Origin: Planctomycetota bacterium
GTDB taxonomy: Bacteria > Planctomycetota > Planctomycetia > Pirellulales > Pirellulaceae
DNA: 64,000 nucleotides
Assembly: GCA_027622275.1 (NCBI GenBank)
Contig: JAQBZB010000001.1
Location: 1-64,000, forward strand
Direction: 5' to 3'
The position numbers were made by a program, and so were the translations under genes. Below, one piece after another: positions 1 to 64,000 of this stretch. The number at the start of each line of letters is the position of its first letter. Positions within the stretch are counted from its first letter, which is position 1. The notes under the pieces are model-generated. The model was given only the letters and a program-made list of their open reading frames with translations. It did not search any database and was not told where the DNA came from.

Positions 1-495
1 GGCAGGAGTCGCTCACGCTGAAAGGACACACCGCCTTTGTCACGAGCGTGGCATTCAGCCCGGACGGGCTACGGCTGGCCTCGGCGAGTGTGGACCGGAC
101 GGTCAAGGTGTGGGACGCGGCCACGGGGCAGGAGTCACTCACGCTGAAAGGACACACCGCCTTTGTCACAAGCGTGGCGTTTAGCCCGGACGGACAGCGG
201 CTGGCCTCGGCGAGTTATGACCAGACGGTCAAGGTGTGGGACGCGGCCACGGGCCAGGAGTCGCTCACGCTGAAAGGACACACCAGCTATGTTAATAGCG
301 TGGCGTTCAGCCCGGACGGGCAGCAGTTGGCCTCGGCGAGTGATGACCAGACGGTCAAGCTGTGGGACGCGGCCACCGGGCAGGAGTCGCTCACGCTGAA
401 AGGACACACCGGCTTTGTTAATAGCGTGGCGTTCAGCCCGGACGGTCAGCGGCTAGCCTCGGCGAGTGGTGACCAGACGGTCACGCTGTGGGACG
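1..495 (+). repeat. Tandem 126-bp WD40-coding repeats
   Basis: About four direct copies of a 126-bp unit start near positions 1, 127, 253 and 379. Each codes for one WD40 blade. The copies differ at only a few bases, mostly in the variable loop (GCCTTT, AGCTAT, GGCTTT). This is a coding tandem array, not a CRISPR. Confidence 0.93.
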
Positions 496-512
496 CGACG
501 CCGCGCAGATGA
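3..512 (+). CDS. WD40-repeat protein, C-terminal fragment
   Basis: The frame is open from the window edge, so the start lies upstream. The visible 169 residues are four WD40 repeats of exactly 42 residues each. Each carries the GH dipeptide (LKGHT), the SVAFSPDG turn, the LASAS strand and a final V-x-LWD or VKVWDAATG. WD40 repeats form beta-propeller interaction scaffolds. In planctomycetes such C-terminal propellers are often fused to a Ser/Thr kinase or a STAND NTPase, but that part would be outside the window. The repeats are almost identical in DNA as well as protein, which implies recent duplication or gene conversion. The reading ends a few residues after the last WD motif, as expected for a propeller that closes the protein. 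Confidence 0.93.
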   Translation, partial: QESLTLKGHTAFVTSVAFSPDGLRLASASVDRTVKVWDAATGQESLTLKGHTAFVTSVAFSPDGQRLASASYDQTVKVWDAATGQESLTLKGHTSYVNSVAFSPDGQQLASASDDQTVKLWDAATGQESLTLKGHTGFVNSVAFSPDGQRLASASGDQTVTLWDATPRR

Positions 513-638
513 AGTTGGAACGCATTCGCCCCGGACGTGCCGCGCTTGAACCTCGCAAGAACGCGCGGTCGCGCCCCAGGGCAGATGCGAATCATTGCCG
601 CTCGTCGCGGTGCCCTCGTTTCCCTAAATGACGTCGGG

Positions 639-1754
639 CTAATCGACCGATGAGTTTGCCGGACGCTCTCGTAAACTCCGGTGTGTAACGACCTGGGCAA
701 CTTGCCGTCCGGTAACGCTCAGCGCATACGCGTCGAGTTGATTCGGCCGAACCCAGACAAATTCGCCCGGCTTTTTGCGGCCTGAGAGCTGTTCCGCCTC
801 GTAGCAGGTCAACGTGATACGGAAACGGGTGACGCCGTGTTTGATTGTGGTGATGTGGTCACCAATGGCGACATCGTAGCCGGTCAATTGGCGAACGCCT
901 TCGGCTAGTTCGTGATGCAATTTGGCGCCGCGAGTGGCGACGATTGGGAAGCGCGGGAAGTCCCAGAGGCCGGACCAGCGTTCGCCCGGCTCGCAGCGGC
1001 GAAGTAAGACTTTGCCTTTACGCCAGACGACGACGTACGCTTCAAAAGCGTCTTCGTAATTGGTCTTCTTCTTGGGAGCCGGAATCACATCTTGCAGGCC
1101 CTCGGCTCGTGTTGGGCAGAGGATCGCGACAGGACATTCGTCGCAGCATGGCTCACGTGGTGTGCAAACCTCGCTCCCTAACTCCATCACCGCCTGGTTG
1201 AACTGGCCGACGCTCTTACGAGGCAAAAAGTCTGCGGCGGCTGCCCACAGGACTCGCTGACCCGCGGTGCTCGTCGTGTCCTCGCGATAGCCGATCAAAC
1301 GGCTGAAGAGGCGGATGGTGTTCGCTTCCAAGATCGGCTCGCGGGCGTCAAAGGCGATCGAAAGGATGGCACCCGCGGTATAACGCCCAATGCCGGGAAG
1401 CGCTTTCACGGATTCCGCGTCGCGAGGAAAGACGCCCTCGTGCCGGTCGACGATGACTCGCGCCGCCTGATGAAGTTGTCGCGCGCGACGATAGTAGCCC
1501 AAGCCTTCCCACAACGCTAGCACTTGATCTTCGTGAGCCGAAGCGAGCGCCCCAAGCGTCGGAAACTCCGCGATGAAACGTTCATAATACGGGATCACCG
1601 TCACGACTTGCGTCTGTTGCAGCATGATCTCGCTTACCCAGATGCGATAGGGGTCGCGAGTTCGGCGCCAGGGAAGATCGCGTGAATTACGCTGAAACCA
1701 TCTTGAAAGTCGTCGCCGCAGGCTCTGCTTCCACTTACTGTCAGGCCTGGCCAT
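639..1754 (-). CDS. mutY: A/G-specific adenine glycosylase MutY
   Basis: This base-excision repair enzyme removes adenine mispaired with 8-oxoguanine or guanine. In the 371-residue product, SEIMLQQTQV carries the catalytic Glu (about residue 42). The helix-hairpin-helix LPGIGRYTAG is followed by the catalytic Asp of AFDAREP (about 136). A C-x6-C-x2-C-x5-C motif (about 197-213) binds the [4Fe-4S] cluster. The C-terminal 130 residues, with GLWDFPRFP, are the NUDIX-like 8-oxoG recognition domain. The frame is open further upstream to 1862, but those 36 extra residues run into an inverted repeat and have no family counterpart, so I place the start at the ATG at 1754. The gene is divergent from the kinase gene at 2100. 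Confidence 0.95.
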   Translation of the reverse strand: MARPDSKWKQSLRRRLSRWFQRNSRDLPWRRTRDPYRIWVSEIMLQQTQVVTVIPYYERFIAEFPTLGALASAHEDQVLALWEGLGYYRRARQLHQAARVIVDRHEGVFPRDAESVKALPGIGRYTAGAILSIAFDAREPILEANTIRLFSRLIGYREDTTSTAGQRVLWAAAADFLPRKSVGQFNQAVMELGSEVCTPREPCCDECPVAILCPTRAEGLQDVIPAPKKKTNYEDAFEAYVVVWRKGKVLLRRCEPGERWSGLWDFPRFPIVATRGAKLHHELAEGVRQLTGYDVAIGDHITTIKHGVTRFRITLTCYEAEQLSGRKKPGEFVWVRPNQLDAYALSVTGRQVAQVVTHRSLRERPANSSVD

Positions 1755-1780
1755 CCTAGCAGTCTTTCTAAATATCAGAT

Positions 1781-1926
1781 CCAGGGCTTTTGTTTGTCTG
1801 AAGTTGCGTAAGAAGTAGCATGGCCTCGTAGGCCGTGTCGGGTTGGGAACACTGGGAAACACACGGCCTACGAGGCCATGCTACTCATTCGCACTCGCCG
1901 CAGATTGAATAAAGCAAAAGCCCTGG
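1781..1926. repeat. Nested palindromic element between mutY and the kinase gene
   Basis: A perfect 25-bp inverted repeat (1814-1838 with 1861-1885, starting AGTAGCATGGCCTCGTAGG) encloses a 22-base spacer. An outer 12-bp pair, CCAGGGCTTTTG (1781-1792) and CAAAAGCCCTGG (1915-1926), brackets it. It occupies the divergent promoter region. Confidence 0.85.
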
Positions 1927-2099
1927 TATCGGATTGTCCGCTGTTCGCGATCGGCGACGTCTCGTATAGAATAGGCGGTCGTTAGGTTTTCCGAAACATG
2001 ATGCATCCACCCGCCGTGGCGCGGCACAGACGTCACGCTTCTTGGATGTCCTCGCTCCTTCTCAATGACGCATCCCACCTTGTCTGTTTGCAGTGACTC

Positions 2100-5000
2100 A
2101 TGAGCGACTCGGACCCATTTGACAAGACCGCGGATTGGCAGGACAGCGGCAATCGCCCGAAAGCGGTTCGCGTTGCCGTTGAACCGCCCTCTCACATTGG
2201 GCGATACCAAATCGTTCGGCAACTCGGAGAGGGTGGCTTCGGAGTCGTCTATCTCGCACAGGACGAACAACTCGGCCGACAGGTGGCGGTCAAAGTGCCG
2301 CACGAACATCTCGTCGCCGAGCAGAGCAACGTGGAGGCATATCTGCGAGAAGCGAGGACGGTGGCGAGTCTCGACCATCCCAACATCGTCCCCGTCCACG
2401 ACGTCAGCAGCACCGAGCGGTTCCCTTGTTTCGTCGTGTCGAAGTACGTCGAAGGTGGCGACTTGGCGGATTCGATGGCGTCGAAGCCGCTCGACTTCCG
2501 AGCGGCCGCGGAACTCATCGCGACATTGGCTGATGCTTTGCACTATGCGCACAAGCAAGGCGTCGTGCATCGCGATATCAAACCCAGCAACATCTTGCTG
2601 GCCGCGGATCGCACTCCGTATCTGGTCGACTTCGGCCTCGCGCTCCGGGAAGGTGATCCCAGGACGGGCCGTCATTTCGTCGGAACACCGGCCTATACCA
2701 GCCCCGAGCAAGCACGCGGCGAAGGCCATCGGATCGATGGACGCTCGGATATCTTCAGCCTGGGCGTGGTCATGTACGAGTTGCTCGCCGGCCGCAAGCC
2801 GTTCGTCGGGAACTCGACGACCGGCATCTTGGCATGTGTGATCGAGGACGAGCCGAAGCCCTTGCGTCAAGTGAACGATACGATCCCCAAGGAACTTGAA
2901 CGCATCTGCTTTCGAGCGCTTTGCAAGCGCGCGTCGGATCGGTACATGACCGGTAAAGATCTGGCGGAAGATCTGCAAGCGTTCCTTCAATCCTTGTCAG
3001 AATCGACGGATCCGAGTTCGACCGTCGAGCTAGTTGCCTCCGTCAAGGAAGATACGCATCGCCGCGAATCTGACGCGACCGTTCGTCCGGATTCAGAGAT
3101 TGCGCCGAAGATCGTCCCGAAGGGACTGCGTTCGTTCGATGTTAACGACGCGGAGTTCTTTCTCGAGTTGTTGCCGGGTCCGCGGGATCGAGAAGGTGTG
3201 CCGGACAGCATCCGGTTTTGGCTCACGCGAATCCAGGCACCGCATGTCGCCGATAACTGTGCGGTCGGAGTGCTCTACGGGCCGAGCGGTTGTGGCAAGT
3301 CGTCCTTGATCAAGGCGGGCATCTTGCCGCGGCTCGATGCCAAGATCGTGCCGGTGTACGTTGAAGCGACGCGGAGCGATACCGAACGGACACTGTTGCG
3401 ATCGCTCCGCCGGGCCTGTCCCGATCTATCGCGCGAAGACGGCTTGGCCGCAAGCTTGGCCTCGATCCGGCGCGACGCGCGGCTGGGTCCGAATCGCAAG
3501 CTCCTGCTGGTCATCGACCAATTCGAGCAGTGGCTTCACGAGCATGAAAGCGAGCGCGAGTCCGAGTTGATGCAAGCCTTGCGGCAGTGCGATGGCCGCC
3601 ACGTCCAAGCGATCCTGCTTGTCCGCGATGACTTTTGGATGGCAATCTCGCAGTTCATGCGAGAGCTGGACATTCCGCTCGTCGAGTCGCAGAACACGAT
3701 GGGTGTCGCGATGTTTGACATGCGGCACGCAGCGAAGGTGCTGGAGTCGTTTGGCCGGGCCTATGGTGCGTTGCCGGAAGCTCCCGCCGCGCTCACCGCG
3801 GACCAACAGAAGTTCGTGTCCAAGGCGGTGAACGGTTTGGCGAAGGACGGCAAGGTTATTTGTCTTGACATCGCCCTGTTCGCCGACATGCTACGCGACA
3901 AACCGTGGCGCACCGATACCTGGCGAGCGTTCGGCGGGACGCGTGGCGTCGGCGTGCAATTCCTCGAGGACGCCTTCTCGACAGACACAGCGCCAGCCGA
4001 TTCTCGGTTTCACAGTGAAGCGGCGCAAGCCGTCTTGAAGCTTCTCCTGCCCGACTCAGGTAACGACATCAAGGGACACTCGCGAACCGAGGCGGAACTG
4101 TTCGCCGCCAGCGGCTACCAGCATCGAGCTGACTTTGAGAGCTTGCTCGCGCTGCTGGATCACAAACTTCGCTTGATCACTCCCGTCGCGTTCACGGTCA
4201 TCCATCGCAAGGCTGCCGGTGATTCTCAGGGATCGCAGGATCAGGAAACGCTCTACCAATTGACCCACGACTTCCTCGTGCAGGCCGTGCAAGAGTGGTT
4301 GAAACGCAAGCAAGAAGAGACACGTCGCGGCCGCGCTCAGCGTCGCTTGGTGGAGTTGTCGTCCATGTACAGCTCCAGTCCCAATGCGAAGCTGCTGCCT
4401 TCGACATGGGATTATCTGCGTTTACGCACTTGGACGGATCGACGTCATTGGAACGATGCCGAGCATCGGCTGATGCAAGCTGCACGAAAAAACGTAACGC
4501 GGCGATGGCTGTTGGCGAGCGTCGGATTCGCAGTATTGATGATCGGTGCGATCGCGATGCGGATCGCCATCGCCCGGCAAGCCAGCGAGCAGCGTCTCGA
4601 CGGTCTCGTGGCTCGTTTGCTGGACGCCGACCTCAGCGAAGTGGCAGAAGTCAGCAGGGAGATTCGCCAAAATGGAGCGTTGGCTCGCCAGCGGCTCGTC
4701 AAAATCGCATCCGACACAGAACGTCCCGACCGCGAGCGGCTGCGCGCCCATCTGGCCGTGATCGACCAGCATGATCCCGCGGTGGAATACGTCACCGAGA
4801 CCGCACTTCGTTCGTCGCCGGAGGAATTGGCAATACTTTGCGGGTTTCTTCGCGGACATGCGGACTCGGTCGCCAAGGATCTGCGGAGTGGCCTCAATTC
4901 AAATGCCCCGCTGAATTGGCGTCTTCGTGCCGCTGCTATCGTGGCACAGGTTCAAGGCCACAACGGCTTGTCCGAGTTTGCGGCCGAACACGTTGCCACG

Positions 5001-7445
5001 GCGCTGATGGAACAGGATCAAGTCGCGCTGTCAAAGTGGGTCGCGCTGTTAGCGCCTCTCGCAGATTCGTTGCAGCCGCCGCTCGAGTCGTACTTTGTGA
5101 ATCGCGATGGGTCCACGGACAGTCTTCACGCAGCCATCGCGCTGGCCGGTTTGCGCGCGGACGACCCGTCGAAGCTCATAGACGTAGCCTTGCTCGCTGA
5201 GCCACAGCAGTTCGTCGCTCTGTTTCCATCGCTCGCCAACGCACCCGATGTTGTGGCGGCTCGTTTTCGGGAAGAACTCGATGCCGATCGCGAATCGGTA
5301 TGGCCGCTGCCAGCATCGGCCAGCCAACTCCAACCGCTGCCTGCCGAATTGCGGGACACCATCGAGGACAGCATCGGGATCGTCGATGAGGGCTTCCTGT
5401 TGGTCCAGCGGCTTCCGTGGAGTGACTTTCCTCCGTTGGCCAACTCGGTTGCCGAGTTCGGTTATCGGCCGATCATCGTCCGGCCGTACGGCGGCGCGAG
5501 TCCGCAAGTCGCCGCGATCTGGTCGCGCGACGGAAATCAGTGGGAACTTGTCGGCGACGTATCGGCTGCTGAAGTGACTGCGGCGCACAGCCGCAATCGT
5601 GATCGAGGCTGGATCGCGCGTGATGTTGCTCGCTACGAGACGACTGCCGCGGACGGATCGAAGCGCCCGATGTTCGCTGGGCTTTGGAGCCCGGCCGCCG
5701 CGGGGGAGGATGTCTTGGAGGGCGAGATGTACGTGGCGGTCCCGGAAACGGAACACGAGTCCGCATGGCGGCCGTTAAACGCCCGAGGCTTCATCCCGCG
5801 CATCAATCTCAAGTTCCACGACAACGCGGGGCAGCCGCTTTACACGTCCGTGCGATGGCGGTTGGACCGTACGTTCGGATATCGGGATTGCTGGGACGCG
5901 AATGGTTTCGATTCAGCGGATTTACTTGATCCGTGGAACTGGCGGCAGACGGATGTTCGGATCTCCAATGACGGGAGCCGTCCCGAGCCCAAGATCGCTG
6001 CGACCTGGTGGCAGGATCCGACGATCGCGGCCCAACTGGTGCGGGCCGATGACTTGTGGCAACATCAGGTTCAGTGCGCGGAACTCGCCGAACAGGGCTA
6101 TCGGCCGCGGTCGATCAGCGTCTATCAGGACGCCGGTAATGCGGCCCCACAAGCGGCATCGGTTTGGCACCGGCCGATTCCTGATCGAGATGACTTCGAT
6201 GCCCTGGTCGCCAGAAAGGCCAACGCCTTGATCGGTCTCTGGCGGTTGGGACACGACGACGAAGTCATGCCGTGGTTGTCCGATCAATCTGACCGGCAAG
6301 TTCGTTCCGAGTTCATTCATCGCAGCACGAAGATGAGTGTCTCGGCGGCGAGTTTGTACGACGCCTTCGTCGCGGACGCGGATATTGTCGCGCAGCAGGC
6401 GTTGCTCGCCGCCTTGAGCCAGATTCGTTCGGACCGATTGGATAGGAGTGTCCGCGACGCGCTGCTGAAACACTTACTGAAGCAATACCGCACCAGCCCT
6501 CATGCTGGCCTGCATTCGCACATCGAGTTGCTCTTTCAGCGCTGGGGAACACCCGCCGAGTTCCATCGACTGAGCGACGAGTTGGCCACGGCTTCGACAA
6601 GCGCAGCAGCGATGAGCGGCAAGAGCTGGTTCGTCACCGCAAGCGGCATGACGATGTCCGTCATCGCCGGGCCCGCGGATTTCTTGATGGGTTCTCCGCT
6701 CCACGAGCTTGGCCGCGACGCGGAAAAGGAGCCCCAGCATCTGCGTCGTGTTGACCGCACTTACGCACTGGGAACCCGCGAAGTCACGGTCGCCGAGTTT
6801 CTGAGCTATCGCCCGGACTTCGATTATCCCCCTGACTATTCGCCGCTGCCGAATTGTCCCATCGGACACTTGGATTGGTTCGACGCGGTTCGCTACTGCC
6901 GCTGGCTGAGCGAACAGGAAGGCATTCCGGAAGAGGAGATGTGCTATCCGCCACTCGACCAGATTGGCGACGGCATGCGAATGCCCGAAGACTTTCTCCG
7001 CCGGATCGGCTACCGCTTGCCAACCGAAGCCGAATGGGAATACGCTTGCCGTGCAAACTCCGAGACGAGCCGCCATTATGGCGATCAAGCATCGTTGCTG
7101 GGCGATTACGCCTGGACGGCGGAAAACTCGGACTATCGTTCGCACCCGGTGGGCCAGTTATTGCCCAACGGCTTCGGTTTATTCGACATGCACGGCAACG
7201 TCATGGAGTGGTGCCATGATCAAGACGCCCCGTATCCGACGCCGTCACTTCATATTCGATACGACGACAATCGACACGGGCCAGTGATCGCGAATGAGGA
7301 CGGTCGAATGACGCGCGGTGGTGCATTTTTGTACCAACCTCTCAACGCACGTTCCGCTCAGCGCGACGGCCACTTCGCAAATTCACGCCGTCCTTACCTG
7401 GGCTTTCGCGTCGCTCGCACGATCCGACCGACTAATCAGGACTAG
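2100..7445 (+). CDS. Ser/Thr kinase - STAND NTPase - FGE-like fusion protein
   Basis: This is a 1781-residue, probably membrane-anchored signalling protein. Residues 34-295 are a complete Hanks-type kinase: glycine loop GEGGFG (43-48), Lys65, Glu84, HRDIKPSN (157-164), DFG (177-179) and a TSPE loop. A STAND-like NTPase follows, with Walker A GPSGCGKSS (394-402) and Walker B LLLVIDQF (468-475). One transmembrane helix lies near 801-824. HEAT-like helices come next, then about three copies of a GYRP...AAVW repeat (about 1115-1370). The C-terminus (about 1510-1775) is a formylglycine-generating-enzyme (C-type-lectin) fold with RLPTEAEWEYACR, DMHGNVMEWC and GFRVAR. The GGAF region lacks the Cys pair of true FGEs, so I infer a non-catalytic binding domain. 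Kinase activity looks intact. The role is unknown; signalling or a conflict system is plausible. Confidence 0.93.
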   Translation: MSDSDPFDKTADWQDSGNRPKAVRVAVEPPSHIGRYQIVRQLGEGGFGVVYLAQDEQLGRQVAVKVPHEHLVAEQSNVEAYLREARTVASLDHPNIVPVHDVSSTERFPCFVVSKYVEGGDLADSMASKPLDFRAAAELIATLADALHYAHKQGVVHRDIKPSNILLAADRTPYLVDFGLALREGDPRTGRHFVGTPAYTSPEQARGEGHRIDGRSDIFSLGVVMYELLAGRKPFVGNSTTGILACVIEDEPKPLRQVNDTIPKELERICFRALCKRASDRYMTGKDLAEDLQAFLQSLSESTDPSSTVELVASVKEDTHRRESDATVRPDSEIAPKIVPKGLRSFDVNDAEFFLELLPGPRDREGVPDSIRFWLTRIQAPHVADNCAVGVLYGPSGCGKSSLIKAGILPRLDAKIVPVYVEATRSDTERTLLRSLRRACPDLSREDGLAASLASIRRDARLGPNRKLLLVIDQFEQWLHEHESERESELMQALRQCDGRHVQAILLVRDDFWMAISQFMRELDIPLVESQNTMGVAMFDMRHAAKVLESFGRAYGALPEAPAALTADQQKFVSKAVNGLAKDGKVICLDIALFADMLRDKPWRTDTWRAFGGTRGVGVQFLEDAFSTDTAPADSRFHSEAAQAVLKLLLPDSGNDIKGHSRTEAELFAASGYQHRADFESLLALLDHKLRLITPVAFTVIHRKAAGDSQGSQDQETLYQLTHDFLVQAVQEWLKRKQEETRRGRAQRRLVELSSMYSSSPNAKLLPSTWDYLRLRTWTDRRHWNDAEHRLMQAARKNVTRRWLLASVGFAVLMIGAIAMRIAIARQASEQRLDGLVARLLDADLSEVAEVSREIRQNGALARQRLVKIASDTERPDRERLRAHLAVIDQHDPAVEYVTETALRSSPEELAILCGFLRGHADSVAKDLRSGLNSNAPLNWRLRAAAIVAQVQGHNGLSEFAAEHVATALMEQDQVALSKWVALLAPLADSLQPPLESYFVNRDGSTDSLHAAIALAGLRADDPSKLIDVALLAEPQQFVALFPSLANAPDVVAARFREELDADRESVWPLPASASQLQPLPAELRDTIEDSIGIVDEGFLLVQRLPWSDFPPLANSVAEFGYRPIIVRPYGGASPQVAAIWSRDGNQWELVGDVSAAEVTAAHSRNRDRGWIARDVARYETTAADGSKRPMFAGLWSPAAAGEDVLEGEMYVAVPETEHESAWRPLNARGFIPRINLKFHDNAGQPLYTSVRWRLDRTFGYRDCWDANGFDSADLLDPWNWRQTDVRISNDGSRPEPKIAATWWQDPTIAAQLVRADDLWQHQVQCAELAEQGYRPRSISVYQDAGNAAPQAASVWHRPIPDRDDFDALVARKANALIGLWRLGHDDEVMPWLSDQSDRQVRSEFIHRSTKMSVSAASLYDAFVADADIVAQQALLAALSQIRSDRLDRSVRDALLKHLLKQYRTSPHAGLHSHIELLFQRWGTPAEFHRLSDELATASTSAAAMSGKSWFVTASGMTMSVIAGPADFLMGSPLHELGRDAEKEPQHLRRVDRTYALGTREVTVAEFLSYRPDFDYPPDYSPLPNCPIGHLDWFDAVRYCRWLSEQEGIPEEEMCYPPLDQIGDGMRMPEDFLRRIGYRLPTEAEWEYACRANSETSRHYGDQASLLGDYAWTAENSDYRSHPVGQLLPNGFGLFDMHGNVMEWCHDQDAPYPTPSLHIRYDDNRHGPVIANEDGRMTRGGAFLYQPLNARSAQRDGHFANSRRPYLGFRVARTIRPTNQD

Positions 7446-7447
7446 CT

Positions 7448-7599
7448 CGGATTATTTATCAGTGCGGTTCTCGCGAACTTCCAGAGAACCGCACGCTAGC
7501 GCGTGGCGGCTGATTTGCGCGGTGTTTTGGGCAAGATTGCCGCAACTCTTTTTACAAACGTATGTGTTTAAGAATGCTGACCGGCTGATGAATAATCCG
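7448..7599. repeat. MITE-like palindromic element, family A copy 1
   Basis: This 152-bp element has terminal inverted repeats (CGGATTATTTATCAG / CTGATGAATAATCCG) and an internal hairpin (TGCGGTTCTCGCGAAC with GAGAACCGCA). It is homologous along its length to the reverse complement of 18224-18391, but lacks a 16-base block. It fills the gap between two convergent genes and ends 2 bp from the stop codon of the downstream minus-strand gene. Confidence 0.88.
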
Positions 7600-7601
7600 G
7601 G

Positions 7602-8423
7602 CTAGCGGCCGCGATCAGCGGCATGGCGTTGCATGTCGCGGCGAATGGGGTTGAATCTTCGCAGATAAATACTCGCGTCGGAGGTGTAGCGACCTTGGCC
7701 AAAGGCATAGAAAGTAACTTCGACTAAGCCGTCCGGTTCAAGCGCAAACTCCTCGTCGGGATGCTTCCCGCGAAACGGTAATCGATAGACGGCACCGTAC
7801 GGGCCAAAGTCGTTCGTGTCGGCTTGCAGCGACCACCGGCCGAGTTGCGGGAACGCATTGGGATCGTGAGCAGGGAGTTGATTACGCGCGAGGAGCGTCG
7901 CGGTGATCTGGCCTGAGACGGGCACGATCTCGCCAAACGTGTTTCTCGGCAAGACGCGTATCTCGACGCCGTCGGTCGCTGCGTCCTGATCCCAATTCGC
8001 GACGCGAGCTTCCACGTCCAGCGAAACGACCCGCGTCGCGGCATTACTTTGCTGGAACGGTCGAGTTACCGACGTCGTCACATTCGCCTTCGCATCACGA
8101 GCTGGCCCCGGCAACGCGTTCGCAGCCGCCTGCTTCGGACGAAACTCATCCACACGATTGACGAATGCTTCAACGGACAGCCGCTCGCCATTCGCATTCA
8201 CGGCTTTGATGTGCTCCCACGCCGCGGAGGTCGCGACAACAAATGTCGGCGAGGCCGATCGCAGCCATAACCGCTCGTCGCTGGTCCGCGGATCAACCTC
8301 GCCCGCCAACATCCGCCCATCGTTCAGCAACACCACGACCAGGTCGCTCGCGTTGACACACCGTGGCGCGGCGAACACGCAGAACGTGACGAGACAGAAC
8401 GCAGTGAATCTGGTGCCGGACAT
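7602..8423 (-). CDS. Secreted protein of unknown function
   Basis: This 273-residue protein has a Sec signal peptide (MSGTRFTAFCLVTFCVFAAP, cleavage likely after VNA near residue 25). The first mature segment, LVVVLLNDGRMLAGEVDPR, resembles the short beta-rich 'DG..L.GEV' module found at the start of several planctomycete secreted proteins; another in this window starts at 12715. The rest is beta-strand-rich, with no catalytic motif I recognise. The ending RRFNPIRRDMQRHAADRGR is basic. It lies convergent to the kinase fusion and is separated from it only by a palindromic element. It appears to be a single-gene transcription unit. No function can be assigned. Confidence 0.82.
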   Translation of the reverse strand: MSGTRFTAFCLVTFCVFAAPRCVNASDLVVVLLNDGRMLAGEVDPRTSDERLWLRSASPTFVVATSAAWEHIKAVNANGERLSVEAFVNRVDEFRPKQAAANALPGPARDAKANVTTSVTRPFQQSNAATRVVSLDVEARVANWDQDAATDGVEIRVLPRNTFGEIVPVSGQITATLLARNQLPAHDPNAFPQLGRWSLQADTNDFGPYGAVYRLPFRGKHPDEEFALEPDGLVEVTFYAFGQGRYTSDASIYLRRFNPIRRDMQRHAADRGR

Positions 8424-8650
8424 GACGGGATCTCCTGAATCGGAAGAGAACTCCGACTAAGGCAATCTTGATGCCACGCCAGACTCTGCGTGAGATCGCT
8501 CAGACGTAAGTACAGACGTTCATGGCAGTTCGTGATCCTCTGAACTCAGCCGGCGAACACGAAGCAAAGCGTTGCACAACGTCAACATGATGCCGAAACG
8601 CAACCCGACTCGGGGCTCGAAGGCTTGATCCCAGCCACACGGTTGAGATT

Positions 8651-10237
8651 TCACTTCGACAGGCGTCTCACGACGTTCGCCGTGATCTGCGAGACGTGCT
8701 TGTCGACCAGCAGCGAACTGGGCCAGTTGATTGAACCTGCAGAGAACACCGCCGCGCCATTGCCTGGCTCGTGGATCACCATGTGGGCACCACCTTCGCC
8801 GGGATTGAGTCCTTGCGCCAGGAGCTTTGTATTGGAGGGCGAGGAATGTGAGATCTTGTCGGTCTCGTGACCGGAGGCTCCGCCGGGGATGCGTTGGTGC
8901 TGGCTCTCGTGCCCAAACGTGTCGCCGTTGCGCAGCGCGGTGCCCTTAAAGACCCAGTGCGACTCGTCGACGACCTCGTACGGCGCGGCGGTCATGATGC
9001 CGCGTTCGTCGTAGACCACGCCGAGCAGGTTCGCTTCGGACTCCTGTCGCAGATGGAAGCGGCTCTCGTAGGTGCTGCCGGCGGCGGTCAGCTTTCGCGA
9101 GTCGTCGTTGCGATAGATACAAGTCTGCGAGTCGAGGAATTCGACGTCGCAATTCAGTCCGTTCCCGCCCAAGTACATCAAGCGACCACCGCGCTCGAAG
9201 ACCCAAGCCTTCAACTTGAAGTACATCTCGCTCGACCAGTACTCGGGATGCGTGCTGATGATCAACAACTTGTAGTCATCGAGATTCAGCGTGCCGAAAT
9301 GCAGTTGCGTTTCGGCATAGACATCGTGCGCGAACTCTTCGCGCTCCAGCCAGCCTAGCAATCTCCATTCGGCGGGCGCGATGTGGCAGGGGGCGCGGCC
9401 TTCGATGGGGCCCGTGATCTCTTCGTCTTCCGGGATGTGATTGATCGGCTCGGGACGGTCGAACGACAGCGGATCGTAATCGACCGTGTCGTAGTTGATG
9501 TGATCCGGATCGGTGTACCGCCGCAGTTCCAACCGCGCGTTGACGGTCGGCGTGGGCGGAAACGTATCGGGATGGATGTAGTTGCTGCGGCCACCAAAGT
9601 TGTTGTAGGCGTTCCACGTGATGTTCGAGAGCAGGACGGCGGTCGGAGCCGTCGGCTTGGCCGGAGCGACGATCCAAGGGAACGAAAAGAACTTGCCCGA
9701 TTCACCCTTGGCGTGGAAGTAATACAAACCGCTCCGCTGGGGAGCCGTGATGAATTGCTTGTGATGTGGGCAACTGTAACCGAACTTGTTCCATTGCACT
9801 CCGGTCTGCGTGTAGTCGCCATCGGGAGTGATCTGGACCGTGGCCCGTGGTCCATGTTCGTCGAACCAACCTATTGGCTTGGCCAATTCCTTCTTCCAAC
9901 CGTAACGCCACAGCGACAGTTTGAATTGCTCGTCGGAGTGGACGCGAAACTCGGCCTTCTCGCCGGACTGCACCCACTTGGGCCAGGCATAGCCCATTAA
10001 CGAATCTTTGAGCAACCGGAACTGGTACGGCTGCTCTGGCGTGACGGCGACTTTGACCCGCTTCGATCCGTAGCCGCTCTTGGCCAACGTCACCAGGTAC
10101 TCGCCAGGCTCGATATCGGCGTACACGGCACCCGATGCCCGCGATCGCACTTCGAGATTGAGAGATTCGCTTTCGAATTCAACTTGTACATCGGGCAGCG
10201 CGACGTATCGTTCGTCGCTAACGTATCCAATCAGCAT
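8651..10237 (-). CDS. N,N-dimethylformamidase large-subunit-like protein
   Basis: The 528-residue protein begins with an 80-residue Ig-like carboxypeptidase-regulatory-type domain (VQVEFESESLNLEV...GEYLVTLAKSGYGSKRVKV). A region typical of the N,N-dimethylformamidase large subunit follows. It includes NITWNAYNNFGGRSNY, a pocket with THPEYWSSEMY (His330 and Glu332) and a glutamine-amidotransferase-like ERGGRLMYLGGNGL strand. In characterised enzymes an iron site using Tyr, His and Glu hydrolyses amides. The H-x-E of HPEYW and the Tyr of WNAYNN fit that pattern by my reading. No small-subunit gene is adjacent, and there is no signal peptide. The real substrate is unlikely to be inferable from sequence; I regard it as an amidase-like enzyme. 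Confidence 0.82.
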   Translation of the reverse strand: MLIGYVSDERYVALPDVQVEFESESLNLEVRSRASGAVYADIEPGEYLVTLAKSGYGSKRVKVAVTPEQPYQFRLLKDSLMGYAWPKWVQSGEKAEFRVHSDEQFKLSLWRYGWKKELAKPIGWFDEHGPRATVQITPDGDYTQTGVQWNKFGYSCPHHKQFITAPQRSGLYYFHAKGESGKFFSFPWIVAPAKPTAPTAVLLSNITWNAYNNFGGRSNYIHPDTFPPTPTVNARLELRRYTDPDHINYDTVDYDPLSFDRPEPINHIPEDEEITGPIEGRAPCHIAPAEWRLLGWLEREEFAHDVYAETQLHFGTLNLDDYKLLIISTHPEYWSSEMYFKLKAWVFERGGRLMYLGGNGLNCDVEFLDSQTCIYRNDDSRKLTAAGSTYESRFHLRQESEANLLGVVYDERGIMTAAPYEVVDESHWVFKGTALRNGDTFGHESQHQRIPGGASGHETDKISHSSPSNTKLLAQGLNPGEGGAHMVIHEPGNGAAVFSAGSINWPSSLLVDKHVSQITANVVRRLSK

Positions 10238-10251
10238 AACGCATCATCCGC

Positions 10252-11055
10252 CTACGAACTCTTTGGAACCGGCAAGCCCATTTCACTTAGCAGCATCCGA
10301 ATGTCCGCCCACGTATCCTTTTTGGCAGCTGGGTTTCGGAGCAGGTAAGACGGGTGATAGGTCACCACGACCTGGGCTCCTCGATACTCGTGAATCTTTC
10401 CCCGCAGCTTGCCAACGGGCGTGGTCGTCTCCAGCAGATTCTGCGCGGCGACGGTACCCAGACAGCAGATGAACTTGGGGCTGATGATTTCAAGCTGCCG
10501 TTCGAAGTACTCGCGGCAGTTCGCGGACTCTTCAGGGCTCGGATTGCGATTCCCCGGCGGGCGGCATTTCAGAACATTCAAGATGTAAACGTCCGATCGC
10601 TCCAATCCCATGCCCTTTTGAATAATATCGTTGAGCATCTGTCCGGCCCGGCCCACGAACGGTTCGCCCAGCCGGTCCTCGTCGGCACCGGGAGCTTCGC
10701 CAAAGAAGCAGAGCCGTGCGTTCGGATCGCCGGTACCAAAGACAGTTTGCGTCCGCGAGCAGGCCAGTTCCTCGCAGCGGGTACATGCGGCAACTTCTTT
10801 CTGAACGACGGCCAGCGCGGAGGCTGTGTCTTGCGGGCGTCCTTGCTTCATTACTTCGGGTCTTTCCTGCTCGGCGGCGCGAGGTGGTTCGAGGTCTTCT
10901 AGAATTGCGGGTGCCGGTTCCGGTGGTGGCAGGGGAGCTTCGATCGACGTCGCCGCCCGGCGCGGCAGCTGCGTCACGCCCGCGCGACCGAGCGACTCGA
11001 GTCGCTGGACGACAATCCGCTTGATGCGTTCCATCGACGTATCCGTCTGATCCAT
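10252..11055 (-). CDS. Family 4 uracil-DNA glycosylase (Fe-S type)
   Basis: This enzyme excises uracil from DNA. In the 267-residue product, motif 1 is [22 protein letters not shown] (about 117-137), [13 protein letters not shown] lies near 160-172, and motif 3 is [10 protein letters not shown] with His234. Four cysteines (C91-x2-C94, C180, C197 or C198) are placed to bind a [4Fe-4S] cluster, as in thermophile-type family 4 enzymes. The first 80 residues form a Pro/Glu-rich linker. The frame remains open to 11472, but that would overlap the der gene, so I use the ATG at 11055 ([13 protein letters not shown]). It is divergent from der. Confidence 0.92.
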
Positions 11056-11244
11056 CGGTACTCCAAGCCGCCACGATGAAGTGGGCCATGTCAAAGGGTG
11101 ACCGCCCAGTATAAGGCCGGTGGCACGGCCTCGCGATAAGGGGGCCGATGAGGCCGAGGGCCGGACGCCTGTCGCAAACGCAAGTACCGAACTATGATGA
11201 ACGGCTCGACATTCCTCCCGATACCAACCAACTCCACTACAGCG

Positions 11245-12627
11245 ATGAGCGTTCCTCAAGTCGTCATTGTCGGCCGTCCTAATGTCGGTAAGTCCAGCGT
11301 TTTCAACTGGCTGGCCGGGAAGAGACTCTCCATCGTCGATGACGTGGCCGGAGTGACGCGCGATCGTGTGACCTACCTGATGCAGGAAGACGATCACTTC
11401 TTCGAGCTGGTCGATACCGGCGGCGTGGGGATCAATGACGTCGATAATCTGACGAAAGAGATCGACGAACAAATCGAACTCGCCCTGGAAGTCGCCGACG
11501 TGATCCTGTTCGTGGTCGATTCACGGGCCGGCTTGATGCCGCTTGATAAAGAAGTCGCCAAGCGGCTGCGGTACGTCGACAAACCGATCATTTGCGTCGC
11601 CAACAAGACGGATGATCCGTCACACGATGCACAGGCTTACGAGTTCTATAAACTCGGCCGAGGCAAGCTTCTGCAAGTGAGCGCCAAGCAAGGCCGCAAT
11701 CGCGACGAATTGTTGGACATGATCCTCGATCGCCTGCCGGAAACAGAACACGTCGATCCGCTCGCGAAGGAAGAGCCGCCGATCAAGGTGGCGATCGTCG
11801 GACGCCGGAATGTCGGCAAGAGCACGTTTGTCAATACGCTTTCACAAGCCGAGCGGATGATCGTCAGTGAGATTCCTGGCACGACGCGCGACAGCGTGGA
11901 TGTCCGCTTCGAGATGGACGGCAAAGTGCTCATCGCCATTGATACGCCGGGCTTGCGGCGCGGCAAGAGCGTACGAACCGACATCGAATTCTACAGTGCC
12001 CATCGCGCCCAACGCAGCATTCGCCGAGCGGACGTTTCCTTGATGTTCTTCGATTGTACGGAGCGGATCAGCAAGGTCGACAAACAACTTGCCAAGTACA
12101 TCGCCGACAACTACAAACCGTGCGTTTTCGTCGTCAACAAATGGGATCTCATGCAGGGGAAGATGCCGACCGAGAAGTGGGTCAGTTACTTGCGCGATAC
12201 GTTCCGAACGATGTGGCATGTACCAATTGCGTTTATCACCGGCGAGACCGGCAAGAACGTGAAGGCGCTCGTCAATCACACGCAGATGTTGTTCAAGCAA
12301 TCTCGGCAACGAGTCACGACCGGCGAATTGAATCGACTCGTGCGTCGCGCCCTTGAGCACAACCCACCGCCACTGCTGCATCATCACCCGGCGAAGGTCT
12401 ACTACGCGACACAAGTCGGTACGGATCCGCCAACGATTGTGCTGATCTGTAACAATCCCGCTGGCTTCTCGCCAACGTATCGACGCTACCTGCTCGGTGT
12501 CTTCCGCGACCAGCTCAGCTTTGGCGAAGTTCCCATCAAACTCTACTTGCATCGCCGCCGCGACAGCGACGACCGGAACGAAATCCGGATGGACGACGAT
12601 GTCAGCAGCGAAGTCGACGCCGGTTGA
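11245..12627 (+). CDS. der: Ribosome-assembly GTPase Der (EngA)
   Basis: Der acts in maturation of the 50S ribosomal subunit. The 460-residue product has the hallmark two tandem G domains: GRPNVGKSS (10-18) with DTGG and NKTD, and GRRNVGKST (186-194) with DTPG and NKWD. A C-terminal KH-like domain ends in SFGEVPIKLYLHRR. The ORF could start at 11194, but family proteins begin directly with VPQVVIVGRPNVGKS, so the ATG at 11245 is chosen. About 190 bp separate it from the divergent uracil-DNA glycosylase gene. All GTPase motifs look intact. Confidence 0.97.
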   Translation: MSVPQVVIVGRPNVGKSSVFNWLAGKRLSIVDDVAGVTRDRVTYLMQEDDHFFELVDTGGVGINDVDNLTKEIDEQIELALEVADVILFVVDSRAGLMPLDKEVAKRLRYVDKPIICVANKTDDPSHDAQAYEFYKLGRGKLLQVSAKQGRNRDELLDMILDRLPETEHVDPLAKEEPPIKVAIVGRRNVGKSTFVNTLSQAERMIVSEIPGTTRDSVDVRFEMDGKVLIAIDTPGLRRGKSVRTDIEFYSAHRAQRSIRRADVSLMFFDCTERISKVDKQLAKYIADNYKPCVFVVNKWDLMQGKMPTEKWVSYLRDTFRTMWHVPIAFITGETGKNVKALVNHTQMLFKQSRQRVTTGELNRLVRRALEHNPPPLLHHHPAKVYYATQVGTDPPTIVLICNNPAGFSPTYRRYLLGVFRDQLSFGEVPIKLYLHRRRDSDDRNEIRMDDDVSSEVDAG

Positions 12628-12714
12628 TTGTCTCGGAGCTGGCTGCTCTCGTATATTGAAGGAGCCGCGTTTGACCAAGATTGACACGTATCGACGCGGC
12701 GCGGGAGTCTTGCG

Positions 12715-13941
12715 ATGCCGTATTCACGTCTGTTTGTGCGAGTTGCGATTGGCTGCTCACTGCTATTGCTTGTGCTAACCGAGTCGAAGGCGGATGACTT
12801 TGTCCTGACGACCGGTGCCACGATCCGCGGCGAGTGGCTGAACCGAGATCAATCCTCGTCCCTCTTCTATCTGGTCGCCACCGAACACGGCGGTCGGGTG
12901 AAGCTGGAGCGTTCGCGCGTTTTCAAAGTCATTCGGCAATCCGCAGCGCGCGTCAAATATGATCGGCTGGCACCAACGGTCGCCGATACGGCCGAAGACC
13001 AAGGGAAGTTGGCGAAATGGTGTCGAGACAACGACCTGCGGGAGCAAAGTGAGCAACACTTGCTCCGCGTGATCGAACTCGATCCGCAACACGAATCGGC
13101 TCGCCGAGCATTGGGCTATTCAGAAATCGGCGGGCAGTGGGTCAAGCAAGACGAGCATCTCGGACGTCAAGGCTACGTCCGCTACGAGGGGAAGTGGCGA
13201 TTGCCGCAAGAGATCGAGTTGGCCGAACAGCGGCAAGCCTTCGACTTCGCGAAGAAGGGCTGGTACGTCAAGCTCTCGCGCTGGCGGTCGCAACTGAACA
13301 GCGAGAAGCGGCACGCGGCGCTGGACAACATCCGCCAAGTCCGGGAGCCGCTGGCGATCGAGGCGATTGGCCGGTTGCTGAAAGAGGAGCAAGATCGACG
13401 AATGCGATTGATCTACGTCGAGGTGTTGGGGCAAATCGCGGACGATCGAGCCTCTGCCGCGCTCGTCGAACTCGCCCTATCCGATCGCGACGAGGAATTT
13501 TACTACGCCTGCGTCGATCAACTTGCCGCAAGAAAGACGCCGCCGTTGGTGCGACAGTTCGTCACGGCTCTCAAGAGTCAACACAATGACCGAGTGAACC
13601 GCGCGGCCATTGCGCTCGGCTCGCTCGGCGATCAGTCCGTCATCCCGCCCTTGATCGACGCCCTGGTGACGCGACACGACACGGTCTTGCCGGGCAGCGA
13701 CATGATCTCGACCACTTTTGCCAAGGGCGGCCCGGCGATGCAAAGCGGCGATAGCTTCACGTCCGGATCGACTGTGCCACAAGTGATCACGCGGGCAGCG
13801 ATGAATCAGGAAGTCCTCAAGGCGCTGGTCAAGTTGACTGGCGTCAGCTTCAGCTTTGACCAACGGGCTTGGCGGAATTGGTATACTGTGCAGCAGCGTC
13901 GCGGACAGTCGACATCGGTCGACGCACGGCGTGCTGAGTAG
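12715..13941 (+). CDS. Secreted HEAT-repeat protein of unknown function
   Basis: A 408-residue protein with a signal peptide (VRVAIGCSLLLLVLTESKA, cleavage near residue 26). The mature N-terminus DDFVLTTGATIRGEWLNRD resembles the beta module at the start of the secreted protein at 7602-8423. A short TPR-like segment (SEQHLLRVIELDPQHESARRALG) precedes several HEAT-like helix pairs: EPLAIEAIGRLLKEEQDRRMRLIYVEVLG, ASAALVELALSDRDEEF and DRVNRAAIALGSLGDQSVIPPLIDAL. Such repeats form solenoid scaffolds, and there are no catalytic motifs. It lies 87 bp after der and just ahead of the CoA-binding gene, so co-transcription is possible. Function unknown. Confidence 0.85.
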   Translation: MPYSRLFVRVAIGCSLLLLVLTESKADDFVLTTGATIRGEWLNRDQSSSLFYLVATEHGGRVKLERSRVFKVIRQSAARVKYDRLAPTVADTAEDQGKLAKWCRDNDLREQSEQHLLRVIELDPQHESARRALGYSEIGGQWVKQDEHLGRQGYVRYEGKWRLPQEIELAEQRQAFDFAKKGWYVKLSRWRSQLNSEKRHAALDNIRQVREPLAIEAIGRLLKEEQDRRMRLIYVEVLGQIADDRASAALVELALSDRDEEFYYACVDQLAARKTPPLVRQFVTALKSQHNDRVNRAAIALGSLGDQSVIPPLIDALVTRHDTVLPGSDMISTTFAKGGPAMQSGDSFTSGSTVPQVITRAAMNQEVLKALVKLTGVSFSFDQRAWRNWYTVQQRRGQSTSVDARRAE

Positions 13942-13959
13942 CATCTTCGGAGAATCACC

Positions 13960-14343
13960 TTGTCAAAACCAACCGTCGCAATCCTCGGCGCAAGTGCGGA
14001 TCGCTCGAAGTTCGGCAACAAATCCGTTCGGGCTCACCTCCAGCAAGGCTACGATGTCTATCCGGTGAACCCGCAGGGCGGCGAGATCGAAGGGCTGACG
14101 GTCTACGAGTCGCTCGCCGACGTTCCCGCCGAACGGTTGACTCGCATCAACGTCTATCTGCCGCCGCACATCGTCTTGAAGATGCTGGGCGAAGTCGTGG
14201 CGAAAGGGTGCGATGAGTTCTGGCTGAATCCGGGCAGCGAGAGCGACGAAGTTGTCGCCAAGGCCCGCGAACTCGGACTCGATCCGATCATCGCGTGCAG
14301 CATCGTTGACGTTGGGGTGTCACCGCATCAATTTGGCGGTTAA
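13960..14343 (+). CDS. CoA-binding domain protein (YccU type)
   Basis: A 127-residue single-domain Rossmann protein. KPTVAILGASADRSKFGNKSVRAHLQQGYDVYPVNPQGGEIEGL matches the CoA-binding domain shared with succinyl-CoA synthetase alpha. WLNPGSESDEVVAKARELGL and the C-terminal IACSIVDVG are also typical. It starts at TTG; a GGAG sequence at about 13949-13952 is well placed. The exact role of these small CoA-binding proteins is poorly defined. It is convergent with the frameshifted VOC gene. Confidence 0.92.
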   Translation: MSKPTVAILGASADRSKFGNKSVRAHLQQGYDVYPVNPQGGEIEGLTVYESLADVPAERLTRINVYLPPHIVLKMLGEVVAKGCDEFWLNPGSESDEVVAKARELGLDPIIACSIVDVGVSPHQFGG

Positions 14344-14378
14344 ATGTTAATCCGACTCAAATACGTGCTGGGAGTCCC

Positions 14379-14472
14379 GGAATATCGAATAATGAACAAG
14401 GAATGTCGAAGTCCGAAGTACGACACTCTGAGTCCTTCATCATTCGATATTCCTTGTTCGATATTCGATATC
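14379..14472. repeat. AT-rich palindromic element
   Basis: An imperfect inverted repeat. The left arm, GGAATATCGAATAATGAACA (continuing AGGAATGTCGA), pairs with a right arm around 14443-14472 that contains ATTCCTTGTTCGATATTCG. It is clearly more AT-rich than its surroundings and lies between convergent genes. Confidence 0.8.
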
Positions 14473-14498
14473 CACCCAACGGCAACGACCAGAAACGG

Positions 14499-14976
14499 TT
14501 ACGAATCGCCTCCGCCCTGCGGCATCATCTCCTGAAACCGCCGATCGATCTCTTCGGGCGAAAGGTCTTCGGTATGCGTGGCGATCGTCCACGAATGCCC
14601 AAACGGATCTTCGATCGTTCCCGAACGATCACCGTAGAACTGATCCGCCAGCGGTTTCTTCTCGACGGCCCCGGCAGCGATCGCTTGGGCAAACATCGCG
14701 TCGACATTCTCGGTGTAGACCATGAGACTGACCGGCGACCCACCAAAGGCCTTGGCGCTGCGAATTCCCATTTCTGGAAACTCGTCGGCCAGCATGACCG
14801 GTGAATCCCCAATCTTGATCTCCGCGTGCATCACTTTCCCCCCCCGGTCCCGGCAACCGCATCAGTTCGGTGGCACCGAAGGCATTCTTGTAGAACTCGA
14901 TGGCCGCCGCCGCATCGTTCGTGATGAGATAGGGCGTAATCGAATGATAGCCATCGGGTTTCGCTTTGACCGTCAT
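14499..14976 (-). pseudogene. VOC (glyoxalase/PhnB-like) protein gene with a frameshift
   Basis: Two overlapping reading frames together make one typical 150-160 residue VOC-superfamily protein. The N-terminal half (14976 down to about 14846) reads KPDGYHSITPYLITNDAAAAIEFYKNAFGA and ends at LMRLPGPGG. The C-terminal half (about 14837 down to 14499) reads MHAEIKIGDSPVMLADEF and ends in IEDPFGHSWTIATHTEDLS. The frame switches at a run of eight G on the coding strand (14838-14845). With seven G the product would read PGPGGKVMHAEIKIGDS without interruption, exactly the family pattern. This is a recent inactivating slip, a phase-variable tract or a sequencing error. The enzyme class is metal-dependent but its substrate is unknown. 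Confidence 0.87.
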
Positions 14977-15290
14977 TTGATGAACTCCTGCGTTGATAGT
15001 TACCTTGAGCGTTCGTCGCGTACCGAACTCACGGATAGAAACAGCTGTTTGCCCCGGAACACTGATCTTCGCTCATAAACGCTGATCAGAAAGTCGCTGA
15101 GAAAGGATTGCGATTAGCGTTGATAAGCGTTCCCAGTTCGCTCCATCCGCGTGAAACTTCCCGCTTTCGCAGGAAGTATGATATGGGTTAAGTTACTTCA
15201 GAGCCGGTCGCCGTAGATGGCGAAGTCTCGCGGGCTGGATTGTATCGCGTCCAAAACTAGAAAGTAAGTCGCCTTGGCATTGAGGAATCT
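14977..15290. other. Intergenic region without a gene
   Basis: 314 bp between divergent genes. I see no coding frame with family character and no strong palindrome. The last 12 bases (TTGAGGAATCT) contain a good ribosome-binding site for the gene at 15291. It presumably holds promoters for both directions, but I cannot identify them with confidence. Confidence 0.6.
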
Positions 15291-17153
15291 ATGAGCACGT
15301 CGTCGCGGTGCCGCCTACTTCTCGGAATCTGCCTGACTCTTTTGGTGATCCCGTCGCCGGCTCGCACGGCCGAGGATGATCAAACGCGGCTGGCTCGCGA
15401 ATTGCAACCGCTTGTCGCCTGTCTGTCCGGCCAGCGGGACAGCTTTACGCTAACGGCCGAGATCGACGCCAAGATCGATGGCAGCTCGCAACGTCTCGAG
15501 GCGCGACTGGTTCGCTTCCCGGACGACTCGTTCGATCTTGACATCATCCACCAAGACTACGCGGTTCAACTGCGACGCCGGGCCGATGCGACGGCGATGA
15601 TCCTGCCGCTTCACAAAACGGTCTTTGTGGGACGAGGCGCGACCGACGCGAATGATCATCTCATGCCGAGTGGTATGACGAAACGCCTGCTCAGTCCCGC
15701 GACGAATTTCGCCACTTTTGTGGCACCGATTCTGCAGAGCGGCGATCCTGGTGCCGTCGCTCTGGTTCTCACCGGCATACTGAAGGTTCAATTTGATCCT
15801 TCCGCCTCGTCATGGAAGGTGGCGGAGAAGACGTCGCTCCAATTCTCCGGCGAAGGTAAAACGATCGACGTCGATGCTGACGGAACGCGTGTCCGGCTGG
15901 CAATCTCTGACGCCGAGACGGAAGCTGATCCGATCGGCAACTGGCCCGAGATGAGAGTTATCGACTTGGACCGCGGCGAACTCGAACGACAGTTGGTGCG
16001 CGGCGTGCGACGAGCCTTTGAGATTCTCGATCCAGGACCACGGCTAACATCGCCGCCGCAGACTGCCAAGAAAGTCGAGCATGGCGAACTACGCTGGATC
16101 GACGGGCAGCGAGTTGCTTTGCTGCACGGTACGCCGGAGGAAATCGGCAAGGCTCACGGCGAGCTATTGAAACAGGAAGCCACGCGTTGCATCGACTCCG
16201 TCCTTTATGCATTTGGAACGGCGCAGACCATTCGCACCGGCCGCTGGTTCCGCCACGATCTGGCCGACGCCTATGCGCGCCTCGCTCCACACATCCCGGA
16301 GCGGCACAAGGAAGAAACGCGAGCACTGGCCGCCAGCCTCGGCATCGACGACGAGTTGGCGCAAACGCTAAACGTCTTCCCCGAACTGTTTCATTGCTCC
16401 GGGTTCGCGGTGTATGGCAAAGCGACAACCGACGGCAAGCTCTACCACGGTCGCGTGCTCGATTACATGACGACGATCGGCTTGCAAGACGCGGCAACCA
16501 CATTCATCGTCGCCCCCGCAGGACAGAATGCCTTTGCCAACGTCGGTTACGCCGGTTTCATCGGCAGCGTCAGCGGGATGAACGCTCGCGGCATTTCGCT
16601 GGGCGAGATGGGCGGCCGCGGCGAAGGGCAATGGGACGGCGTGCCGATGGCGACGCTGATGAGGCGAGCCCTCGAAGAGTGCGCGACGCTCGATGAAGTC
16701 ACGACACTCTGGACCAACAGCCCGCGAACGTGCGAGTATTACTACGTGTTCGCCGACGGCAAGACGAATCGAGCCGTCGGCGTCGCTGCGACGCCCGACA
16801 GCATCCAGTTTGTGCTGCCAGGCCAGGCCCACGAGTTGCTCGGCCCCGGCATCGAAGACGCCGTCGTGCTATCCGCCGGATCGCGGCTCGAAACTTTGCG
16901 CGAACGAGTGACGCAGCGCCACGGCCAGATCGACGCGGACGTCGCACAGTGGCTGATGAGCCGGCCTGTGGCGATGCAGTCGAACTTGCACAATGTACTG
17001 TTCGTTCCCGCGGACGGTGTGCTCTACGTCGCGAATGCCAGTCACAACAAGCCGGCGGCGGAACGGCCGTATGTGCGATTGGATTTGAACGAGTTGCTGA
17101 AGGCGTTGCCCGGCGCAAACGTCGAGAACACCGTCGCGGCCACTGGCAAATGA
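15291..17153 (+). CDS. Secreted C45-type NTN hydrolase with N-terminal LolA-like domain
   Basis: The 620-residue product has a signal peptide (LLLGICLTLLVIPSPARTA, cleavage near 27). Residues 30-235 form a beta-rich domain (FTLTAEIDAKIDGSSQRLEARLVRFP...DSFDLDI) resembling LolA-type or DUF2092 lipid-handling folds. The C-terminal 350 residues resemble acyl-CoA:6-aminopenicillanate acyltransferase / peptidase C45. HGTPEEIGKAHGELL is typical. The conserved Cys369 in FHCSGFAVYGKATTDGKLYHGRVLDY would be the N-terminal nucleophile after autocleavage. FIGSVSGMNARGISLGEMGG follows. The substrate is unknown (an amide or N-acyl compound is likely). A GAGGA ribosome-binding site precedes the ATG. It is 9 bp from the next gene, so the two form an operon. 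Confidence 0.86.
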   Translation: MSTSSRCRLLLGICLTLLVIPSPARTAEDDQTRLARELQPLVACLSGQRDSFTLTAEIDAKIDGSSQRLEARLVRFPDDSFDLDIIHQDYAVQLRRRADATAMILPLHKTVFVGRGATDANDHLMPSGMTKRLLSPATNFATFVAPILQSGDPGAVALVLTGILKVQFDPSASSWKVAEKTSLQFSGEGKTIDVDADGTRVRLAISDAETEADPIGNWPEMRVIDLDRGELERQLVRGVRRAFEILDPGPRLTSPPQTAKKVEHGELRWIDGQRVALLHGTPEEIGKAHGELLKQEATRCIDSVLYAFGTAQTIRTGRWFRHDLADAYARLAPHIPERHKEETRALAASLGIDDELAQTLNVFPELFHCSGFAVYGKATTDGKLYHGRVLDYMTTIGLQDAATTFIVAPAGQNAFANVGYAGFIGSVSGMNARGISLGEMGGRGEGQWDGVPMATLMRRALEECATLDEVTTLWTNSPRTCEYYYVFADGKTNRAVGVAATPDSIQFVLPGQAHELLGPGIEDAVVLSAGSRLETLRERVTQRHGQIDADVAQWLMSRPVAMQSNLHNVLFVPADGVLYVANASHNKPAAERPYVRLDLNELLKALPGANVENTVAATGK

Positions 17154-17162
17154 GACTAACCG

Positions 17163-18182
17163 ATGTTCCGTAAGTTGCTGATCGCGTCGCTCCTTGTCTA
17201 TGTCTCAACGGCTGCCTTCGCGGAAATGACGGCAACGCCGGGAGCAACGTACAACGCTCGCGACACATTGAATCCAGGCATCGAATCATCACCCGATGCC
17301 AAAGCGTGTCTCGACGGTCTGGTCTGGCAGGCGGCGGAGTTTCAAGTGCGCTGCGAGACCGCTCGCGAGCGCTGTGGCGACCTGATGATTCAGTTTCCGT
17401 CGCCGGTCGCGAGCGGCGATGCGGCCAACGACCTGGTGACGCTTGAATGGTACATGGCTCGCGATCAAGCCAAGGCTCCGATCAAGGCGCCGGCCATCGT
17501 TGTTGTCCATGAATCAGGAAGCGGCATGACCGTGGGCCGAATGATGGCCCGCGGATTGCGGATGCAGGGCTTGCATGCCTTCATGATCCAATTGCCTTAT
17601 TACGGCGAGCGGCGAGCGAACGCCAAGCGGCCGAGCGCCGAGAACTTGGTCCCTGTGATTCGGCAAGCTGTCGCGGACGTGCGCCGCGCGCGGGACGCCG
17701 TCGCCGTGTTGCCGCTCGTCGATACCGAAAGCATCTCGCTGCAAGGAACCAGTCTCGGCGGTTTCGTGACGGCGACATCGGCCAGTCTCGACAAGGGCTA
17801 CGATCGCGTCTTCATCATGCTGGCGGGTGGCGGATTGCTCGACGTGATTCAGAACGGCCAACGGGACGCCGCGAAATTTCGCGACGAGTTGGCCAACGCG
17901 GGTTTGACCGGCGGCAAGCTGGAATCAGTGGTCGCGACGATCGAGCCGCTGCGGATCGCGCACCGGCTCGATCCCGCAACCACCTGGCTGTACTCGGCTC
18001 AGTTCGATACCGTCGTCCCACCAGCCAACTCCAGGCTGCTCGCCAAGACCGCCAAGCTCGCTCCTTCCCACCACATCGAGATGCCGGCCAACCATTACTC
18101 CGGCATCATCTTTGTGCCCTACATCCTCACTCACATGCAGCAACAGATCCTACCAACCGATGTCGAAGTAGCGAGTGAGTGA
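17163..18182 (+). CDS. Secreted alpha/beta hydrolase
   Basis: A 339-residue protein with a signal peptide (FRKLLIASLLVYVSTAAFA). The fold is shown by PAIVVVHESGSG (oxyanion region), the nucleophile elbow GTSLGG with Ser197, Asp282 in SAQFDTVVPP and His311 in PANHYSG, in the usual order. It resembles dienelactone-hydrolase or prolyl-oligopeptidase-type esterases. It follows the C45 hydrolase gene by 9 bp and is presumably co-expressed with it. The pair may process the same extracellular or periplasmic compound, but that is inference. A MITE-like element lies immediately downstream. Confidence 0.88.
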   Translation: MFRKLLIASLLVYVSTAAFAEMTATPGATYNARDTLNPGIESSPDAKACLDGLVWQAAEFQVRCETARERCGDLMIQFPSPVASGDAANDLVTLEWYMARDQAKAPIKAPAIVVVHESGSGMTVGRMMARGLRMQGLHAFMIQLPYYGERRANAKRPSAENLVPVIRQAVADVRRARDAVAVLPLVDTESISLQGTSLGGFVTATSASLDKGYDRVFIMLAGGGLLDVIQNGQRDAAKFRDELANAGLTGGKLESVVATIEPLRIAHRLDPATTWLYSAQFDTVVPPANSRLLAKTAKLAPSHHIEMPANHYSGIIFVPYILTHMQQQILPTDVEVASE

Positions 18183-18223
18183 GCAGGCACAACGCTACAT
18201 CTTTCCCGCCGCTCGCCTTAACC

Positions 18224-18391
18224 CGGATTATTCATGAACCGGTCGGCATTCTTCAAAACACACGTTCGTATGAAGAGTTACGGCTATCTTGCCCAAAACA
18301 CCGCGCAAATCAGCCGCCACGCGATAGCGTGCGGTTCTCTCGAAGTTCACGAGAACCGCAGGCGATCGCCAAGCGGCTGATGAATAATCCG
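18224..18391. repeat. MITE-like palindromic element, family A copy 2
   Basis: This 168-bp element is the reverse-complement homologue of the one at 7448-7599. Terminal inverted repeats are CGGATTATTCATGAACCG and CGGCTGATGAATAATCCG. Its internal hairpin half (AGCGTGCGGTTCTCTCGAAG with CGAGAACCGCAGGCGAT) is more complete than in copy 1. It lies between convergent genes and ends 2 bp from the stop codon at 18394. Confidence 0.9.
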
Positions 18392-18393
18392 CC

Positions 18394-19509
18394 TTACAGG
18401 CTGAATCGTTTCAACGCATCCCGATTCAGCTCGATTCCAAGTCCCGGCTTGTCGGGGATCGTGAGACAACCGTGCTCGTCAAGCTGGAATGGCTCGACGA
18501 GGATCTCATCGATGTAGGGAGCCGGCGTGAGATACTCGACGTAGCGGGCAACCGGAATCGCCGCGGCGAGATGCAGGTCGGCGGCCAGGCCGACCGCCGT
18601 GTTCCAGCCGTGGCTGACAAACTGGATGTTGTGATCGTAAGCCTGCCAAGCGATGCGCCGCGCTTCGGTCAAGCCGCCGCACTTGGTGGCGTCGGGTTGG
18701 ACGATGTCAAAAGCACCCCGCTCGATCCATGTTTGGAACGACTGTCGTCGCGTTAACACCTCGCCACCGGCAATCGGCAGCGGCGCGTTGTTGCGCAAGC
18801 GGATGAAGCCTTCGATATCGTCGGGCGGCAACGGCTCTTCGAACCAGCCGACGTCATACTCGGCCAGCATCCGGGCCGTTCGCAAAGCCCACTTGTATCC
18901 ATGCGGCCAAAACTGCTCGCTACCGCCGGCATCGACCAGGATGTCAATATCTTGTCCCACCGTCTCGCGCGCGGTGCGGATGAGCAACTCGTCGAACTTG
19001 GCGTCGCGCCGGCCAAACGGGCGCCAGCCTAATTTGATCGCGCGGAAGCCGCGCGAGCTGACGCTCTTTAGCCGCTCGGCCAATACATCCGGCTCGTCGA
19101 ACAGGATCGAAGCATACGGTTTGATCTTGCGGCGGTAATACCCGCCGAGCAGTCTGGCGACCGGCTGCTTACACGCCTTGCCAAACAGATCCCACAACGC
19201 GATGTCGATTCCCGAGATGACGTGTTCCAACGTGCCGCCGCGTCCTTGCCAGAAGCTGCTTTGCCGCAACTTCTCGCTGACGCGCTCTGGTTCGACAGCG
19301 GATTCGCGGTCCCAAAAACCCCGCAATGTTTCGACGCCGGCGTGGGTTAGCGCCGAGTTCGTAAAGACGCTGCCGACGCCCGTCAAGCCTTCGTCCGTTT
19401 CGACTTCGACGAGCGTGTGCAGATCGTCTTCCGGTTCATGCCCTTCCGGCCAACCGCCGTCCACCGTACCGCCGATCAGCCGATGAATCTTGATGTCGCG
19501 AATCTGCAT
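18394..19509 (-). CDS. Mandelate racemase/muconate lactonizing enzyme family protein
   Basis: A 371-residue member of the enolase superfamily, whose members abstract a proton alpha to a carboxylate, mostly as sugar-acid dehydratases. Predicted Mg2+ ligands are Asp193 (LVDAGG), Glu224 (GWFEEP) and Glu250 (AGGE). His300 (FVSHGWNT) with Asp273 (VQPDATK) forms the mandelate-racemase-type His-Asp dyad. Lys159 lies in AIKLGW, but the second Lys of the usual K-x-K is missing. I infer a dehydratase of a hexonate-type acid; the substrate is not predictable. The ATG at 19509 (MQIRDIKIHRLIGG) is preferred over the longer ORF to 19647, because the extra residues come from a palindromic repeat. It is probably in one unit with the amidohydrolase gene upstream. 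Confidence 0.92.
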   Translation of the reverse strand: MQIRDIKIHRLIGGTVDGGWPEGHEPEDDLHTLVEVETDEGLTGVGSVFTNSALTHAGVETLRGFWDRESAVEPERVSEKLRQSSFWQGRGGTLEHVISGIDIALWDLFGKACKQPVARLLGGYYRRKIKPYASILFDEPDVLAERLKSVSSRGFRAIKLGWRPFGRRDAKFDELLIRTARETVGQDIDILVDAGGSEQFWPHGYKWALRTARMLAEYDVGWFEEPLPPDDIEGFIRLRNNAPLPIAGGEVLTRRQSFQTWIERGAFDIVQPDATKCGGLTEARRIAWQAYDHNIQFVSHGWNTAVGLAADLHLAAAIPVARYVEYLTPAPYIDEILVEPFQLDEHGCLTIPDKPGLGIELNRDALKRFSL

Positions 19510-19574
19510 GGATGCAAAACTTTCTATCGTGGAATGCCTGAGAGTGGCGATTCTGCTTGCTGTCAGCACAGTTC

Positions 19575-19635
19575 GTAGGATGGACGCCTCGTCCGTCCGT
19601 GAGCCAGGGTAGGACGGACGAGGCGTCCATCCTAC
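19575..19635. repeat. Palindromic element GTAGGATGGACG, complete copy
   Basis: A perfect 24-bp inverted repeat (19575-19598 and 19612-19635, starting GTAGGATGGACGCCTCG) around a 13-base loop. It lies 13 bp beyond the stop codon of the amidohydrolase gene and ahead of the enolase-family gene. The right arm recurs at 42995-43018. Confidence 0.9.
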
Positions 19636-19648
19636 ATCAAGCGGCACT

Positions 19649-20599
19649 TCATGACAGCTTCAACAGCCGCCGAGCGTTATCTCGAAAGATCTTCGCTTGA
19701 ACATCTTCGGGAAGTTCAACTTGGTTATCAAACAACTCGAACTGTGGCACGGCTTGCCCAGGCGACAAAAAGTCGGTGCCGAACATGATGCGATCTTGTC
19801 GACGAATCAGAAACTCGCGGCCGAACTCCAGATCGCGGCTAATCGAATTCGCGCCGCTCCCGGCCGACAACTCGCCGTAAATGTTGGGATAGCTTTCCAT
19901 CAGGCGATCGATCGCTCCTCCCGCCGCCGTCTTACCTTTTGGATAGCCGCCGAGATCGGCTTGGGCCGCATCACCGGAAATCGAAGCCCACCATCCCGGT
20001 CCATGCCCGATGAACACCGTATCGGGATTCGCCTTCAAGACCTGTTCGAGCCCCGGTAGTCCGGGAACGTCGGTATTCCGCTCGTTGTCTAAGTGAAACA
20101 GCACCGGCAATCCCGCCTCACCGCAGGCGGCAAAGATCGCCATGTTGCGTGGATCGTCGAACGGAATGCCGGGCTTGTGCTCGCCGAACCCTTTCGCTCC
20201 CGCTTCGATGTACAAGTTGAGCATGTCGACCAAGCCCTGATGCCCGCCCCGGAACGACGTCCGCGGATCGATCGAGCAGAACGGAACCAGACGATCGCGG
20301 TACGGCTTCGTCTCGGCCAGCACAAAGTTCGTTGTCAGCGGATAGCTCGATGCTTCCGGATTGATCAGCGGCAGGACGACCGCTTGCGCAATATCGTTCG
20401 CGTCCATCCACCGCAGCAACACCTCGGCGGTCAGCACCTGCGTGCTATTCCACGTCTGCCCCAGATGTGTGTGCATGTCGAAGTATCGGCCTTTGGGGAA
20501 TTTCGAATCGGCGGCGAGCGAAGACGCTCCGCGCACGACGTACGGCCCAGCGGCGAGCGCGGCACAAACGCGGCCGAATGAGCGGCGGGTGACTTTCAT
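19649..20599 (-). CDS. Amidohydrolase family protein, Tat-exported
   Basis: The 316-residue product has a twin-arginine signal (TRRSFGRVCAALAAGPYVV). The metal-dependent TIM-barrel hydrolase (amidohydrolase_2 type) shows MHTHLG as the H-x-H motif, GFGEHKPGIPFDD, VLFHLDNE, FIGHGPGWW and the final FGTDFLSPGQAVPQ with the metal-site Asp. It ends in KIFRDNARRLLKL, typical for this group, where many members are lactonases or decarboxylases. The nearby enolase-family dehydratase suggests sugar-acid or lactone metabolism, but the substrate is unknown. The Tat signal implies it is exported already folded. Confidence 0.9.
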   Translation of the reverse strand: MKVTRRSFGRVCAALAAGPYVVRGASSLAADSKFPKGRYFDMHTHLGQTWNSTQVLTAEVLLRWMDANDIAQAVVLPLINPEASSYPLTTNFVLAETKPYRDRLVPFCSIDPRTSFRGGHQGLVDMLNLYIEAGAKGFGEHKPGIPFDDPRNMAIFAACGEAGLPVLFHLDNERNTDVPGLPGLEQVLKANPDTVFIGHGPGWWASISGDAAQADLGGYPKGKTAAGGAIDRLMESYPNIYGELSAGSGANSISRDLEFGREFLIRRQDRIMFGTDFLSPGQAVPQFELFDNQVELPEDVQAKIFRDNARRLLKLS

Positions 20600-20620
20600 G
20601 ATGGAATCTCTGTCAATCGT

Positions 20621-21268
20621 TCAAGCTTGTGGTTGAAAGAAGACGGCGTCGACACTCGGCGCGAACCCCGCGAACACGACCGACGTCGCCTGTTGACCAG
20701 CCTGGAAGACACCGTGTTCGCGATAGGTCTTCGTCGACTGGTCAAGGCTCAGCACCGTGATCTGTTTCTGCTCGGGATCGACGATCCAATACTCGCTCAC
20801 CCCATGTTCGGCATAGATGGCTCGTTTGGCGTCGTAGTCCCGCTCGCGAGCTTCGTCTCCCTCGCTGACCACTTCGATGACGAAATCGGCTCCTTGCGGA
20901 TACTTCGCCTTTCCCATTGCCGCGACACGATCGGGGCTGAGGTAGACGATGTCCGGTTCGCGATAAAGGTCCGGGCGGAACTTGACCGGCAGCGGAGCGA
21001 AGAGCGTCAAGCCGCCAACGCCCGTCTTGATGTATTCCTTGAGGAGCGAGTGCAGATAATCCACGATCAATTGGTGAAGCAATGTCGGCATCGGCAGAAC
21101 CTCAAGATAGCCGTCCGTCAACTCGATCAACCGGTTCGCATCGAGCGCGAGGTAATCGCGTTCCGTCCACGCACCTTGGGCGGGGAACAGGGTTGCCAAA
21201 TCCCAAACGGGGTCGCCGACCTCGGCCACACGGTGCCCCAGGCAAGAGCTGCCAATCGGTATGATCAT
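20621..21268 (-). CDS. Uma2-family (DUF820) PD-(D/E)XK nuclease-fold protein
   Basis: The 215-residue product fits the Uma2 family, which has a restriction-endonuclease-like fold and unknown biological function. Conserved positions are REPDIVYLS (Asp106), DFVIEVVSEGD (Glu132), RDYDAKRAIYAEHGVSEYWIVDP (with Lys148) and the N-terminal LIELTDGYLEVLPMPTLLHQ. The longer ORF begins at 21346. The ATG at 21268 is preceded by GGAGG (21279-21283) at proper spacing, so I place the start there. Uma2 genes are numerous and scattered in planctomycetes and cyanobacteria. Confidence 0.92.
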   Translation of the reverse strand: MIIPIGSSCLGHRVAEVGDPVWDLATLFPAQGAWTERDYLALDANRLIELTDGYLEVLPMPTLLHQLIVDYLHSLLKEYIKTGVGGLTLFAPLPVKFRPDLYREPDIVYLSPDRVAAMGKAKYPQGADFVIEVVSEGDEARERDYDAKRAIYAEHGVSEYWIVDPEQKQITVLSLDQSTKTYREHGVFQAGQQATSVVFAGFAPSVDAVFFQPQA

Positions 21269-21348
21269 CGCAAAGTAACCTCCAGGCGAGTTTATCCGAC
21301 CATTGTATCTCTGGGGCGCGGTACGCACAAACGGCGCGACTCGCACGT

Positions 21349-24300
21349 CTATCGAATCGACAGAAGGTACGTGATCAAGTCCGCCATCGCCGGTTTGTCG
21401 ATTTGCTTCTCCATCCCTTCGGGCATCAGCGAGACGCCCGTGCTCTGCAACTCCTCGATGTCAATTCGCAGCACGGTATCGGTGACGTTATCCGCCCGCT
21501 TCAACGTGACGCTCGTCGCCGTTTCGGCGGCGATCATGCCGGTCAAGGAACGGCCGTCGGTCGTGAGCAGCACGTAGTTGAGATACTGCGGATTCACTTC
21601 GCGGTTGGGGACCAAGACGTTCGCCAGAATTGCTTCCGGCCCGCGGTTCCGCATCGCGGCTAGATTCGGTGCGATCGCATGGCCGACGCCTTCGAGTTGA
21701 TGACAGGTGGCGCAGACCTTGGTGAACACCGCCTTGCCGCGCGTCGCGTCTCCTGGCATCTCCAACGACTCGCGGTAAGCCACGATCAACGCGTTGCGAT
21801 CGCTGGACTGAGTCGCTGCGAGCAGTCTGGCCGCACGCATTCTGATGCTTTCGTCTCGATGCGATGCGAGCAATTTCATGCGCGTCGGTTCGAGATCGCC
21901 CATCGAGATGTCGCCCGCTTCGACCGCCGTTAACAATTGCGGAATCCAAGCGTCCCGCGAGAACAACACATCCCCCGCGCGACCTCGCAAGCGCGGGCTC
22001 AGGCCGCGCCATTGAGCGACGAGAATCTTGGCGACGCCGGGAGAGTCGTAAGTCGCCAGCGTCGCAATGGCAGCCGCTTGGATCTCGCCCGGTTCGGTCG
22101 GAGTCAGCAGGCTGGCGAACAACGTTTCGCGACCGTCGAGTTCGCCGAGCCGCAGTCGCTGGACGGCGCCAACGCGGGCTTCGAGTTCCGCCTCGCGATT
22201 CTCGGCTGTGCTGGCGGCTGCCGATAAGAGATCCTTCATCAGCTGCTCCGCTTGACCGCCGGTGACCGCCGCCAGCTGCTGCGCCAAATCGCTGCCTTGC
22301 TTCGCCGCGAGTCCTTGCACGATGGCTTGAATCGTCTCCGTCTCTTGCTTCGGCAACGATCCCAGCACTCGCAAGACGGCGGCGATGTCGTCACCTCGCT
22401 GCTGCTTGCCGATCTGTGCCGCGAGCGACGTGATGTAGCCGCGTCCCACTTGACTCTCCCGGACGTCGGCGTCTTGTGCCAACTCGGCCAGCACGTCGCC
22501 AGCGCCTTCCGCCAGCGAACTCATCACGGCCACTTGCAGCAAGCCCTCCGAGCCATCGCGTTTGACAAGCGAGACCAATGCGTGATTGCGACTCGGACCG
22601 GATAGCTCGCCGAGCGTGAAGGCGAGCTGGTAGCGCACGCGAAACGCTTTGTCGTCGACCATCGAATACAGCCGCTCGCGGACCTGCGCGGACGTGCCGG
22701 CAACACGTTCGCTGAGCCGCACGGCATGTTCGCGGACGCGCGGATGCGCGTCGCGAGTCGCACGCAAAATGACCTCCGACGATAACCCGTCGAGTCCATC
22801 GAGCGCGTGCAGGGCGTGAATCCTCGCTTCCGGCGTGTGGCCTGAAACGACCAGCATCTCCAGCAGCGGAATGGCCGAGCGGTCTTGACGCTCGTAGAGC
22901 AAGCGGGAAGCCGTCTCGCGATGCCAGCCGTTCGCATGTCCCAGCGTCGTCACCAGCGTCGCGGTGCTGGCCTTGCCAAGTCGCGGCAGCGGCGGCTGCT
23001 GGAAGTCTTTGCCAACGATGCGATAGATCCGTCCCCGATCGCGACCGCTGGTCAGATCCAGATGTTTCTTAATGACCGGCGGCAAGCTCAGCGGATGCTC
23101 GATCGTTTCGCGATACATGTCCGCGATGTACATCGCCCCATCGGGCGCGTTGGCGAACTGTGCCGGCCGAAACCACACGTCGCTGGACGTGAGCAACTCG
23201 CTCTTCTCATCGACGCGCCGGGCGATGTAACTTGCGCCGTCCTGTTCGATCCGCTTGCGATGGACGAGATTGCTGCCGACATCGCCCACGATTGCCCAAC
23301 CCTGAAATTCGCTGGGCCAGCCGTTACCGCGAATGATGGTGATGCCTGTCGCACCAGTGAAATAACCGGCGGGCGTGCCGCCGCCTTCGACGGGGCCGGG
23401 CACGATTCCTTTCACACGCAACCGCGTCCGCACAATCCGCCACGGCTCGATCGGGCTGGTGCGGTAGACATCGGCTTGCGGACCATCGGCGGCGATGCTG
23501 GCTCGGGGCGAGGGTGCCGCGAAGTAAGGATTCCGCGCGATGTAACGGTCTTCGAATTGAACGTACTGCGCGTGGTTGCTATTCGAGCAGACGAACTTGT
23601 CGCCCCACTGATTGAAGCTCAACCCATGCTGACCGCCGCCACTCGTTGCTTCCATGGTCATGGTGCGAGGTTCGATGGCGAAGTCGCGGCCGCGTAGAGA
23701 AAGAGGGGGAGATGGGGAGAGAGGGAGTGGGGGAGAAGGATTTGTCGTTTTCGTTTCTTCTTTCAGGCTCCCCGTCTCCTTGTCTCCTTGTCTCCTTGTC
23801 TCCCCATCTCCTTGTCTCCCCATCTCCCCATCTCCCACTTTCGTCACATCGGCGCCGCTGCTGCTGGTCGCGCCGTGAATCCGGTTGTCGAGTCCCCACT
23901 TGAACGTATTGATCAAGCCCTGCACATTGCCGCGACCGAAACCCGTGAAGACGGTCTTCTTCACGTCTGCCCGGTTGTCGCCGTCCGTGTCCTTCAAGTA
24001 ATAGATGTCGGGGGCCGCGCCAACGAACAGGCCTCCGTTGTAGCACGTCAGGGCGGTCGGCCAGGAGAGTCCTTCGGCATAGATGTAGCTTGTCTCAAAC
24101 AACCCATCGCCGTTGGTGTCTTCAAGCAGTCGTATTCTGCCCAAGTTTAGATCGCCATCCTCCGAGTAGTCTCGCATCTCGACCACAAACAGCCGGCCGT
24201 TCTCGTCGAACGCCATCGCGATGGGATCGACGACGTTAGGCTCGGCGGCGACCTGCTCGATGCGGAAGCCGTCCGCGATCGTAAAGGTGCTCAACGCGTC

Positions 24301-24450
24301 CTTCGCCTCGACAGGTTTGATCCGAGGCAGCTCGGCCGCATAGTCGCGGTCGACCGAGTCGGCCTCTTTGTCTTGCGCGGTGCCAGGGAGCGATATCAAA
24401 ATGACGCTATAGATAACGAGCGACTTGATGACTCGACGGAGCAAGGGCAT
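21349..24450 (-). CDS. PVC-type heme-binding CxxCH protein with propeller and HEAT repeats
   Basis: A 1033-residue secreted protein. After a signal peptide (MPLLRRVIKSLVIYSVILISLPGTA) comes a beta-propeller dehydrogenase-like domain (FTIADGFRIEQVAAEPNVVDPIAMAFDENGRLFVVEMRDY, DTNGDG and DTDGDN motifs), then HEAT-like repeats (about 450-860). The C-terminal cytochrome c domain has its heme-attachment motif CATCH at 913-917. This architecture is typical of Planctomycetes-Verrucomicrobia and is thought to oxidise sugars or alcohols at the cell surface. Residues about 204-252 (DNA 23696-23841) are a low-complexity, G/E/T/R- then P/S/L-rich insert that comes from a purine-rich palindrome within the propeller. 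The start at 24450 is supported by GGAG nine bases upstream; the ORF is open to 24486. Confidence 0.92.
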   Translation of the reverse strand: MPLLRRVIKSLVIYSVILISLPGTAQDKEADSVDRDYAAELPRIKPVEAKDALSTFTIADGFRIEQVAAEPNVVDPIAMAFDENGRLFVVEMRDYSEDGDLNLGRIRLLEDTNGDGLFETSYIYAEGLSWPTALTCYNGGLFVGAAPDIYYLKDTDGDNRADVKKTVFTGFGRGNVQGLINTFKWGLDNRIHGATSSSGADVTKVGDGEMGRQGDGETRRQGDKETGSLKEETKTTNPSPPLPLSPSPPLSLRGRDFAIEPRTMTMEATSGGGQHGLSFNQWGDKFVCSNSNHAQYVQFEDRYIARNPYFAAPSPRASIAADGPQADVYRTSPIEPWRIVRTRLRVKGIVPGPVEGGGTPAGYFTGATGITIIRGNGWPSEFQGWAIVGDVGSNLVHRKRIEQDGASYIARRVDEKSELLTSSDVWFRPAQFANAPDGAMYIADMYRETIEHPLSLPPVIKKHLDLTSGRDRGRIYRIVGKDFQQPPLPRLGKASTATLVTTLGHANGWHRETASRLLYERQDRSAIPLLEMLVVSGHTPEARIHALHALDGLDGLSSEVILRATRDAHPRVREHAVRLSERVAGTSAQVRERLYSMVDDKAFRVRYQLAFTLGELSGPSRNHALVSLVKRDGSEGLLQVAVMSSLAEGAGDVLAELAQDADVRESQVGRGYITSLAAQIGKQQRGDDIAAVLRVLGSLPKQETETIQAIVQGLAAKQGSDLAQQLAAVTGGQAEQLMKDLLSAAASTAENREAELEARVGAVQRLRLGELDGRETLFASLLTPTEPGEIQAAAIATLATYDSPGVAKILVAQWRGLSPRLRGRAGDVLFSRDAWIPQLLTAVEAGDISMGDLEPTRMKLLASHRDESIRMRAARLLAATQSSDRNALIVAYRESLEMPGDATRGKAVFTKVCATCHQLEGVGHAIAPNLAAMRNRGPEAILANVLVPNREVNPQYLNYVLLTTDGRSLTGMIAAETATSVTLKRADNVTDTVLRIDIEELQSTGVSLMPEGMEKQIDKPAMADLITYLLSIR
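23696..23841. repeat. Purine/pyrimidine-rich palindromic insert inside a gene
   Basis: About 146 bp of low-complexity sequence in frame inside the PVC cytochrome gene. A 13-bp perfect pair, GGGAGATGGGGAG (23707-23719) with CTCCCCATCTCCC (23824-23836), brackets TTGTCTCC-type direct repeats (23771-23820). The flanking codons belong to a conserved propeller region, so this is an insertion. Confidence 0.85.
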
Positions 24451-24614
24451 GATCGACATCTCCGGTTGGTTGCTTGAGGCGAACATCGTGGTACGATGAT
24501 CGCGTCCGGCGAGCGTGAAGGCTGGTGGGAATTCTGGCAGTCGTGTCGCTCCTCATTGTGGCTTCACTCTCTCCTCTCGTCCACAACGAGTCGGTGATTG
24601 CGTACATATTTGTC

Positions 24615-24659
24615 GGGTGGGCTGTGCCCACCGATCCCGATAGTGGGCACAGCCCACCC
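24615..24659. repeat. REP-like palindrome GGGTGGGCTGTGCCCAC
   Basis: Arms at 24615-24631 and 24643-24659 are a perfect 17-bp inverted repeat. The element lies in the divergent region 18 bp ahead of the epimerase start. Translated, it gives the VGWAVPT-type peptides that often appear as spurious N-terminal extensions in planctomycete annotations. Confidence 0.9.
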
Positions 24660-24677
24660 TACTCGAAGGAACCGGAA

Positions 24678-25496
24678 ATGAAATTCGCAATCTGCAACGA
24701 GACCTTTCAAGATTGGCCCTTTGAGAAGGCGTTTGCGTTCGCCCGCGAGTGCGGTTACACGGGGATCGAGTTCGCGCCGTTCACAATTAACAAGAACGCC
24801 TATGAAATCACCGCCCGCAAGCGAGCAGAAGTGCGAAAGCAGGCCGAAGACGCTGGTCTCGAACCGATCGGCCTGCACTGGCTGCTCGCCTTTACCGAGG
24901 GCTACTATCTGACGTCGCCGGATGCCGATGTCCGCCGGCGGACGGGAGATTATCTCGCGGAACTGGCGAGGCTGTGCCGGGATCTCGGCGGGAATATTCT
25001 GGTACTTGGCTCGCCCATGCAGCGAAATTTGTTGCCTGGCGTCAGCCACGATCAAGCAATGAGCTATGCCGCCGACGTCATCAAGCAAGCGATTCCGGTG
25101 ATGGCCGACTGTGGAGTCACCTTGGCACTCGAACCGCTTGGTCCCCAAGAGGGTGACTTCTTGCGGACTGCTGAGCTTGGGATTCAACTCGCCGAGATGA
25201 TCGATTCACCGAATTGTCGGCTGCACTTGGATGTGAAGGCGATGTCGTCGGAGGACAAACCGATCGTCGACATCATTCGCGACAGTAAGGACTGGCTCGA
25301 GCACTTCCACGCGAACGACGCCAACCGCCGCGGGCCGGGGATGGGCGAGATCGACTTTGTGCCGATTCTGCAAACGCTCAAAGAGATCGACTACCAGGGA
25401 TGGGTGTCGGTCGAGGTGTTCGATTACGAACCGGGAGTCGAGGCGCTGGCGAAGGAGAGCATCCAGTATCTCAAGGCGTGTGTTGCGGAGTTGTAG
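24678..25496 (+). CDS. Sugar phosphate isomerase/epimerase (xylose-isomerase-like TIM barrel)
   Basis: A 272-residue AP-endonuclease-2/tagatose-3-epimerase-type TIM barrel. Probable metal ligands are Glu in LALEPLG, Asp in LHLDVKAMS, His in EHFHANDANRRGPG and Glu in VSVEVFDYEPG. The whole barrel is present, from KFAICNETFQDWPF to SIQYLKACVAEL. Members isomerise keto-sugars or inositol derivatives; the substrate is not predictable. The frame is open to 24525, but the extra codons translate a palindrome, so the start is the ATG at 24678, preceded by GAAGGAACCGG. It is divergent from the PVC cytochrome. Its stop codon lies in the first bases of the next palindrome. Confidence 0.9.
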   Translation: MKFAICNETFQDWPFEKAFAFARECGYTGIEFAPFTINKNAYEITARKRAEVRKQAEDAGLEPIGLHWLLAFTEGYYLTSPDADVRRRTGDYLAELARLCRDLGGNILVLGSPMQRNLLPGVSHDQAMSYAADVIKQAIPVMADCGVTLALEPLGPQEGDFLRTAELGIQLAEMIDSPNCRLHLDVKAMSSEDKPIVDIIRDSKDWLEHFHANDANRRGPGMGEIDFVPILQTLKEIDYQGWVSVEVFDYEPGVEALAKESIQYLKACVAEL

Positions 25497-25549
25497 AGCA
25501 ATTGTCCCAATTGCTCTCGAACTGCAAAACAATTGGGACAATTGTTCTA
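25494..25549. repeat. Palindrome between convergent genes, including a stop codon
   Basis: TAGAGCAATTGTCCCAATTG (25494-25513) pairs with 25530-25549 with one mismatch. The first three bases are the stop codon of the epimerase gene. It lies 8 bp from the stop codon of the convergent ferredoxin gene and could terminate transcription from both sides. Confidence 0.85.
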
Positions 25550-25557
25550 CACTCCCG

Positions 25558-25953
25558 CTAAACCGCACCGGCCTTCAATTCGGCGAGATGCTGGGCCGTG
25601 CCGACGAGCCGGTCCCAGTTTTCGTAGATGTACTGGGGCGGTCCGCCGATTCGGGCGACGACCTGAGCGACTTGCTCGGTCGGCACCATCTCGATCGCAT
25701 CCCACGGACAGACCAGCAATTCGTACGGATTCGACTTCTTTTGCGGAATGTGGACACAGACCTCACAGCCGACGCAACGCTCGATGTCGATCTCGCACCA
25801 AGCCTGGTTCCCCTTGACGCCCAAATTCATCGTCCTCATCTCGATGCAATCGACCGGACAGACCTCCAGGCACGACTCGCAGCCGGTGCAGTTATCCGCA
25901 TTGATAACGGCCAGTTCCTTCGGCAGCTTCTTTCGCGGTCCCTGTTTTGCCAT
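25558..25953 (-). CDS. 4Fe-4S dicluster ferredoxin-like protein
   Basis: A 131-residue electron carrier. The first cluster motif, CTGCESCLEVCP (residues 22-33), is canonical C-x2-C-x2-C-x3-CP. The second is CVGCEVC (about 60-66), but its fourth Cys (LLVCP) follows 15 residues later instead of three, separated by VHIPQKKSNPYELLV. A C-terminal tail of about 45 residues (QYIYENWDRLVGTAQHLAELK) is not part of the ferredoxin fold. It may serve one of the oxidoreductases in the genome, for example KorAB encoded at 55229-58134. It starts at ATG and is apparently monocistronic, downstream of lysA. Confidence 0.9.
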   Translation of the reverse strand: MAKQGPRKKLPKELAVINADNCTGCESCLEVCPVDCIEMRTMNLGVKGNQAWCEIDIERCVGCEVCVHIPQKKSNPYELLVCPWDAIEMVPTEQVAQVVARIGGPPQYIYENWDRLVGTAQHLAELKAGAV

Positions 25954-26156
25954 CGCATGTGTCCTTCGTCGGAGAGTTAAGTCCTGACCCGTCAGGAGAT
26001 TGCGTAGCTGACGGCTCGTCTCCCGTACACTTCAAGTGTAGCAAGTATAAGTACTGATCGACTGTCGGCCAACTGGTTCTGCCCTATTTCGAACGCGACT
26101 CAAAACGCCTCGTTCCCAAAGGTTTATGCCGATTTATAGGTCAAGCACTTTGTCTG

Positions 26157-27431
26157 TCAATCGCGAGGCAGAACCGACTCGCCGCGAAGAAGGTCTTCGT
26201 AAGTCTGCCGAGCGCGGACCAAGTGAGCTTCCTGATCTTGGATCAGCACTTCGGCGGCCAGCGGCTTGGAGTTGTAATTCGAACCCATGACGAAGCCATA
26301 AGCGCCGGCACATTCGATCACCAGATAGTCGCCGACGCCGGCGACCGGCAGCGTCCGTTTGGCGACGAAGCCGCCTGCCTCTTGGGTGAAGATGTCGCCC
26401 GATTCGCACAGCGGCCCGCCGACGACAACATCATGCGTGCCGCGTTGATGGTCGCCGGTCACCGGAGCGATGGAGATCGGATGGTACGAGCCGTACATGA
26501 TCGGCCGCGCGAGGTTGTTGAACCCAGCATCGACGACATAGAAAGTGTTGCCACCCATCTGTTTGACGGCGCGGATCTCGGCGATCAGATAGCCGCACTC
26601 GGCAGAGAGGTATCGCCCTGGTTCGATTTCGAGCGAGATCTTGTGCCCGAAGCTCGCTTCGAGTCGCTTGCGAGTCGCATCCCACAGACCAAAATACTGC
26701 TCGATGTCGATGAATGAATCCTCTTGCTTGTAGGCAATCGGCAGACCACCGCCGGCACTGATGTTCGTGACGGTTCGACCAACGCTTAAAGCAAGCTTCT
26801 CCATCGCGCCGCAGACTTGTGCGAGATGTTCGAGATCGGTTCCCGAGCCGATGTGCATGTGCAAGCCAGTGACACCGATGCCGTACTGATCGGCGCGGCG
26901 GAGACAATCGTCGATCTGTTCGTGCCAGATGCCGTGCTTCGATTGCTCGCCGCCGGTGTTTGTCTTCCGACTGTGGCCGTGCCCGAAACCGGGATTCACT
27001 CGCAGCGTGATGTTCCGCCCCGGAGCAACTTCGCCCAGTTGGTTGATCATGTCCGGCGAGCCGCAATTCACGTGAATGTCGTGCTCGACAACCAGCGCGA
27101 GTGCGTCGTGATCGAAGATGTCCGCCGTGAAAACGATCGCCGGCGGTTCGCCACCGGGCTTGTAGCCAGCGGCCAGGGCGCGGTGGATCTCGCCGGCACT
27201 TACCGCATCGACGAGACCTCCGTGTCGTCGCACCAAATCAACGATCGCGATGTTGGAGTTGGCCTTTTGAGCATAGCGAATCGCATCAAAGGCACTTAGA
27301 TCGTTTAATCGCTCAATAATCTTGGCTGCATCGTAGACATACGTCGGCGTACCGAATTGCTTGGCCAGCTCGCTGACCGAAAGGCCGCCAATCTCCGTTC
27401 GTATCGTCGAGAAGTCACCAACTACAGGCAT
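26157..27431 (-). CDS. lysA: Diaminopimelate decarboxylase
   Basis: This PLP enzyme performs the last step of lysine synthesis, meso-diaminopimelate to lysine plus CO2. The 424-residue product has the PLP Lys56 in RYAQKANSN, the HIGSG motif, the phosphate-binding GGGLP, EIEPGRYL and the active-site Cys342 in GPLCESGD. GAYGFVMGSNYNSKPLAAEVL is also typical. The length is normal. The gene is apparently transcribed alone, with 248 bp to the upstream gene holding a terminator-like hairpin and a palindrome. Confidence 0.95.
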   Translation of the reverse strand: MPVVGDFSTIRTEIGGLSVSELAKQFGTPTYVYDAAKIIERLNDLSAFDAIRYAQKANSNIAIVDLVRRHGGLVDAVSAGEIHRALAAGYKPGGEPPAIVFTADIFDHDALALVVEHDIHVNCGSPDMINQLGEVAPGRNITLRVNPGFGHGHSRKTNTGGEQSKHGIWHEQIDDCLRRADQYGIGVTGLHMHIGSGTDLEHLAQVCGAMEKLALSVGRTVTNISAGGGLPIAYKQEDSFIDIEQYFGLWDATRKRLEASFGHKISLEIEPGRYLSAECGYLIAEIRAVKQMGGNTFYVVDAGFNNLARPIMYGSYHPISIAPVTGDHQRGTHDVVVGGPLCESGDIFTQEAGGFVAKRTLPVAGVGDYLVIECAGAYGFVMGSNYNSKPLAAEVLIQDQEAHLVRARQTYEDLLRGESVLPRD

Positions 27432-27546
27432 CGTGGTTTTAACCTCTCATACAGCCCTGACTGGATTCAATGATGAACCAGCACGGTAGTCAATCACGAC
27501 AGCCAAGAGAAGTCCCCTCGCCGACGTCGATCTGCCGATTGACGAC

Positions 27547-27583
27547 AAAACTTCCGAAGTCTTCGGAGACTTCGGAAGTTTTT
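27547..27583. terminator. Probable rho-independent bidirectional terminator
   Basis: The hairpin AAACTTCCGAAGTCT / AGACTTCGGAAGTTT with the tetraloop TTCG or TCGG is followed by T residues on the plus strand and preceded by A residues. It lies downstream of the secreted-protein gene (stop at 27680) and upstream of lysA, so it would end minus-strand transcription. Confidence 0.8.
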
Positions 27584-27613
27584 ATACCGCGAGTGGACGG
27601 CGTTGACGCTTTT

Positions 27614-27672
27614 GTACGATGGCCTTCCAAGGCCGTCGTGAGGCAATCGACGGCCTTGGAAGGCCATCGTAC
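27614..27672. repeat. Palindromic element GTACGATGGCCTTCC
   Basis: A perfect 25-bp inverted repeat (27614-27638 with 27648-27672) with a 9-base loop, ending 7 bp from the stop codon of the gene at 27680-29347. It lies just ahead of the probable terminator hairpin. Confidence 0.9.
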
Positions 27673-27679
27673 GGGTTTC

Positions 27680-29347
27680 CTAAAAAGGCTCGCGGTCTTG
27701 GGCGGCCTTCAGCTTCGTCGCTTGTCCGATCAATTGCAGCACGCCTTCTTCCACCTCGATTCGGTAGGCGACACCACGCGGAATCGCCTTCGACGAGATC
27801 GCGATATGATCTTTGCCCTTGCTCTTCTTGAGGGCTTCCGCGAGTCCACGCACCATTGGATCATCACCGACCGACGCGGCAAACTCCAGGATGGGAGTCA
27901 ACGCAACATTGAGGGTCATCGGCGAGGTCTTGCCATTAGCCGCGGCGGAACCGTCGATCACTTGCTTCAGCAGTTCCATGGATTCATTGCCGAAAGCCAA
28001 GTACACGCTCGTCGCACCCGTGCCGACGACCGTGACCATCTTCTCGCCAAGGATCTTCCGAGCCTCTTCCTCGCGAGCGGGAACTGGCACGATGATCGTG
28101 TGCAGCGCAACGCCGCCGTGAGTTGCGACATCGAACTTCACTTCGACGCCGGGATTCTCCTTCGACTGTTTTGCCAACTCGATCAGCCGCTTCAAGTCCT
28201 TCTCCACGGCCTTGCCGTCGGCGATGAAACCGCCGGCGACAAAGTTGATGCTTTGCGGACCAAGCACCAAAGCGGCACCGCCGTTCAGCTTGCCAGCCTC
28301 GATCGTCTTCTGTAGCACGTCCATCAGCGAACCAACGATCTCCTTGGCCGTGTCGCGAGCCTCGTCGCTCTTCAGTTCGTCGTCCTTGTCGATCGCTTCC
28401 AGCGCCTGTTCGCGAACCGCCTTCAAACCCAGAACGGTCTGCTCGATGTCCTCTTCAAATACAGGGGCCGTGAAGTGGAAGGTGGCGGCGGCATCGGGAA
28501 TCAAGAAGCCCGCGAACTCGGACTTCATCGTGACTGCGGAATCGATCTGGTCGGCGAGTGCCGTGCCCGCGATCGCGGTGGCACTGAAGTCGAGATATGT
28601 CTTTCCGTCTTTGCTGGCCGTTCCCCAACCGACCGTCAGCTGATCGGTTTCGTCGGCATACCGAACGATCTTGTCGATCGCGCGACCGCCAAACTCTTTC
28701 TGGGCGCGGCGTTTGTCGTCGTCCGTTTCGTTCGCGACGGTTCGTTCAAAGCCCTCTTTGATCTCCGACAGAAACATATCGCGTAGCTCGGCCGGCACGC
28801 TCTGCACGTTGGCTCGAATCGCGACGTCGTAAGTCTCGTACAATCCTTCCAGCAGTTGCTTGGGATCGGCGGGAACATTGTCGAGATTCGCCCGCTGATC
28901 ACTTGCGAACAGCCAGCCGTCCTTTTCCTTCAGGAAGATTTCACGTTGTAACGCCAGCTTCTTGACACCGTCACCGGCATCTTGAAGCTCGCCGACCATC
29001 TCCTCGATCTTCGTCATCACGGCGTCGAAATCGGAGACCGGCAGAAAGACGACGCCGCTCGGCTGAGGCGCGAACGTCAGATACGCGCCGGCGGGCTGCT
29101 TGGTGTCCAGCCCTTCAATGTATTGACCCGACATGATCGTGACGATCGCACCGACTTCCGGCGAGCCAGCCACGCGCGTCAGGTAACCAATGTTCCCCAT
29201 CAACTGCTCGACGCTCCCCAGCGAAACCACAACCGCTGGCTTTTGGGCTTCTTGAGCCCAAGCGAAGCTTGGCCCAGCGACCATTGACACGGTAACGAGC
29301 AAAAGCCCGAGCATGCACTTCAACGAGTGCGAAACGAAGTTCTTCAC
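27680..29347 (-). CDS. Secreted protein of unknown function
   Basis: A 555-residue protein with a clear signal peptide (CMLGLLLVTVSMVAGPSFAWA, cleavage near 31). The mature part begins VVVSLGSVEQLMGNIGYLTRVAG and alternates strands and helices. It includes repeated 'GGAALVLGPQSINFVAGGFIADGKAVEKDLKRL' and 'HTIIVPVP' segments that suggest two related halves. There are no cysteines in the mature part, no transmembrane helix and no enzyme signature. Similar secreted proteins occur in several planctomycetes by my recollection of the family style, but I cannot name a domain. It is monocistronic. Confidence 0.85.
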   Translation of the reverse strand: MKNFVSHSLKCMLGLLLVTVSMVAGPSFAWAQEAQKPAVVVSLGSVEQLMGNIGYLTRVAGSPEVGAIVTIMSGQYIEGLDTKQPAGAYLTFAPQPSGVVFLPVSDFDAVMTKIEEMVGELQDAGDGVKKLALQREIFLKEKDGWLFASDQRANLDNVPADPKQLLEGLYETYDVAIRANVQSVPAELRDMFLSEIKEGFERTVANETDDDKRRAQKEFGGRAIDKIVRYADETDQLTVGWGTASKDGKTYLDFSATAIAGTALADQIDSAVTMKSEFAGFLIPDAAATFHFTAPVFEEDIEQTVLGLKAVREQALEAIDKDDELKSDEARDTAKEIVGSLMDVLQKTIEAGKLNGGAALVLGPQSINFVAGGFIADGKAVEKDLKRLIELAKQSKENPGVEVKFDVATHGGVALHTIIVPVPAREEEARKILGEKMVTVVGTGATSVYLAFGNESMELLKQVIDGSAAANGKTSPMTLNVALTPILEFAASVGDDPMVRGLAEALKKSKGKDHIAISSKAIPRGVAYRIEVEEGVLQLIGQATKLKAAQDREPF

Positions 29348-29675
29348 GATGGGTGGCTCCTGTCAGCAATGTGGATGTTTTTCAGACGTGTGCAGCTTCG
29401 GTTGGGGACGCTACACATTCAACTCGATATTCCGACGAACTGAGTCGTTGGGCCGGTTCGGTGTTGCGGGGGGTTATACCTGTCGGACAAGCGTCAGAGT
29501 TTCGCGGTACCGTGAAATCGCTTCAGACGCAGGCAAGACGACAAGTCTAACACTTGGCAAAGGTGGACGCAGCGCCTGATATTGTCAGAACATCGGCGCG
29601 CAAAGAAAGTGCAAAGCGGCAGCATCAATGAATCGAGAAACTCGACGCGAAAGGCGGGAAGCGAAGAGCGAGTCG
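29348..29675. other. Intergenic region without a gene
   Basis: 328 bp between the 5' end of the secreted-protein gene and the 3' end of infA, both on the minus strand. I see no coding frame, no strong palindrome and no promoter I can defend. It must contain the promoter of the secreted-protein gene and probably the terminator of infA. Confidence 0.55.
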
Positions 29676-29894
29676 TTACCGTTCGCGGTAGACGATTCGT
29701 CCCTTCGCCAGATCATAAGGCGAGAGTTCGACCCGGACCTTGTCGCCCGGAACAATACGGATGAAATTCTTGCGCATCTTGCCAGCGACATGCGCCATGA
29801 CCAATGTTCCCGTGTCCAATTGAACGCGAAATTGCGTATTGGCCAGGGCTTGAGTCACCGTACCTTCAACTTCTAACGCTTCTTCTTTTCCCAT
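29676..29894 (-). CDS. infA: Translation initiation factor IF-1
   Basis: A 72-residue S1/OB-fold protein that binds the ribosomal A site during initiation. [68 protein letters not shown] covers the entire family length. The frame is open to a TTG at 30002, but the family start is the ATG at 29894, preceded by GGAG six bases upstream. It follows the FucU-like gene by about 115 bp on the same strand. The context with sugar genes is probably incidental. Confidence 0.97.
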
Positions 29895-30009
29895 GCACAT
29901 CTCCAAACGGGACGCGGATACCAAATTACAGACCCCGTATACTAGGGGCCGGACTCCACTTACGTCAATAGCGGCGCGCGGCAGGTAGTGGCAATGATCC
30001 AAATGATGA

Positions 30010-30456
30010 CTAATCCATGCGAACGCCGATCGTCAGCAAGACGTTGGCGAAACGTTGTTGATCGGCCGTTTGAATCGTCAGGATATGGTCGGGAGTCGCC
30101 ACGGCGTCGTAGAAGGCCCACTTTTCGATCGGCTCCAGCTCTAAACCAAGGCTGGCTGCCTTCATCGTTTCGCGGTAATCAGCCCAGACCGGCGGATCTT
30201 CGGTCAAGGCATACTGACCCGTCGTTTCGTACATCATCGTGTTGATAGCTTCGACGGGCAGCGCGGAGAGAACCGCCTGCAAGACTTGGTTGCAAGTCAG
30301 CACGCCCGGCATGAGGTTCAGATGCACGAGCTTGGCGTTGGGGCCGATCTTCGAAGACGCCGGGTAGTTGCCGTCGGCGATCAAGACCTTGCCATGATGG
30401 CCGGCCGCACCGAGGACGGCGTTGATTTCCGGGTGAATTAGTTGGTGTTTGAGCAC
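30010..30456 (-). CDS. RbsD/FucU-family sugar mutarotase
   Basis: The 148-residue product matches the RbsD/FucU fold, which interconverts alpha and beta anomers (or pyranose and furanose forms) of a sugar before catabolism. [32 protein letters not shown] contains the conserved GHG and the ADGNYP catalytic region. [13 protein letters not shown] and the C-terminal [18 protein letters not shown] complete the family pattern. It is the last gene of an operon with the UxaE-like epimerase (28 bp upstream) and a TIM-barrel isomerase. I infer that the anomer used is the substrate of that pathway. The closer resemblance is to FucU. Confidence 0.92.
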
Positions 30457-30484
30457 GTCTGGTGTCCTTTACGCGGTGACTTAA

Positions 30485-31768
30485 CTACATGCCTTCGGCC
30501 AAGGCTTCCAAATGGCGGCTGAAGTGATCGGCCAGAACTTCGGTATACGTCTCGGGGTGAGCTTCGAGCACCGCTCGAACCGCGGGTCCGAACTCCGCGT
30601 GTGTCAGCGTCGAACCGAACGTGCAATGCAAGATCTGGCGTCCCGGCTCGGTAAAACCTTTGCCTCTGGGGACATCAGCCCAGCGCTCCAGGTAGACCCG
30701 CTCCAACCCAGCCGCAGCTGCGATGTCGCTGGCCGGCGCAACGGCATCGTTCGTGGCCGACACATGATAAGTCGCCTTGTCCGTGTCATAGCGTGAACGA
30801 CCGAAATCGATCAGTCTCCGGAACAGCGGTTCGTCGTGCCGCGCGACGACTCGCAACGCTTCGAGGTAACTTGTACCCGCGGTCTTCACATGAAAACGAC
30901 CTTTCGTCGCGCGAGCCAATGCTGGATACATCGAGACTTTGTCGGACCCCGAATGCAAGCTCAGCTTGTAGGGACCAAGCATTTCGGCGATGGCGGCGTG
31001 TTCGTTCAACGAAGCCTCCAGCGCGGCGACGTCGCCTTTGTAGTCGACTCCCTTTTCAAGTTCGCCGATGAAGCGCGGTGCCAGGCTGACCAGCTTCATC
31101 CCACGGCTAACACATTGATCGGCGATGATATAGTGTTCCGCGAGAGTTGTCGGCTGGTCGGTTTCGTCAACGCTCAGCTCGATTTCATAGTCGCGGCCGG
31201 CCGACTCCTGAACGCGCTTGATATAGTCGGCCAAAGCCATCGCGTGATTGATCGCGGCACCATATTTCACCGCGCACCGCATGCACGCCTGTTCATCGAG
31301 CGAAATGTTGGTGCCCGTCGCCAGCGAGACTGTCTTGCCAAGGTACTTGTCGAACCATTCAATCGTGTCTCGAATGCCCGCAAACTTATTCCGCAGAGTC
31401 GCTTCGTCGTAGCTGTCGGAATGCTCATCCACATGGCCGGAAGGATCAATCGTGAAGAACGTGAAGCCGGCGATGGCGGTGCGATCAACATCTTCGTTCT
31501 TCTTCAAGTGATCGGCGTCAGCACCGGTGCGCCCGGTCCAGCCAGCTCGCTTCATCCCATCGATCGCATCACGCATAACGCCTTGCGGCGAACGGCTTGT
31601 GCGAGCCATCTCGCGGATCGATTGCTGTGGAAAGATCGGCTCGATGCCGGCCCCCGACCGCTTCATGGCTTCCACATGGCCAGGGGTTGCCAGGCCAATG
31701 CGGTCGCCGAATCCGAAGCTGGGCGCGAGACCAAGCGTCACGCAAGCTGTTTTATTTGCATCACTCAT
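30485..31768 (-). CDS. uxaE: UxaE-like tagaturonate epimerase
   Basis: The 427-residue product resembles the UxaE family, which epimerises D-tagaturonate and D-fructuronate in hexuronate catabolism. Characteristic stretches are LGLAPSFGFGDRIGLATPGH near the N-terminus, FTFFTIDPSGHVDEHSD, SVDETDQPTTLAEHY, LHSGSDKVSMYP (sugar binding) and HVKTAGTSYLEALRVVA. The assignment as tagaturonate epimerase is by family; the actual hexose acid could differ. It lies 15 bp after the upstream epimerase gene and 28 bp ahead of the FucU-like gene, so the three are an operon. Confidence 0.85.
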   Translation of the reverse strand: MSDANKTACVTLGLAPSFGFGDRIGLATPGHVEAMKRSGAGIEPIFPQQSIREMARTSRSPQGVMRDAIDGMKRAGWTGRTGADADHLKKNEDVDRTAIAGFTFFTIDPSGHVDEHSDSYDEATLRNKFAGIRDTIEWFDKYLGKTVSLATGTNISLDEQACMRCAVKYGAAINHAMALADYIKRVQESAGRDYEIELSVDETDQPTTLAEHYIIADQCVSRGMKLVSLAPRFIGELEKGVDYKGDVAALEASLNEHAAIAEMLGPYKLSLHSGSDKVSMYPALARATKGRFHVKTAGTSYLEALRVVARHDEPLFRRLIDFGRSRYDTDKATYHVSATNDAVAPASDIAAAAGLERVYLERWADVPRGKGFTEPGRQILHCTFGSTLTHAEFGPAVRAVLEAHPETYTEVLADHFSRHLEALAEGM

Positions 31769-31783
31769 GAAAACGACCTTCTG

Positions 31784-32599
31784 TTACTTGATGTATTTGT
31801 TGTAGGCTTCGATGGTTTGCTTGGCGGCGGCATCGGGATCTGGATAGGCGAAGGCTTCCGCCGACGCATAGCCCTCGTAGCCAATTTCCTTCAAGGCCGC
31901 CGCGATCGGGCCGTAATCCATGTGGCCGAGACCAGCCGGCCGACGATTCGAGTCGACAAAGTGAACGTGGCCGATGTAGCCTTTGCCGGCGCGAATGCCG
32001 TCGGCGATATTCGGCTCTTCGATGTTCATGTGGAACAAGTCGGCGAGCAGCTTGACGTTGGTTGTCGATAGTGATTTGAGGAATGCCACGCCATCGGCAA
32101 CCGTGCAGATCAGATTCGTTTCGTAGCGGTTCAGCGGCTCGTAGATTAGCGGGACGTTATACTTGGCCGCGTACTCGCCTAGTTCTTCGAGTGCCTTGCC
32201 AAGCAGCGCGAGCGCATCGTCACGGCTCTGGCCACCGCCCCATTTACCTTGCATGGAACCGATAATCGCCGGAGCGCCGAAGGGTCCGCCCATGTCGATA
32301 ATACTGCGGACAAAGTCAGCCGCCTTGGCGCGCTGTTCCGGAACGGGATCGATCAAGCTCAAGCCATGAATAACCATGCCGGCACCCGTGCCGACAGCAG
32401 CCAGCTGGAGGTTGTGCTTCGCCAGCAATCCCTTCAATTCGTCGGCATCCACGGCGGACGGTGAAGGCGCGAAGATCTCGATGGCGTCGAATCCAAGCGC
32501 TGCCGCCTTTCCAGCGGCGGCGCTCAAGTCGTCCCAGAAGACGAAAGGGCCGCCACGGGCTTGAGTCACGAGGCTGACGGTAACGGCGGATGGGATCAT
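31784..32599 (-). CDS. Sugar phosphate isomerase/epimerase (TIM barrel)
   Basis: A 271-residue xylose-isomerase-like TIM barrel. Probable metal ligands are Glu in IYEPLNRYETN, Asp in LLADLFHMNIEE, His in GHVHFVDSNRRPAGLGHMDY and Glu in ASAEAFAYP. The H-x-D...R motif after the His is characteristic of D-psicose/tagatose 3-epimerase-type enzymes. It is the first gene of the three-gene sugar operon. It probably works on a keto-sugar made or used by the UxaE-like enzyme. There is no signal peptide, so it is cytosolic. Confidence 0.9.
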   Translation of the reverse strand: MIPSAVTVSLVTQARGGPFVFWDDLSAAAGKAAALGFDAIEIFAPSPSAVDADELKGLLAKHNLQLAAVGTGAGMVIHGLSLIDPVPEQRAKAADFVRSIIDMGGPFGAPAIIGSMQGKWGGGQSRDDALALLGKALEELGEYAAKYNVPLIYEPLNRYETNLICTVADGVAFLKSLSTTNVKLLADLFHMNIEEPNIADGIRAGKGYIGHVHFVDSNRRPAGLGHMDYGPIAAALKEIGYEGYASAEAFAYPDPDAAAKQTIEAYNKYIK

Positions 32600-32643
32600 G
32601 GCGATCTCGGGGGAAAGTTAGGACCGATCGAGCTATGGCCGTC

Positions 32644-32698
32644 GTAGTGGTGGCTTCCAGCCGCCACCTATTCAGCGGCGGCGGGAAGCCACCGCCAC
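32644..32698. repeat. Palindromic element GTGGCTTCCAGCCGCC, copy 1
   Basis: An imperfect 22-bp inverted repeat (GTAGTGGTGGCTTCCAGCCG at 32644; GGCGGCGGGAAGCCACCGCC ending near 32698). It lies between the sugar operon and the end of the Bat operon. It belongs to the same family as 44337-44407. Confidence 0.85.
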
Positions 32699-32808
32699 GT
32701 CAATATCGGACACTTAATTCTCGAACGGTCCTTAGTTTCAGGTAGTTCCCCGTTTGACCGCACGCCTCCGGCTACGCGTTAAACAAGGAAGTTGTTTTCA
32801 CTCGGCCT

Positions 32809-33570
32809 TTAATATACCGTCACATCCTTGCTTGGCACCCAGCCGTCTTGCGATTGCCCGAGTCGCAGGTGTGTCCAGCCGTTGCGTTGGTCCAACACTT
32901 GAAATTCAGTTCCTTCGCCGAGCGGTTTGGTGAACGCCGGCTGATAGCTCTCGGAATCCCCTTTACGAGCAACCACTTCATCGACGATGACGACGCCGTG
33001 CTTCAGATAACTGAATTGATACCAGTCGTAGGCAGCGGAGAGCACCGCCGCCATCGACACGCAAAGTGCAATCAAGGCAATTCGCTTCAGAAGTTTTGGC
33101 CGCCTAAACAGGCCCACGACGCTCAAACAGAAGGTGGCCAAGGCACAAGCGAGACTGGCCTGAAACTTGCCGTGATAGCTGATCCACCCGCTCCAGAAGA
33201 GAACGTATTCGATGATCGGTTTCGAGAGAACTGCGTTATCGTCACCTAACGCGTAGCGCAGGTTCGCGTCGAGATAGGGATCGCGCGGCCGGTGACGCTT
33301 CGCTTGCCGGTAGCAGGCAATCGCCCGGCCTCGCTCGCCGGCTCGCATGAACGCATTGCCTTGATTGTAGAGCACCACTCCCGACACGATGCCGGCGTCG
33401 AGGAGTTCCTGATAAGTCGCGGCCGCTTGCAGGAACTGTGGCGGATCGTGTGCCCGTTCGAAGCGGTCTTGCGCGGCTTGAAACTTGGCGTACATCGCGG
33501 GATCGACCGACGAGCCACACCCGGAGACAGCAAACAATACCGCGGCGAACAATGTCGATCGAGCGACCAT
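32809..33570 (-). CDS. BatE-like TPR and SH3 lipoprotein
   Basis: A 253-residue membrane protein. The N-terminal lipobox (ALFAVSGC) suggests a lipid anchor. A TPR pair (SGVVLYNQGNAFMRAGERGRAIACYRQAKRHRPRDPYLDANLRYAL) is followed by two or three hydrophobic helices (about 120-185). A C-terminal SH3-like domain (GTEFQVLDQRNGWTHLRLGQSQDGWVPSKDVTVY) completes it. The TPR-helices-SH3 order is that of BatE in Bacteroides-type operons. Its ATG overlaps the stop of batD (TGATG), indicating translational coupling. Function: part of the Bat membrane complex linked to stress or oxygen tolerance; the mechanism is unknown. Confidence 0.87.
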   Translation of the reverse strand: MVARSTLFAAVLFAVSGCGSSVDPAMYAKFQAAQDRFERAHDPPQFLQAAATYQELLDAGIVSGVVLYNQGNAFMRAGERGRAIACYRQAKRHRPRDPYLDANLRYALGDDNAVLSKPIIEYVLFWSGWISYHGKFQASLACALATFCLSVVGLFRRPKLLKRIALIALCVSMAAVLSAAYDWYQFSYLKHGVVIVDEVVARKGDSESYQPAFTKPLGEGTEFQVLDQRNGWTHLRLGQSQDGWVPSKDVTVY

Positions 33571-35663
33571 CACAATAGCAGCCTTTGCCCCTTCATGGCT
33601 CGCACGAGGTCATCAAGTACGCGCGCCGCCTTGCTTGGCAAATCTTGCAGCGCGTCGCTCGTCGCGCCGTATCGCGCATCATCACAGGACTGCATAACGT
33701 CGCGCACTTGCGCAACGATCTCGTCGGTAATCCCCAGTTCACGCAGCTTGTTAACGGCATTCGTCGAAGTGAGAATTCCGTGCGGCGTGTTGGTCGCATC
33801 GGCCACCAGCCCGATCAGCGCTTCGCTAATTGCTTCGGCTCCGTTGCGTGAGTCGCCCACTTTCGCTTCGCGAATCGCCGCTTGCAACCGGTGTCTGGCA
33901 GCGGTGGCGGCACCTCGACGACGCTGAAGACTCGTGTCCGATTGAAGCCGCTGCACGCGCTGAGTCACCAACGCCACCACAAAGAACAACGCAGTCAGTC
34001 CGCCGAGGCTCAAGAACCAACGGTCCAGATGCACCGTTTCATCGCGGAGCTGGCGCAAATCAGTCACATTCGCAAAGATGCCTTCCGCACGCGATTCGAT
34101 GCCCGTGGCGTCGGCACGCTTTGGTCCCGACATCGCGATCTCGCCGCTGTCCAGGCGATCCGCTTCCGTCACTGTGATCGGGATCGGATCGGTCCGTAAC
34201 GTCACGAACGATTCTTTCTCGACGTCGAAATAGGAGATCGGAATCGGAGGAACTGCGGAGGTCTCGACGTTCTTTGGACGCAGGCTGTACGTGAACAACC
34301 GCGAGTCGCCGCGAGTCTCTTCCGTGGCTTCATAGACCTTGAAGTGCTGGGCGACGTCGTCGATGCTTTCCAACTTCGGGGCCAACGCGTTATCGAGCGT
34401 CCCCTCGCCTCGCAACCAGAGTGTCAGCGTCATGGGATCGCCGACCTTGGCCTCGTGCGGCGAAAGATCGGCACCGATCTCGAATCGGCCGACCGCGCCC
34501 GTATAAGAATCGGGCCGGCCGGCTGTCGGAACATCTTTCACGCGAACGGTCACGGGCTTGGCGAAGGCGTAGACCGGTTCACCTTCCAACTGGCCGCGCG
34601 TGTCAACGCGGACGCCGAAGATGCCCTTGACGGTCACCGGACCGAAGGCATACTCGCCGACCTTCTCGCCGACAAACGTCCGCGCGAACGTGTACTCCCA
34701 GTACTCCAGGCGACGGCCTCTCGCATCAGCACGCAACACACGCTTTGTATCGGGACGGAAGCCTTCGGTGCGGCCATCGAAGAAACTGTCAAAAGCACCA
34801 AAGCCACCGAAGCCGCCGCCGCCACCGAACGGTGAGCGGCTTGCTTCGCGGCCATTGATCGAGAAGCCGCCGCTCGTGCGGCTGCGCAGTGACGCCAGCC
34901 ACCGCTCGCCCGGGATCTTTGCTTGGATGCCCGCCGCCATTGCGTCATCCTCGGCCCAGGGCAGTGTCAACTGCACCAGCGGGCTCTGCACGGACAACGG
35001 ATCGCGATCGCTAAGCGGTTCGGGAGTTGGCTTGACCAACGCCTTCAGCGACACGTCGAACGGTTGCATCGGGTAAACCGATTCGTGGCTGGACGTCATC
35101 TCGAGGATGACGATGTCTTGATCCTTGGCCGCCACGACCGTGAGGGTCAGCGACTTCGCCGCCAACGGTTTGCCGTCGACTTCGACGATTGGTGCGGGAA
35201 TTTGCAGGTCGCCCGCCTCCTTCGGCGTCAGCGCATACTCATAGATGAAGCCCCGCCTATCGATTCGCCGCCTCCCGTTAATGATCGATGAGTCGACTCG
35301 CTGCGTCCCGGTTCGCCGCACTTCAAACGCATCGAACCCTTCGAGTTTAGGTTCAACGGGCTGGTCGAACTGGCTGAGAAAGATGCGATATCGGGCGCTT
35401 TCGCCTTCGTAGATCTTATCGCGATCCAACTCGACGATCACCTCGCGGTCTTGGGCGGTCAACGAGGTGGCGGTAAGGATGTTTGCAAACAGAGCGGCAA
35501 CGAACATCGCAATTTGGACTGCGGCGACTTGTCGCCGCTTTCCATTTTGTGGCGCAGCCGCTTTTCCAAGGTTGACGGTCTTCCAGAATAATAGCGGCTC
35601 CGCCGCAAATGAAAGCTGTGACAAGTCACAGCAGTCCAAATCTCGCTCGGCGTGTTCTCGCAT
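33570..35663 (-). CDS. BatD-family membrane protein
   Basis: The product is up to 697 residues. After a hydrophobic segment (MFVAALFANILTATSLTA) come immunoglobulin-like beta domains (VIVELDRDKIYEGESARYRIFLSQ; VYPMQPFDVSLKALVKP; GDPMTLTLWLRGEGTLDN). A transmembrane helix (LSLGGLTALFFVVALV) and a helical cytoplasmic tail (RHRLQAAIREAKVGDSR) follow. This is the BatD arrangement. Two starts are possible. The ATG at 35663 overlaps the stop of the upstream gene (TGATG), mirroring the batD/batE junction. The ATG at 35507 would give a normal signal peptide. Between them (35512-35641) lies a palindromic repeat that would be translated only if the first start is used. Confidence 0.85.
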   Translation of the reverse strand: MREHAERDLDCCDLSQLSFAAEPLLFWKTVNLGKAAAPQNGKRRQVAAVQIAMFVAALFANILTATSLTAQDREVIVELDRDKIYEGESARYRIFLSQFDQPVEPKLEGFDAFEVRRTGTQRVDSSIINGRRRIDRRGFIYEYALTPKEAGDLQIPAPIVEVDGKPLAAKSLTLTVVAAKDQDIVILEMTSSHESVYPMQPFDVSLKALVKPTPEPLSDRDPLSVQSPLVQLTLPWAEDDAMAAGIQAKIPGERWLASLRSRTSGGFSINGREASRSPFGGGGGFGGFGAFDSFFDGRTEGFRPDTKRVLRADARGRRLEYWEYTFARTFVGEKVGEYAFGPVTVKGIFGVRVDTRGQLEGEPVYAFAKPVTVRVKDVPTAGRPDSYTGAVGRFEIGADLSPHEAKVGDPMTLTLWLRGEGTLDNALAPKLESIDDVAQHFKVYEATEETRGDSRLFTYSLRPKNVETSAVPPIPISYFDVEKESFVTLRTDPIPITVTEADRLDSGEIAMSGPKRADATGIESRAEGIFANVTDLRQLRDETVHLDRWFLSLGGLTALFFVVALVTQRVQRLQSDTSLQRRRGAATAARHRLQAAIREAKVGDSRNGAEAISEALIGLVADATNTPHGILTSTNAVNKLRELGITDEIVAQVRDVMQSCDDARYGATSDALQDLPSKAARVLDDLVRAMKGQRLLL
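35512..35641. repeat. Palindromic element ATTTGGACTGCGGCGAC at the batC-batD junction
   Basis: The outer arms ATTTGGACTGC (35512-35522) and GCAGTCCAAAT (35631-35641) enclose two inner hairpins, GGCGACTTGTCGCC and TGTGACAAGTCACA, and a GCGGCTCCGCCGC hairpin. The whole 130-bp element lies in the 5' part of the batD reading frame. Confidence 0.85.
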
Positions 35664-37330
35664 CACCAATCCCGATCTACGCGGAAGTTTCCTTGCAGCG
35701 CGCGCAGCTGCTCCTTTTTTCGTTCGCGATGTTCGCGTTCGCGTTGTCGAGCCTTGCTTAGTATCGCTTCGGCCTGCTGCCGTGAAAGATCTTTCTGTTG
35801 CTGCTCTTGATTACTGTTCTGTTCGTCTTGTTGCTGCTGACTCTGCTTTTCCCGCTCCTGGTCGTTTTTGTCTTGCTGCTGCTGCTCTTGACGGTCGTCT
35901 TGTTGATCTTTTTGTTGGTCGTCCTTTTGGTCTTGCTGTTTCTCGTCAGGCGGAGTCTTCGGCGCAATCTCTTTCAGCATTCGCAATGCCTCCTCCTGCT
36001 TGGGACGAGCGTCTTGCCAGTTTCCATCTTGGAGGTCATTGGAAGCATCGCGGGCCAGATCGGCGATCTTCGGCGCGAGTTCGATGGCCTTCTCGTACGA
36101 TTCTTTCATCGCGGCCTGCGTCTGTTGTTGCTGCTGTTGCTGCTGGTCGTCGGTGGGCGGTCCGATCTCGGGCTGCGTGATGTTGCCTTCCTGGAGTTGC
36201 GCCAAGCCTTGTTGCGCTCTCGCCGGTAGCGTCTCACTCCAGCCAGCAATATAGCGTTGGTCACGCGAGATCAATTCGCGATCGACCAACGCTTCGTCCA
36301 CGGCTTCCTCGGCGAGGACAGAGACGGTTGTATCAACGAGCGATTGCTCCGTCTTCGTCGCCTTTTGCACGACTTGCTCGTAGGGTGCCACCGCACGATA
36401 AACCTCGTTCAAAGAATCAATCGCTTCCGCCTGCGCGGACATCGCCGAAGCTAACTCGCGAACGACCAGATCGTCGGCCGCGCGAAACATCGCGCTCTTC
36501 GCGTGCTGAGCCAGTTGCTTCAAGGCTTGCGCCGCCTGAGCCGTCGTGGCGTCCGCGGGTTGGTCGCCGGTCAACGCAGCCGCGAGCTTCTGTTGCAGCG
36601 GCTCGATCTCATCGGCCAGGAGACGCTGCGAGTGCTCGGTCTGTGCGATCGCTTGCCGTTGGCGCGGCGAACCGTCGATCTGGCCCAGTGCTTTCGCGGC
36701 GGCTTCGAGCATCCGCTGCTCGCCTTCGATCCATTCCAGGAACTGAAGCAGATCCATCTCTTCTCGACGCTTCTCACGGTCTCGCTGTGCCCAAACATCA
36801 TCCATGTGTTTAATCCACAAACGAAGCAGTTCGAGGTTTCTTCGCGCGGACGCGTGACCGCTGTCGACGCGCAAGCAATCGCGATAGTGCATCACCGCTT
36901 GATGGAGCAGTTTCACGCCTTGTTCGCGAGTCGCGGCATCGGCCTGCTCGGGCTTGTCGCCGAACAGCTCTGTTGCCTGTTGAGCGACAAGGCAACCGAG
37001 ATTGTAGTGCGAGGATGCGGCCAGTGTTGGCTCGCGGGCGATCGCTGTTTGTTGGAACAGGTCCGTTGCTTCTTCCCGCTTGCCTTGCGCGGCGAGAGCG
37101 CAGGCGCGATCGTACGTGACTCGCGGCTCGTCGGGAAGTGCTTTCTGGGCTTCCGCAAATGACTCCGCCGCCGCGTCGTAATCGCCCGCTTGATGTTGCT
37201 TCAGTCCGGTGCGGACTTGCTGTCTGGCCGAACTGGTTGCACCGCGAGCCGATTCAGCAACGAACATCGCCGCGCACAAACCGGCACCGCCCAAGAGCAA
37301 AGTGAATTGGTTTCGAGTTCGGGAGATCAT
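35663..37330 (-). CDS. BatC-like TPR protein with Gln-rich charged tail
   Basis: A 555-residue protein with a signal peptide or anchor (FTLLLGGAGLCAAMFVAESARG). TPR units (QQVRTGLKQHQAGDYDAAAESFAEAQKALP; RVTYDRACALAAQGKREEATDLF; SSHYNLGCLVAQQ) occupy the first third. Long helices, probably coiled coils, follow (about 180-400). From about 395 the sequence is extremely Gln-rich, with an eight-residue Gln run; from about 460 a region of almost only Q, D, K, E and R follows. It ends in RVDRDW. It replaces BatC in the operon. The start at 37330 removes 47 residues that translate an intergenic palindrome cluster. Confidence 0.85.
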   Translation of the reverse strand: MISRTRNQFTLLLGGAGLCAAMFVAESARGATSSARQQVRTGLKQHQAGDYDAAAESFAEAQKALPDEPRVTYDRACALAAQGKREEATDLFQQTAIAREPTLAASSHYNLGCLVAQQATELFGDKPEQADAATREQGVKLLHQAVMHYRDCLRVDSGHASARRNLELLRLWIKHMDDVWAQRDREKRREEMDLLQFLEWIEGEQRMLEAAAKALGQIDGSPRQRQAIAQTEHSQRLLADEIEPLQQKLAAALTGDQPADATTAQAAQALKQLAQHAKSAMFRAADDLVVRELASAMSAQAEAIDSLNEVYRAVAPYEQVVQKATKTEQSLVDTTVSVLAEEAVDEALVDRELISRDQRYIAGWSETLPARAQQGLAQLQEGNITQPEIGPPTDDQQQQQQQQTQAAMKESYEKAIELAPKIADLARDASNDLQDGNWQDARPKQEEALRMLKEIAPKTPPDEKQQDQKDDQQKDQQDDRQEQQQQDKNDQEREKQSQQQQDEQNSNQEQQQKDLSRQQAEAILSKARQREREHRERKKEQLRALQGNFRVDRDW

Positions 37331-37354
37331 GCGAGTTCTGTCATCGATTCCTGT

Positions 37355-37602
37355 CCCCAACGAGCTTGTCTCGTTGGGACAAAAGATTCGTGAGTTAATA
37401 GTGCAAGCCAGCCGGCCCGAGACCCCAACGGGCTTGCCCCGTTCGGTGAATGAGATTCGGAGCCGCCGCACTTTCGCTCAGCGACTCGACCTCGCTGAAT
37501 CTTATTCACCCACGAGACAAGCTCGTGGGGGCCTTGGGTTTTCAATCGCATTGTACTAACTCGATAATCTTTGGTTCCAACGGGGCGAGCCCGTTGGGGA
37601 CC
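37355..37602. repeat. Cluster of related CCAACGAGCTTGTCTCGTTGG palindromes
   Basis: Three or four related hairpins lie in the batB-batC junction: CCAACGAGCTTGTCTCGTTG near 37356, CCAACGGGCTTGCCCCGTT near 37424, CCCACGAGACAAGCTCGTGG near 37507 and CCAACGGGGCGAGCCCGTTG near 37578. The last overlaps the 3' end of batB and encodes its final residues. Confidence 0.85.
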
Positions 37603-38587
37603 GAGCAATTACCATTTCCACCAATAGTGCCGCTAATCCTAATACGACGAACCATTGAAACCGTTCGCGGTACCGCTTTCTCTTATCGGCGGAGATCTCG
37701 CCGCGCGTGAGCCCCGCCAAATGTTGCGAGTAGACCTGTCCCAAATCGTAGGCTCGGGTCTTGGCCGGAATATAGGCCCCCTCGGTCGTCAAGGCGATCT
37801 CTCTCAGCAAGGCCTCGTCCATTTTCGACCAGACTTCCTGTCCGTCGTGTTTCATATACGTGAGACTGCCCGTTTCGTCCCGGATCGGAATCCTCATCCC
37901 TTCTTCCGTGTCGCCCAGGCCGACACAAATCACTTTCACACCGCGCTGGGCCGCCGCCTGTGCTGCCTCGGCCGGGTACGAATCGTGATCCTCGCCGTCG
38001 GTGATTAAGACGATTACCTGATCGCGATCATGCCGCGGCTCCATCGATTCAAGTGCCTTGCGAATCGCGTCGCCGATCAGGCTGCCGCCGCGCGGAGCGC
38101 TGTCCGGATCGGTCTCGTCGAGTACCAACTGGAAGAAACCCTGATCGGTTGTCAGTGGCGACTGCACCACGGCCGCGCCCGCGAACGCGATCAAGCCGAC
38201 TCGGTCTCCTTGTAAGTACTGCAAGAGATCGCGAATGTCGGATTTGGCGCGTTCGAGCCGGTTCGGCGCGACATCCTCGGCCAACATGCTGCGCGATACA
38301 TCCAGCAGCACAAACATGTCGACGCCGCGAGCCTGCACATCCTCGAAGTACACACCCCAACGAGGCCGCGCGGCCGCGAACGTCAACAGCCCCAAACCGA
38401 CAAGCAGCACGACGCCTTTTGTCCAAATGCGTCCCCTGGCGATCGCCGGCATCAGCCGAGGCAACATCACGTCGCCCGCGAAGCGATGCGCCGCAGTTGC
38501 TCGACGACGCTGGGCGTAGACCAGCAAACCGCCAACGACAGGCAGCAGCCAGAGCAGGAGTAGGAGTTGGGGTGATTCGAGGTACAT
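37556..38587 (-). CDS. BatB-like von Willebrand factor A membrane protein
   Basis: A 343-residue membrane protein. Two N-terminal transmembrane helices (LLLLLWLLPVVGGLLVY and GVVLLVGLGLLTFAAA) precede a VWA domain with the MIDAS motif DVSRSM, the conserved Thr of SPLTTDQGFF and ITDGEDHD. One C-terminal helix (WFVVLGLAALLVEMVIA) follows. This is the BatA/BatB pattern. The final residues RSPTGSPRWNQRLSS are encoded by a palindromic repeat rather than by family sequence. The ATG at 38587 is preferred to the TTG at 38593. It lies between two repeat clusters in the operon. Confidence 0.9.
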   Translation of the reverse strand: MYLESPQLLLLLWLLPVVGGLLVYAQRRRATAAHRFAGDVMLPRLMPAIARGRIWTKGVVLLVGLGLLTFAAARPRWGVYFEDVQARGVDMFVLLDVSRSMLAEDVAPNRLERAKSDIRDLLQYLQGDRVGLIAFAGAAVVQSPLTTDQGFFQLVLDETDPDSAPRGGSLIGDAIRKALESMEPRHDRDQVIVLITDGEDHDSYPAEAAQAAAQRGVKVICVGLGDTEEGMRIPIRDETGSLTYMKHDGQEVWSKMDEALLREIALTTEGAYIPAKTRAYDLGQVYSQHLAGLTRGEISADKRKRYRERFQWFVVLGLAALLVEMVIARSPTGSPRWNQRLSS

Positions 38588-38604
38588 TTGCAATTGGGTT
38601 CGAC

Positions 38605-38727
38605 AAAGTAGCCGTCACGCTCCGTCGTGACGAGCCTTAGAGGGGAAAGTCTAATCGTTAGCGAGCGCCTCTCTGAGACTCGGCTCGGGGTTCAAGGCTC
38701 ATCACGACGGAGCGTGATGGCTACTTT
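38605..38727. repeat. Palindromic element AGTAGCCGTCACGCTCC, copy A
   Basis: Near-perfect 34-bp arms at 38605-38638 and 38694-38727 with a 55-base spacer. The right arm ends CTACTTT, and the stop codon of batA (38726-38728, TAA on the minus strand) uses its terminal bases. It has the same sequence family as 40766-40884. Confidence 0.9.
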
Positions 38728-39796
38728 AAGGTAACGATCGAAAACGCGTGCAACGCAAAGTTAGTTCGGTCACGATTAACGCGAGACCCGGCAGCAACCA
38801 CCATTGGAACAATTCGCGGTATTCCGTGTAGAGGCGGCCTTCGAGACGTGTCTTTTCCAGGCTGTCGATATCGTGATACACATCTTCAAGTGCGTTCGTA
38901 TCCTTTGCATTGAAGTAACGGCCGTGGGTTGTCTCGGCCAGCATCTTGAGCGCCGCTTCATCAAGCTGAACGGGCTGCTGGACAAGCTGCTCGCGGCCAA
39001 ACGGGTCGGGGATGCGGAACGGTGCCATGCCGGTTGTACCGACGCCAATTGAGTAGATCTTGATGCCAAAGCTCTCGGCGGCCTTGGCGGCATCCGCCGG
39101 TTCGATCACCCCCGCGGTATTCCCGCCGTCCGACAGCAGAATGATCACTTTGCTCTTCGCCTGCGAATCGCGCAATCGTTCGACGGCTAATGCCACGGCA
39201 TCACCGATCGCCGTGGCACGCTCCTCGTCCAGAAGCCGGAGATTGATCACGTTGCCTTCCCGGTCATACACCGGTTGCGCGATCTCAACGGACTTGAGCA
39301 CTTCCAGCAACGCACCGTGATCCAGCGTCAACGGTGCCTTGGCTTCGGCGAAACCGCCGAACGAGACGAGCCCAATCTGATCATCAGGCCGTCCCGGCAA
39401 TCGTCCGTCGCCGGCGACGAAGTCATGGAAGACCGCTTTCACGGCTTCCAAACGGTCAACGCGGTTGCCTTCGAGTTGAAAGTCCAACGCCTGCATCGAG
39501 CCGGAACGATCGATGCACATGACAATCGCGACGCCTTCCGTTTGAATACGGAAGTCTTTGAGCCCGTGCTGAGGTCTCGCCACGGCAACGATCACCAGCA
39601 ACATTCCGGCGAATCGCAACCACGGCAACCGCCGCTTCACACGTTGTGCAAACGTCACCGGCAACGACTCAAGCAGCCGCACACTCGAATACACAACCGC
39701 CCCGCGACGCTCGCCGCGCATCGAGATCACCGTTGCCAGCAACAGCGGCCAGCACATCAACAACCACAGCGGTTCGGCTAAACGCAGCTCGCTCAT
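38726..39796 (-). CDS. BatA-like von Willebrand factor A membrane protein
   Basis: The 356-residue product has two N-terminal helices (PLWLLMCWPLLLATVI and WLRFAGMLLVIVAVA), a VWA domain with MIDAS CIDRSGSM, LVSFGGFAEAKAPLTLDHGAL, TAIGDAVALAVERL and LLSDGGNTAG, and a final helix (WWLLPGLALIVTELTL). VWA-MIDAS domains bind divalent metal and a protein partner. In this operon the MoxR ATPase is the likely chaperone-like partner. Its ATG overlaps the stop of the preceding gene by four bases (ATGA). The stop codon lies in a palindromic element. Confidence 0.92.
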   Translation of the reverse strand: MSELRLAEPLWLLMCWPLLLATVISMRGERRGAVVYSSVRLLESLPVTFAQRVKRRLPWLRFAGMLLVIVAVARPQHGLKDFRIQTEGVAIVMCIDRSGSMQALDFQLEGNRVDRLEAVKAVFHDFVAGDGRLPGRPDDQIGLVSFGGFAEAKAPLTLDHGALLEVLKSVEIAQPVYDREGNVINLRLLDEERATAIGDAVALAVERLRDSQAKSKVIILLSDGGNTAGVIEPADAAKAAESFGIKIYSIGVGTTGMAPFRIPDPFGREQLVQQPVQLDEAALKMLAETTHGRYFNAKDTNALEDVYHDIDSLEKTRLEGRLYTEYRELFQWWLLPGLALIVTELTLRCTRFRSLP

Positions 39797-40773
39797 GCCA
39801 CCGGCTCTCCTTCGGCGAGTCCGACGAAACGACGCGCGCGGTAATACGATTCTTGAACATCCGACGACTGCGGAAGAAAGCGGGCGAACTTGACCAGGTC
39901 GGCGGATTCGAGGAAGTCTTTCAAGCGGTCCCGTTCTTCACGGGAGAATCGTTCCCCGGCTCCAATCTCGCGGAGAAACTCTTCGGTTGTCTGTTCCGGT
40001 GCGTGGACGCCGGTCGTGCCTTCGATGTACATGCGGACGATGGCGGTCAGCCGGACGTAAAATATCTTGATGTTGTCGCGAGTCGCTTGCTCACGCCAGA
40101 GTTTCTCCAATTCTCGACTCGCCAACTCGCGCGGCGTCAGTTGTACCGCGACCGAATTGATCGTGCGGCCGATGATCAGCCAGGCCGCAGCAGCGCCGAC
40201 GGACAACAGAACCACAGCCGCACCGATCGACCAGGCCACCCAGGCCCGCGACGGCGGTAAATCGACCGGCGCGGCGAAGCCTTCCAAATCGGATAGCGAG
40301 GGAGCTTCCGAAGCAACGACGGACAGGATGTTCAACGTGAGAGCTTCGGTCTCGATGGTGTGCGGCTGGCCGTCTCCGTTCGGCCGAGCGTCCTTGAAGG
40401 TGATCGTAATGGGATCGATCTGCAACGCACCGGTCGTCGTCGGTTCGAGCGTGTAGATCTGGCGAACGATTTGCCGCTGATCGCGAGTTTCCGGCAGCGG
40501 CTCGCGAAAGTCACGGATGATGAAATCTCCCATCGCGTCGCCAAACGGTGGCGATTCGACTTCCACACCTTGTTCGTGATCGATCGTCAACGTCAGCGTC
40601 GGTTCGTCGGACAGGCGGGCCGGCTCGGGAGCGACTTCGACCGTGACGATGACGGGTCCGCGCTCCAGCTTCGTTCGCGCGACGTGCGAAGTTTCGGCCG
40701 TTCTGTTGTTCACCGCCTCTTGCCTGCCGCAACCTAAGATCGCGACCAACATGAGAGCGATTAATGTAGCCAT
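39793..40773 (-). CDS. Bat-operon membrane lipoprotein (BatD/DUF4381-like)
   Basis: A 326-residue protein with a probable lipobox (ALMLVAILGC). A beta-rich periplasmic region (PVIVTVEVAPEPARLSDEPTLTLTIDHEQGVEVESPPFGD...) resembles BatD beta domains. One transmembrane helix (AWSIGAAVVLLSVGAAAAWLIIG) and a helical cytoplasmic domain (RELASRELEKLWREQATRDNIKIFYVRLTAIVRMYIEGTTGVHAPEQTTEEFLREI) of the DUF4381 or BatD C-terminal kind follow. The start ATG at 40773 lies inside a palindrome arm; an alternative is the ATG at 40752. The longer ORF to 40914 runs entirely through the palindrome. Confidence 0.83.
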   Translation of the reverse strand: MATLIALMLVAILGCGRQEAVNNRTAETSHVARTKLERGPVIVTVEVAPEPARLSDEPTLTLTIDHEQGVEVESPPFGDAMGDFIIRDFREPLPETRDQRQIVRQIYTLEPTTTGALQIDPITITFKDARPNGDGQPHTIETEALTLNILSVVASEAPSLSDLEGFAAPVDLPPSRAWVAWSIGAAVVLLSVGAAAAWLIIGRTINSVAVQLTPRELASRELEKLWREQATRDNIKIFYVRLTAIVRMYIEGTTGVHAPEQTTEEFLREIGAGERFSREERDRLKDFLESADLVKFARFLPQSSDVQESYYRARRFVGLAEGEPVA

Positions 40774-40884
40774 CACGCTCCGCCGTGATGAGCCTAATGC
40801 AAAGGGCGTCGAATTGATGATAAGCCATTGCGAAACACCAACGGTTAACTTGGCAGGCTCATCACGGCGGAGCGTGATGGCTAC
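40766..40884. repeat. Palindromic element AGTAGCCATCACGCTCC, copy B
   Basis: A perfect 30-bp inverted repeat (40766-40795 and 40855-40884), about 2 kb from copy A in the same operon. The arm facing the downstream gene contains the CAT (ATG on the minus strand, 40771-40773) used as its likely start. Confidence 0.92.
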
Positions 40885-40918
40885 TTTGCGCCACTCTAGT
40901 CGTGTCTTTGGCATCGCT

Positions 40919-41806
40919 CTAGCGAAATCGCTTTTCTCTCATGCGGAAGAACTTTCGCAAACTCAGCAGGTAGTCTCCTTGTGTTCCGACCGGCAACTGA
41001 TCGACGCCCATTCGTCTCAGCTGCTGAGCAAGGACCTCGCTTCGTTGATCGTTGTGCGAAGCGAACAATTCGCGAACGCGCGGGTGACGCGTGTCGACTT
41101 CGATCACCTCGCCGGTTTCAGCATCGCGGAAACTGACGAAGCCAACGTCGGGCAACGCCTGTTCGCGCTGATCCGAAACCGTGATCGCCGTCAGGTCGTG
41201 CCGGCGGTTCGACATGGCGAGCGTCTGGCGCGGCAACTCGCCGAGAAAGTCGCTGATCAGGAACACGACCGCGCGCCGCTTCTGCACCCGATTCAGAAAC
41301 TCGAGCGCGGTATCGAATTTCGTTTCGCGGGAGACCGGATGCACGTCGACCAACTGGCGGATCATCCGCAAGACGTGGCCTTTGCCCTTGCGGGGCGGGA
41401 TGAATTCGATGACCTCGTCACAGAACGTGATCAAGCCGACTTTGTCATTGTTCTTGAGCGCCGAGAACATCAGCATCGCCGCGATCTCGATCACCAGATC
41501 CAGCTTCGATTGGTCGGTCGAACCAAAGATGCCGGACGCCGAAATGTCAACGACGAACAGCACGGTCAACTCTCGCTCTTCGCAGTAGCGTTTGATGAAG
41601 CAGTCGCCCGTGCGGGCCGTCACGTTCCAGTCGATCGTGCGGATGTCGTCGCCCGGCTGATACAGACGGACCTCGTCAAACTCCATGCCGCGCCCGCGAA
41701 ACACGCTTTTATATTGCCCCGCGAACAGATCGTTGACCGTGCGATTCGCGACGATCTGGATGTGCTGGACCTTCTTCAGGATGTCGGCAATGTTGGTGGC
41801 GGGCAT
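40919..41806 (-). CDS. DUF58 domain protein
   Basis: A 295-residue cytoplasmic protein with the DUF58 signature: GQYKSVFRGRGMEFDEVRLYQPGDDIRTIDWNVTART. A degenerate VWA-like fold follows (TVLFVVDISASGIFG with D-x-S-x-S, VGLITFCDEV, VVFLISDFLGE). DUF58 proteins are almost always encoded next to MoxR ATPases, as here (19 bp after moxR), and are proposed substrates or adaptors of MoxR. It ends in RKFFRMREKRFR. The palindrome at 40766-40884 separates it from the next operon gene. Confidence 0.93.
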   Translation of the reverse strand: MPATNIADILKKVQHIQIVANRTVNDLFAGQYKSVFRGRGMEFDEVRLYQPGDDIRTIDWNVTARTGDCFIKRYCEERELTVLFVVDISASGIFGSTDQSKLDLVIEIAAMLMFSALKNNDKVGLITFCDEVIEFIPPRKGKGHVLRMIRQLVDVHPVSRETKFDTALEFLNRVQKRRAVVFLISDFLGELPRQTLAMSNRRHDLTAITVSDQREQALPDVGFVSFRDAETGEVIEVDTRHPRVRELFASHNDQRSEVLAQQLRRMGVDQLPVGTQGDYLLSLRKFFRMREKRFR

Positions 41807-41825
41807 GAGTTCGCGCGGAGTGAGA

Positions 41826-42818
41826 TCAAGGAACAGGAACCGTGCTGAGAATCGTCGAGATGACTTGCTCGCTGTCGACTTGTTCGGCTTCCGCTTCGTA
41901 CGTCAAGATGACCCGATGCCGCAAGACGTCGTGGGCTACGTCTTTGACGTCTTGCGGAGTCACGTAACCGCGACCGCTGAGGAACGCGTTGGCGCGGGCG
42001 GCGAGTCCCAGGAAGATCGAAGCTCGCGGCGAGCCGCCGTATTCGATCAGCGGAGCCAGGTCTTTCATGCCGAACTTGGCGGGCGAGCGAGTCGATTGCA
42101 CGAGATTAATGATGTAGTCTTTTACTTGATCGTCGACGTAGATGCGGCACACGACTTCTTGCATCCGGGCGATGTCGGCCGGAGACATCACCGGTTTGAT
42201 CTTGTTCGAAGTCCCGTCGAGCGCCATGTCGAGAACTTTGCGTTCCTCCGCGAGCTTGGGATAGTCGATCTTCACCTTCAGCATGAACCGGTCGACTTGC
42301 GCCTCGGGCAGCGGGTAGGTCCCTTCTTGCTCGATCGGGTTCTGCGTGGCCATCACCAGGAACAAGCCTTCGAGCGGAAAGGTTTCGTCGCCGATCGTGA
42401 CTTGTTTCTCTTGCATCGCTTCGAGCAAGGCCGACTGGACTTTGGACGGAGCACGATTGATTTCGTCGGCCAAGATAAAGTTCGCAAAGATCGGCCCCTT
42501 GCGAGTCTGAAAGCCGCCAGCTCCCGGCATGTAGATCATGGTGCCGATCAAGTCGGCCGGCAGCAGGTCGGGCGTGAACTGGATGCGCTGAAAGCTCGTC
42601 GAGAGAGCGTCGGCGAGAGCTTTGATCGCAGTTGTCTTGGCGAGCCCCGGCACCCCTTCGAGCAACACATGCCCGTGCGTCAACATGCCGATTAACAGCC
42701 GCGAGAGCATTTGCTCCTGGCCGACGATGACTTTGTGCAGCTCGGCGTTGAGCCGATGCAGCAGTTCGGCCTGCTGAGCCACCTGATCCTTGATTTGCTG
42801 GACGTCAACCTGCACCAT
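41826..42818 (-). CDS. moxR: MoxR-family AAA+ ATPase
   Basis: The 330-residue product shows the AAA+ motifs: Walker A GVPGLAKT, Walker B FILADEINRAP, sensor 1 MATQNP, the Arg finger region EAQVDRFML and sensor 2 GGSPRAS. MoxR ATPases act as chaperones that assemble or activate VWA-domain proteins. It is the first gene of the Bat-type operon, with the DUF58 gene 19 bp downstream and two VWA proteins further on. The start is ATG at 42818; 220 bp separate it from the divergent sulfatase-like gene. Confidence 0.95.
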   Translation of the reverse strand: MVQVDVQQIKDQVAQQAELLHRLNAELHKVIVGQEQMLSRLLIGMLTHGHVLLEGVPGLAKTTAIKALADALSTSFQRIQFTPDLLPADLIGTMIYMPGAGGFQTRKGPIFANFILADEINRAPSKVQSALLEAMQEKQVTIGDETFPLEGLFLVMATQNPIEQEGTYPLPEAQVDRFMLKVKIDYPKLAEERKVLDMALDGTSNKIKPVMSPADIARMQEVVCRIYVDDQVKDYIINLVQSTRSPAKFGMKDLAPLIEYGGSPRASIFLGLAARANAFLSGRGYVTPQDVKDVAHDVLRHRVILTYEAEAEQVDSEQVISTILSTVPVP

Positions 42819-42994
42819 GCCACTCCGTTTTCAGGGTCGAGAATTTCCGCTTCCGTACGTGTCTGCTGATTCTTTGGGTCAACTTTTCTTCTGTCAAGGC
42901 CGAACCAACCCCGTCGAGCAGCGATCCGTCGTGGTGTAAGTTACGTGAATCGAAGGAAGTCAGGCTCGCTAGCCTCTGGAAAGGCTGACGTTTG

Positions 42995-43018
42995 GGACGG
43001 ACGAGGCGTCCATCCTAC
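42995..43018. repeat. Half copy of palindromic element GGACGGACGAGGCGTCC
   Basis: 24 bases identical to the right arm of the element at 19575-19635, 21 bp ahead of the sulfatase-like gene. No left arm is present, so this is a remnant or a differently paired copy. Confidence 0.85.
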
Positions 43019-43039
43019 ACGATCTAACGGGAGAACAAC

Positions 43040-44278
43040 TTGGACGAAGCTGCTTCACGCCCGCGAAACGCGCTCGTCGTCGTGATCGATCGGCTGGGTT
43101 CCGGGTTCCTCGGACCCTACGGCAACACATGGATCGAAACGCCGGCGATGAATCAGTTGGCCAGCGAGAGTGTCTTGTTCGAGAATGTGATTGCTGACTC
43201 GAACGATCTGACCTTGCTATACCGTTCCTACTGGAGCGGTGTCCATGCGATATGTCGTACGGATCGTCCAGAGGGTAGTCTGGCGAAGCTGATCGAGCGA
43301 GGTGGCTGGCACGCGACGCTGATCACCGACGACGAGTTGCTGCTGCGGCATCCGCTGGCCGAAGACTTCGGGGCGCACGTCTCGTTGGCTCAAGCGGCAC
43401 CCGACCGATTGGCGGCGTCGATCGAAGAAACTCGCTTCGCGCAGCTTACGCTGGCGGCCATCGAGTGGTTGGCCGACGCGACGGAACCGGGCTTGTTGTG
43501 GCTGCATGCACGGGGCATGAACGGCCCGTGGGATGCCCCCCAGGAACTCGCTGAACAGTTTCGCGACGAAGACGATCCGGCAGCATACTCCGACATGATC
43601 CCACCTCAGCTCACACTTGGAAGTGACCACGATCCGGACGACATCCTGCGTGTGATGCACGCCTACGCGGCACAGATTTCAGTGCTTGATACCTGTGTTG
43701 GGTCGTTGCTCGATGCCATCGAACAGCATCCGCTGGCTGACGGGACATTGGTCGTCCTGACTTCGCCGCGTGGTTATCCGCTTGGCGAACATGGTCAAAT
43801 CGGAGCGGGCCAGCGCGACTTGTTCGGCGAGACGCTGAATGTCCCGCTGTTGATTCGGCATCCGGATCAGCAAGCAGCGTGCATGAGGCTCGATTCGCTA
43901 GCACAACCAAGTGATCTCTACGCGACACTGGCACGCTGGTTTGGCGTGAGCGATGTGGCCCGGTCAACGACCGGACACGATCTCTTGGAGTTGTCGACGA
44001 ACGAACGGGCCTGGAAACGGGAAGCTGCGTTCGCCGTCGGACGCGATGAGCGAGCCGTGAGGACGCCGGCTTGGCTGCTGCACGTTGATGGAAACGCCGC
44101 AAAGTCCCTTTATGCCAAGCCCGATGATCACTGGGAGTCGAACGAGGTGGCAGATCGTTGCGGTGAAGTGCCTGATCAACTTGCCGCATTGATCGACGAG
44201 TTTGAGGAATTGGTGAATCAGGGCGATCTAGTCCAGCTAGCACCGCTATCGCGCGAGTTGGTGGAGGGCATCGAATAA
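43040..44278 (+). CDS. Sulfatase-fold protein lacking active-site residues
   Basis: The 412-residue product has the overall order of the alkaline-phosphatase/sulfatase fold: NALVVVIDRLGSGFLGPYGNTWIETPAMNQLASESVLFENV, then LLWLHARGMNGPWDAP, then a C-terminal LGEHGQIGAGQRDLFGETLNVPLLIRHP. However, the C/S-x-P-x-R formylglycine motif expected near residue 58 is replaced by LTLLYRSYWSG. The metal-binding DH of TSDHG is PR (TSPRG, residues 241-245), and the first metal Asp pair (DD) is ID-R. I infer a non-catalytic or highly divergent member. It starts at TTG, with GGGAG a few bases upstream. There is no signal peptide, unlike most sulfatases. Confidence 0.88.
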   Translation: MDEAASRPRNALVVVIDRLGSGFLGPYGNTWIETPAMNQLASESVLFENVIADSNDLTLLYRSYWSGVHAICRTDRPEGSLAKLIERGGWHATLITDDELLLRHPLAEDFGAHVSLAQAAPDRLAASIEETRFAQLTLAAIEWLADATEPGLLWLHARGMNGPWDAPQELAEQFRDEDDPAAYSDMIPPQLTLGSDHDPDDILRVMHAYAAQISVLDTCVGSLLDAIEQHPLADGTLVVLTSPRGYPLGEHGQIGAGQRDLFGETLNVPLLIRHPDQQAACMRLDSLAQPSDLYATLARWFGVSDVARSTTGHDLLELSTNERAWKREAAFAVGRDERAVRTPAWLLHVDGNAAKSLYAKPDDHWESNEVADRCGEVPDQLAALIDEFEELVNQGDLVQLAPLSRELVEGIE

Positions 44279-44336
44279 GAACGGGGTGGTTTGAATTCGC
44301 GAGACGTGTGTATACTCCCGCCCCTTCGCTTTGTAG

Positions 44337-44407
44337 GTAGCGGTGGCTTCCAGCCGCCGCGTCCCGCCGAGGCAAGGCGGTTTGCGGCGGCTGGAAGCCA
44401 CCGCTAC
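44337..44407. repeat. Palindromic element GTGGCTTCCAGCCGCC, copy 2
   Basis: A perfect 24-bp inverted repeat (44337-44360 with 44384-44407) around a 23-base spacer, same family as 32644-32698. It lies between the sulfatase-like gene and the next gene on the same strand. Confidence 0.9.
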
Positions 44408-44472
44408 TGTTGTCCTGTGAGAAGTCTCGCCGAGATCGCTCAAACTAGACGTGTCATCTCGTTGGGTATGCC

Positions 44473-47400
44473 ATGGTCGGACACGGAAGTCCGCAGAAGG
44501 CCCCAAAACCAACTGCAACAAGCTGTCGCACGGTACCGCAAGGGCTGTGGCGCTGTCTCGCGGAACTGATCGATCGGCCGCGGATCGCGCTGGCGCTGTG
44601 CGCTGTCTTTCTGCTGGGCCTTTGCCAGTCCGATACCAACGCCATCGGCGCGGAGCTTGACCTTCGTCTTCGAATCACGTGGGGCGAGGTAACACAGCGT
44701 CATTGGAACGGCCTCCTTCAATTATCTGACGGCACCTTCTCAGAGATTCGCCGGCTGGGGCTCGAAGCCAATGCCCCGACTGCCGTAACGAACCTGGGCG
44801 GCTCGCTCCGGATCTGGCAACCGTCGCCCGTTTTCTTCGATGGGATCGACGTGCGCGTCTTGGCGTCAGACACTGCGACGCTGACGATCGTGCTGCAACC
44901 GGATCGCAACACGAACGAAGAAGAGACCGTCACGCTGTCGCTTGCCGACTTTGCGGGAAACCTCAAGCATTCGACGACCAGCCGCTTGGACGATCAACAG
45001 AACCGGCTGACGGTTCGCCGCGCGCCGGGGGATCATCTGCGTGTCACGACCGATCGCGATTCGTTCGTGTTCTCGCCGGGCGAGACCTGGTCGTTCGACG
45101 TCCAGCCTTATCGGTTGACGCCGAACGCGGACTTGCGATGCACGCTTCAGTTGGTCGATACTCGTTCGCGCGATGAGCGGTGGTCAGACCACTTCGATGT
45201 CGAAACCGATGCCAGCGGCAGTCTGCCTGCGAGTCGACCGTTCAAGATTTCGCTCCCGCTTGTCGAGGGCTCCTACGAACTGGTGGCGACGCTCCGCGAG
45301 CGAAAGATCACGGCTCCTCTGTTGGTTCAATCGTTCCGCGAGCGCCGGTTTTCGCCGCCGGTCGTCTGTGAACGGAAGGTCCAGCTGGTCGTCGTCGGCA
45401 CGAAGCCCGCGCCGATCGATCACGCCGCGTGGCGCGAAGTCGACGACGTTCAACCCGGCAACGACAAGTGGTGGGAACGATGGTCGTGGCTGCCTCAGAT
45501 CAAACTTGCCGGCGAATCGCAAGGTCCATTGGATAACGGACTCGTTTCGTTACGCGAACATCTGGGCCAGCAGATCACGGAGCTTGCGCCGGGTGGTTGG
45601 CAAGCCGCGCCGCTGCCGATCTCCCGGATCGGGACTCCGCATCTGTTGGAGGTCGAGTATCCCAACGATACGCCGCAGACATTGGCAATCAGCGTGCTGG
45701 AAACAAACGCGGCGGGGATGGTGACGCCGTTGGGTTTGGATTCGGGAGTGGACGTCGTTCGATCACCGGCTCCCTCGACACCCGGCATCGAGAAGCATCG
45801 CTTGATCTTCTGGCCCAAGACAAAGACACCTTGGCTGTTGCTCTCGAATCGACGAGACGGCAAGCCCGCGGCGTTCGGCAAGATTCGCGTGTTGGCCGGC
45901 CCGGCACAACTGCCACCGGCCGCGATCGACCGGGCACCCATCGACGTGCGACTGCTGTCGGCTTACTACGACAAGCCGCTGTTCCCCGAAAACTTTTCCG
46001 CGCCCGAGTCGCTCGACGAATCGACACAACAAAGTCTTGGCGACTGGAACACGTTCTATACCGGCGGTGTCCGGTTGGTCGAGTATTTGAAACACGTTGG
46101 CTACAACAGCGCGATCATTTCGGTGTCCCGCGACGGCGCGACGATCTATCCATCGCGGCTGCTCGACAGCACGCCGCGGTACGATTCGGGAGCCCTCTTC
46201 GTCAGCGGGCAAGACCTGCAACAGAAGGACGTGTTGGAGATGCTGTTCCGGCTGTTCGACCGTGAGCAGCTGCAACTGATTCCTTCGTTTCATTTCGCGA
46301 CACCTCTGGCCGAACTCGACAAACTGCAACAAAACCCTGGAGCGGCCGCGAACGGGATTGAGCTGCTGGGATACGATGGCCGGTCGTGGCCGGATCGCTT
46401 CGGTACGAATCGAGGCCAAGCGCCGTACTACAACCCACTCGATCCGCGCGTGCAAAAAGCGATACGTCGGGTGATCGGCGAAGTTGTCGATCGGTACGCG
46501 CATCACAGTTCGTTTGCGGGCGTGTCGCTGCAGATGGGTCCGGACACCTTCGTCCAGCTGCCGGGAACGGCCTGGGGCAACGACGACCGCACGGTCGCTC
46601 GTTTCAAAACGGAGACGAAGAGCGAAGTGCCTGGGGACGGCCCATCGCGTTACCGCGATCGGGCGAAGTTTCTCACCGGGGTGGGACGAAAGTTGTGGCT
46701 CGATTGGCGGGCCGAGAAGTTGGCGGAGTTCTATGCCGACATTCAAGGCGACGTTGCTCGAGCGCGCCCGGATTCAAAGCTCTATCTGGCGACCTCGGGG
46801 CTGCTTGCCAGTTCGCTCGTCAAAGACGAAATGCAACCGCGGTTGCCATTGCGCAGCGACATGGCCGATACGCTGTTACAGTTAGGACTCGATGCAAAGC
46901 TGCTTCAGGATAATGTTCACATCGTCCCGCTGCGGCCTCAACGTATCAAGCCGTTGACCGCGCTGGCCGATCAGGCCGTCGATCTTCAGCTGCGAGATTC
47001 CGCGGCGGTCGATTCCTTGTTTGAAGGCGGAACGTTTTCCGGATCGCTGAACTATCACGAGCCGCTGACGTTCGCCCTGCCGTCGTTTGATCGTGTCAGC
47101 CCCTTCGGCCCCGACAAGACTCGTATCTGGTTCGCGGCGCATATCCCGTCGAATGGCTTTCACGCCCGCTCGCAATTCATCCACAATCTGGCGGCGTTCG
47201 ACGCGCAACTCATCGCCGAAGGCGGATGGATGCTTCCCTTGGGACAAGAAGATTCGCTGCGCAAACAGTTCGCCGCGTATCGGCAGCTACCCGCGCAACG
47301 GTTCGAGACCGTCGCGCCCCGGTCGCCGGAAGCGCAAGCTTCTTCGCTGGTGATTCGCAAGTCGACGGTCGGCGGGCGAACCTACTTCTATGTTGTCAAC

Positions 47401-48462
47401 GATGCGCCCTGGGCGGCGACCGCGGACATTGATCTGCAACTGCCGCGAGATGGAATGATTCAGCAATTCGGGAAAGATCGACCCGATCAGCCGCGCGTTG
47501 CCAACAGCGGACAGGTATGGACATTGGAGCTGGAGCCGTATGACCTGGTCGCCGGCTACTTCACGGACACATCAACCAGCATTTCCGATTGGCGAGTCCG
47601 CTTCGACCGAGTGATTACGGCGGAACTGACGACGCTTGTCCAGGAAGTGAAGTCGCGCGTTAACGAACTTCGAACTCGAGAACCGATGCAGGTGGTAGCG
47701 AATCCCGGCTTTGAACAATCGACCCCGATGGGCGAACCGGCCGAATGGATCTTTTCACGCGGGCCGGGTGTTGCAGTAGAAGTTTCCGACGAGGAACCGC
47801 GCACGGGCAAGCGATCGTTGCACATGAAAGTGACCGATCGAGACGCGGTAGCATGGATTCGCAATCGCGAGTTTCCCGCACCCAAGACGGGGCGGTTGTC
47901 GCTGTTGGCCTGGGTCCGCACGAAGGACGAGACGAAACAGCCACAGTTGCGTTTGGCGATCGATACGGGACGCGGCTATTACAACTTTGTGGTGCTCGGC
48001 AAGGAACTCGACCGCGAGCAAATCAACGAGAAGCTGGGGCAGGTGTGGCCTGAGCCGCCGTACATGTTCCACTGCGACAACTTGCCGACCGATCTCGAGA
48101 GCGTCGCGATTGGCTTCGATCTTGTCGGGGAGGGTGAAGTGTGGATCGATGACATCGAGGTCTACGACTTGTATTTCTTCCCCACGGAAGTGAACGAGCT
48201 GCTGAAGAACGTCGCGACCGCTCATTTCCAATTGGATGAAGGGCGTGTCGCCGATTGCGAGCGGTTTCTGGACGGGTACTGGCCGCGATTCGTGATCGAA
48301 CACGTTCCGCCGGCTCGGATCGCTCAACTGCCTCGGCCCAACGCGGCACGCCGCTCGGCGGAGCCGACCAGCAGCGCGCCCGCACGTCCCGCCGAAGCCG
48401 AGCCGTCTGGTTTGAAGCGATATATTCCGAAGCTGCCGTTCAAGCTGCCGTTCTCGGATTAG
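44473..48462 (+). CDS. Large secreted protein with glycoside-hydrolase-like (GHL10-type) region
   Basis: A 1329-residue protein with one N-terminal hydrophobic segment (IALALCAVFLLGLCQ, about 38-54), serving as signal or anchor. Residues 60-480 are beta-rich domains. The middle (about 510-1000) resembles family-10-like glycoside hydrolase barrels: GGVRLVEYLKHVGYNSAIISVSRDGATIYPS, YYNPLDPRVQKAIRRVIGEVVDRYAHHSSFAGVSLQMG and LWFDWR-like LWLDWRAEKLAEFY. A carbohydrate-binding-like jelly roll follows (about 1075-1240, VVANPGFEQSTPMGEPAEW). The tail is Pro/Ala-rich and basic. A proposed function is a polysaccharide-acting surface enzyme; catalytic residues cannot be assigned. It is 194 bp from the sulfatase-like gene, with a palindrome between. 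Confidence 0.82.
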   Translation: MVGHGSPQKAPKPTATSCRTVPQGLWRCLAELIDRPRIALALCAVFLLGLCQSDTNAIGAELDLRLRITWGEVTQRHWNGLLQLSDGTFSEIRRLGLEANAPTAVTNLGGSLRIWQPSPVFFDGIDVRVLASDTATLTIVLQPDRNTNEEETVTLSLADFAGNLKHSTTSRLDDQQNRLTVRRAPGDHLRVTTDRDSFVFSPGETWSFDVQPYRLTPNADLRCTLQLVDTRSRDERWSDHFDVETDASGSLPASRPFKISLPLVEGSYELVATLRERKITAPLLVQSFRERRFSPPVVCERKVQLVVVGTKPAPIDHAAWREVDDVQPGNDKWWERWSWLPQIKLAGESQGPLDNGLVSLREHLGQQITELAPGGWQAAPLPISRIGTPHLLEVEYPNDTPQTLAISVLETNAAGMVTPLGLDSGVDVVRSPAPSTPGIEKHRLIFWPKTKTPWLLLSNRRDGKPAAFGKIRVLAGPAQLPPAAIDRAPIDVRLLSAYYDKPLFPENFSAPESLDESTQQSLGDWNTFYTGGVRLVEYLKHVGYNSAIISVSRDGATIYPSRLLDSTPRYDSGALFVSGQDLQQKDVLEMLFRLFDREQLQLIPSFHFATPLAELDKLQQNPGAAANGIELLGYDGRSWPDRFGTNRGQAPYYNPLDPRVQKAIRRVIGEVVDRYAHHSSFAGVSLQMGPDTFVQLPGTAWGNDDRTVARFKTETKSEVPGDGPSRYRDRAKFLTGVGRKLWLDWRAEKLAEFYADIQGDVARARPDSKLYLATSGLLASSLVKDEMQPRLPLRSDMADTLLQLGLDAKLLQDNVHIVPLRPQRIKPLTALADQAVDLQLRDSAAVDSLFEGGTFSGSLNYHEPLTFALPSFDRVSPFGPDKTRIWFAAHIPSNGFHARSQFIHNLAAFDAQLIAEGGWMLPLGQEDSLRKQFAAYRQLPAQRFETVAPRSPEAQASSLVIRKSTVGGRTYFYVVNDAPWAATADIDLQLPRDGMIQQFGKDRPDQPRVANSGQVWTLELEPYDLVAGYFTDTSTSISDWRVRFDRVITAELTTLVQEVKSRVNELRTREPMQVVANPGFEQSTPMGEPAEWIFSRGPGVAVEVSDEEPRTGKRSLHMKVTDRDAVAWIRNREFPAPKTGRLSLLAWVRTKDETKQPQLRLAIDTGRGYYNFVVLGKELDREQINEKLGQVWPEPPYMFHCDNLPTDLESVAIGFDLVGEGEVWIDDIEVYDLYFFPTEVNELLKNVATAHFQLDEGRVADCERFLDGYWPRFVIEHVPPARIAQLPRPNAARRSAEPTSSAPARPAEAEPSGLKRYIPKLPFKLPFSD

Positions 48463-48507
48463 AACGTGCGCCAGCTCGGGATCAGGCTGGTGTTGCCAAT
48501 CGGTCGT

Positions 48508-48852
48508 TTATCCGGGCGGCCATTCGAGTTGCCTGCCGCCAAGCAAGTGGAAGTGCAAATGATCCACGGCTTGCCCGCCGTCGGCTCCGCAATTCACCAC
48601 GACTCGATAACCGTTTTCCAAGGCGAGTTGCTTCGCGAGGTCTCGGATCACCAGGTACAGGTGCCCGATCAAGGCCTGATCCTCATCGGCGATCGTGGCG
48701 ACGGACACAATCTCCTTCTTAGGGATCACCAAGACATGCGTCGGGGCCTGCGGCGAGATATCGCGGAACGCGAGGCACAAGTCATCCTCGTAAATGATGT
48801 CGGCGGGGATCTCCTGGTCGATAATCCGTTTGAAAATGGTCTTCTCGTTCAT
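48508..48852 (-). CDS. HIT-family (HINT-type) hydrolase
   Basis: A 114-residue histidine-triad nucleotide-binding protein. HINT proteins hydrolyse AMP-linked phosphoramidates. The triad is [10 protein letters not shown] near the C-terminus. [42 protein letters not shown] and [20 protein letters not shown] are typical of the HINT branch. It is complete. It is convergent to the large secreted protein gene, with only 45 bp between. Confidence 0.95.
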
Positions 48853-49280
48853 TCTTTGGCCTCATCATGTTCGATACGATCAATGCAGCATACAACCCGT
48901 CTCGGCACTGTCGAGCGGTCTGAACGGAACGATCGATCGTCATGCGAATCCTAGCCCTCAACCCCTGATCGCGGTGGCAGCCACCAAGCATTTCTTGATG
49001 GGTGGATTGCGCACAGTCGACACGGCATTGATGTCTTGGTTGACCAAACATTGTCCGCATGTCAGGATATACTGCACCGCCTCATGAGTGCTTCGTTTAA
49101 CGGCAAGCCGTAGGCGTCGACCCGACGCACACAACGTTCGCCTACGGCTTGCCGTTAAACGACGCATGCGTCATCAATCCTGCGGTGCGCTATAACCAAC
49201 ATGCCGCTCGCACGCATCCTTTTTCAAATCAGCCGGGCGATCGCCACTCTTCATTCGATTCCTAGACCGAGGAGCTTCGT
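48853..49280. other. Intergenic region without a gene
   Basis: 428 bp between divergent genes. It contains the palindromic element at 49094-49161. The remaining sequence has no coding frame with family character. It presumably carries promoters for the HIT gene and the lipoprotein gene, but no confident boxes were found. Confidence 0.6.
49094..49161. repeat. Palindromic element CGTTTAACGGCAAGCCG
   Basis: A perfect 23-bp inverted repeat (49094-49116 with 49139-49161) around a 22-base spacer, in the divergent region ahead of the lipoprotein gene. No other copy is in this window. Confidence 0.9.
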
Positions 49281-49859
49281 ATGTCGCATGTTCATCATAC
49301 TCGGGTGACGATCTTGATCTTTGCCGTTATCGCGGCGGGCTGTAGCAAGGAAGACTTGACCGGCGCGTTCGACAAAGCGAAGAACGCCGTGGCGGATACC
49401 TCCCAAGCCGTTCAAGACAAGATGGAGACAACAACGGACCAGGTTCAAGAGAAATTGAATCTGGCGGGCAGCATCGAACTGACGGCGGGTGAGCCGATTA
49501 AGACCGACGCCTGCTACGTGCGTTTCATGCCTCAAGGAGCAGGGCGACCGGCTGTTCTTCAACTGCAAAGCTACCGTGACGCGGATCGTGAGTCGTTTCC
49601 GTCGGTCTTCCTGCAGGCGCAGGTCCAAGCCAATTCGCTGGCGGAACTGGTCGGCGAGCCACTCTCTGCTCGCATGTTCGTGCAACGCGAAGCCCAAGGT
49701 CCGGTTCTGTTCTCGGAAATCTCGACTCCGATCGAATTCAAGATCACGTCGATTGAGGAACAACTTGTGTCCGCGGAGTTAACCAGCGCCAAGCTGCGGG
49801 AAACGACGACCGGTGCCAAGATCCAAGTGACCGGCAAGCTGACGGCCGTATTCGAATAG
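49281..49859 (+). CDS. Lipoprotein of unknown function
   Basis: A 192-residue protein with a lipobox, LIFAVIAAGC, giving a lipidated N-terminal Cys at about residue 21. A short amphipathic helical segment follows (EDLTGAFDKAKNAVADTSQAVQDKMETTTDQVQEKLN). The remainder is beta-rich (SIELTAGEPIKTDACYVRFMPQGAGRPAVLQLQSYRDADRESFPSVFLQAQV) with one further Cys. I recognise no family. It lies 59 bp ahead of the next secreted-protein gene on the same strand, so the two may be co-transcribed and work together at the outer or inner membrane. Confidence 0.82.
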   Translation: MSHVHHTRVTILIFAVIAAGCSKEDLTGAFDKAKNAVADTSQAVQDKMETTTDQVQEKLNLAGSIELTAGEPIKTDACYVRFMPQGAGRPAVLQLQSYRDADRESFPSVFLQAQVQANSLAELVGEPLSARMFVQREAQGPVLFSEISTPIEFKITSIEEQLVSAELTSAKLRETTTGAKIQVTGKLTAVFE

Positions 49860-49918
49860 TAGCTCGAGGGCCACCTTGATCGGGTGTTATCGAAACTAGA
49901 CTCTGACTTGGAGAGACA

Positions 49919-51775
49919 ATGATGACTCTTAACCGCACGCTGACGCTTCCGCTAGTTGCCCTGCTGCACATGATCTGCGCGTCGACAGCGTCCGCGAACC
50001 CGAATCATCAGGACGCGGAAGCGGCACTCGCGGCTCATGGCGGCGGAGCCGCTAAGGAATTGCATGCCAAAGCGGCATCGCTCTATGCCGCGGCAGCTCA
50101 AGAAACTCGAACCCAGTTGGAAGCGGTGGCGAACGGTCGCGGAGCACGCTTGAGCGGGAAGGCGATTGGTCAAACGCGACAAAAGCTACGGCAAATTGAA
50201 CGATTGGGTCCACAGCTTGAGATCTATGGCGAACCCGCCGGAGCCGACTTTAGATGGCGGTTTCCTTATCTCGCGACACCGCAATGGTGGGATGTTGTAA
50301 CGCCCTTCGCAGCGACTCCTAGCTCGCAGAATTTTGTGAACTCGATCCGACTTGCCATCCAGAAGCAAACACCAGCTCGGATGAAGACACTGGAAAGCAT
50401 CCAGAAGATGGTGGCCGAGCAAAAATGGCAGGCGGCCGAAGACGAGCTATACGGTTTGTTTGATCGGTTGGAAGTAGGGATCTGTTTTCTGTCGAACCAG
50501 GAACGCCAGCAGATTTACGCGCCTTTCGGCGAAGTCCAAGCCGCCATCGACACGGCCATGCGCCGGATTCGTTCGCAAGAGGCCGCACAGTTGCTTGGCC
50601 AATCACGTGCTCAACAAACTCCCGACTTCACGAGCCACATCACGGCCATCCGCGAAGCAACCGCCTCGATCGCGACTGCCGGCCAAGCGAACTGGGACGG
50701 CGAACAAGTCGCTGGGCCGCAACTCGTGGAGAAGATCGGCGTGCGTTGGACGGAAGTGCATGTCGCGTGTCTGCGGTGCCGGGCGCTGGATTGGGCCATG
50801 CAGCCCCTGTTTCAAATGGCCGGAGACAACGCGACGAAAATCAGTCCCGATCCGACTTCCGAAATGCTACAGCGAGACTACTCCCAGTTCAGCGCGGCGG
50901 TCATCGAGTCGATCAGTTCGCTGCTCCGCGCCGACGCGGCACGCGTCGCCGGCGATGATGCGGCACAGCTCTATGTCGATTACTTGAATTCAATCGCTCC
51001 GCTGGCGCGGCAAGTTGCCGATGGAAACGCCGTGCGAGCCTGGGATGCCGCGCTGCGGCAACTGGCCGCCAAATCACCGGTCTTCAACGACGAGGTCCAG
51101 GCGTATGACGAGGCCACGCGCGAAATGCTTCGCTGGCGAGCGAGAACGGCTGCGAGCATTGCCCAAGCTCGCTCGGGCGAATTCCAAACCTTGGACAAAC
51201 ACCTGTACGAGGCGACGGTCAGTAAGAGCCCCTTTCTCGGACTCTTTCCCGAGCGTCCAGACGGACAATTGGCTCCGCGGCTGCTGGCAGCTGCTCCCGC
51301 CATCATGACGGTGGCGACACCGCGGCTGATGGGAAAGCGGGCAACGGCTTTCGATGTCGTCCGCGTTTCGCCCACCAGTTCATCTGCCATCGCGCGGTAT
51401 CGGACACGGACTTATGCCAACGTCCCGGCAGGATTAGATCTGTCCGATCAGATCTCGGCGCTGAAATCGGAGCTGATGATCGGAGCACAGTCGCCCGCCT
51501 TGACACTCGCGACCGCGACTTCCGTCCACTCGGCCCAGCGCGGCGATTTAGCCGCCGTCGGCGGTGACATCGTCGGCCATCACCTGGAAGGACTCATCAC
51601 GCGATTCGCCGCTCTGCCGACGGCGGCTTCCGTCATCGTCCCGCTCGGCATCCTCCCGGTAGAAGACATCAAGCAACCTCTTTTGCCACAAATGCTGATG
51701 AGGTTCGACTTAAAGCCCGCGTGGGTTCAACACGAGCACTTTTGCTCCGACCTGCCGGCCGTCGCTACGGACTAG
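49919..51775 (+). CDS. Secreted protein of unknown function
   Basis: A 618-residue protein with a signal peptide (LTLPLVALLHMICASTASA, cleavage near 26). It is mostly predicted alpha-helical: Ala/Gln/Arg-rich segments such as DAEAALAAHGGGAAKELHAKAASLYAAAAQETRTQLEAVA and ASIATAGQ. A C-terminal region is richer in strands (VATPRLMGKRATAFDVVRVSPTSSSAIARYRTRTYANVP). There are no transmembrane helices after the signal and no catalytic motifs I recognise. The start ATG at 49919 follows GGAGAG. Possibly in one unit with the preceding lipoprotein gene. Confidence 0.82.
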   Translation: MMTLNRTLTLPLVALLHMICASTASANPNHQDAEAALAAHGGGAAKELHAKAASLYAAAAQETRTQLEAVANGRGARLSGKAIGQTRQKLRQIERLGPQLEIYGEPAGADFRWRFPYLATPQWWDVVTPFAATPSSQNFVNSIRLAIQKQTPARMKTLESIQKMVAEQKWQAAEDELYGLFDRLEVGICFLSNQERQQIYAPFGEVQAAIDTAMRRIRSQEAAQLLGQSRAQQTPDFTSHITAIREATASIATAGQANWDGEQVAGPQLVEKIGVRWTEVHVACLRCRALDWAMQPLFQMAGDNATKISPDPTSEMLQRDYSQFSAAVIESISSLLRADAARVAGDDAAQLYVDYLNSIAPLARQVADGNAVRAWDAALRQLAAKSPVFNDEVQAYDEATREMLRWRARTAASIAQARSGEFQTLDKHLYEATVSKSPFLGLFPERPDGQLAPRLLAAAPAIMTVATPRLMGKRATAFDVVRVSPTSSSAIARYRTRTYANVPAGLDLSDQISALKSELMIGAQSPALTLATATSVHSAQRGDLAAVGGDIVGHHLEGLITRFAALPTAASVIVPLGILPVEDIKQPLLPQMLMRFDLKPAWVQHEHFCSDLPAVATD

Positions 51776-51887
51776 GTCAGATGTAAGACTTGTACCGCGA
51801 GTGACCTCGAACAGATCGTCACGCGAGCCGAAACCCGTTCAGTTTCCCAAGCCGTCAGACGATGTTAATCCCTGACGGTTACGGAAA

Positions 51888-53492
51888 GTGAGTACGCCCT
51901 TGCTGTGCAGGGCGTGCCGAGTGAGTTCCACGGATCGGAACTGCGATTTCACGCACTCGATCTGGGAATTTATCGTGACGAAGAACCTGCCTCCATTCCT
52001 TCGCCTGCATGTTGCCGAAGAACTGGCCACACCGCCAACGCCATCCCTTGTTAGCGATACATTCGGATCCATCGCCACGGCTTTTGAAGTTGCGACTGGC
52101 TGGTCACTTGACCGAGAACCGGAATGCCTCGGCGCGAACGTGCATGACCAACTTCGACTCGCGGTCAAAGCAGCCTGCGAGGGCGAGGCGGGATCGACTG
52201 AAGCCCATTCCATCGAGCGCTGGCGCGCGGCCCAACTCGCCGACGTCATCTCGGACCTCTTCGGAAGACTCGACATGCTGCAATCGGCCGTCTGGCATCG
52301 GGAAGCCGAACTTGCGATCGGCATTCCCGTCTCGCCAAAACGAAAAGAAGAGAAACACCTCGCCGAACGTCTCGAAGTCATGTTACGAAATGGTGCCCAA
52401 GCGGTTGGCTGCTGTGCAGCGGGACTGTACATGCTGGACGACACGACCAGCGAGTTGAAGCTGCGGTCTTGCTGGGGTCTGCCGAAGGACCGCCTCCTGG
52501 AACCGGCGCGACCTTTGGCGGATGCGATTGCGGAACTCGAAGCATTGATTGGACACGCCGTCGTCTTGGAAGACGTCAGTCTCCTGCCACACTGGAAGAC
52601 TCCGGAACCGTTTCCGGCGGCGCTGTGTCTGCCGGTCACCAGTCCGACGGATCCGTTGGGAACGATTTGGTTCTTTGCGGACGCCGTCCGCGACTTCAGC
52701 GATCAAGAGATTCATCTGGCCGAGATCATTGCGGGAAGTATCGCCGCGGAATTGCAACGCGAAGTTCTCCTCGGCGAGTGTCTAGCATCCAAACAAGCGG
52801 ATCGGCAGATCGTCCACGCCGTGCGATGGCAACACGATCATCTGCCGACCATCAAACCGTTGTTGGAGGATTGGGAAGTGGCCGGTTGGTCGGCCCTCGA
52901 CGATGACCTTGCAGGCGGCTTTTACGACTGGTTTGTTCCGCCGGACGGCTCGGTCGCCGTCGCCGTGGGAACGTGCGACGGGTTGCGAGTCGAGTCCGCC
53001 CTGAGCGCGGGTGCCTTGCAGGCGAGTGTTCGTGCTCACGCCGACTATCCGCACGACACCGCCCAGATGATCTCTCGCGCGAACGACACGATTTGGAACT
53101 CGTCCGCCGGTGGCCATGTGGCTTCACTTTTCTATTGCAAAGCGACACCCGATTCGGGAGAGATCGAATACTCGACCGCCGGCACCGTCCAAGCCGTCCT
53201 CGTTCAGGGATCAGGGATCGAACTCATTCATCCCGATTCCCTGCCGTTAGGCCTCGAACCCGATTTGCGTCCGGATGCGACGCGCCTTCAGCTGGCGGCA
53301 GGCGATCTGCTGGTGATACTGAATACCTCCTCAAAACGACCGTCACTTCAGCTTGAGCTTTCCAGACAACTTCGCGCGCACCGCACGGCGACTGTGGACG
53401 AGCAACTACAACTCGTCCGATCGCTTGATCCTCAAGTCGACCTTGCTCTTATTCTCCGGCGTTGCAATTCACCAGCAGCCGCGGGGCATTGA
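51888..53492 (+). CDS. GAF-domain protein with degenerate SpoIIE-type phosphatase
   Basis: The 534-residue product has a helical N-terminal region (about 45-165), then a GAF domain (about 165-285: GCCAAGLYMLDDTTSELKLRSCWGLPKDRLLE...DPLGTIWFFADAVRDFSDQEIHLAEIIA) and a coiled linker. The final domain has the topology of PP2C/SpoIIE phosphatases, which control anti-sigma-factor antagonists. Key acidic positions are altered. The canonical GGD-x-YD motif reads AGGFYDWF (342-349), lacking one Asp. The GDVSGKG loop reads GTCDGLRV. I infer reduced or absent metal-dependent activity. The start is GTG at 51888; a second candidate is GTG at 51975. Confidence 0.83.
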   Translation: MSTPLLCRACRVSSTDRNCDFTHSIWEFIVTKNLPPFLRLHVAEELATPPTPSLVSDTFGSIATAFEVATGWSLDREPECLGANVHDQLRLAVKAACEGEAGSTEAHSIERWRAAQLADVISDLFGRLDMLQSAVWHREAELAIGIPVSPKRKEEKHLAERLEVMLRNGAQAVGCCAAGLYMLDDTTSELKLRSCWGLPKDRLLEPARPLADAIAELEALIGHAVVLEDVSLLPHWKTPEPFPAALCLPVTSPTDPLGTIWFFADAVRDFSDQEIHLAEIIAGSIAAELQREVLLGECLASKQADRQIVHAVRWQHDHLPTIKPLLEDWEVAGWSALDDDLAGGFYDWFVPPDGSVAVAVGTCDGLRVESALSAGALQASVRAHADYPHDTAQMISRANDTIWNSSAGGHVASLFYCKATPDSGEIEYSTAGTVQAVLVQGSGIELIHPDSLPLGLEPDLRPDATRLQLAAGDLLVILNTSSKRPSLQLELSRQLRAHRTATVDEQLQLVRSLDPQVDLALILRRCNSPAAAGH

Positions 53493-53685
53493 CCGCGCAG
53501 AGTCGCCTCGTAAACTATTTTCCATAGCCAATTCGCGGGAATGGCGGAATTGGCTGCCGCGCTAGGTTGGGGCAGAGCGACGAACCTAAGCGAGAACATG
53601 TAGCTTGATAGAGTGGCGCAGTGGCTGCTGTGCAGCGGCCATGAGGCGGCGCGCCGGTAGATCGGTCTGTCGACAAGAAATCCTG

Positions 53686-54534
53686 ATGCTTGAACGCGAA
53701 GAATACGTCGAACAAGCTTACTTCTTCCGCATGCTTGGCGAACGGCTGCCGAAGAACATGCCGCTGCAGGAGCTGTTGCGACAGACTCGCGAGGAGATTC
53801 TGGCTTCGACCAACTTGCCGTACGCGATTGATTTCCTCCGCACGGAATTGGAACATTCGGGCGTGTTCGGCACCGCGATGGCTCGGCTGCCGCATTACTT
53901 TACGCCGTTCCAGACCTATGTGATTCAGGAAGCTGAGAATGACCGAGGCCGCTTCGACATGCGGATCGCGTTGGCCATTCTGCGGTCGGAAGCCGAGTAC
54001 CGTGCCGAGGGCGTCTCGCCACAAGGATCGTTCCTGTTCCACTTCGAAGTGTTGTGCCGCAACCGCTTGCGGTACGACAAGGGACTCGCCGCGATCGCGA
54101 GCGATCCACTGTACGATCAGAACTGGCGTGAGTGGATCTTGTTTGTGCGTCATCAGGTCGGCTTTATCGACTTGGCGGATCTGGTGTACATGCGGAGCGA
54201 GCATTCCGAGCAGCGACGAGCCGCACAGCGTGGGGGCCCCGTGGAGCCAGAAAAACCGGTCTTGTTCGGCGAAAAGGAAGGCAAAATTGCCTTGGCAAAC
54301 CGCGGCAAGGAACCACTTTACCTGTTTGCTGCCTTGCAACGGCACCTGGGTTATCCAAAAGTGCCACGACCTAAACCTCAAGACGATTCGGTCGAGATGT
54401 TACCACTGGTCCTGCGTCGGCTGGAGCGAATCGAGGTTCGGCTGAAGATGATGGAAGAAGAACAGCGAGGCGGCCTGGACATCACCAAGTTCTACGGCGA
54501 GCACCCGAAGCTCCCTCTGCCACCAGCAGATTGA
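53686..54534 (+). CDS. Conserved protein of unknown function
   Basis: The 282-residue product begins MLEREEYVEQAYFFRMLGERLPKNMPLQELLRQTREEILASTNLPYAIDFLRTELEHSG. It is mainly helical, with charged and aromatic segments (FRTELEHSGVFGTAMARLPHYFTPFQTYVI; GSFLFHFEVLCRNRLRYDKGLAAIASD). It has no signal peptide and no transmembrane helix, so it is cytosolic. I recognise it only as the kind of hypothetical protein common to planctomycete genomes. The longer ORF begins at 53605, but the added 27 residues are basic and Cys-rich and unlikely, so I use the ATG at 53686. Confidence 0.83.
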   Translation: MLEREEYVEQAYFFRMLGERLPKNMPLQELLRQTREEILASTNLPYAIDFLRTELEHSGVFGTAMARLPHYFTPFQTYVIQEAENDRGRFDMRIALAILRSEAEYRAEGVSPQGSFLFHFEVLCRNRLRYDKGLAAIASDPLYDQNWREWILFVRHQVGFIDLADLVYMRSEHSEQRRAAQRGGPVEPEKPVLFGEKEGKIALANRGKEPLYLFAALQRHLGYPKVPRPKPQDDSVEMLPLVLRRLERIEVRLKMMEEEQRGGLDITKFYGEHPKLPLPPAD

Positions 54535-54647
54535 CGCTGACAGCCAGCCGGGCCAATTTCCACTGCTTAGGAAAAAACTATTCAAAAATTCGATACACCG
54601 GCGTTCTCCTAAACCGGGTGGCGCGTTAAATTCTGTGGATTAGCGGA

Positions 54648-55142
54648 TTGAGGTCGGGAAGGTCTGAGGTACTGGCTGTGGATGTTCATTTGACGTTGGA
54701 TACCGATACGGTCGAGCAAGTTGCGACTTTCGAACAGCTCTGTGTGGATGTTGGCACGACCGTTCGCGAGACGCTGCATGCGATGAAAGAGAAACGGCGG
54801 GGCGCGGTTCTCGTCTGCGAGGGTGAGAAGCTGGCGGGGATCTTCACCGAGCGAGATGCCTTGAAGCTGATGGAGCCGGGGGCGAACCTCGATCAGGCCG
54901 TCGGGCAAGTCATGACGGCGAATCCCGAGACGATCGCGGACAGCGAGACGGTCGGCGACGCGATCAAGAAGATGTCGCGCGGCGGCTATCGTCGCTTGCC
55001 GATGGTCGATCCCGATGGACGTCCAAAGGGCTTCGTCACCGTGTCGAGCATCCTGCACTATCTGGTCGGGCACTTCCCGGCGGTCGTCTACAACCTTCCA
55101 CCGAATCCGCACCACTCGACGCAAACGCGCGAAGGGGCATAA
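54648..55142 (+). CDS. CBS-domain protein upstream of KorAB
   Basis: A protein of about 164 residues carrying a CBS pair (Bateman module): VGTTVRETLHAMKEKRRGAVLVCEGEKLAGIFTERDALKLM, then VMTANPETIADSETVGDAIKKMSRGGYRRLPMVDPDGRPKGFVTVSSIL. Bateman modules bind adenine nucleotides or S-adenosylmethionine. The protein is closely related to the C-terminal CBS part of the protein at 58131-58652, which follows korB. Position 86 bp ahead of korA suggests an adenylate-sensing partner of the oxidoreductase. The start is TTG at 54648, or GTG at 54678. Confidence 0.87.
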   Translation: MRSGRSEVLAVDVHLTLDTDTVEQVATFEQLCVDVGTTVRETLHAMKEKRRGAVLVCEGEKLAGIFTERDALKLMEPGANLDQAVGQVMTANPETIADSETVGDAIKKMSRGGYRRLPMVDPDGRPKGFVTVSSILHYLVGHFPAVVYNLPPNPHHSTQTREGA

Positions 55143-55228
55143 GTTCTGGCCCGCCTTTACTACTTCGCCATCAAGGCGAATCACACCCACCGGCAACGAG
55201 CTACCACGAACTGGATCAAGAGCTAGTT

Positions 55229-57094
55229 ATGTCGACAACAACCGAGGGGCAGACCGCCTCTACTAAACAAACCATTGTTCTTGAAGGTGCCACCGTTCGA
55301 CTCGCCGGCGACTCGGGCGACGGCATGCAATTGGCTGGCACACAGCTGACCGGAACTTCCGCACAAGTTGGCAACGACATCGCCACGTTCCCCGACTTTC
55401 CCGCCGAGATCCGTGCTCCGCGCGGAACGTTGGCCGGGGTCAGCGGTTTTCAAGTTCACTTCTCGTCGCAAGAGATCTTCACGCCGGGCGACTCGTTAAA
55501 CTGTCTCATCGCGATGAATCCGGCGGCGCTGAAGACGAACCTCGCCGACCTCGATTCGGGCGGCGCGTTGATCGTCAACCAAGACGCCTTCGACAAGAAG
55601 GATCTGGAGAAAGCCGGCTACGCCACGAATCCACTCGAGGACGACAGCCTCGAAGGCTACAACCTGTTCAAAGTCCCGATGACCAAGCTCACGCGCGGCG
55701 CGGTCGAAGGATTGGGTCTGAGCGTGAAAGAAGCGGATCGCTGTCGCAACTTCTTCGCGATGGGCTTGATCTACTGGCTGTACGGTCGCGATTCGTCGCC
55801 GACGCTACGCTTCATCGAGGAGAAATTTGGTGGCAAGCCAGACGTCGCGGAAGCGAACCGCAAGGCATTGAACGCCGGTTGGAACTATGGCGAAACGACA
55901 GAAGCCTTTGTCAGCCACTACGAAGTCGCTCCGGCCAAGCTGCCGGCCGGCAAATATAAAAACATGATGGGCAACACAGCGTTGGCTTGGGGGCTGATCG
56001 CGGCGGCCAAAGTCAGCGGCAAGGATTTGTTTTACGGCACCTATCCGATCACGCCCGCCAGCGACATTCTGCACGAGCTGAGCCGGCACAAGAACTTTGG
56101 CGTTCGCACGGTCCAAGCCGAAGATGAAATCGCCGCCATGTGTACCGTCATCGGAGCCGCGTTCGCGGGATCGATGGCCGTGACAGGGTCGAGCGGACCG
56201 GGCATCGCGCTCAAGGGCGAAGCGATGGGCTTGGGAATGATCTTGGAACTTCCGATGATCATCATCAACGTCCAACGCGGCGGTCCGAGCACGGGCCTGC
56301 CGACAAAGACCGAGCAATCGGACTTGCTGCAAGTCCTCTTCGGACGCAATGGCGAGTCGCCGATTCCAATCATCGCCGCGCGTAGTCCAGGCGATTGCTT
56401 CGATGTCGCCATCGAAGCCTGGCGGATTGCGACGCGTTTCATGACGCCCGTCATCTTGCTGTCTGATGGCTACATCGCGAACGGTTCCGAACCGTGGTTG
56501 ATTCCGGATGCCGATGCGATTCCGAGAATCGAAGTCAGTCACCCCGGTCCGCTGAACGACGGCGAAGCCTTCCTGCCTTACGCGCGTAACGAACGCTTGG
56601 CTCGTCCGTGGGCGATTCCCGGCACGGAAGGATTGATGCACCGCGTCGGCGGCTTGGAGAAGCAGGATAAAACGGGCAATGTCAGCTACGATCCCGAAAA
56701 CCATCAGCACATGACGGACGTTCGTGCTCAAAAGGTCGCGAACATCGCCGACGATGTCCCGCTCCAAGAAGTAACCGGCCCCGCCAGCGGCGATTTGCTC
56801 GTCCTTAGTTGGGGCGGCACCTACGGCGCGAATACAACGGCGGTGAAGAAGTGCCAGAAGATGGGGCTGTCTGTCGCACACGCGCACCTCCGCTACCTGA
56901 ATCCGCTGCCCAAGAATTTGGGCGAGATTCTGGATCGGTACAAGAAGGTGCTCGTCCCCGAATTGAATATGGGACAGCTCCGCATGCTGATCCGCGCCCG
57001 CTATCTGAAGGACGCGATTGGCTACAATAAAGTGCAAGGCAAACCGTTCACCGTCGCGGAACTCGTCGGTAAGATCCAAGAAACCATCGGTTGA
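55229..57094 (+). CDS. korA: 2-oxoacid:ferredoxin oxidoreductase, alpha (fused gamma-alpha) subunit
   Basis: The 621-residue product begins with the gamma domain (VRLAGDSGDGMQLAGTQLTGTSAQVGNDIATFPDFPAEIRAPRGTLAGVSGFQVHFSS). The alpha pyruvate/2-oxoglutarate-type domain follows (GNTALAWGLIAAAKVSGKDLFYGTYPITPASDILHEL, VQAEDEIAAMCTVIGAAFAGSMAVTGSSGPGIALKGEAMGLG). Fused gamma-alpha subunits are typical of the 2-oxoglutarate:ferredoxin oxidoreductases (KorA type). With KorB it converts 2-oxoglutarate to succinyl-CoA with reduction of ferredoxin. It is 20 bp from korB. Confidence 0.94.
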   Translation: MSTTTEGQTASTKQTIVLEGATVRLAGDSGDGMQLAGTQLTGTSAQVGNDIATFPDFPAEIRAPRGTLAGVSGFQVHFSSQEIFTPGDSLNCLIAMNPAALKTNLADLDSGGALIVNQDAFDKKDLEKAGYATNPLEDDSLEGYNLFKVPMTKLTRGAVEGLGLSVKEADRCRNFFAMGLIYWLYGRDSSPTLRFIEEKFGGKPDVAEANRKALNAGWNYGETTEAFVSHYEVAPAKLPAGKYKNMMGNTALAWGLIAAAKVSGKDLFYGTYPITPASDILHELSRHKNFGVRTVQAEDEIAAMCTVIGAAFAGSMAVTGSSGPGIALKGEAMGLGMILELPMIIINVQRGGPSTGLPTKTEQSDLLQVLFGRNGESPIPIIAARSPGDCFDVAIEAWRIATRFMTPVILLSDGYIANGSEPWLIPDADAIPRIEVSHPGPLNDGEAFLPYARNERLARPWAIPGTEGLMHRVGGLEKQDKTGNVSYDPENHQHMTDVRAQKVANIADDVPLQEVTGPASGDLLVLSWGGTYGANTTAVKKCQKMGLSVAHAHLRYLNPLPKNLGEILDRYKKVLVPELNMGQLRMLIRARYLKDAIGYNKVQGKPFTVAELVGKIQETIG

Positions 57095-57114
57095 TCAAAG
57101 AGAAACAAACCTCC

Positions 57115-58134
57115 ATGAGTACTCAGCTCCCAGTTTTGAAGGCCAAGGATTTCGAGAGCGACCAGGACGTCCGTTGGTGTCCCGGTTGTGGTGACTACTC
57201 GATCCTGGCCCAGATGAAGAAGATGCTCCCGTCGATGGGAGTGCCGCGCGAAAAGATCGTGTTCATCTCGGGAATTGGCTGTTCCAGCCGCTTTCCCTAC
57301 TACATGAACACCTACGGGATTCACAGCATCCACGGCCGAGCCCCGGCGCTGGCCACCGGCTTGAAATCCGTTCGCCCCGACCTGATGGTCTGGGTCATTA
57401 CCGGAGACGGCGACGGGCTGAGCATCGGTGGCAATCACTTGATGCACGTCATCCGCCGCAACCTCGACATCAATATCATTCTCTTCAACAACCGGATCTA
57501 CGGTCTCACGAAGGGTCAGTATTCGCCAACTTCGCCGCTGGGCAAGGTCACCAAGAGCACGCCGATGGGTGCCATCGACAATCCGCTGCATCCGCTGTCG
57601 ATCGCGATCGGTTGCGAAGCCAGTTTCGTGGCCCGCTCAATCGACACCCACATCAAGCATCTCGAAGCGACGCTGCAACGCGCCGCCGAACATCGTGGCA
57701 CGTCGTTCGTCGAAGTCTATCAGAACTGCAACATCTTCAATGATGGGGCTTGGGAATACACGAAGGACAAGCAGACCAAAGCCGAAAACACGATCGAGCT
57801 GGAACATGGCAAGCCGCTGATCTTCGGCGCGAAACGGGATAAGGGCATTCGATTGAATGGCTTGGAGCCTGAAGTCGTCGAGCTGGGCAAGGGAGTTACC
57901 GAAGACGACCTCTTGTTCCACGACGAGAAGGCAGCCGAGCCGAGCTTGGCGTATTTGCTCAGCCGGATGCGTCACGAAGACGGTTTCCCCGAACCGATCG
58001 GCGTCTTCCGGGCCATCGAAACGCCTCGTTACGACGAGGAACTCAATAAGCAAGTCGCGGCGGCCAGGGCGAAACGGGGCGAAGGCGATTTGAACGCACT
58101 CTTCAATTCTGGCGAAACGTGGACGGTATCATGA
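57115..58134 (+). CDS. korB: 2-oxoacid:ferredoxin oxidoreductase, beta subunit
   Basis: A 339-residue thiamine-diphosphate subunit. WCPGCGDY (Cys22 and Cys25) with GCSS (Cys56) are Fe-S ligands. TGDGDGLSIGGNHLMHVIRRNLDINIILFNNRIYGLTKGQYSPTS contains the diphosphate-binding GDGD (97-100) and NNRIYG. TPMGAIDNPLHPLSIAIGCEASFVAR is characteristic of the 2-oxoglutarate-using branch. The ATG at 57115 is chosen over the TTG at 57091. The stop codon overlaps the start of the next gene (ATGA at 58131-58134), so they are translationally coupled. Confidence 0.95.
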   Translation: MSTQLPVLKAKDFESDQDVRWCPGCGDYSILAQMKKMLPSMGVPREKIVFISGIGCSSRFPYYMNTYGIHSIHGRAPALATGLKSVRPDLMVWVITGDGDGLSIGGNHLMHVIRRNLDINIILFNNRIYGLTKGQYSPTSPLGKVTKSTPMGAIDNPLHPLSIAIGCEASFVARSIDTHIKHLEATLQRAAEHRGTSFVEVYQNCNIFNDGAWEYTKDKQTKAENTIELEHGKPLIFGAKRDKGIRLNGLEPEVVELGKGVTEDDLLFHDEKAAEPSLAYLLSRMRHEDGFPEPIGVFRAIETPRYDEELNKQVAAARAKRGEGDLNALFNSGETWTVS

Positions 58135-58652
58135 TTGATTGCCCATTTTGCGGTGCGGAAAACATTCCCGGCATCGACGACTGCGAAGAATGCGGCCAAC
58201 CCTTGAGCCACATCAATACCGGGACTCATGCCAACAACATCGAGCGATCTTTGATCAAAGACCGCGTGGCCGCGCTGGCTCCCAAACAGCCATGCACCGT
58301 TTCGCCAGATGCGACGGTCGGACAAGTGCTTCATGAGATGGCGACCAATCGGATCGGTTGCGTGATGATCGTCGATGGCGGCAAGCCTGTTGGGATTTTC
58401 AGCGAACGCGACGCCCTGCTCAAGTTGAACACCGAAGCGGCATCCCTCAGCGATCACCCCATCTCCGAGTTCATGACGGCGAATCCCGAGACGTTGCAGG
58501 ACAGCGCGAAGATCGCGTTTGCCGTTCAAAGAATGGATTTAGGAGGTTATCGCCACCTCCCGATCGTCTCCAGCGACGATCAACTGCAAGGTATAATTTC
58601 GGTGCGAGCGATCTTGAACTATCTCACCGCCCGCATGACCTCGGCGAGCTAA
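58131..58652 (+). CDS. Zinc-ribbon plus CBS-pair protein coupled to korB
   Basis: A 173-residue protein. The first 25 residues form a zinc ribbon (CPFCGAENIPGIDDCEECG, four Cys). After a short linker comes a CBS pair: ATVGQVLHEMATNRIGCVMIVDGGKPVGIFSERDALLKL and FMTANPETLQDSAKIAFAVQRMDLGGYRHLPIVSSDDQLQGIISVRAILNYL. It shares ISEFMTANPETL-type segments with the CBS protein at 54648, so the two are paralogues. It overlaps korB by four bases, implying stoichiometric co-translation and a role in regulating the oxidoreductase. Confidence 0.9.
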   Translation: MIDCPFCGAENIPGIDDCEECGQPLSHINTGTHANNIERSLIKDRVAALAPKQPCTVSPDATVGQVLHEMATNRIGCVMIVDGGKPVGIFSERDALLKLNTEAASLSDHPISEFMTANPETLQDSAKIAFAVQRMDLGGYRHLPIVSSDDQLQGIISVRAILNYLTARMTSAS

Positions 58653-58699
58653 GCCGCGTTCTTGTTCGCTTGGCTGCCTTCTTCTTCGCGGTTAGGAAA

Positions 58700-58812
58700 A
58701 GTCCCGAAATAAGTTTCGGAACTGTGATAGTAGCGGAAGGGCGCAAGCCCTCCGGTTCGCGGCACCGGTCGGCTTGCGCCGTTCCGCTAATTCGGGATGT
58801 TATTTTGGGACT
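58700..58812. repeat. Nested palindromic element TAGCGGAAGGGCGCAAG
   Basis: The inner arms 58731-58755 and 58765-58789 pair with compensatory changes. The outer arms AGTCCCGAAATAA (58700-58712) and TTATTTTGGGACT (58800-58812) pair with one mismatch. The element lies between convergent genes. Confidence 0.87.
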
Positions 58813-58839
58813 GATCCTTAGTGTCCCAATCGTGTGGTG

Positions 58840-59337
58840 CTAGTCGCGAATCTCGGACTTCCGCGAATCGCTTCGTTGGCGATGCAACCCGGACGGACGC
58901 GGTGTCGATCGGGCTGGCACGTGTCGCTCGAATCGCGATTTGACGAGGTGCGGCATCCACAGGGCTTTGCCAACCAGTTCGATCAAGACGTCCGGATCAA
59001 ACGGCTTGCGGAGGTAGTACGTGCCGCCGGCGTCGTGGGTGCGGCGGATGATGTCGGGCATTTGAGCGCTGGAGACGAACAACACCGGAACGTCTTCCTG
59101 ACCGTGTACTTCGCGGAGTTCTTGGACGAGATCGAGTCCGCTCTCGCCTTCCAGGTTCACATCGCAGATAATCAAATCGATCGGCAGCGTGCGGGCGGCT
59201 TTCGTCGCGGCTTCGGCATCACGGGCACAGTGGCATTCATAGCCTGCCATGTCGAGTACGGCGGCAACGCCCGTAAGAGTCAACGGATCGCCGTCGATAA
59301 CGAGAATCACTGCGGGATCTTGCGGCAGGTTGTACAT
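58840..59337 (-). CDS. Response regulator receiver-domain protein
   Basis: A 165-residue stand-alone receiver domain. VILVIDGDP (acidic pocket Asp15 and Asp17), LIICDVNLEGESG (phospho-acceptor Asp59), VLFVSSAQMP and YLRKPFDP (Lys111) are all present. After the receiver comes a basic, Arg/Ser-rich tail of about 30 residues (FERHVPARSTPRPSGLHRQRSDSRKSE), without an output domain. The start is the ATG at 59337; the longer ORF to 59406 lacks family support. It has no neighbouring histidine kinase, so its partner is encoded elsewhere. Confidence 0.92.
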   Translation of the reverse strand: MYNLPQDPAVILVIDGDPLTLTGVAAVLDMAGYECHCARDAEAATKAARTLPIDLIICDVNLEGESGLDLVQELREVHGQEDVPVLFVSSAQMPDIIRRTHDAGGTYYLRKPFDPDVLIELVGKALWMPHLVKSRFERHVPARSTPRPSGLHRQRSDSRKSEIRD

Positions 59338-59655
59338 CGGCTTCGCCTTTCTGAAAGAAACAGTGCCCGATGCCGCTCCGTCGGCGATTCGATCTCCTCT
59401 AACCATGTTTCTTCGACATCGCGGACTCAGTCCGTCAAAAAAGATCCAGCGAAGCGCCTGATCGGAATAGCTCGCGACATGCGCAAATCGGGAATAACCG
59501 ACATCCTCGCTACTGGTATTCCGCCGGTGAGTCTAGCATGGTTTTTGCGGGTGTTGACGATCAGCGTCCCGCTGGCCGCCCGTCTGACGATGCGGGAATC
59601 ATCAAACGACAAACGGTACTTCGAATCAGTAATCTGTATCACTACGAGGTGCGTC
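59338..59655. other. Intergenic region without a gene
   Basis: 318 bp between the response regulator gene and the small zinc-ribbon gene, which are divergent. The plus-strand frame is open across the entire gap, but its translation has no family-like character. I see no strong palindrome. The AGGTG at about 59647-59651 is a plausible ribosome-binding site for the gene at 59656. Confidence 0.55.
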
Positions 59656-59862
59656 ATGTGGCGAATGTTTGCTGTGTTCGGAGCCCGCTTTCTCGGCGGA
59701 GCGGACCGAGTGATTCGCGGGCGGAAGGATTTAGATCTCTTGATGAAAGGGAAGAAAACGCAGGGTCCGAAATGTCCGCATTGCGGTACCGCGGTGGGGG
59801 TCGTGGACGGCATCGCGTTTTGCGGAAACTGCAAGACGAAGGTGACGTTGCCGGGTGAGTAG
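59656..59862 (+). CDS. Small zinc-ribbon protein
   Basis: A 68-residue protein: MWRMFAVFGARFLGGADRVIRGRKDLDLLMKG, then CPHCGTAVGVVDGIAFCGNC, a four-Cys zinc ribbon, ending KTKVTLPGE. The frame is open far upstream (to 58834), but that part is antisense to the response regulator and implausible. An AGGTG sequence about six bases ahead supports the ATG at 59656. Function unknown. It is convergent with gltD. Confidence 0.62.
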   Translation: MWRMFAVFGARFLGGADRVIRGRKDLDLLMKGKKTQGPKCPHCGTAVGVVDGIAFCGNCKTKVTLPGE

Positions 59863-59886
59863 TTCGAGCGCTAGCCCGCATGTTTC

Positions 59887-59959
59887 ATCAGCCGCTTGGC
59901 GCTAGCCTGCGGTTCTCGCGAAGTTCGAGAGAACCGCTGGCTATCGCCAAGCGGCTGAT
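59887..59959. repeat. MITE-like palindromic element, family A copy 3 (short)
   Basis: A 73-bp palindrome, ATCAGCCGCTTGGCG...CGCCAAGCGGCTGAT with inner GCGGTTCTCGCGAAG / CGAGAGAACCGC, corresponding to the hairpin half of the elements at 7448-7599 and 18224-18391. It again lies between convergent genes, 9 bp from the stop codon of gltD. Confidence 0.88.
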
Positions 59960-59968
59960 TTGCGTGAC

Positions 59969-61501
59969 CTAAGCGGGCGCGGGCAAGTTGCTGTGTCCCA
60001 TCAGGAACGTGTCGATCGCGCGAGCGGCTCCTCGCCCTTCGTTGATGGCCCAGACGACCAGCGATTGGCCGCGGCGGCAGTCGCCGGCGGCGAAGACCTT
60101 GTCGACGCTCGTCTTGAATTCGCCGTGCTGGGCTTTGAAGTTGCTGCGCGGGTCGTACTCCAATCCGAGCATGTCCGAGACGGTTTGCTCGGGACCGACG
60201 AAGCCCATCGATAGGAAGACCAGATCGCCCTCAAAGACCTCTTCGCTGCCGGGCACTTCCGTGAACGGAGCCTTGTCGCCCGGCTTGGCCCAGTCGATAC
60301 GAACCGTCTTGATCCCGGCGACATTTCCTTCGCCGTCACCGATGAACTCTTTCGAGAGAACCGCATACGTGCGAGGATCGTTGCCGAACTTCGCTTCGGC
60401 TTCGGCGTGGGAATAGTCCACCCGGAAGATGCGCGGCCACTGCGGCCACGGATTGTTCTCCGCCCGCTCGACCGGCGGCGTGTCGAGCAGCTCGAAATTG
60501 ACAACGCTCGTGCAGCGGTGACGAATCGATGTGCCAATACAGTCCGCTCCGGTATCGCCGCCGCCGATGACGATGACGCGTTTCCCTTTCGCGGAGATAT
60601 ACGACTTGTCGGCCAATTCCGAATCGAGCAGGCTCTTGGTGTTCCGTGTCAGAAAGTCCATCGCGAGGTGAATGCCTTTCAACTCGCGGCCCGCGATCGG
60701 CAAGTCGCGCGGCTTCGTCGCTCCGGTCGCGAGCAACACGGCGTCGTGCTCCTGCGAAAGGTCGTTGGGATCGATGTATTTGACCGGGCAGCCGCGCTCT
60801 TCCATGATCTGCGTCATGTGCCCCGCGGGAAAATCTTCCTTCTTGCCAACATGGGCGTTGGTGACAAACGTGACTCCTTCCGCGCGCAGCAGATTCAGCC
60901 GCCGTTCGACGACGCCCTTGTCGAGCTTCATATTCGGAATGCCGTACATCAGCAAGCCACCGATGCGGTCGGCCCGCTCGTAAACGGTCACCGTGTGACC
61001 GACTTTGTTCAGCTGATCCGCGGCGGCCAGACCGGCCGGGCCGGAACCGACGATCGCCACTTTCTTGCCCGTGCGAGTCTTGGGAGGCTGCGGGCGGACC
61101 CAGCCTTCGGCGAAGCCGCGATCGATGATGGCGTTCTCGATATTCTTGATCGTGACCGCCGGATCGATGATGCCCAAGACGCACGCGCCTTCACACGGAG
61201 CGGGGCATGTGCGGCCGGTGAATTCGGGAAAGTTGTTGGTCTTGTGCAGCCGTTCCAGAGCGTCGCGCCAGCGGCCGTTGTAGATCAAGTCGTTCCACTC
61301 CGGAATCAGATTATCGATCGGACAACCGCTGGCCGATTGGCAGAACGGCACGCCGCAGTCCATACAGCGGGCCCCCTGCGTGCGCAGATGTTCCTCGTCG
61401 CCTTCGGTATAGATCTCGCCGAAGTCCTTGATGCGAACCAGCGGCTCGCGATACGGCACGGCTCGGCGCGGATGTTCCTTGAAACCTGTTGGCTTTCCCA
61501 T
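59969..61501 (-). CDS. gltD: Glutamate synthase small subunit
   Basis: The 510-residue subunit supplies electrons from NADPH to the large subunit for glutamate formation from glutamine and 2-oxoglutarate. The N-terminal Fe-S motifs are [16 protein letters not shown] and [12 protein letters not shown]. The FAD site is [28 protein letters not shown] and the NADPH site [20 protein letters not shown]. It ends with [28 protein letters not shown]. gltD lies 70 bp downstream of gltB on the same strand, so they are an operon. Confidence 0.95.
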
Positions 61502-61541
61502 CGCTACGTTTCTTTCTCATTGCGTCTCGGACTTGTTCGTT

Positions 61542-61560
61542 CCTTTCGCGGAGCGAAAGG
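61542..61560. repeat. Small palindrome in the gltB-gltD spacer
   Basis: CCTTTCGCGGAGCGAAAGG is a perfect 8-bp inverted repeat around GGA. It is 12 bp from the gltB stop codon and 41 bp ahead of gltD. It may be an operon-internal attenuating or processing hairpin. Confidence 0.7.
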
Positions 61561-61571
61561 CCACGTAGGGC

Positions 61572-64000
61572 TCAATCGTTGGGGCCTTCCGCGCGGACGG
61601 TCGATTCCTGTTCCTCGTCGTGCGACTTGCGTTCCATCAAGACGCGTTTGTAATCCAGCGGCATGACTTTCACGAACTCTTCCAAGACGTCAGGCCATTG
61701 CTCGAGCATTTTGCCAGCGACGGTTGAGCCAGTGAACTTGTGATGATCCTCGATCATTTCCAGCAACTCGCCGATGTCGTCGTCCGACTCGACGTCTTCC
61801 AGATCGACCAGGGCCAGATTGCAATTCAACCGGAACTCGTCGCGATCGGGAGCCCACACGTAGGCCGTGCCGCCTGACATGCCCGCGGCAAAGTTACGTC
61901 CCGTCGGCCCGAGGATGATTGTGCGGCCGCCGGTCATGTATTCACAACCATGATCGCCAACACCTTCCACCACCGCCCAAGCACCGCTGTTGCGCACACA
62001 GAATCGCTCGGCAGCTCGTCCGCGGAAGAAGGCTCGGCCACCCGTGGCTCCGTATAAACAAACGTTGCCGACGAGAATATTGTCTTCCGGCACAAAGCCG
62101 CTCTCCTTGGGCGGATAGATGACCACACGGCCGCCGGACAGCCCTTTGGCAACGTAGTCGTTGGCATCGCCCTCGAGTTCCAGCGTGATCCCGCGAGCCA
62201 ACCAGGCACCGAAGCTCTGTCCGGCCGAGCCGGTGAACTTGATATGAATCGTGTCGTCGCCAAGTCCATCTTCGCCCCACTTCTTCACGACGTTATGGCT
62301 CAAGAGCGTGCCGACCGTTCGATTCGTGTTAATGATCGGCAACTCGAATCGCACCTTATCACCGTTGTCGATCGCCGGAGCACACAGATCGAGCAGGTGA
62401 GTATTGTCGAGCGCGAATTCCAAGCCGTGGTCTTGCTTGATCGTACAGCGGGTTTCGACATCCTCGCGTGGCTTCTTGGCCGGCGTCAGGATCGGCGTCA
62501 AGTCGATGCCGTCCGCCTTCCAGTGATCGATCGCAGCCGCCATGTCGAGCACATCCGCTCGCCCAACCATCTCGTCCACCGTGCGGAAACCGAGCTGAGC
62601 CATCACGCGCCGCGCGTCCTCGGCCACCATGAACAAGTAATTGACAACATGTTCCGGCTTGCCCGTGAACTTCTTGCGGAGAATCGGATCTTGCGTCGCG
62701 ACGCCAACCGGGCAGGTGTTCAAGTGACACTTTCGCATCATGATGCAGCCGAGCGTGATCAGCGGAGCGGTCGAGAAGCCGATTTCCTCCGCGCCGAGCA
62801 AGAGCCCGATGACGACGTCGCGCCCGGTCTTCATGCCGCCATCGGTTTGCAGCACCACGCGGCTGCGCAGATCGTTCATCACCAGCGTCTGGTGCGTTTC
62901 CGCGATCCCCAACTCCCAAGGCAGTCCCGCATGCTTGATGCTGGTCAACGGCGAAGCGCCGGTCCCGCCTGCGTCGCCCGAGATCAGAATGTGATCGGCG
63001 TGAGCCTTGGCAACGCCGGCCGCGACCGTGCCGACACCGACTTCCGAGACCAGCTTCACGCTCACGCGGGCCGACGGATTGGCGTTCTTCAAATCGTGAA
63101 TCAGCTGCGCCAGATCCTCGATCGAATAGATGTCGTGATGCGGCGGCGGGCTGATTAGTCCGACGCCGGGTGTCGAGTGACGGATGCGGGCAATGTAGTC
63201 ATCCACTTTGTGACCCGGCAGCTCGCCGCCTTCACCGGGCTTTGCGCCCTGCGAGATCTTGATCTGCAACTCGTCGGCGTTGGTCAAATACCAAGCGGTC
63301 ACTCCAAATCTTCCTGACGCAACTTGTTTGATCGCCGACCGCTTGGAATCGCCGTTGGGAAGCGGTTTGAAGCGGTTCGAGTCCTCGCCGCCTTCGCCGG
63401 TGTTGCTCTTGCCGCCGAGCCGATTCATCGAGATCGCCAACGTCTCGTGCGCCTCGGCCGAGATCGAGCCAAAGCTCATCGCGCCGGTGCAGAACCGCTT
63501 GACGATCTCGCTGGCGGGTTCGACTTCTTCGAGCGGAACCGGGCCGCCATTGACGCCGTCCTTGAATCGGAGCAGCCCGCGGAGCGTGTACCGCTTGCGA
63601 TTCTCGTCATTGATCTGTTTCGCGAACCGCCAGTAAGCGTCTTCGTCGTTGGCGCGGGCGGCGATCTGAAGATCAGCGATCACATCCGGCTCCCAGCCGT
63701 GTTTCTCGCCTTCCGCTCGCCAATGGAACTCGCCGGGGTTCGGCAGCGACGGCAGCGCGTCTTCCTGACGTTCCGGGTAACCCAAGGCGTGGCGTCGAAG
63801 AATCTCTGTCGCGAGAACTTTGAAGTTCACTCCCTGCACGCGGCTTGCCGTGTTCGTAAAACAGCGGTCGATGACCTCGTCCTTCAAGCCCACGGCTTCG
63901 AAAATCTGGGCTCCCTTGTAGGACTGCAACGTCGAGATCCCCATTTTTCCCATCACCTTCAGCACGCCTTTGGCGACGGCTTTGCGGTATGCGTTAACGA
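61572..64000 (-). CDS. gltB: Glutamate synthase large subunit, C-terminal part
   Basis: The frame is open past the window edge, so the N-terminal amidotransferase part is outside. The visible 808 residues contain the FMN-binding synthase domain ([79 protein letters not shown]). The [3Fe-4S] motif is C-x5-C-x4-C ([15 protein letters not shown]). The C-terminal Gly-rich beta-helix has [39 protein letters not shown]. The protein ends VRAEGPND. Domain order and length are normal for the bacterial NADPH-dependent enzyme. Confidence 0.96.

Follow-up and report, generated by a model that had tools for sequence, protein, structure and literature searches.

The described systems closest to the protein analyzed here combine STAND NTPases with lectin-like sensors. 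The text of Kaur et al. (2021; PMC8195603) presents STAND-FGS conflict proteins with kinase effectors, nSTAND1 modules and links to diversity-generating retroelements (DGRs), and that of Dore et al. (2024; PMC10907252) describes DGR-diversified STAND sensors, with the remark that, as of 2024, STAND proteins with C-lectin sensors were not yet experimentally characterized. The window, by which we mean the whole 64,000-nucleotide stretch of planctomycete DNA analyzed here, contains a gene whose product unites an effector, a STAND NTPase and a C-terminal FGS in one chain, which is the STAND-FGS architecture. We propose that this planctomycete protein is probably a receptor Ser/Thr kinase that spans the membrane once, is gated by its STAND module and carries a ligand-binding FGE ectodomain.

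Domain architecture

The gene (2100..7445; this and all following feature coordinates of the protein are on the + strand) is a single ORF with an ATG start that begins at base 2100 of its contig, C210, in a 9.78-Mb genome, and encodes a putative receptor kinase of 1781 aa. Four Pfam domains match above their curated cut-offs, namely Pkinase (residues 36-283), nSTAND1 (381-758), BTRD1 (1321-1357; 36.5 bits against a cut-off of 23) and FGE-sulfatase (1527-1773). AlphaFold predicts residues 1-830 with a mean pLDDT of 87.8 and residues 826-1781 with one of 88.5.

The N-terminal Ser/Thr protein kinase domain (residues 36-283; 2205..2948; PF00069, E 1.3e-47) has intact motifs and a fold match to PknB (Z 32.6, rmsd 1.9, 258 residues aligned). 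The glycine loop (GEGGFG), the catalytic lysine (K65), HRD (within HRDIKPSN) and DFG are all present, so that the complete Hanks kinase recognized in the initial annotation is borne out as a Hanks-type, PknB-like enzyme. Across the family (67 members, the window protein included), K65 is found in 65 proteins, with gaps in the other 2, and D159 and D177 each in 66. Searches with PADLOC matched the window kinase to PD-T4-6 and MAD6, but through the generic kinase domain, and the NCBIfam equivalog matches, all far below cut-off, likewise reflect the generic kinase domain.

The kinase is followed by an nSTAND1 NTPase (residues 342-758 with the aid of the model; 3123..4373), for which the PF20703 profile scores 66.7 bits against a cut-off of 27.1, placing the previously noted STAND-like module in the nSTAND1 clade. 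Walker A (393-402), Walker B (468-479) and a THD motif at the winged helix (722-724) are recognizable; we take the HD of the latter to play the role of an MHD-like motif. The key residues are nearly invariant, with K400 and D473 conserved in 67/67 members and H723-D724 in 66/67. The fold lists for the model of residues 1-830 are filled by kinase matches, and a PDB profile search with nSTAND1 gave 91 sequences at E up to 5, the best 60 of which cover the P-loop region or scattered pieces only. The confident model displays the P-loop, Walker B and the winged-helix HD motif within residues 380-800, where an absent NTPase fold had been named as a reason to reject the initial assignment.

Next comes the one membrane helix that had been expected from the sequence, a single hydrophobic segment identified by hydropathy (residues 804-822; 4509..4565). 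Beyond it, the predicted structure shows an all-helical, HEAT-like solenoid (826-1090; 4575..5369), a BTRD1 repeat barrel (PF17660; 1097-1359; 5388..6176) and a second segment of helical repeats (1363-1505; 6186..6614). The repeat region with the GYRP...AVW signature, already remarked upon, is thus real and consists of BTRD1 repeats of the polyglycine-hydrolase type: residues 1097-1359 superimpose on the N-domain of Fvan-cmp (PDB 7tpu) with Z 14.6 and rmsd 4.0 over 216 residues, and this N-domain is described in the text of PMC9912923 as five EHEE repeats. The likeness to polyglycine hydrolase is confined to this EHEE repeat barrel; the beta-lactamase-like protease domain of that enzyme has no Pfam match in the window protein.

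The C-terminal domain (residues 1506-1775; 6615..7424; PF03781, E 7.9e-35) has the FGE / C-type-lectin fold. Its superposition on 2q17 gives Z 25.9 (rmsd 2.7, 220 residues aligned), catalytic FGEs scoring about 25, yet the paired active-site cysteines are missing, as the initial annotation had stated. In the alignment to T. curvata FGE, the segment LCHESYCN with what we take to be the catalytic cysteine positions corresponds to LYQPLNA in the window protein, and the first catalytic position is a cysteine in 0 of the 34 family tails that fit the register used below. The FGE reaction was considered for this domain and is refuted by the absence of the cysteine pair. The best solved match is instead variable protein 1 of Treponema denticola (TvpA; PDB 2y3c), with sequence (E 3.1e-19) and structure (Z 32.0, rmsd 2.5, 251 residues aligned) in agreement, and TaqVP (Z 14.3) and Mtd (Z 13.7) appear further down the fold list. 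The domain thus looks like a non-catalytic FGE that resembles a variable protein. TvpA, a variable protein by its PDB title and a DGR-diversified lipoprotein, shares the FGE/CLec fold and differs from the window protein in having no kinase or NTPase.

Membrane topology

Because K+R residues are more numerous N-terminal of the helix (9 in the 30 residues on that side vs 4 on the C-terminal side), the N-terminus is predicted to be inside, with the kinase and nSTAND1 in the cytoplasm and the repeats and FGE outside it. This arrangement recurs in the family: a hydrophobic 19-mer (mean hydropathy of at least 1.6) is present in 62/67 proteins, nearly always directly after nSTAND1, and K+R is higher on its N-terminal side in 59 of these 62, the topology being derived here from hydropathy rather than from a trained predictor.

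Family and distribution

The family is patchy and essentially planctomycete. Matches at E 1e-150 or better were found in 18 of 60 related genomes, and an 820-aa N-terminal query matched 32/296 genomes at the level of the order (1e-170) and 9/392 at the level of the phylum (1e-120). From a profile scan of named genomes, the best 80 of 101 confirmed loci were kept, and the titles of these 80 are planctomycete genera or groups except for one Verrucomicrobiales MAG and one "bacterium". One relative resides on a plasmid of Aquisphaera giovannonii, where it is annotated as a bifunctional serine/threonine-protein kinase/formylglycine-generating enzyme family protein. In the tree of N-terminal parts, the window protein groups with L038 from genome G015 (SH-aLRT 95), and the 3 members from its own genome occupy 3 separate places.

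The architecture is largely constant. Pfam detected Pkinase and nSTAND1 each in 27/27 members of the first set and FGE in 23/27, at least 2 of the 4 exceptions (L046 and L057) being cut by contig ends. Among the C-terminal halves (n=64, L142, L144 and L064 being omitted as their C-terminal parts are shorter than 150 aa), 57 match FGE and 7 match BTRD1 in Pfam; among the best 80 of 101 named loci, the kinase is found in 73 and FGE in 51 of 58 complete ORFs. In two loci, L061 (5181-9644) and L064 (4128-9031), a stop or frame change splits the member into two consecutive ORFs, of which one encodes kinase-nSTAND1 and the other FGE, possibly through decay or assembly error.

DGR-targeted relatives

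We scanned 66 sources, the window included, for repeat pairs whose mismatches fall on adenines of one copy, and a single family locus, L150 of genome G246, contained such a pair. Here, bAvd, RVT_1 and the template sit between two family members of 2069 and 1418 aa, and an ECF gene overlaps the start of the second member. In a 116-bp comparison with the template, one variable repeat shows 16 mismatches and the other 14, without exception at template adenines (16/16 and 14/14; hypergeometric P of 3e-11 and 1e-9), and all 84 non-adenine template bases are identical in both repeats. A search for the L150 RT gave matches in 11/296 genomes; of 10 further loci examined, one (L190, genome G194) has a family target, the third, in which every mismatch across 120 bp falls on an adenine. 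The fourth target, with one core mismatch off adenine, is L247 of a Planctomyces sp. MAG, among the best 80 of 101 named loci. Four family proteins in 3 genomes, none of them the window genome, are therefore DGR targets, and most members are not. Between its template and its ECF-kinase pair, two neighbours of which are DGR targets, L150 also encodes a protein (9711-11306, minus strand) that looks secreted and has numerous GGxGxD-type repeats.

The last part of the window FGE, a 35-aa tail (residues 1736-1770; 7305..7409) with the sequence RMTRGGAFLYQPLNARSAQRDGHFANSRRPYLGFR, is in register with the DGR variable repeats of these relatives and aligns gaplessly with the translation of the L150 template; in some members, it is thus this part of the protein that a DGR rewrites. 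A gapless fit to the L150 register was obtained for 34 of the 64 tails, the remaining 30 lying outside the entropy test, and omission of the two L150 tails left 32. Entropy in these 32 tails, for which no DGR was detected, averages 3.28 bits over the 16 targeted codons vs 1.91 over 13 untargeted codons (with motif-constrained positions excluded; permutation p 1e-5). A similar pattern is seen among three congeneric orthologs of the own-genome paralog on contig C486: of the 16 targeted positions, 10, 8 and 12 are identical, against 19, 18 and 18 of the 19 untargeted ones, with 70-74% identity in the FGE core. Such a variation pattern fits a binding surface under diversification; the entropy at targeted positions may also reflect, in part or simply, exposed loops.

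The data do not support the view that the entire FGE is strongly hypervariable: in the alignment of 27 members, its identity to the window protein (39%) is intermediate between that of the repeats (22-26%) and those of the kinase (53%) and NTPase (49%), the whole stretch equivalent to the variable repeat is 38% identical, and only the targeted codons stand out. Since a few relatives carry the same domain under DGR hypermutation, the FGE is likely the recognition part of the protein, and the earlier suggestion that it serves as a sensor gains direct support from those relatives whose FGE is the DGR target.

DGR repeat pairs also occur at 4 loci of the genome that harbours the window gene, on contigs C425, C340, C291 (two targets) and C223. 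On C425 (L076), the target (7091-10807) is a kinase-NACHT-FGE protein, with associated features of the locus at 5458-5547 and 10863-11729; an ECF sigma gene lies 55 bp upstream of it, and RT and template lie downstream. This cytoplasmic protein parallels the window protein. The further loci on C340 (L077, 8763-13574), C291 (L078, 5251-8325 and 9669-12938) and C223 (L086) have as targets AAA_35-SIR2-NACHT-FGE, DUF4062-NACHT-FGE and SIR2-NACHT-FGE proteins; we found no minus-strand ORF of 150 aa spanning the variable repeat on C223. By hydropathy, none of the own-genome targets has a helix as strong as that of the window family.

Window locus and neighboring genes

A DGR at the window gene itself was rejected after searches for RVT_1, repeat pairs and template matches. 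None of the 16 RVT_1 matches in the genome lies on the window contig, no template/variable repeat pair was found in window positions 1-20000, the tail of the window gene matches none of the four own-genome templates, and its only copies elsewhere in the genome are short conserved FGE motifs.

The gene lies in a 5.9-kb segment (1761..7611) without counterpart in the congener G002: homology to contig C98 of G002 stops at 1760 and restarts at 7612. In G002, the MutY-type gene is followed, after about 107 bp and with no kinase gene between, by the counterpart of 7605-8423 and the next three genes in order, and the collinear genes show 62-91% protein identity. Therefore, the segment was either gained in the window genome or lost in G002. 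Within it, we observed an inverted repeat (1815-1884), a 23-base arm of which occurs exactly 37 times in forward and 35 times in reverse orientation in the genome (0 in a reversed-letter control), mostly with arms paired 47 bases apart, that is, a dispersed hairpin element. The start of the MutY-type ORF (642-1862, minus strand) falls inside this repeat; homology begins at about residue 34, and the true start is therefore probably near 1763.

The WD40 ORF at 3-512 is real by Pfam and incomplete, because the window begins at base 1 of the contig. WD40 kinases occur near a few relatives, in a 5-locus neighbor cluster of which one member was scanned, and are common in these genomes; the functional link to the window kinase that had been considered for this ORF is not supported.

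In the family, an ECF gene lies directly upstream on the same strand in 14/63 and 9/66 loci, in two sets that share up to 5 loci, and both own-genome paralogs, on C257 and C486, have one; none precedes the window gene directly. ECF coupling as a trait of the family is weakened by the comparison of 14/63 family loci with kinases in general of the same genome, where 19/96 kinase starts (kinase matches) adjoin an ECF gene. According to the text of a review (PMC8999054), several planctomycete ECF groups are regulated by phosphorylation. An ECF output is accordingly plausible in relatives and not specific to the window family. Beyond ECF, glycosyltransferase-type genes and sulfatases, no conserved partner gene was found at the family loci, as judged by neighbor clustering with crude gene calling that overlooked the ECF gene of L150. 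Two recurring neighbor clusters (8 and 4 loci) involve L050, L051, L146, L151, L171 and others; of the two cluster representatives scanned, one matches Glycos_transf_2 and the other has no Pfam match. Glycosyltransferase-type genes also adjoin the Aquisphaera plasmid homolog.

Proposed function and alternative explanations

The kinase and nSTAND1 lie on one side of the helix, and the repeats and the non-catalytic FGE on the other. By the receptor model, the FGE tail would bind a ligand outside the cytoplasm, in the periplasm or at the surface, and the repeat stalk and helix would relay binding to nSTAND1. STAND proteins cluster upon activation and Hanks kinases activate in trans and phosphorylate substrates; by analogy, nSTAND1 would exchange nucleotide and cluster the protein, clustering would activate the kinase in trans, and phosphorylation of a substrate would change gene expression. 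In some relatives, the output would probably pass through the ECF sigma factor encoded directly upstream. The window gene would represent a frozen version of the sensor, without a detectable local DGR or an adjacent ECF partner, and therefore the substrate of its kinase is probably encoded elsewhere.

Of the two parts of the initial proposal, an enzyme-linked receptor or a defence protein, the former held up, and no link to phage or to a death effector was found for the window gene. An anti-phage STAND protein of the NLR/Avs type, with the FGE sensing the invader and the kinase as a death or growth-arrest effector, appears unlikely to us. Such a role would agree with the patchy distribution and the presence/absence between congeners, with the PD-T4-6 and MAD6 matches in PADLOC, with the cytoplasmic DGR targets of the same genome (kinase-, AAA_35-SIR2-, SIR2- and DUF4062-NACHT-FGE), and with the text of Kaur et al. 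(2021; PMC8195603), which lists S/T/Y kinases among the N-terminal effectors of STAND NTPase-FGS proteins and notes an association with DGRs. However, the PADLOC and NCBIfam matches stem from the generic kinase domain, the FGE is predicted to be extracytoplasmic, unlike those own-genome targets, the ECF sigma genes adjoining some members point to transcription, and neither an effector nor a defence island is seen at the window locus.

Somewhat doubtful, too, is an ordinary environmental or cell-envelope receptor kinase for glycan, polymer or kin recognition, with the FGE as a generic lectin-like binder and diversification incidental. Glycosyltransferase-type genes recur beside members and the plasmid homolog, and the text of a 2024 survey (PMC11032199) ranks the sulfatase-modifying domain third in abundance among planctomycete kinase accessory domains and places it mostly in the periplasm in single-pass kinases; but the four DGR-targeted members imply selection for variable recognition, beyond the need of a fixed nutrient or polymer cue. 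As for the possibility that the kinase is fused to a functional formylglycine-generating enzyme or an EgtB-like oxidase, the FGE match in Pfam and the annotation of the plasmid homolog are outweighed by the lost cysteine pair, the 0/34 tails with the first catalytic cysteine, an EgtB match in NCBIfam far below cut-off and a variable protein as the nearest fold, which make it highly improbable.

We thus favor the STAND-gated receptor kinase and offer, as a tentative extension, that planctomycetes maintain a repertoire of hypermutable, membrane-anchored kinase-nSTAND1-FGE receptors with a retroelement-rewritten tail and an output to ECF-dependent transcription, the window gene being a fixed descendant that keeps one useful specificity. 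If true, hypermutable receptor kinases would be a bacterial analog of diversified surface receptors signalling to the genome. The family couples a C-lectin sensor to a kinase, a testable readout, and L150 brings together two diversified receptors, a retroelement and an ECF sigma factor on a single contig, so that the ligand and the inward signalling of a DGR-diversified receptor can be asked about directly.

Comparison with known systems

In the text of the literature searched, we did not find the kinase-nSTAND1-helix-FGE combination or its targeting by DGRs. The single-pass planctomycete kinases with a periplasmic sulfatase-modifying domain in PMC11032199 share the kinase inside, one helix and an FGE-type domain outside; the window protein differs in having nSTAND1 between kinase and helix, a module that the available text of that study does not mention. 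With the STAND NTPase-FGS systems, as presented in the text of Kaur et al. (2021), the window protein shares the N-terminal effector, the central nSTAND1 (NACHT in others) and the C-terminal FGS, and the window family shares the DGR linkage of some of them. Unlike in these systems, the NTPase is parted from the FGE by a helix and by inserted BTRD1 and helical repeats, Pfam detects no EAD, the gene has no adjacent DGR and some relatives are paired with ECF genes. The sensors in the text of Dore et al. (2024; PMC10907252) likewise join a diversified CLec/FGE at the C-terminus to nSTAND1 or NACHT, and one NACHT target is predicted to be periplasmic, much like the window family, which is set apart by a kinase as effector, a constant helix and DGR association in only 4 of the proteins found.

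Follow-up and report, generated by a model that had tools for sequence, protein, structure and literature searches.

Tandem CBS-domain proteins associated with the KorAB 2-oxoacid:ferredoxin oxidoreductase, candidate regulatory subunits in Planctomycetota and other phyla

Gene organization of the kor locus

The window analyzed here, a 64-kb stretch of planctomycete DNA (64,000 nucleotides), carries on its plus strand a row of four genes in which both subunits of a 2-oxoacid:ferredoxin oxidoreductase (OFOR) are flanked by proteins with paired CBS domains, which we call CBS1 and ZnR-CBS. The genes and their features are as follows:

54678..55142, + strand: CBS1, a tandem CBS (Bateman) protein with a conserved C-terminal tail; PF00571 twice (2.8e-23)
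54837..54857, + strand: GIFTERD in domain 1 of CBS1, a motif of the G-h-x-S/T-x-x-D type, from alignment
55074..55139, + strand: C-terminal tail of CBS1, FPAVVYNLPPNPHHSTQTREGA-stop, from alignment conservation
55229..57094, + strand: korA, fused gamma-alpha OFOR subunit; PF01558, PF01855, TIGR03710
57115..58134, + strand: korB, beta subunit with thiamine pyrophosphate (TPP) and 4Fe-4S; PF02775, TIGR02177
58131..58652, + strand: ZnR-CBS, zinc ribbon plus tandem CBS, 173 aa; two CBS domains (1.2e-21)
58140..58193, + strand: zinc ribbon CPFC-x10-CEEC (C4, C7, C18, C21), kept in separate downstream copies
58392..58412, + strand: GIFSERD in domain 1 of ZnR-CBS, from alignment

CBS1 and korA are separated by 86 bases and korA and korB by 20, and korB and ZnR-CBS share the four bases ATGA at 58131-58134 (a gap of −4), an overlap through which ZnR-CBS is predicted to be translationally coupled to korB. 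Each of the two proteins has two CBS repeats that score above the curated PF00571 cut-off, and their CBS parts are 41% identical across 132 aa (1e-30). These features bear out what a sequence-only reading of this DNA had described, namely, a CBS pair ahead of korA, a zinc ribbon plus CBS pair overlapping korB by four bases, and a relationship between the two CBS parts. CBS1 homologues have their first residue at the position of GTG 54678, and although an in-frame TTG at 54648 is also open, CBS1 probably starts at the GTG and is 154 aa long. A scan of the locus for promoters and terminators gave no signal exceeding that of shuffled sequence.

By domains and sequence, KorA and KorB have the makeup of an ordinary two-subunit OFOR. 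KorA (621 aa) is a gamma-alpha fusion with a TIGR03710 match of 7e-201 and the YPITP motif, and it aligns end to end with the Magnetococcus marinus (M. marinus) enzyme 6n2n_A. KorB (339 aa) contains a TPP_enzyme_C domain and the WCPGCGDY and GDGDG motifs, and its sequence alignments to solved relatives cover only residues 7-220. The C-terminal part of KorB (residues ~221-339; window 57775-58134), which lies beyond the end of the alignments to solved chains at residue 220 or earlier, is conserved within the subfamily and runs into the CBS pair in the fusions described below. The predicted substrate, 2-oxoglutarate, is supported indirectly by the nearest solved structures (M. marinus 6n2n/6n2o, annotated only as OFOR in the matches, which we take to be a 2-oxoglutarate enzyme), by a genome without 2-oxoglutarate dehydrogenase E1, and by the adjoining glutamate synthase genes (gltBD).

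The gltBD genes occupy 59969-63965 on the minus strand (small subunit, 59969-61501; large subunit, 61572-63965), convergent with the kor operon, and place a 2-oxoglutarate-consuming pathway next to KorAB. A ferredoxin-like protein is encoded farther away at 25558-25953 (minus strand) and might be the electron acceptor of KorAB.

Candidate ligand site and C-terminal tail

CBS pairs usually sense AMP or ATP, and the G-h-x-S/T-x-x-D motif is linked to the binding of adenosine ribose-phosphate in CBS domains. The domain 1 motif of CBS1 is found in 48 of 49 aligned CBS1 rows in its relaxed form and in 42 of 49 in the strict form G-h-h-[ST]-E-[RKV]-D (the rows come from two alignments, with the window row present in both), and that of ZnR-CBS is found in 10 of 10 rows. 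Domain 2 is without the motif Asp in both window proteins and in many homologues. The closest solved folds to CBS1 are nucleotide-binding CBS pairs, among them CBSX2 with AMP (4gqy), PAE2072 (2rif), AMPK gamma (2uv4), AcuB with AMP, ADP, or ATP (9s4x-9s52), and CBS-CP12 (5nmu, 5npl). A common fold is no proof of a common ligand, and the adenosyl site predicted from motif and fold together is plausible, as is control of KorAB by energy charge through the CBS proteins.

CBS1-type proteins, that is, the upstream copies together with the single downstream copies of loci with one CBS gene, carry at their extreme C terminus a tail with the consensus FPxxVxNLPP...[E/D]G[A/G]-stop. The penultimate Gly is conserved in 48 of 49 rows, G[A/G]-stop in 46, and PP in 45. 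ZnR-CBS and generic CBS pairs are without this tail, their profile matches ending before it. In the AlphaFold2 model of CBS1 (mean pLDDT, 89.7), the tail is modeled at ~60 against ~95 for the CBS pair, which fits a peptide that becomes ordered only on its partner. Ubiquitin-like or Pup-like conjugation of the -GG end was considered and rejected: many copies do end in GG, but GA is the ending in 22 of 49 rows, and the protein has the CBS fold. Pup-type tags require Glu or Gln.

Across the 199 genomes, we count 35 matches that extend into the tail, of which 27 lie at korAB. The eight tail-bearing CBS proteins away from korAB include one beside a different OFOR cluster (L122), one at a contig edge (L123), and members of tandem CBS pairs (L125, L127). 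The first of these, the second tail-bearing CBS protein of its genome (G061; L122:1736-6669), is adjacent to, and divergent from, a KorABC-type oxidoreductase cluster that includes an HdrA-like gene, a case suggesting that the CBS proteins may also act with other 2-oxoacid:ferredoxin oxidoreductases. At the contig edge, the tail-bearing CBS gene adjoins a gene for a ferredoxin-like protein with weak Fer4 Pfam matches (L123:4272-4724, minus strand), in a genome in which no KorB was found. Tandem CBS pairs far from korAB occur in some planctomycete families (L125:5918-6897 and L126:5649-6673; L127:5937-7204 and L128:879-1909 on the minus strand). Their first gene retains a REGA-stop end but has lost NLPP, and their second is without the zinc ribbon; they are apparently a relocated copy of the korAB CBS module.

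Distribution among korAB loci

The survey of korAB neighborhoods in planctomycetes that the sequence-only reading had proposed was run as a KorB search of 199 genomes of the phylum, giving 82 loci (80 korAB loci read at 3 to 14 kb, the fusion locus L129, and the window), of which 28 have CBS genes beside korAB. Nine loci have an upstream and a separate downstream CBS gene, four an upstream gene and a KorB fusion, two have two upstream genes, one has a single upstream gene, 11 have a single downstream gene of the tail type, and one is truncated by the contig end with a downstream copy. The flanking CBS genes are co-directional with korAB and adjoin it in every locus read, and the 13-kb loci contained no CBS pair other than directly beside korAB.

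The expectation that close relatives would share the arrangement held in part. The nearest genomes of the same family (G121, 10 contigs; L039) and of the same order (G167, a single contig) have both CBS genes at korAB, but the close copies L040 (a second korAB of G121), L144, and L146 have none, and among the nine genomes of another family of the same class (f3) none has CBS genes at korAB. With about two-thirds of the surveyed korAB loci lacking CBS genes, the sister copy L040 among them, the CBS subunits would be dispensable for the enzyme as such.

A scan of named genomes anchored on KorB gave 80 loci, and 25 of these, in about eight phyla, have CBS genes at korAB; since most of the 25 come from metagenome bins, individual phylum assignments could err, though not the overall pattern. 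The CBS-bearing loci belong to Chloroflexota (L157, L158, L162, L170, L176, L177, L179, L180, L195), Acidobacteriota (L156, L186), Latescibacterota (L159), KSB1 (L173), Poribacteria (L184), Omnitrophota (L209), and Elusimicrobiota (L216), with Planctomycetota also represented. The Bacteroidota and actinobacterial korAB among these 80 loci have no CBS genes. Ferredoxin as a regular operon partner was rejected, as a motif search placed a ferredoxin near korAB in 2 of 52 loci with CBS genes and 5 of 109 without.

KorB-CBS fusions and the zinc ribbon

In seven loci, the C terminus of KorB is fused to a CBS pair in a single reading frame, through a flexible linker of ~25 to 50 residues that is often acidic. 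Four are planctomycete loci (L084, L105, L106, L129), and the others belong to Chloroflexota (L179, L195) and Latescibacterota (L159). Pfam places TPP_enzyme_C and CBS on one chain in all four fusions searched (L195, L159, L179, L106). Both parts fold in the AlphaFold2 single-chain model of the L195 fusion (pTM, 0.64), which displays no docking; as the linker (residues 333-370; pLDDT below 50) is disordered, this model is neither for nor against contact with KorB.

Unfused downstream partners carry the zinc ribbon in the window, in eight surveyed loci (L039, L044, L055, L056, L071, L072, L100, L101), and in 15 named copies, the exception being the unfused downstream partner of L081. The cysteine pairs were found in none of the seven fusions, and neither the upstream second copies (L049, L054, L173, L184) nor the relocated tandem pairs (L125-L128) have a ribbon. 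Because the ribbon occurs in unfused downstream copies and is absent on fusion, the simplest reading of these sequences is that it anchors the CBS pair on KorB and would be dispensable once the link is covalent.

Coevolution and metabolic context

On a tree of 162 KorB sequences, linkage to CBS genes is clustered (28 changes versus 44.7 in shuffles), and at least 14 changes are forced by supported branches, so that linkage was gained or lost many times. Pairwise distances are correlated between KorB and CBS1 (r = 0.61), KorA and CBS1 (r = 0.79), and KorA and KorB (r = 0.63); in Mantel tests, 0 of 2,000 permutations attained the observed value, with species history adding to all three correlations. 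The CBS1 tree matches the KorAB trees as closely as the KorA and KorB trees match each other. No residue of KorA or KorB cleanly separates enzymes with CBS genes from those without (best mutual information, 0.19).

2-Oxoglutarate dehydrogenase E1 was not found in the genome containing the window, which is 96% complete. Among genomes with this type of korAB, 3 of 27 with CBS-linked korAB have the dehydrogenase, versus 33 of 53 without CBS genes (Fisher P = 1.2e-5; collapsed by family, P = 0.003), and a tree-controlled test on the KorB tree gave on average 3.3 independent pairs for the association and 0 against, too few for significance. The pattern is suggestive of a tendency for KorAB to come with CBS partners where it is the only enzyme of the step.

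A proposed energy sensor for KorAB

An association of the CBS proteins with KorAB is well supported, and the earlier suggestion that they are dedicated partners of this enzyme gains strong backing from the linkage across phyla, the seven fusions, the congruence of trees, and a tail specific to the module. Beyond the association itself, we infer direct contact, a heterodimer, the ligand, the mechanism of the tail, and the direction of control. We consider it fairly probable that KorAB has CBS1 and ZnR-CBS as dedicated regulatory subunits, which place it under adenine-nucleotide control by means of a four-CBS disc and the tail. ZnR-CBS would be held at the KorB C terminus, by the zinc ribbon where it is a separate protein and covalently in the natural fusions, and CBS1 would pair with it (or with itself in loci with one CBS gene), giving a disc of four CBS domains like that of AMPK gamma. 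This disc would bind an adenine nucleotide at the conserved domain 1 site, and binding would shift or free the CBS1 tail (...NLPP...[E/D]G[A/G]-COOH), which would insert into KorAB and block or open access for substrate, coenzyme A (CoA), or ferredoxin. The outcome would be 2-oxoglutarate oxidation tuned to the energy state of the cell, chiefly where KorAB is the sole enzyme for the step. More tentatively, and in our view less likely than not, these loci could represent an undescribed, multiphylum class of allosteric OFOR in which KorAB is joined to a heteromeric four-CBS energy sensor whose free tail acts as a nucleotide-gated plug.

Among the alternatives, the one we take most seriously, while thinking it unlikely, retains regulation of KorAB but has the CBS proteins sense S-adenosylmethionine (SAM), c-di-AMP, NAD(H), CoA, or, through the zinc ribbon, redox state. 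The motif specifies merely an adenosyl-type ligand, and CBS pairs sharing this fold bind SAM or methylthioadenosine (MTA) (3kpb), c-di-AMP (5ks7, 8ad6), and ADP, ATP, AMP, or Ap4A (AcuB, 9s4x-9s52); however, AMP, ADP, and ATP are the commonest ligands in the closest solved folds (4gqy, 2rif, 2uv4, 9s5x), and the conserved G-h-x-T-x-x-D is of the ribose-phosphate type. We regard as improbable a mere co-expression in which the CBS proteins act on some other target, be it transcription, ribosomes, or thioredoxin and ferredoxin as for plant CBSX. The varied targets of stand-alone CBS pairs (CcpN, DarB-Rel, and others) and the tail-CBS genes distant from korAB (L119-L128) would suit such a role, yet one of the latter adjoins another OFOR (L122), and the KorB-CBS fusions, the loss of the ribbon on fusion, the congruent trees, and the repeated gain on either side of korAB in several phyla all argue for KorAB itself as the target.

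A different role for ZnR-CBS, in which the ribbon binds iron in the manner of rubredoxin and the protein carries electrons for KorAB or serves it as an adaptor instead of regulating it, seems to us very improbable. KorAB requires an electron acceptor, a ferredoxin-like gene adjoins one tail-CBS gene (L123), and Ta0289 (2qh1), listed as a CBS-rubredoxin-like protein with bound Fe2+, is among the fold matches; against this reading, the ribbon is missing from 7 of 7 fusions and several unfused copies, its short C-x2-C-x10-C-x2-C spacing is that of a zinc ribbon, and ferredoxin is seldom near korAB (2 of 52 CBS-bearing loci). Chance neighborhood or misassembly is hardly credible and is ruled out by the survey: many loci do come from metagenome bins, but the same gene order recurs in the single-contig G167, the 10-contig G121, and many independent assemblies.

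Under the preferred reading of CBS1 and ZnR-CBS as regulatory subunits, the module offers concrete candidate regulators for ferredoxin-type 2-oxoacid oxidoreductases. The natural fusions of enzyme and sensor can be expressed as one construct for assay, and the tail, motif, and zinc ribbon make up a residue-level hypothesis open to mutation. If true, it would explain how bacteria that rely on KorAB in place of 2-oxoglutarate dehydrogenase could control the same step of the tricarboxylic acid (TCA) cycle.

Comparison with known systems

KorA and KorB here are ordinary members of the KorAB/OGOR group, which includes the M. marinus enzyme (6n2n), Sulfolobus StOFOR (5b46), and Mycobacterium tuberculosis Rv2455c/Rv2454c, and the literature found on these enzymes (Baughn et al. 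included) describes no CBS partner for any of the three. For M. tuberculosis KorAB, the authors concluded that a regulator must exist, the means of regulation being yet to be identified (PMC2773412). In the open-licence literature, we found no paper joining CBS domains to a 2-oxoacid:ferredoxin oxidoreductase, in agreement with the sequence-only reading, which knew of no described system with this arrangement.

The closest parallel in the proposed mode of action, by analogy and not as a member of the same family, is cyanobacterial CBS-CP12, which likewise combines a tandem CBS module with a short C-terminal regulatory stretch and is among the fold matches (5nmu/5npl). CBS-CP12 binds AMP and then inhibits the activation of phosphoribulokinase (PRK) (PMC9406205). 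It differs in target, tail sequence, and lineage, and here the CBS genes lie in the operon of the enzyme or are fused to its subunit; Pfam shows only CBS domains in CBS1, with no CP12 domain at its C terminus, where the tail reads NLPP...EG[AG]. Archaeal CBS-zinc ribbon proteins of the Ta0289 type (2qh1, 1pvm, 3ghd) share with ZnR-CBS the combination of tandem CBS and a cysteine-rich ribbon, but in 2qh1 the CBS pair is N terminal (residues 0-129 of 179) and the ribbon would come after it, whereas in ZnR-CBS the ribbon is N terminal (residues 4-21) with the CBS pair following, and the gene is linked to korAB. AcuB and AMPK gamma are close in fold, as stand-alone or subunit CBS modules binding AMP, ADP, or ATP, but are without association to 2-oxoacid:ferredoxin oxidoreductases. 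OdhI and GarA, likewise small and dedicated, regulate this metabolic step through 2-oxoglutarate dehydrogenase (PMC2773412), although they follow an FHA/phosphorylation logic on another enzyme and are without CBS domains. Set beside these systems, the kor locus appears to unite an enzyme and a sensor fold that are each known, together with a conserved tail, in an undescribed combination.
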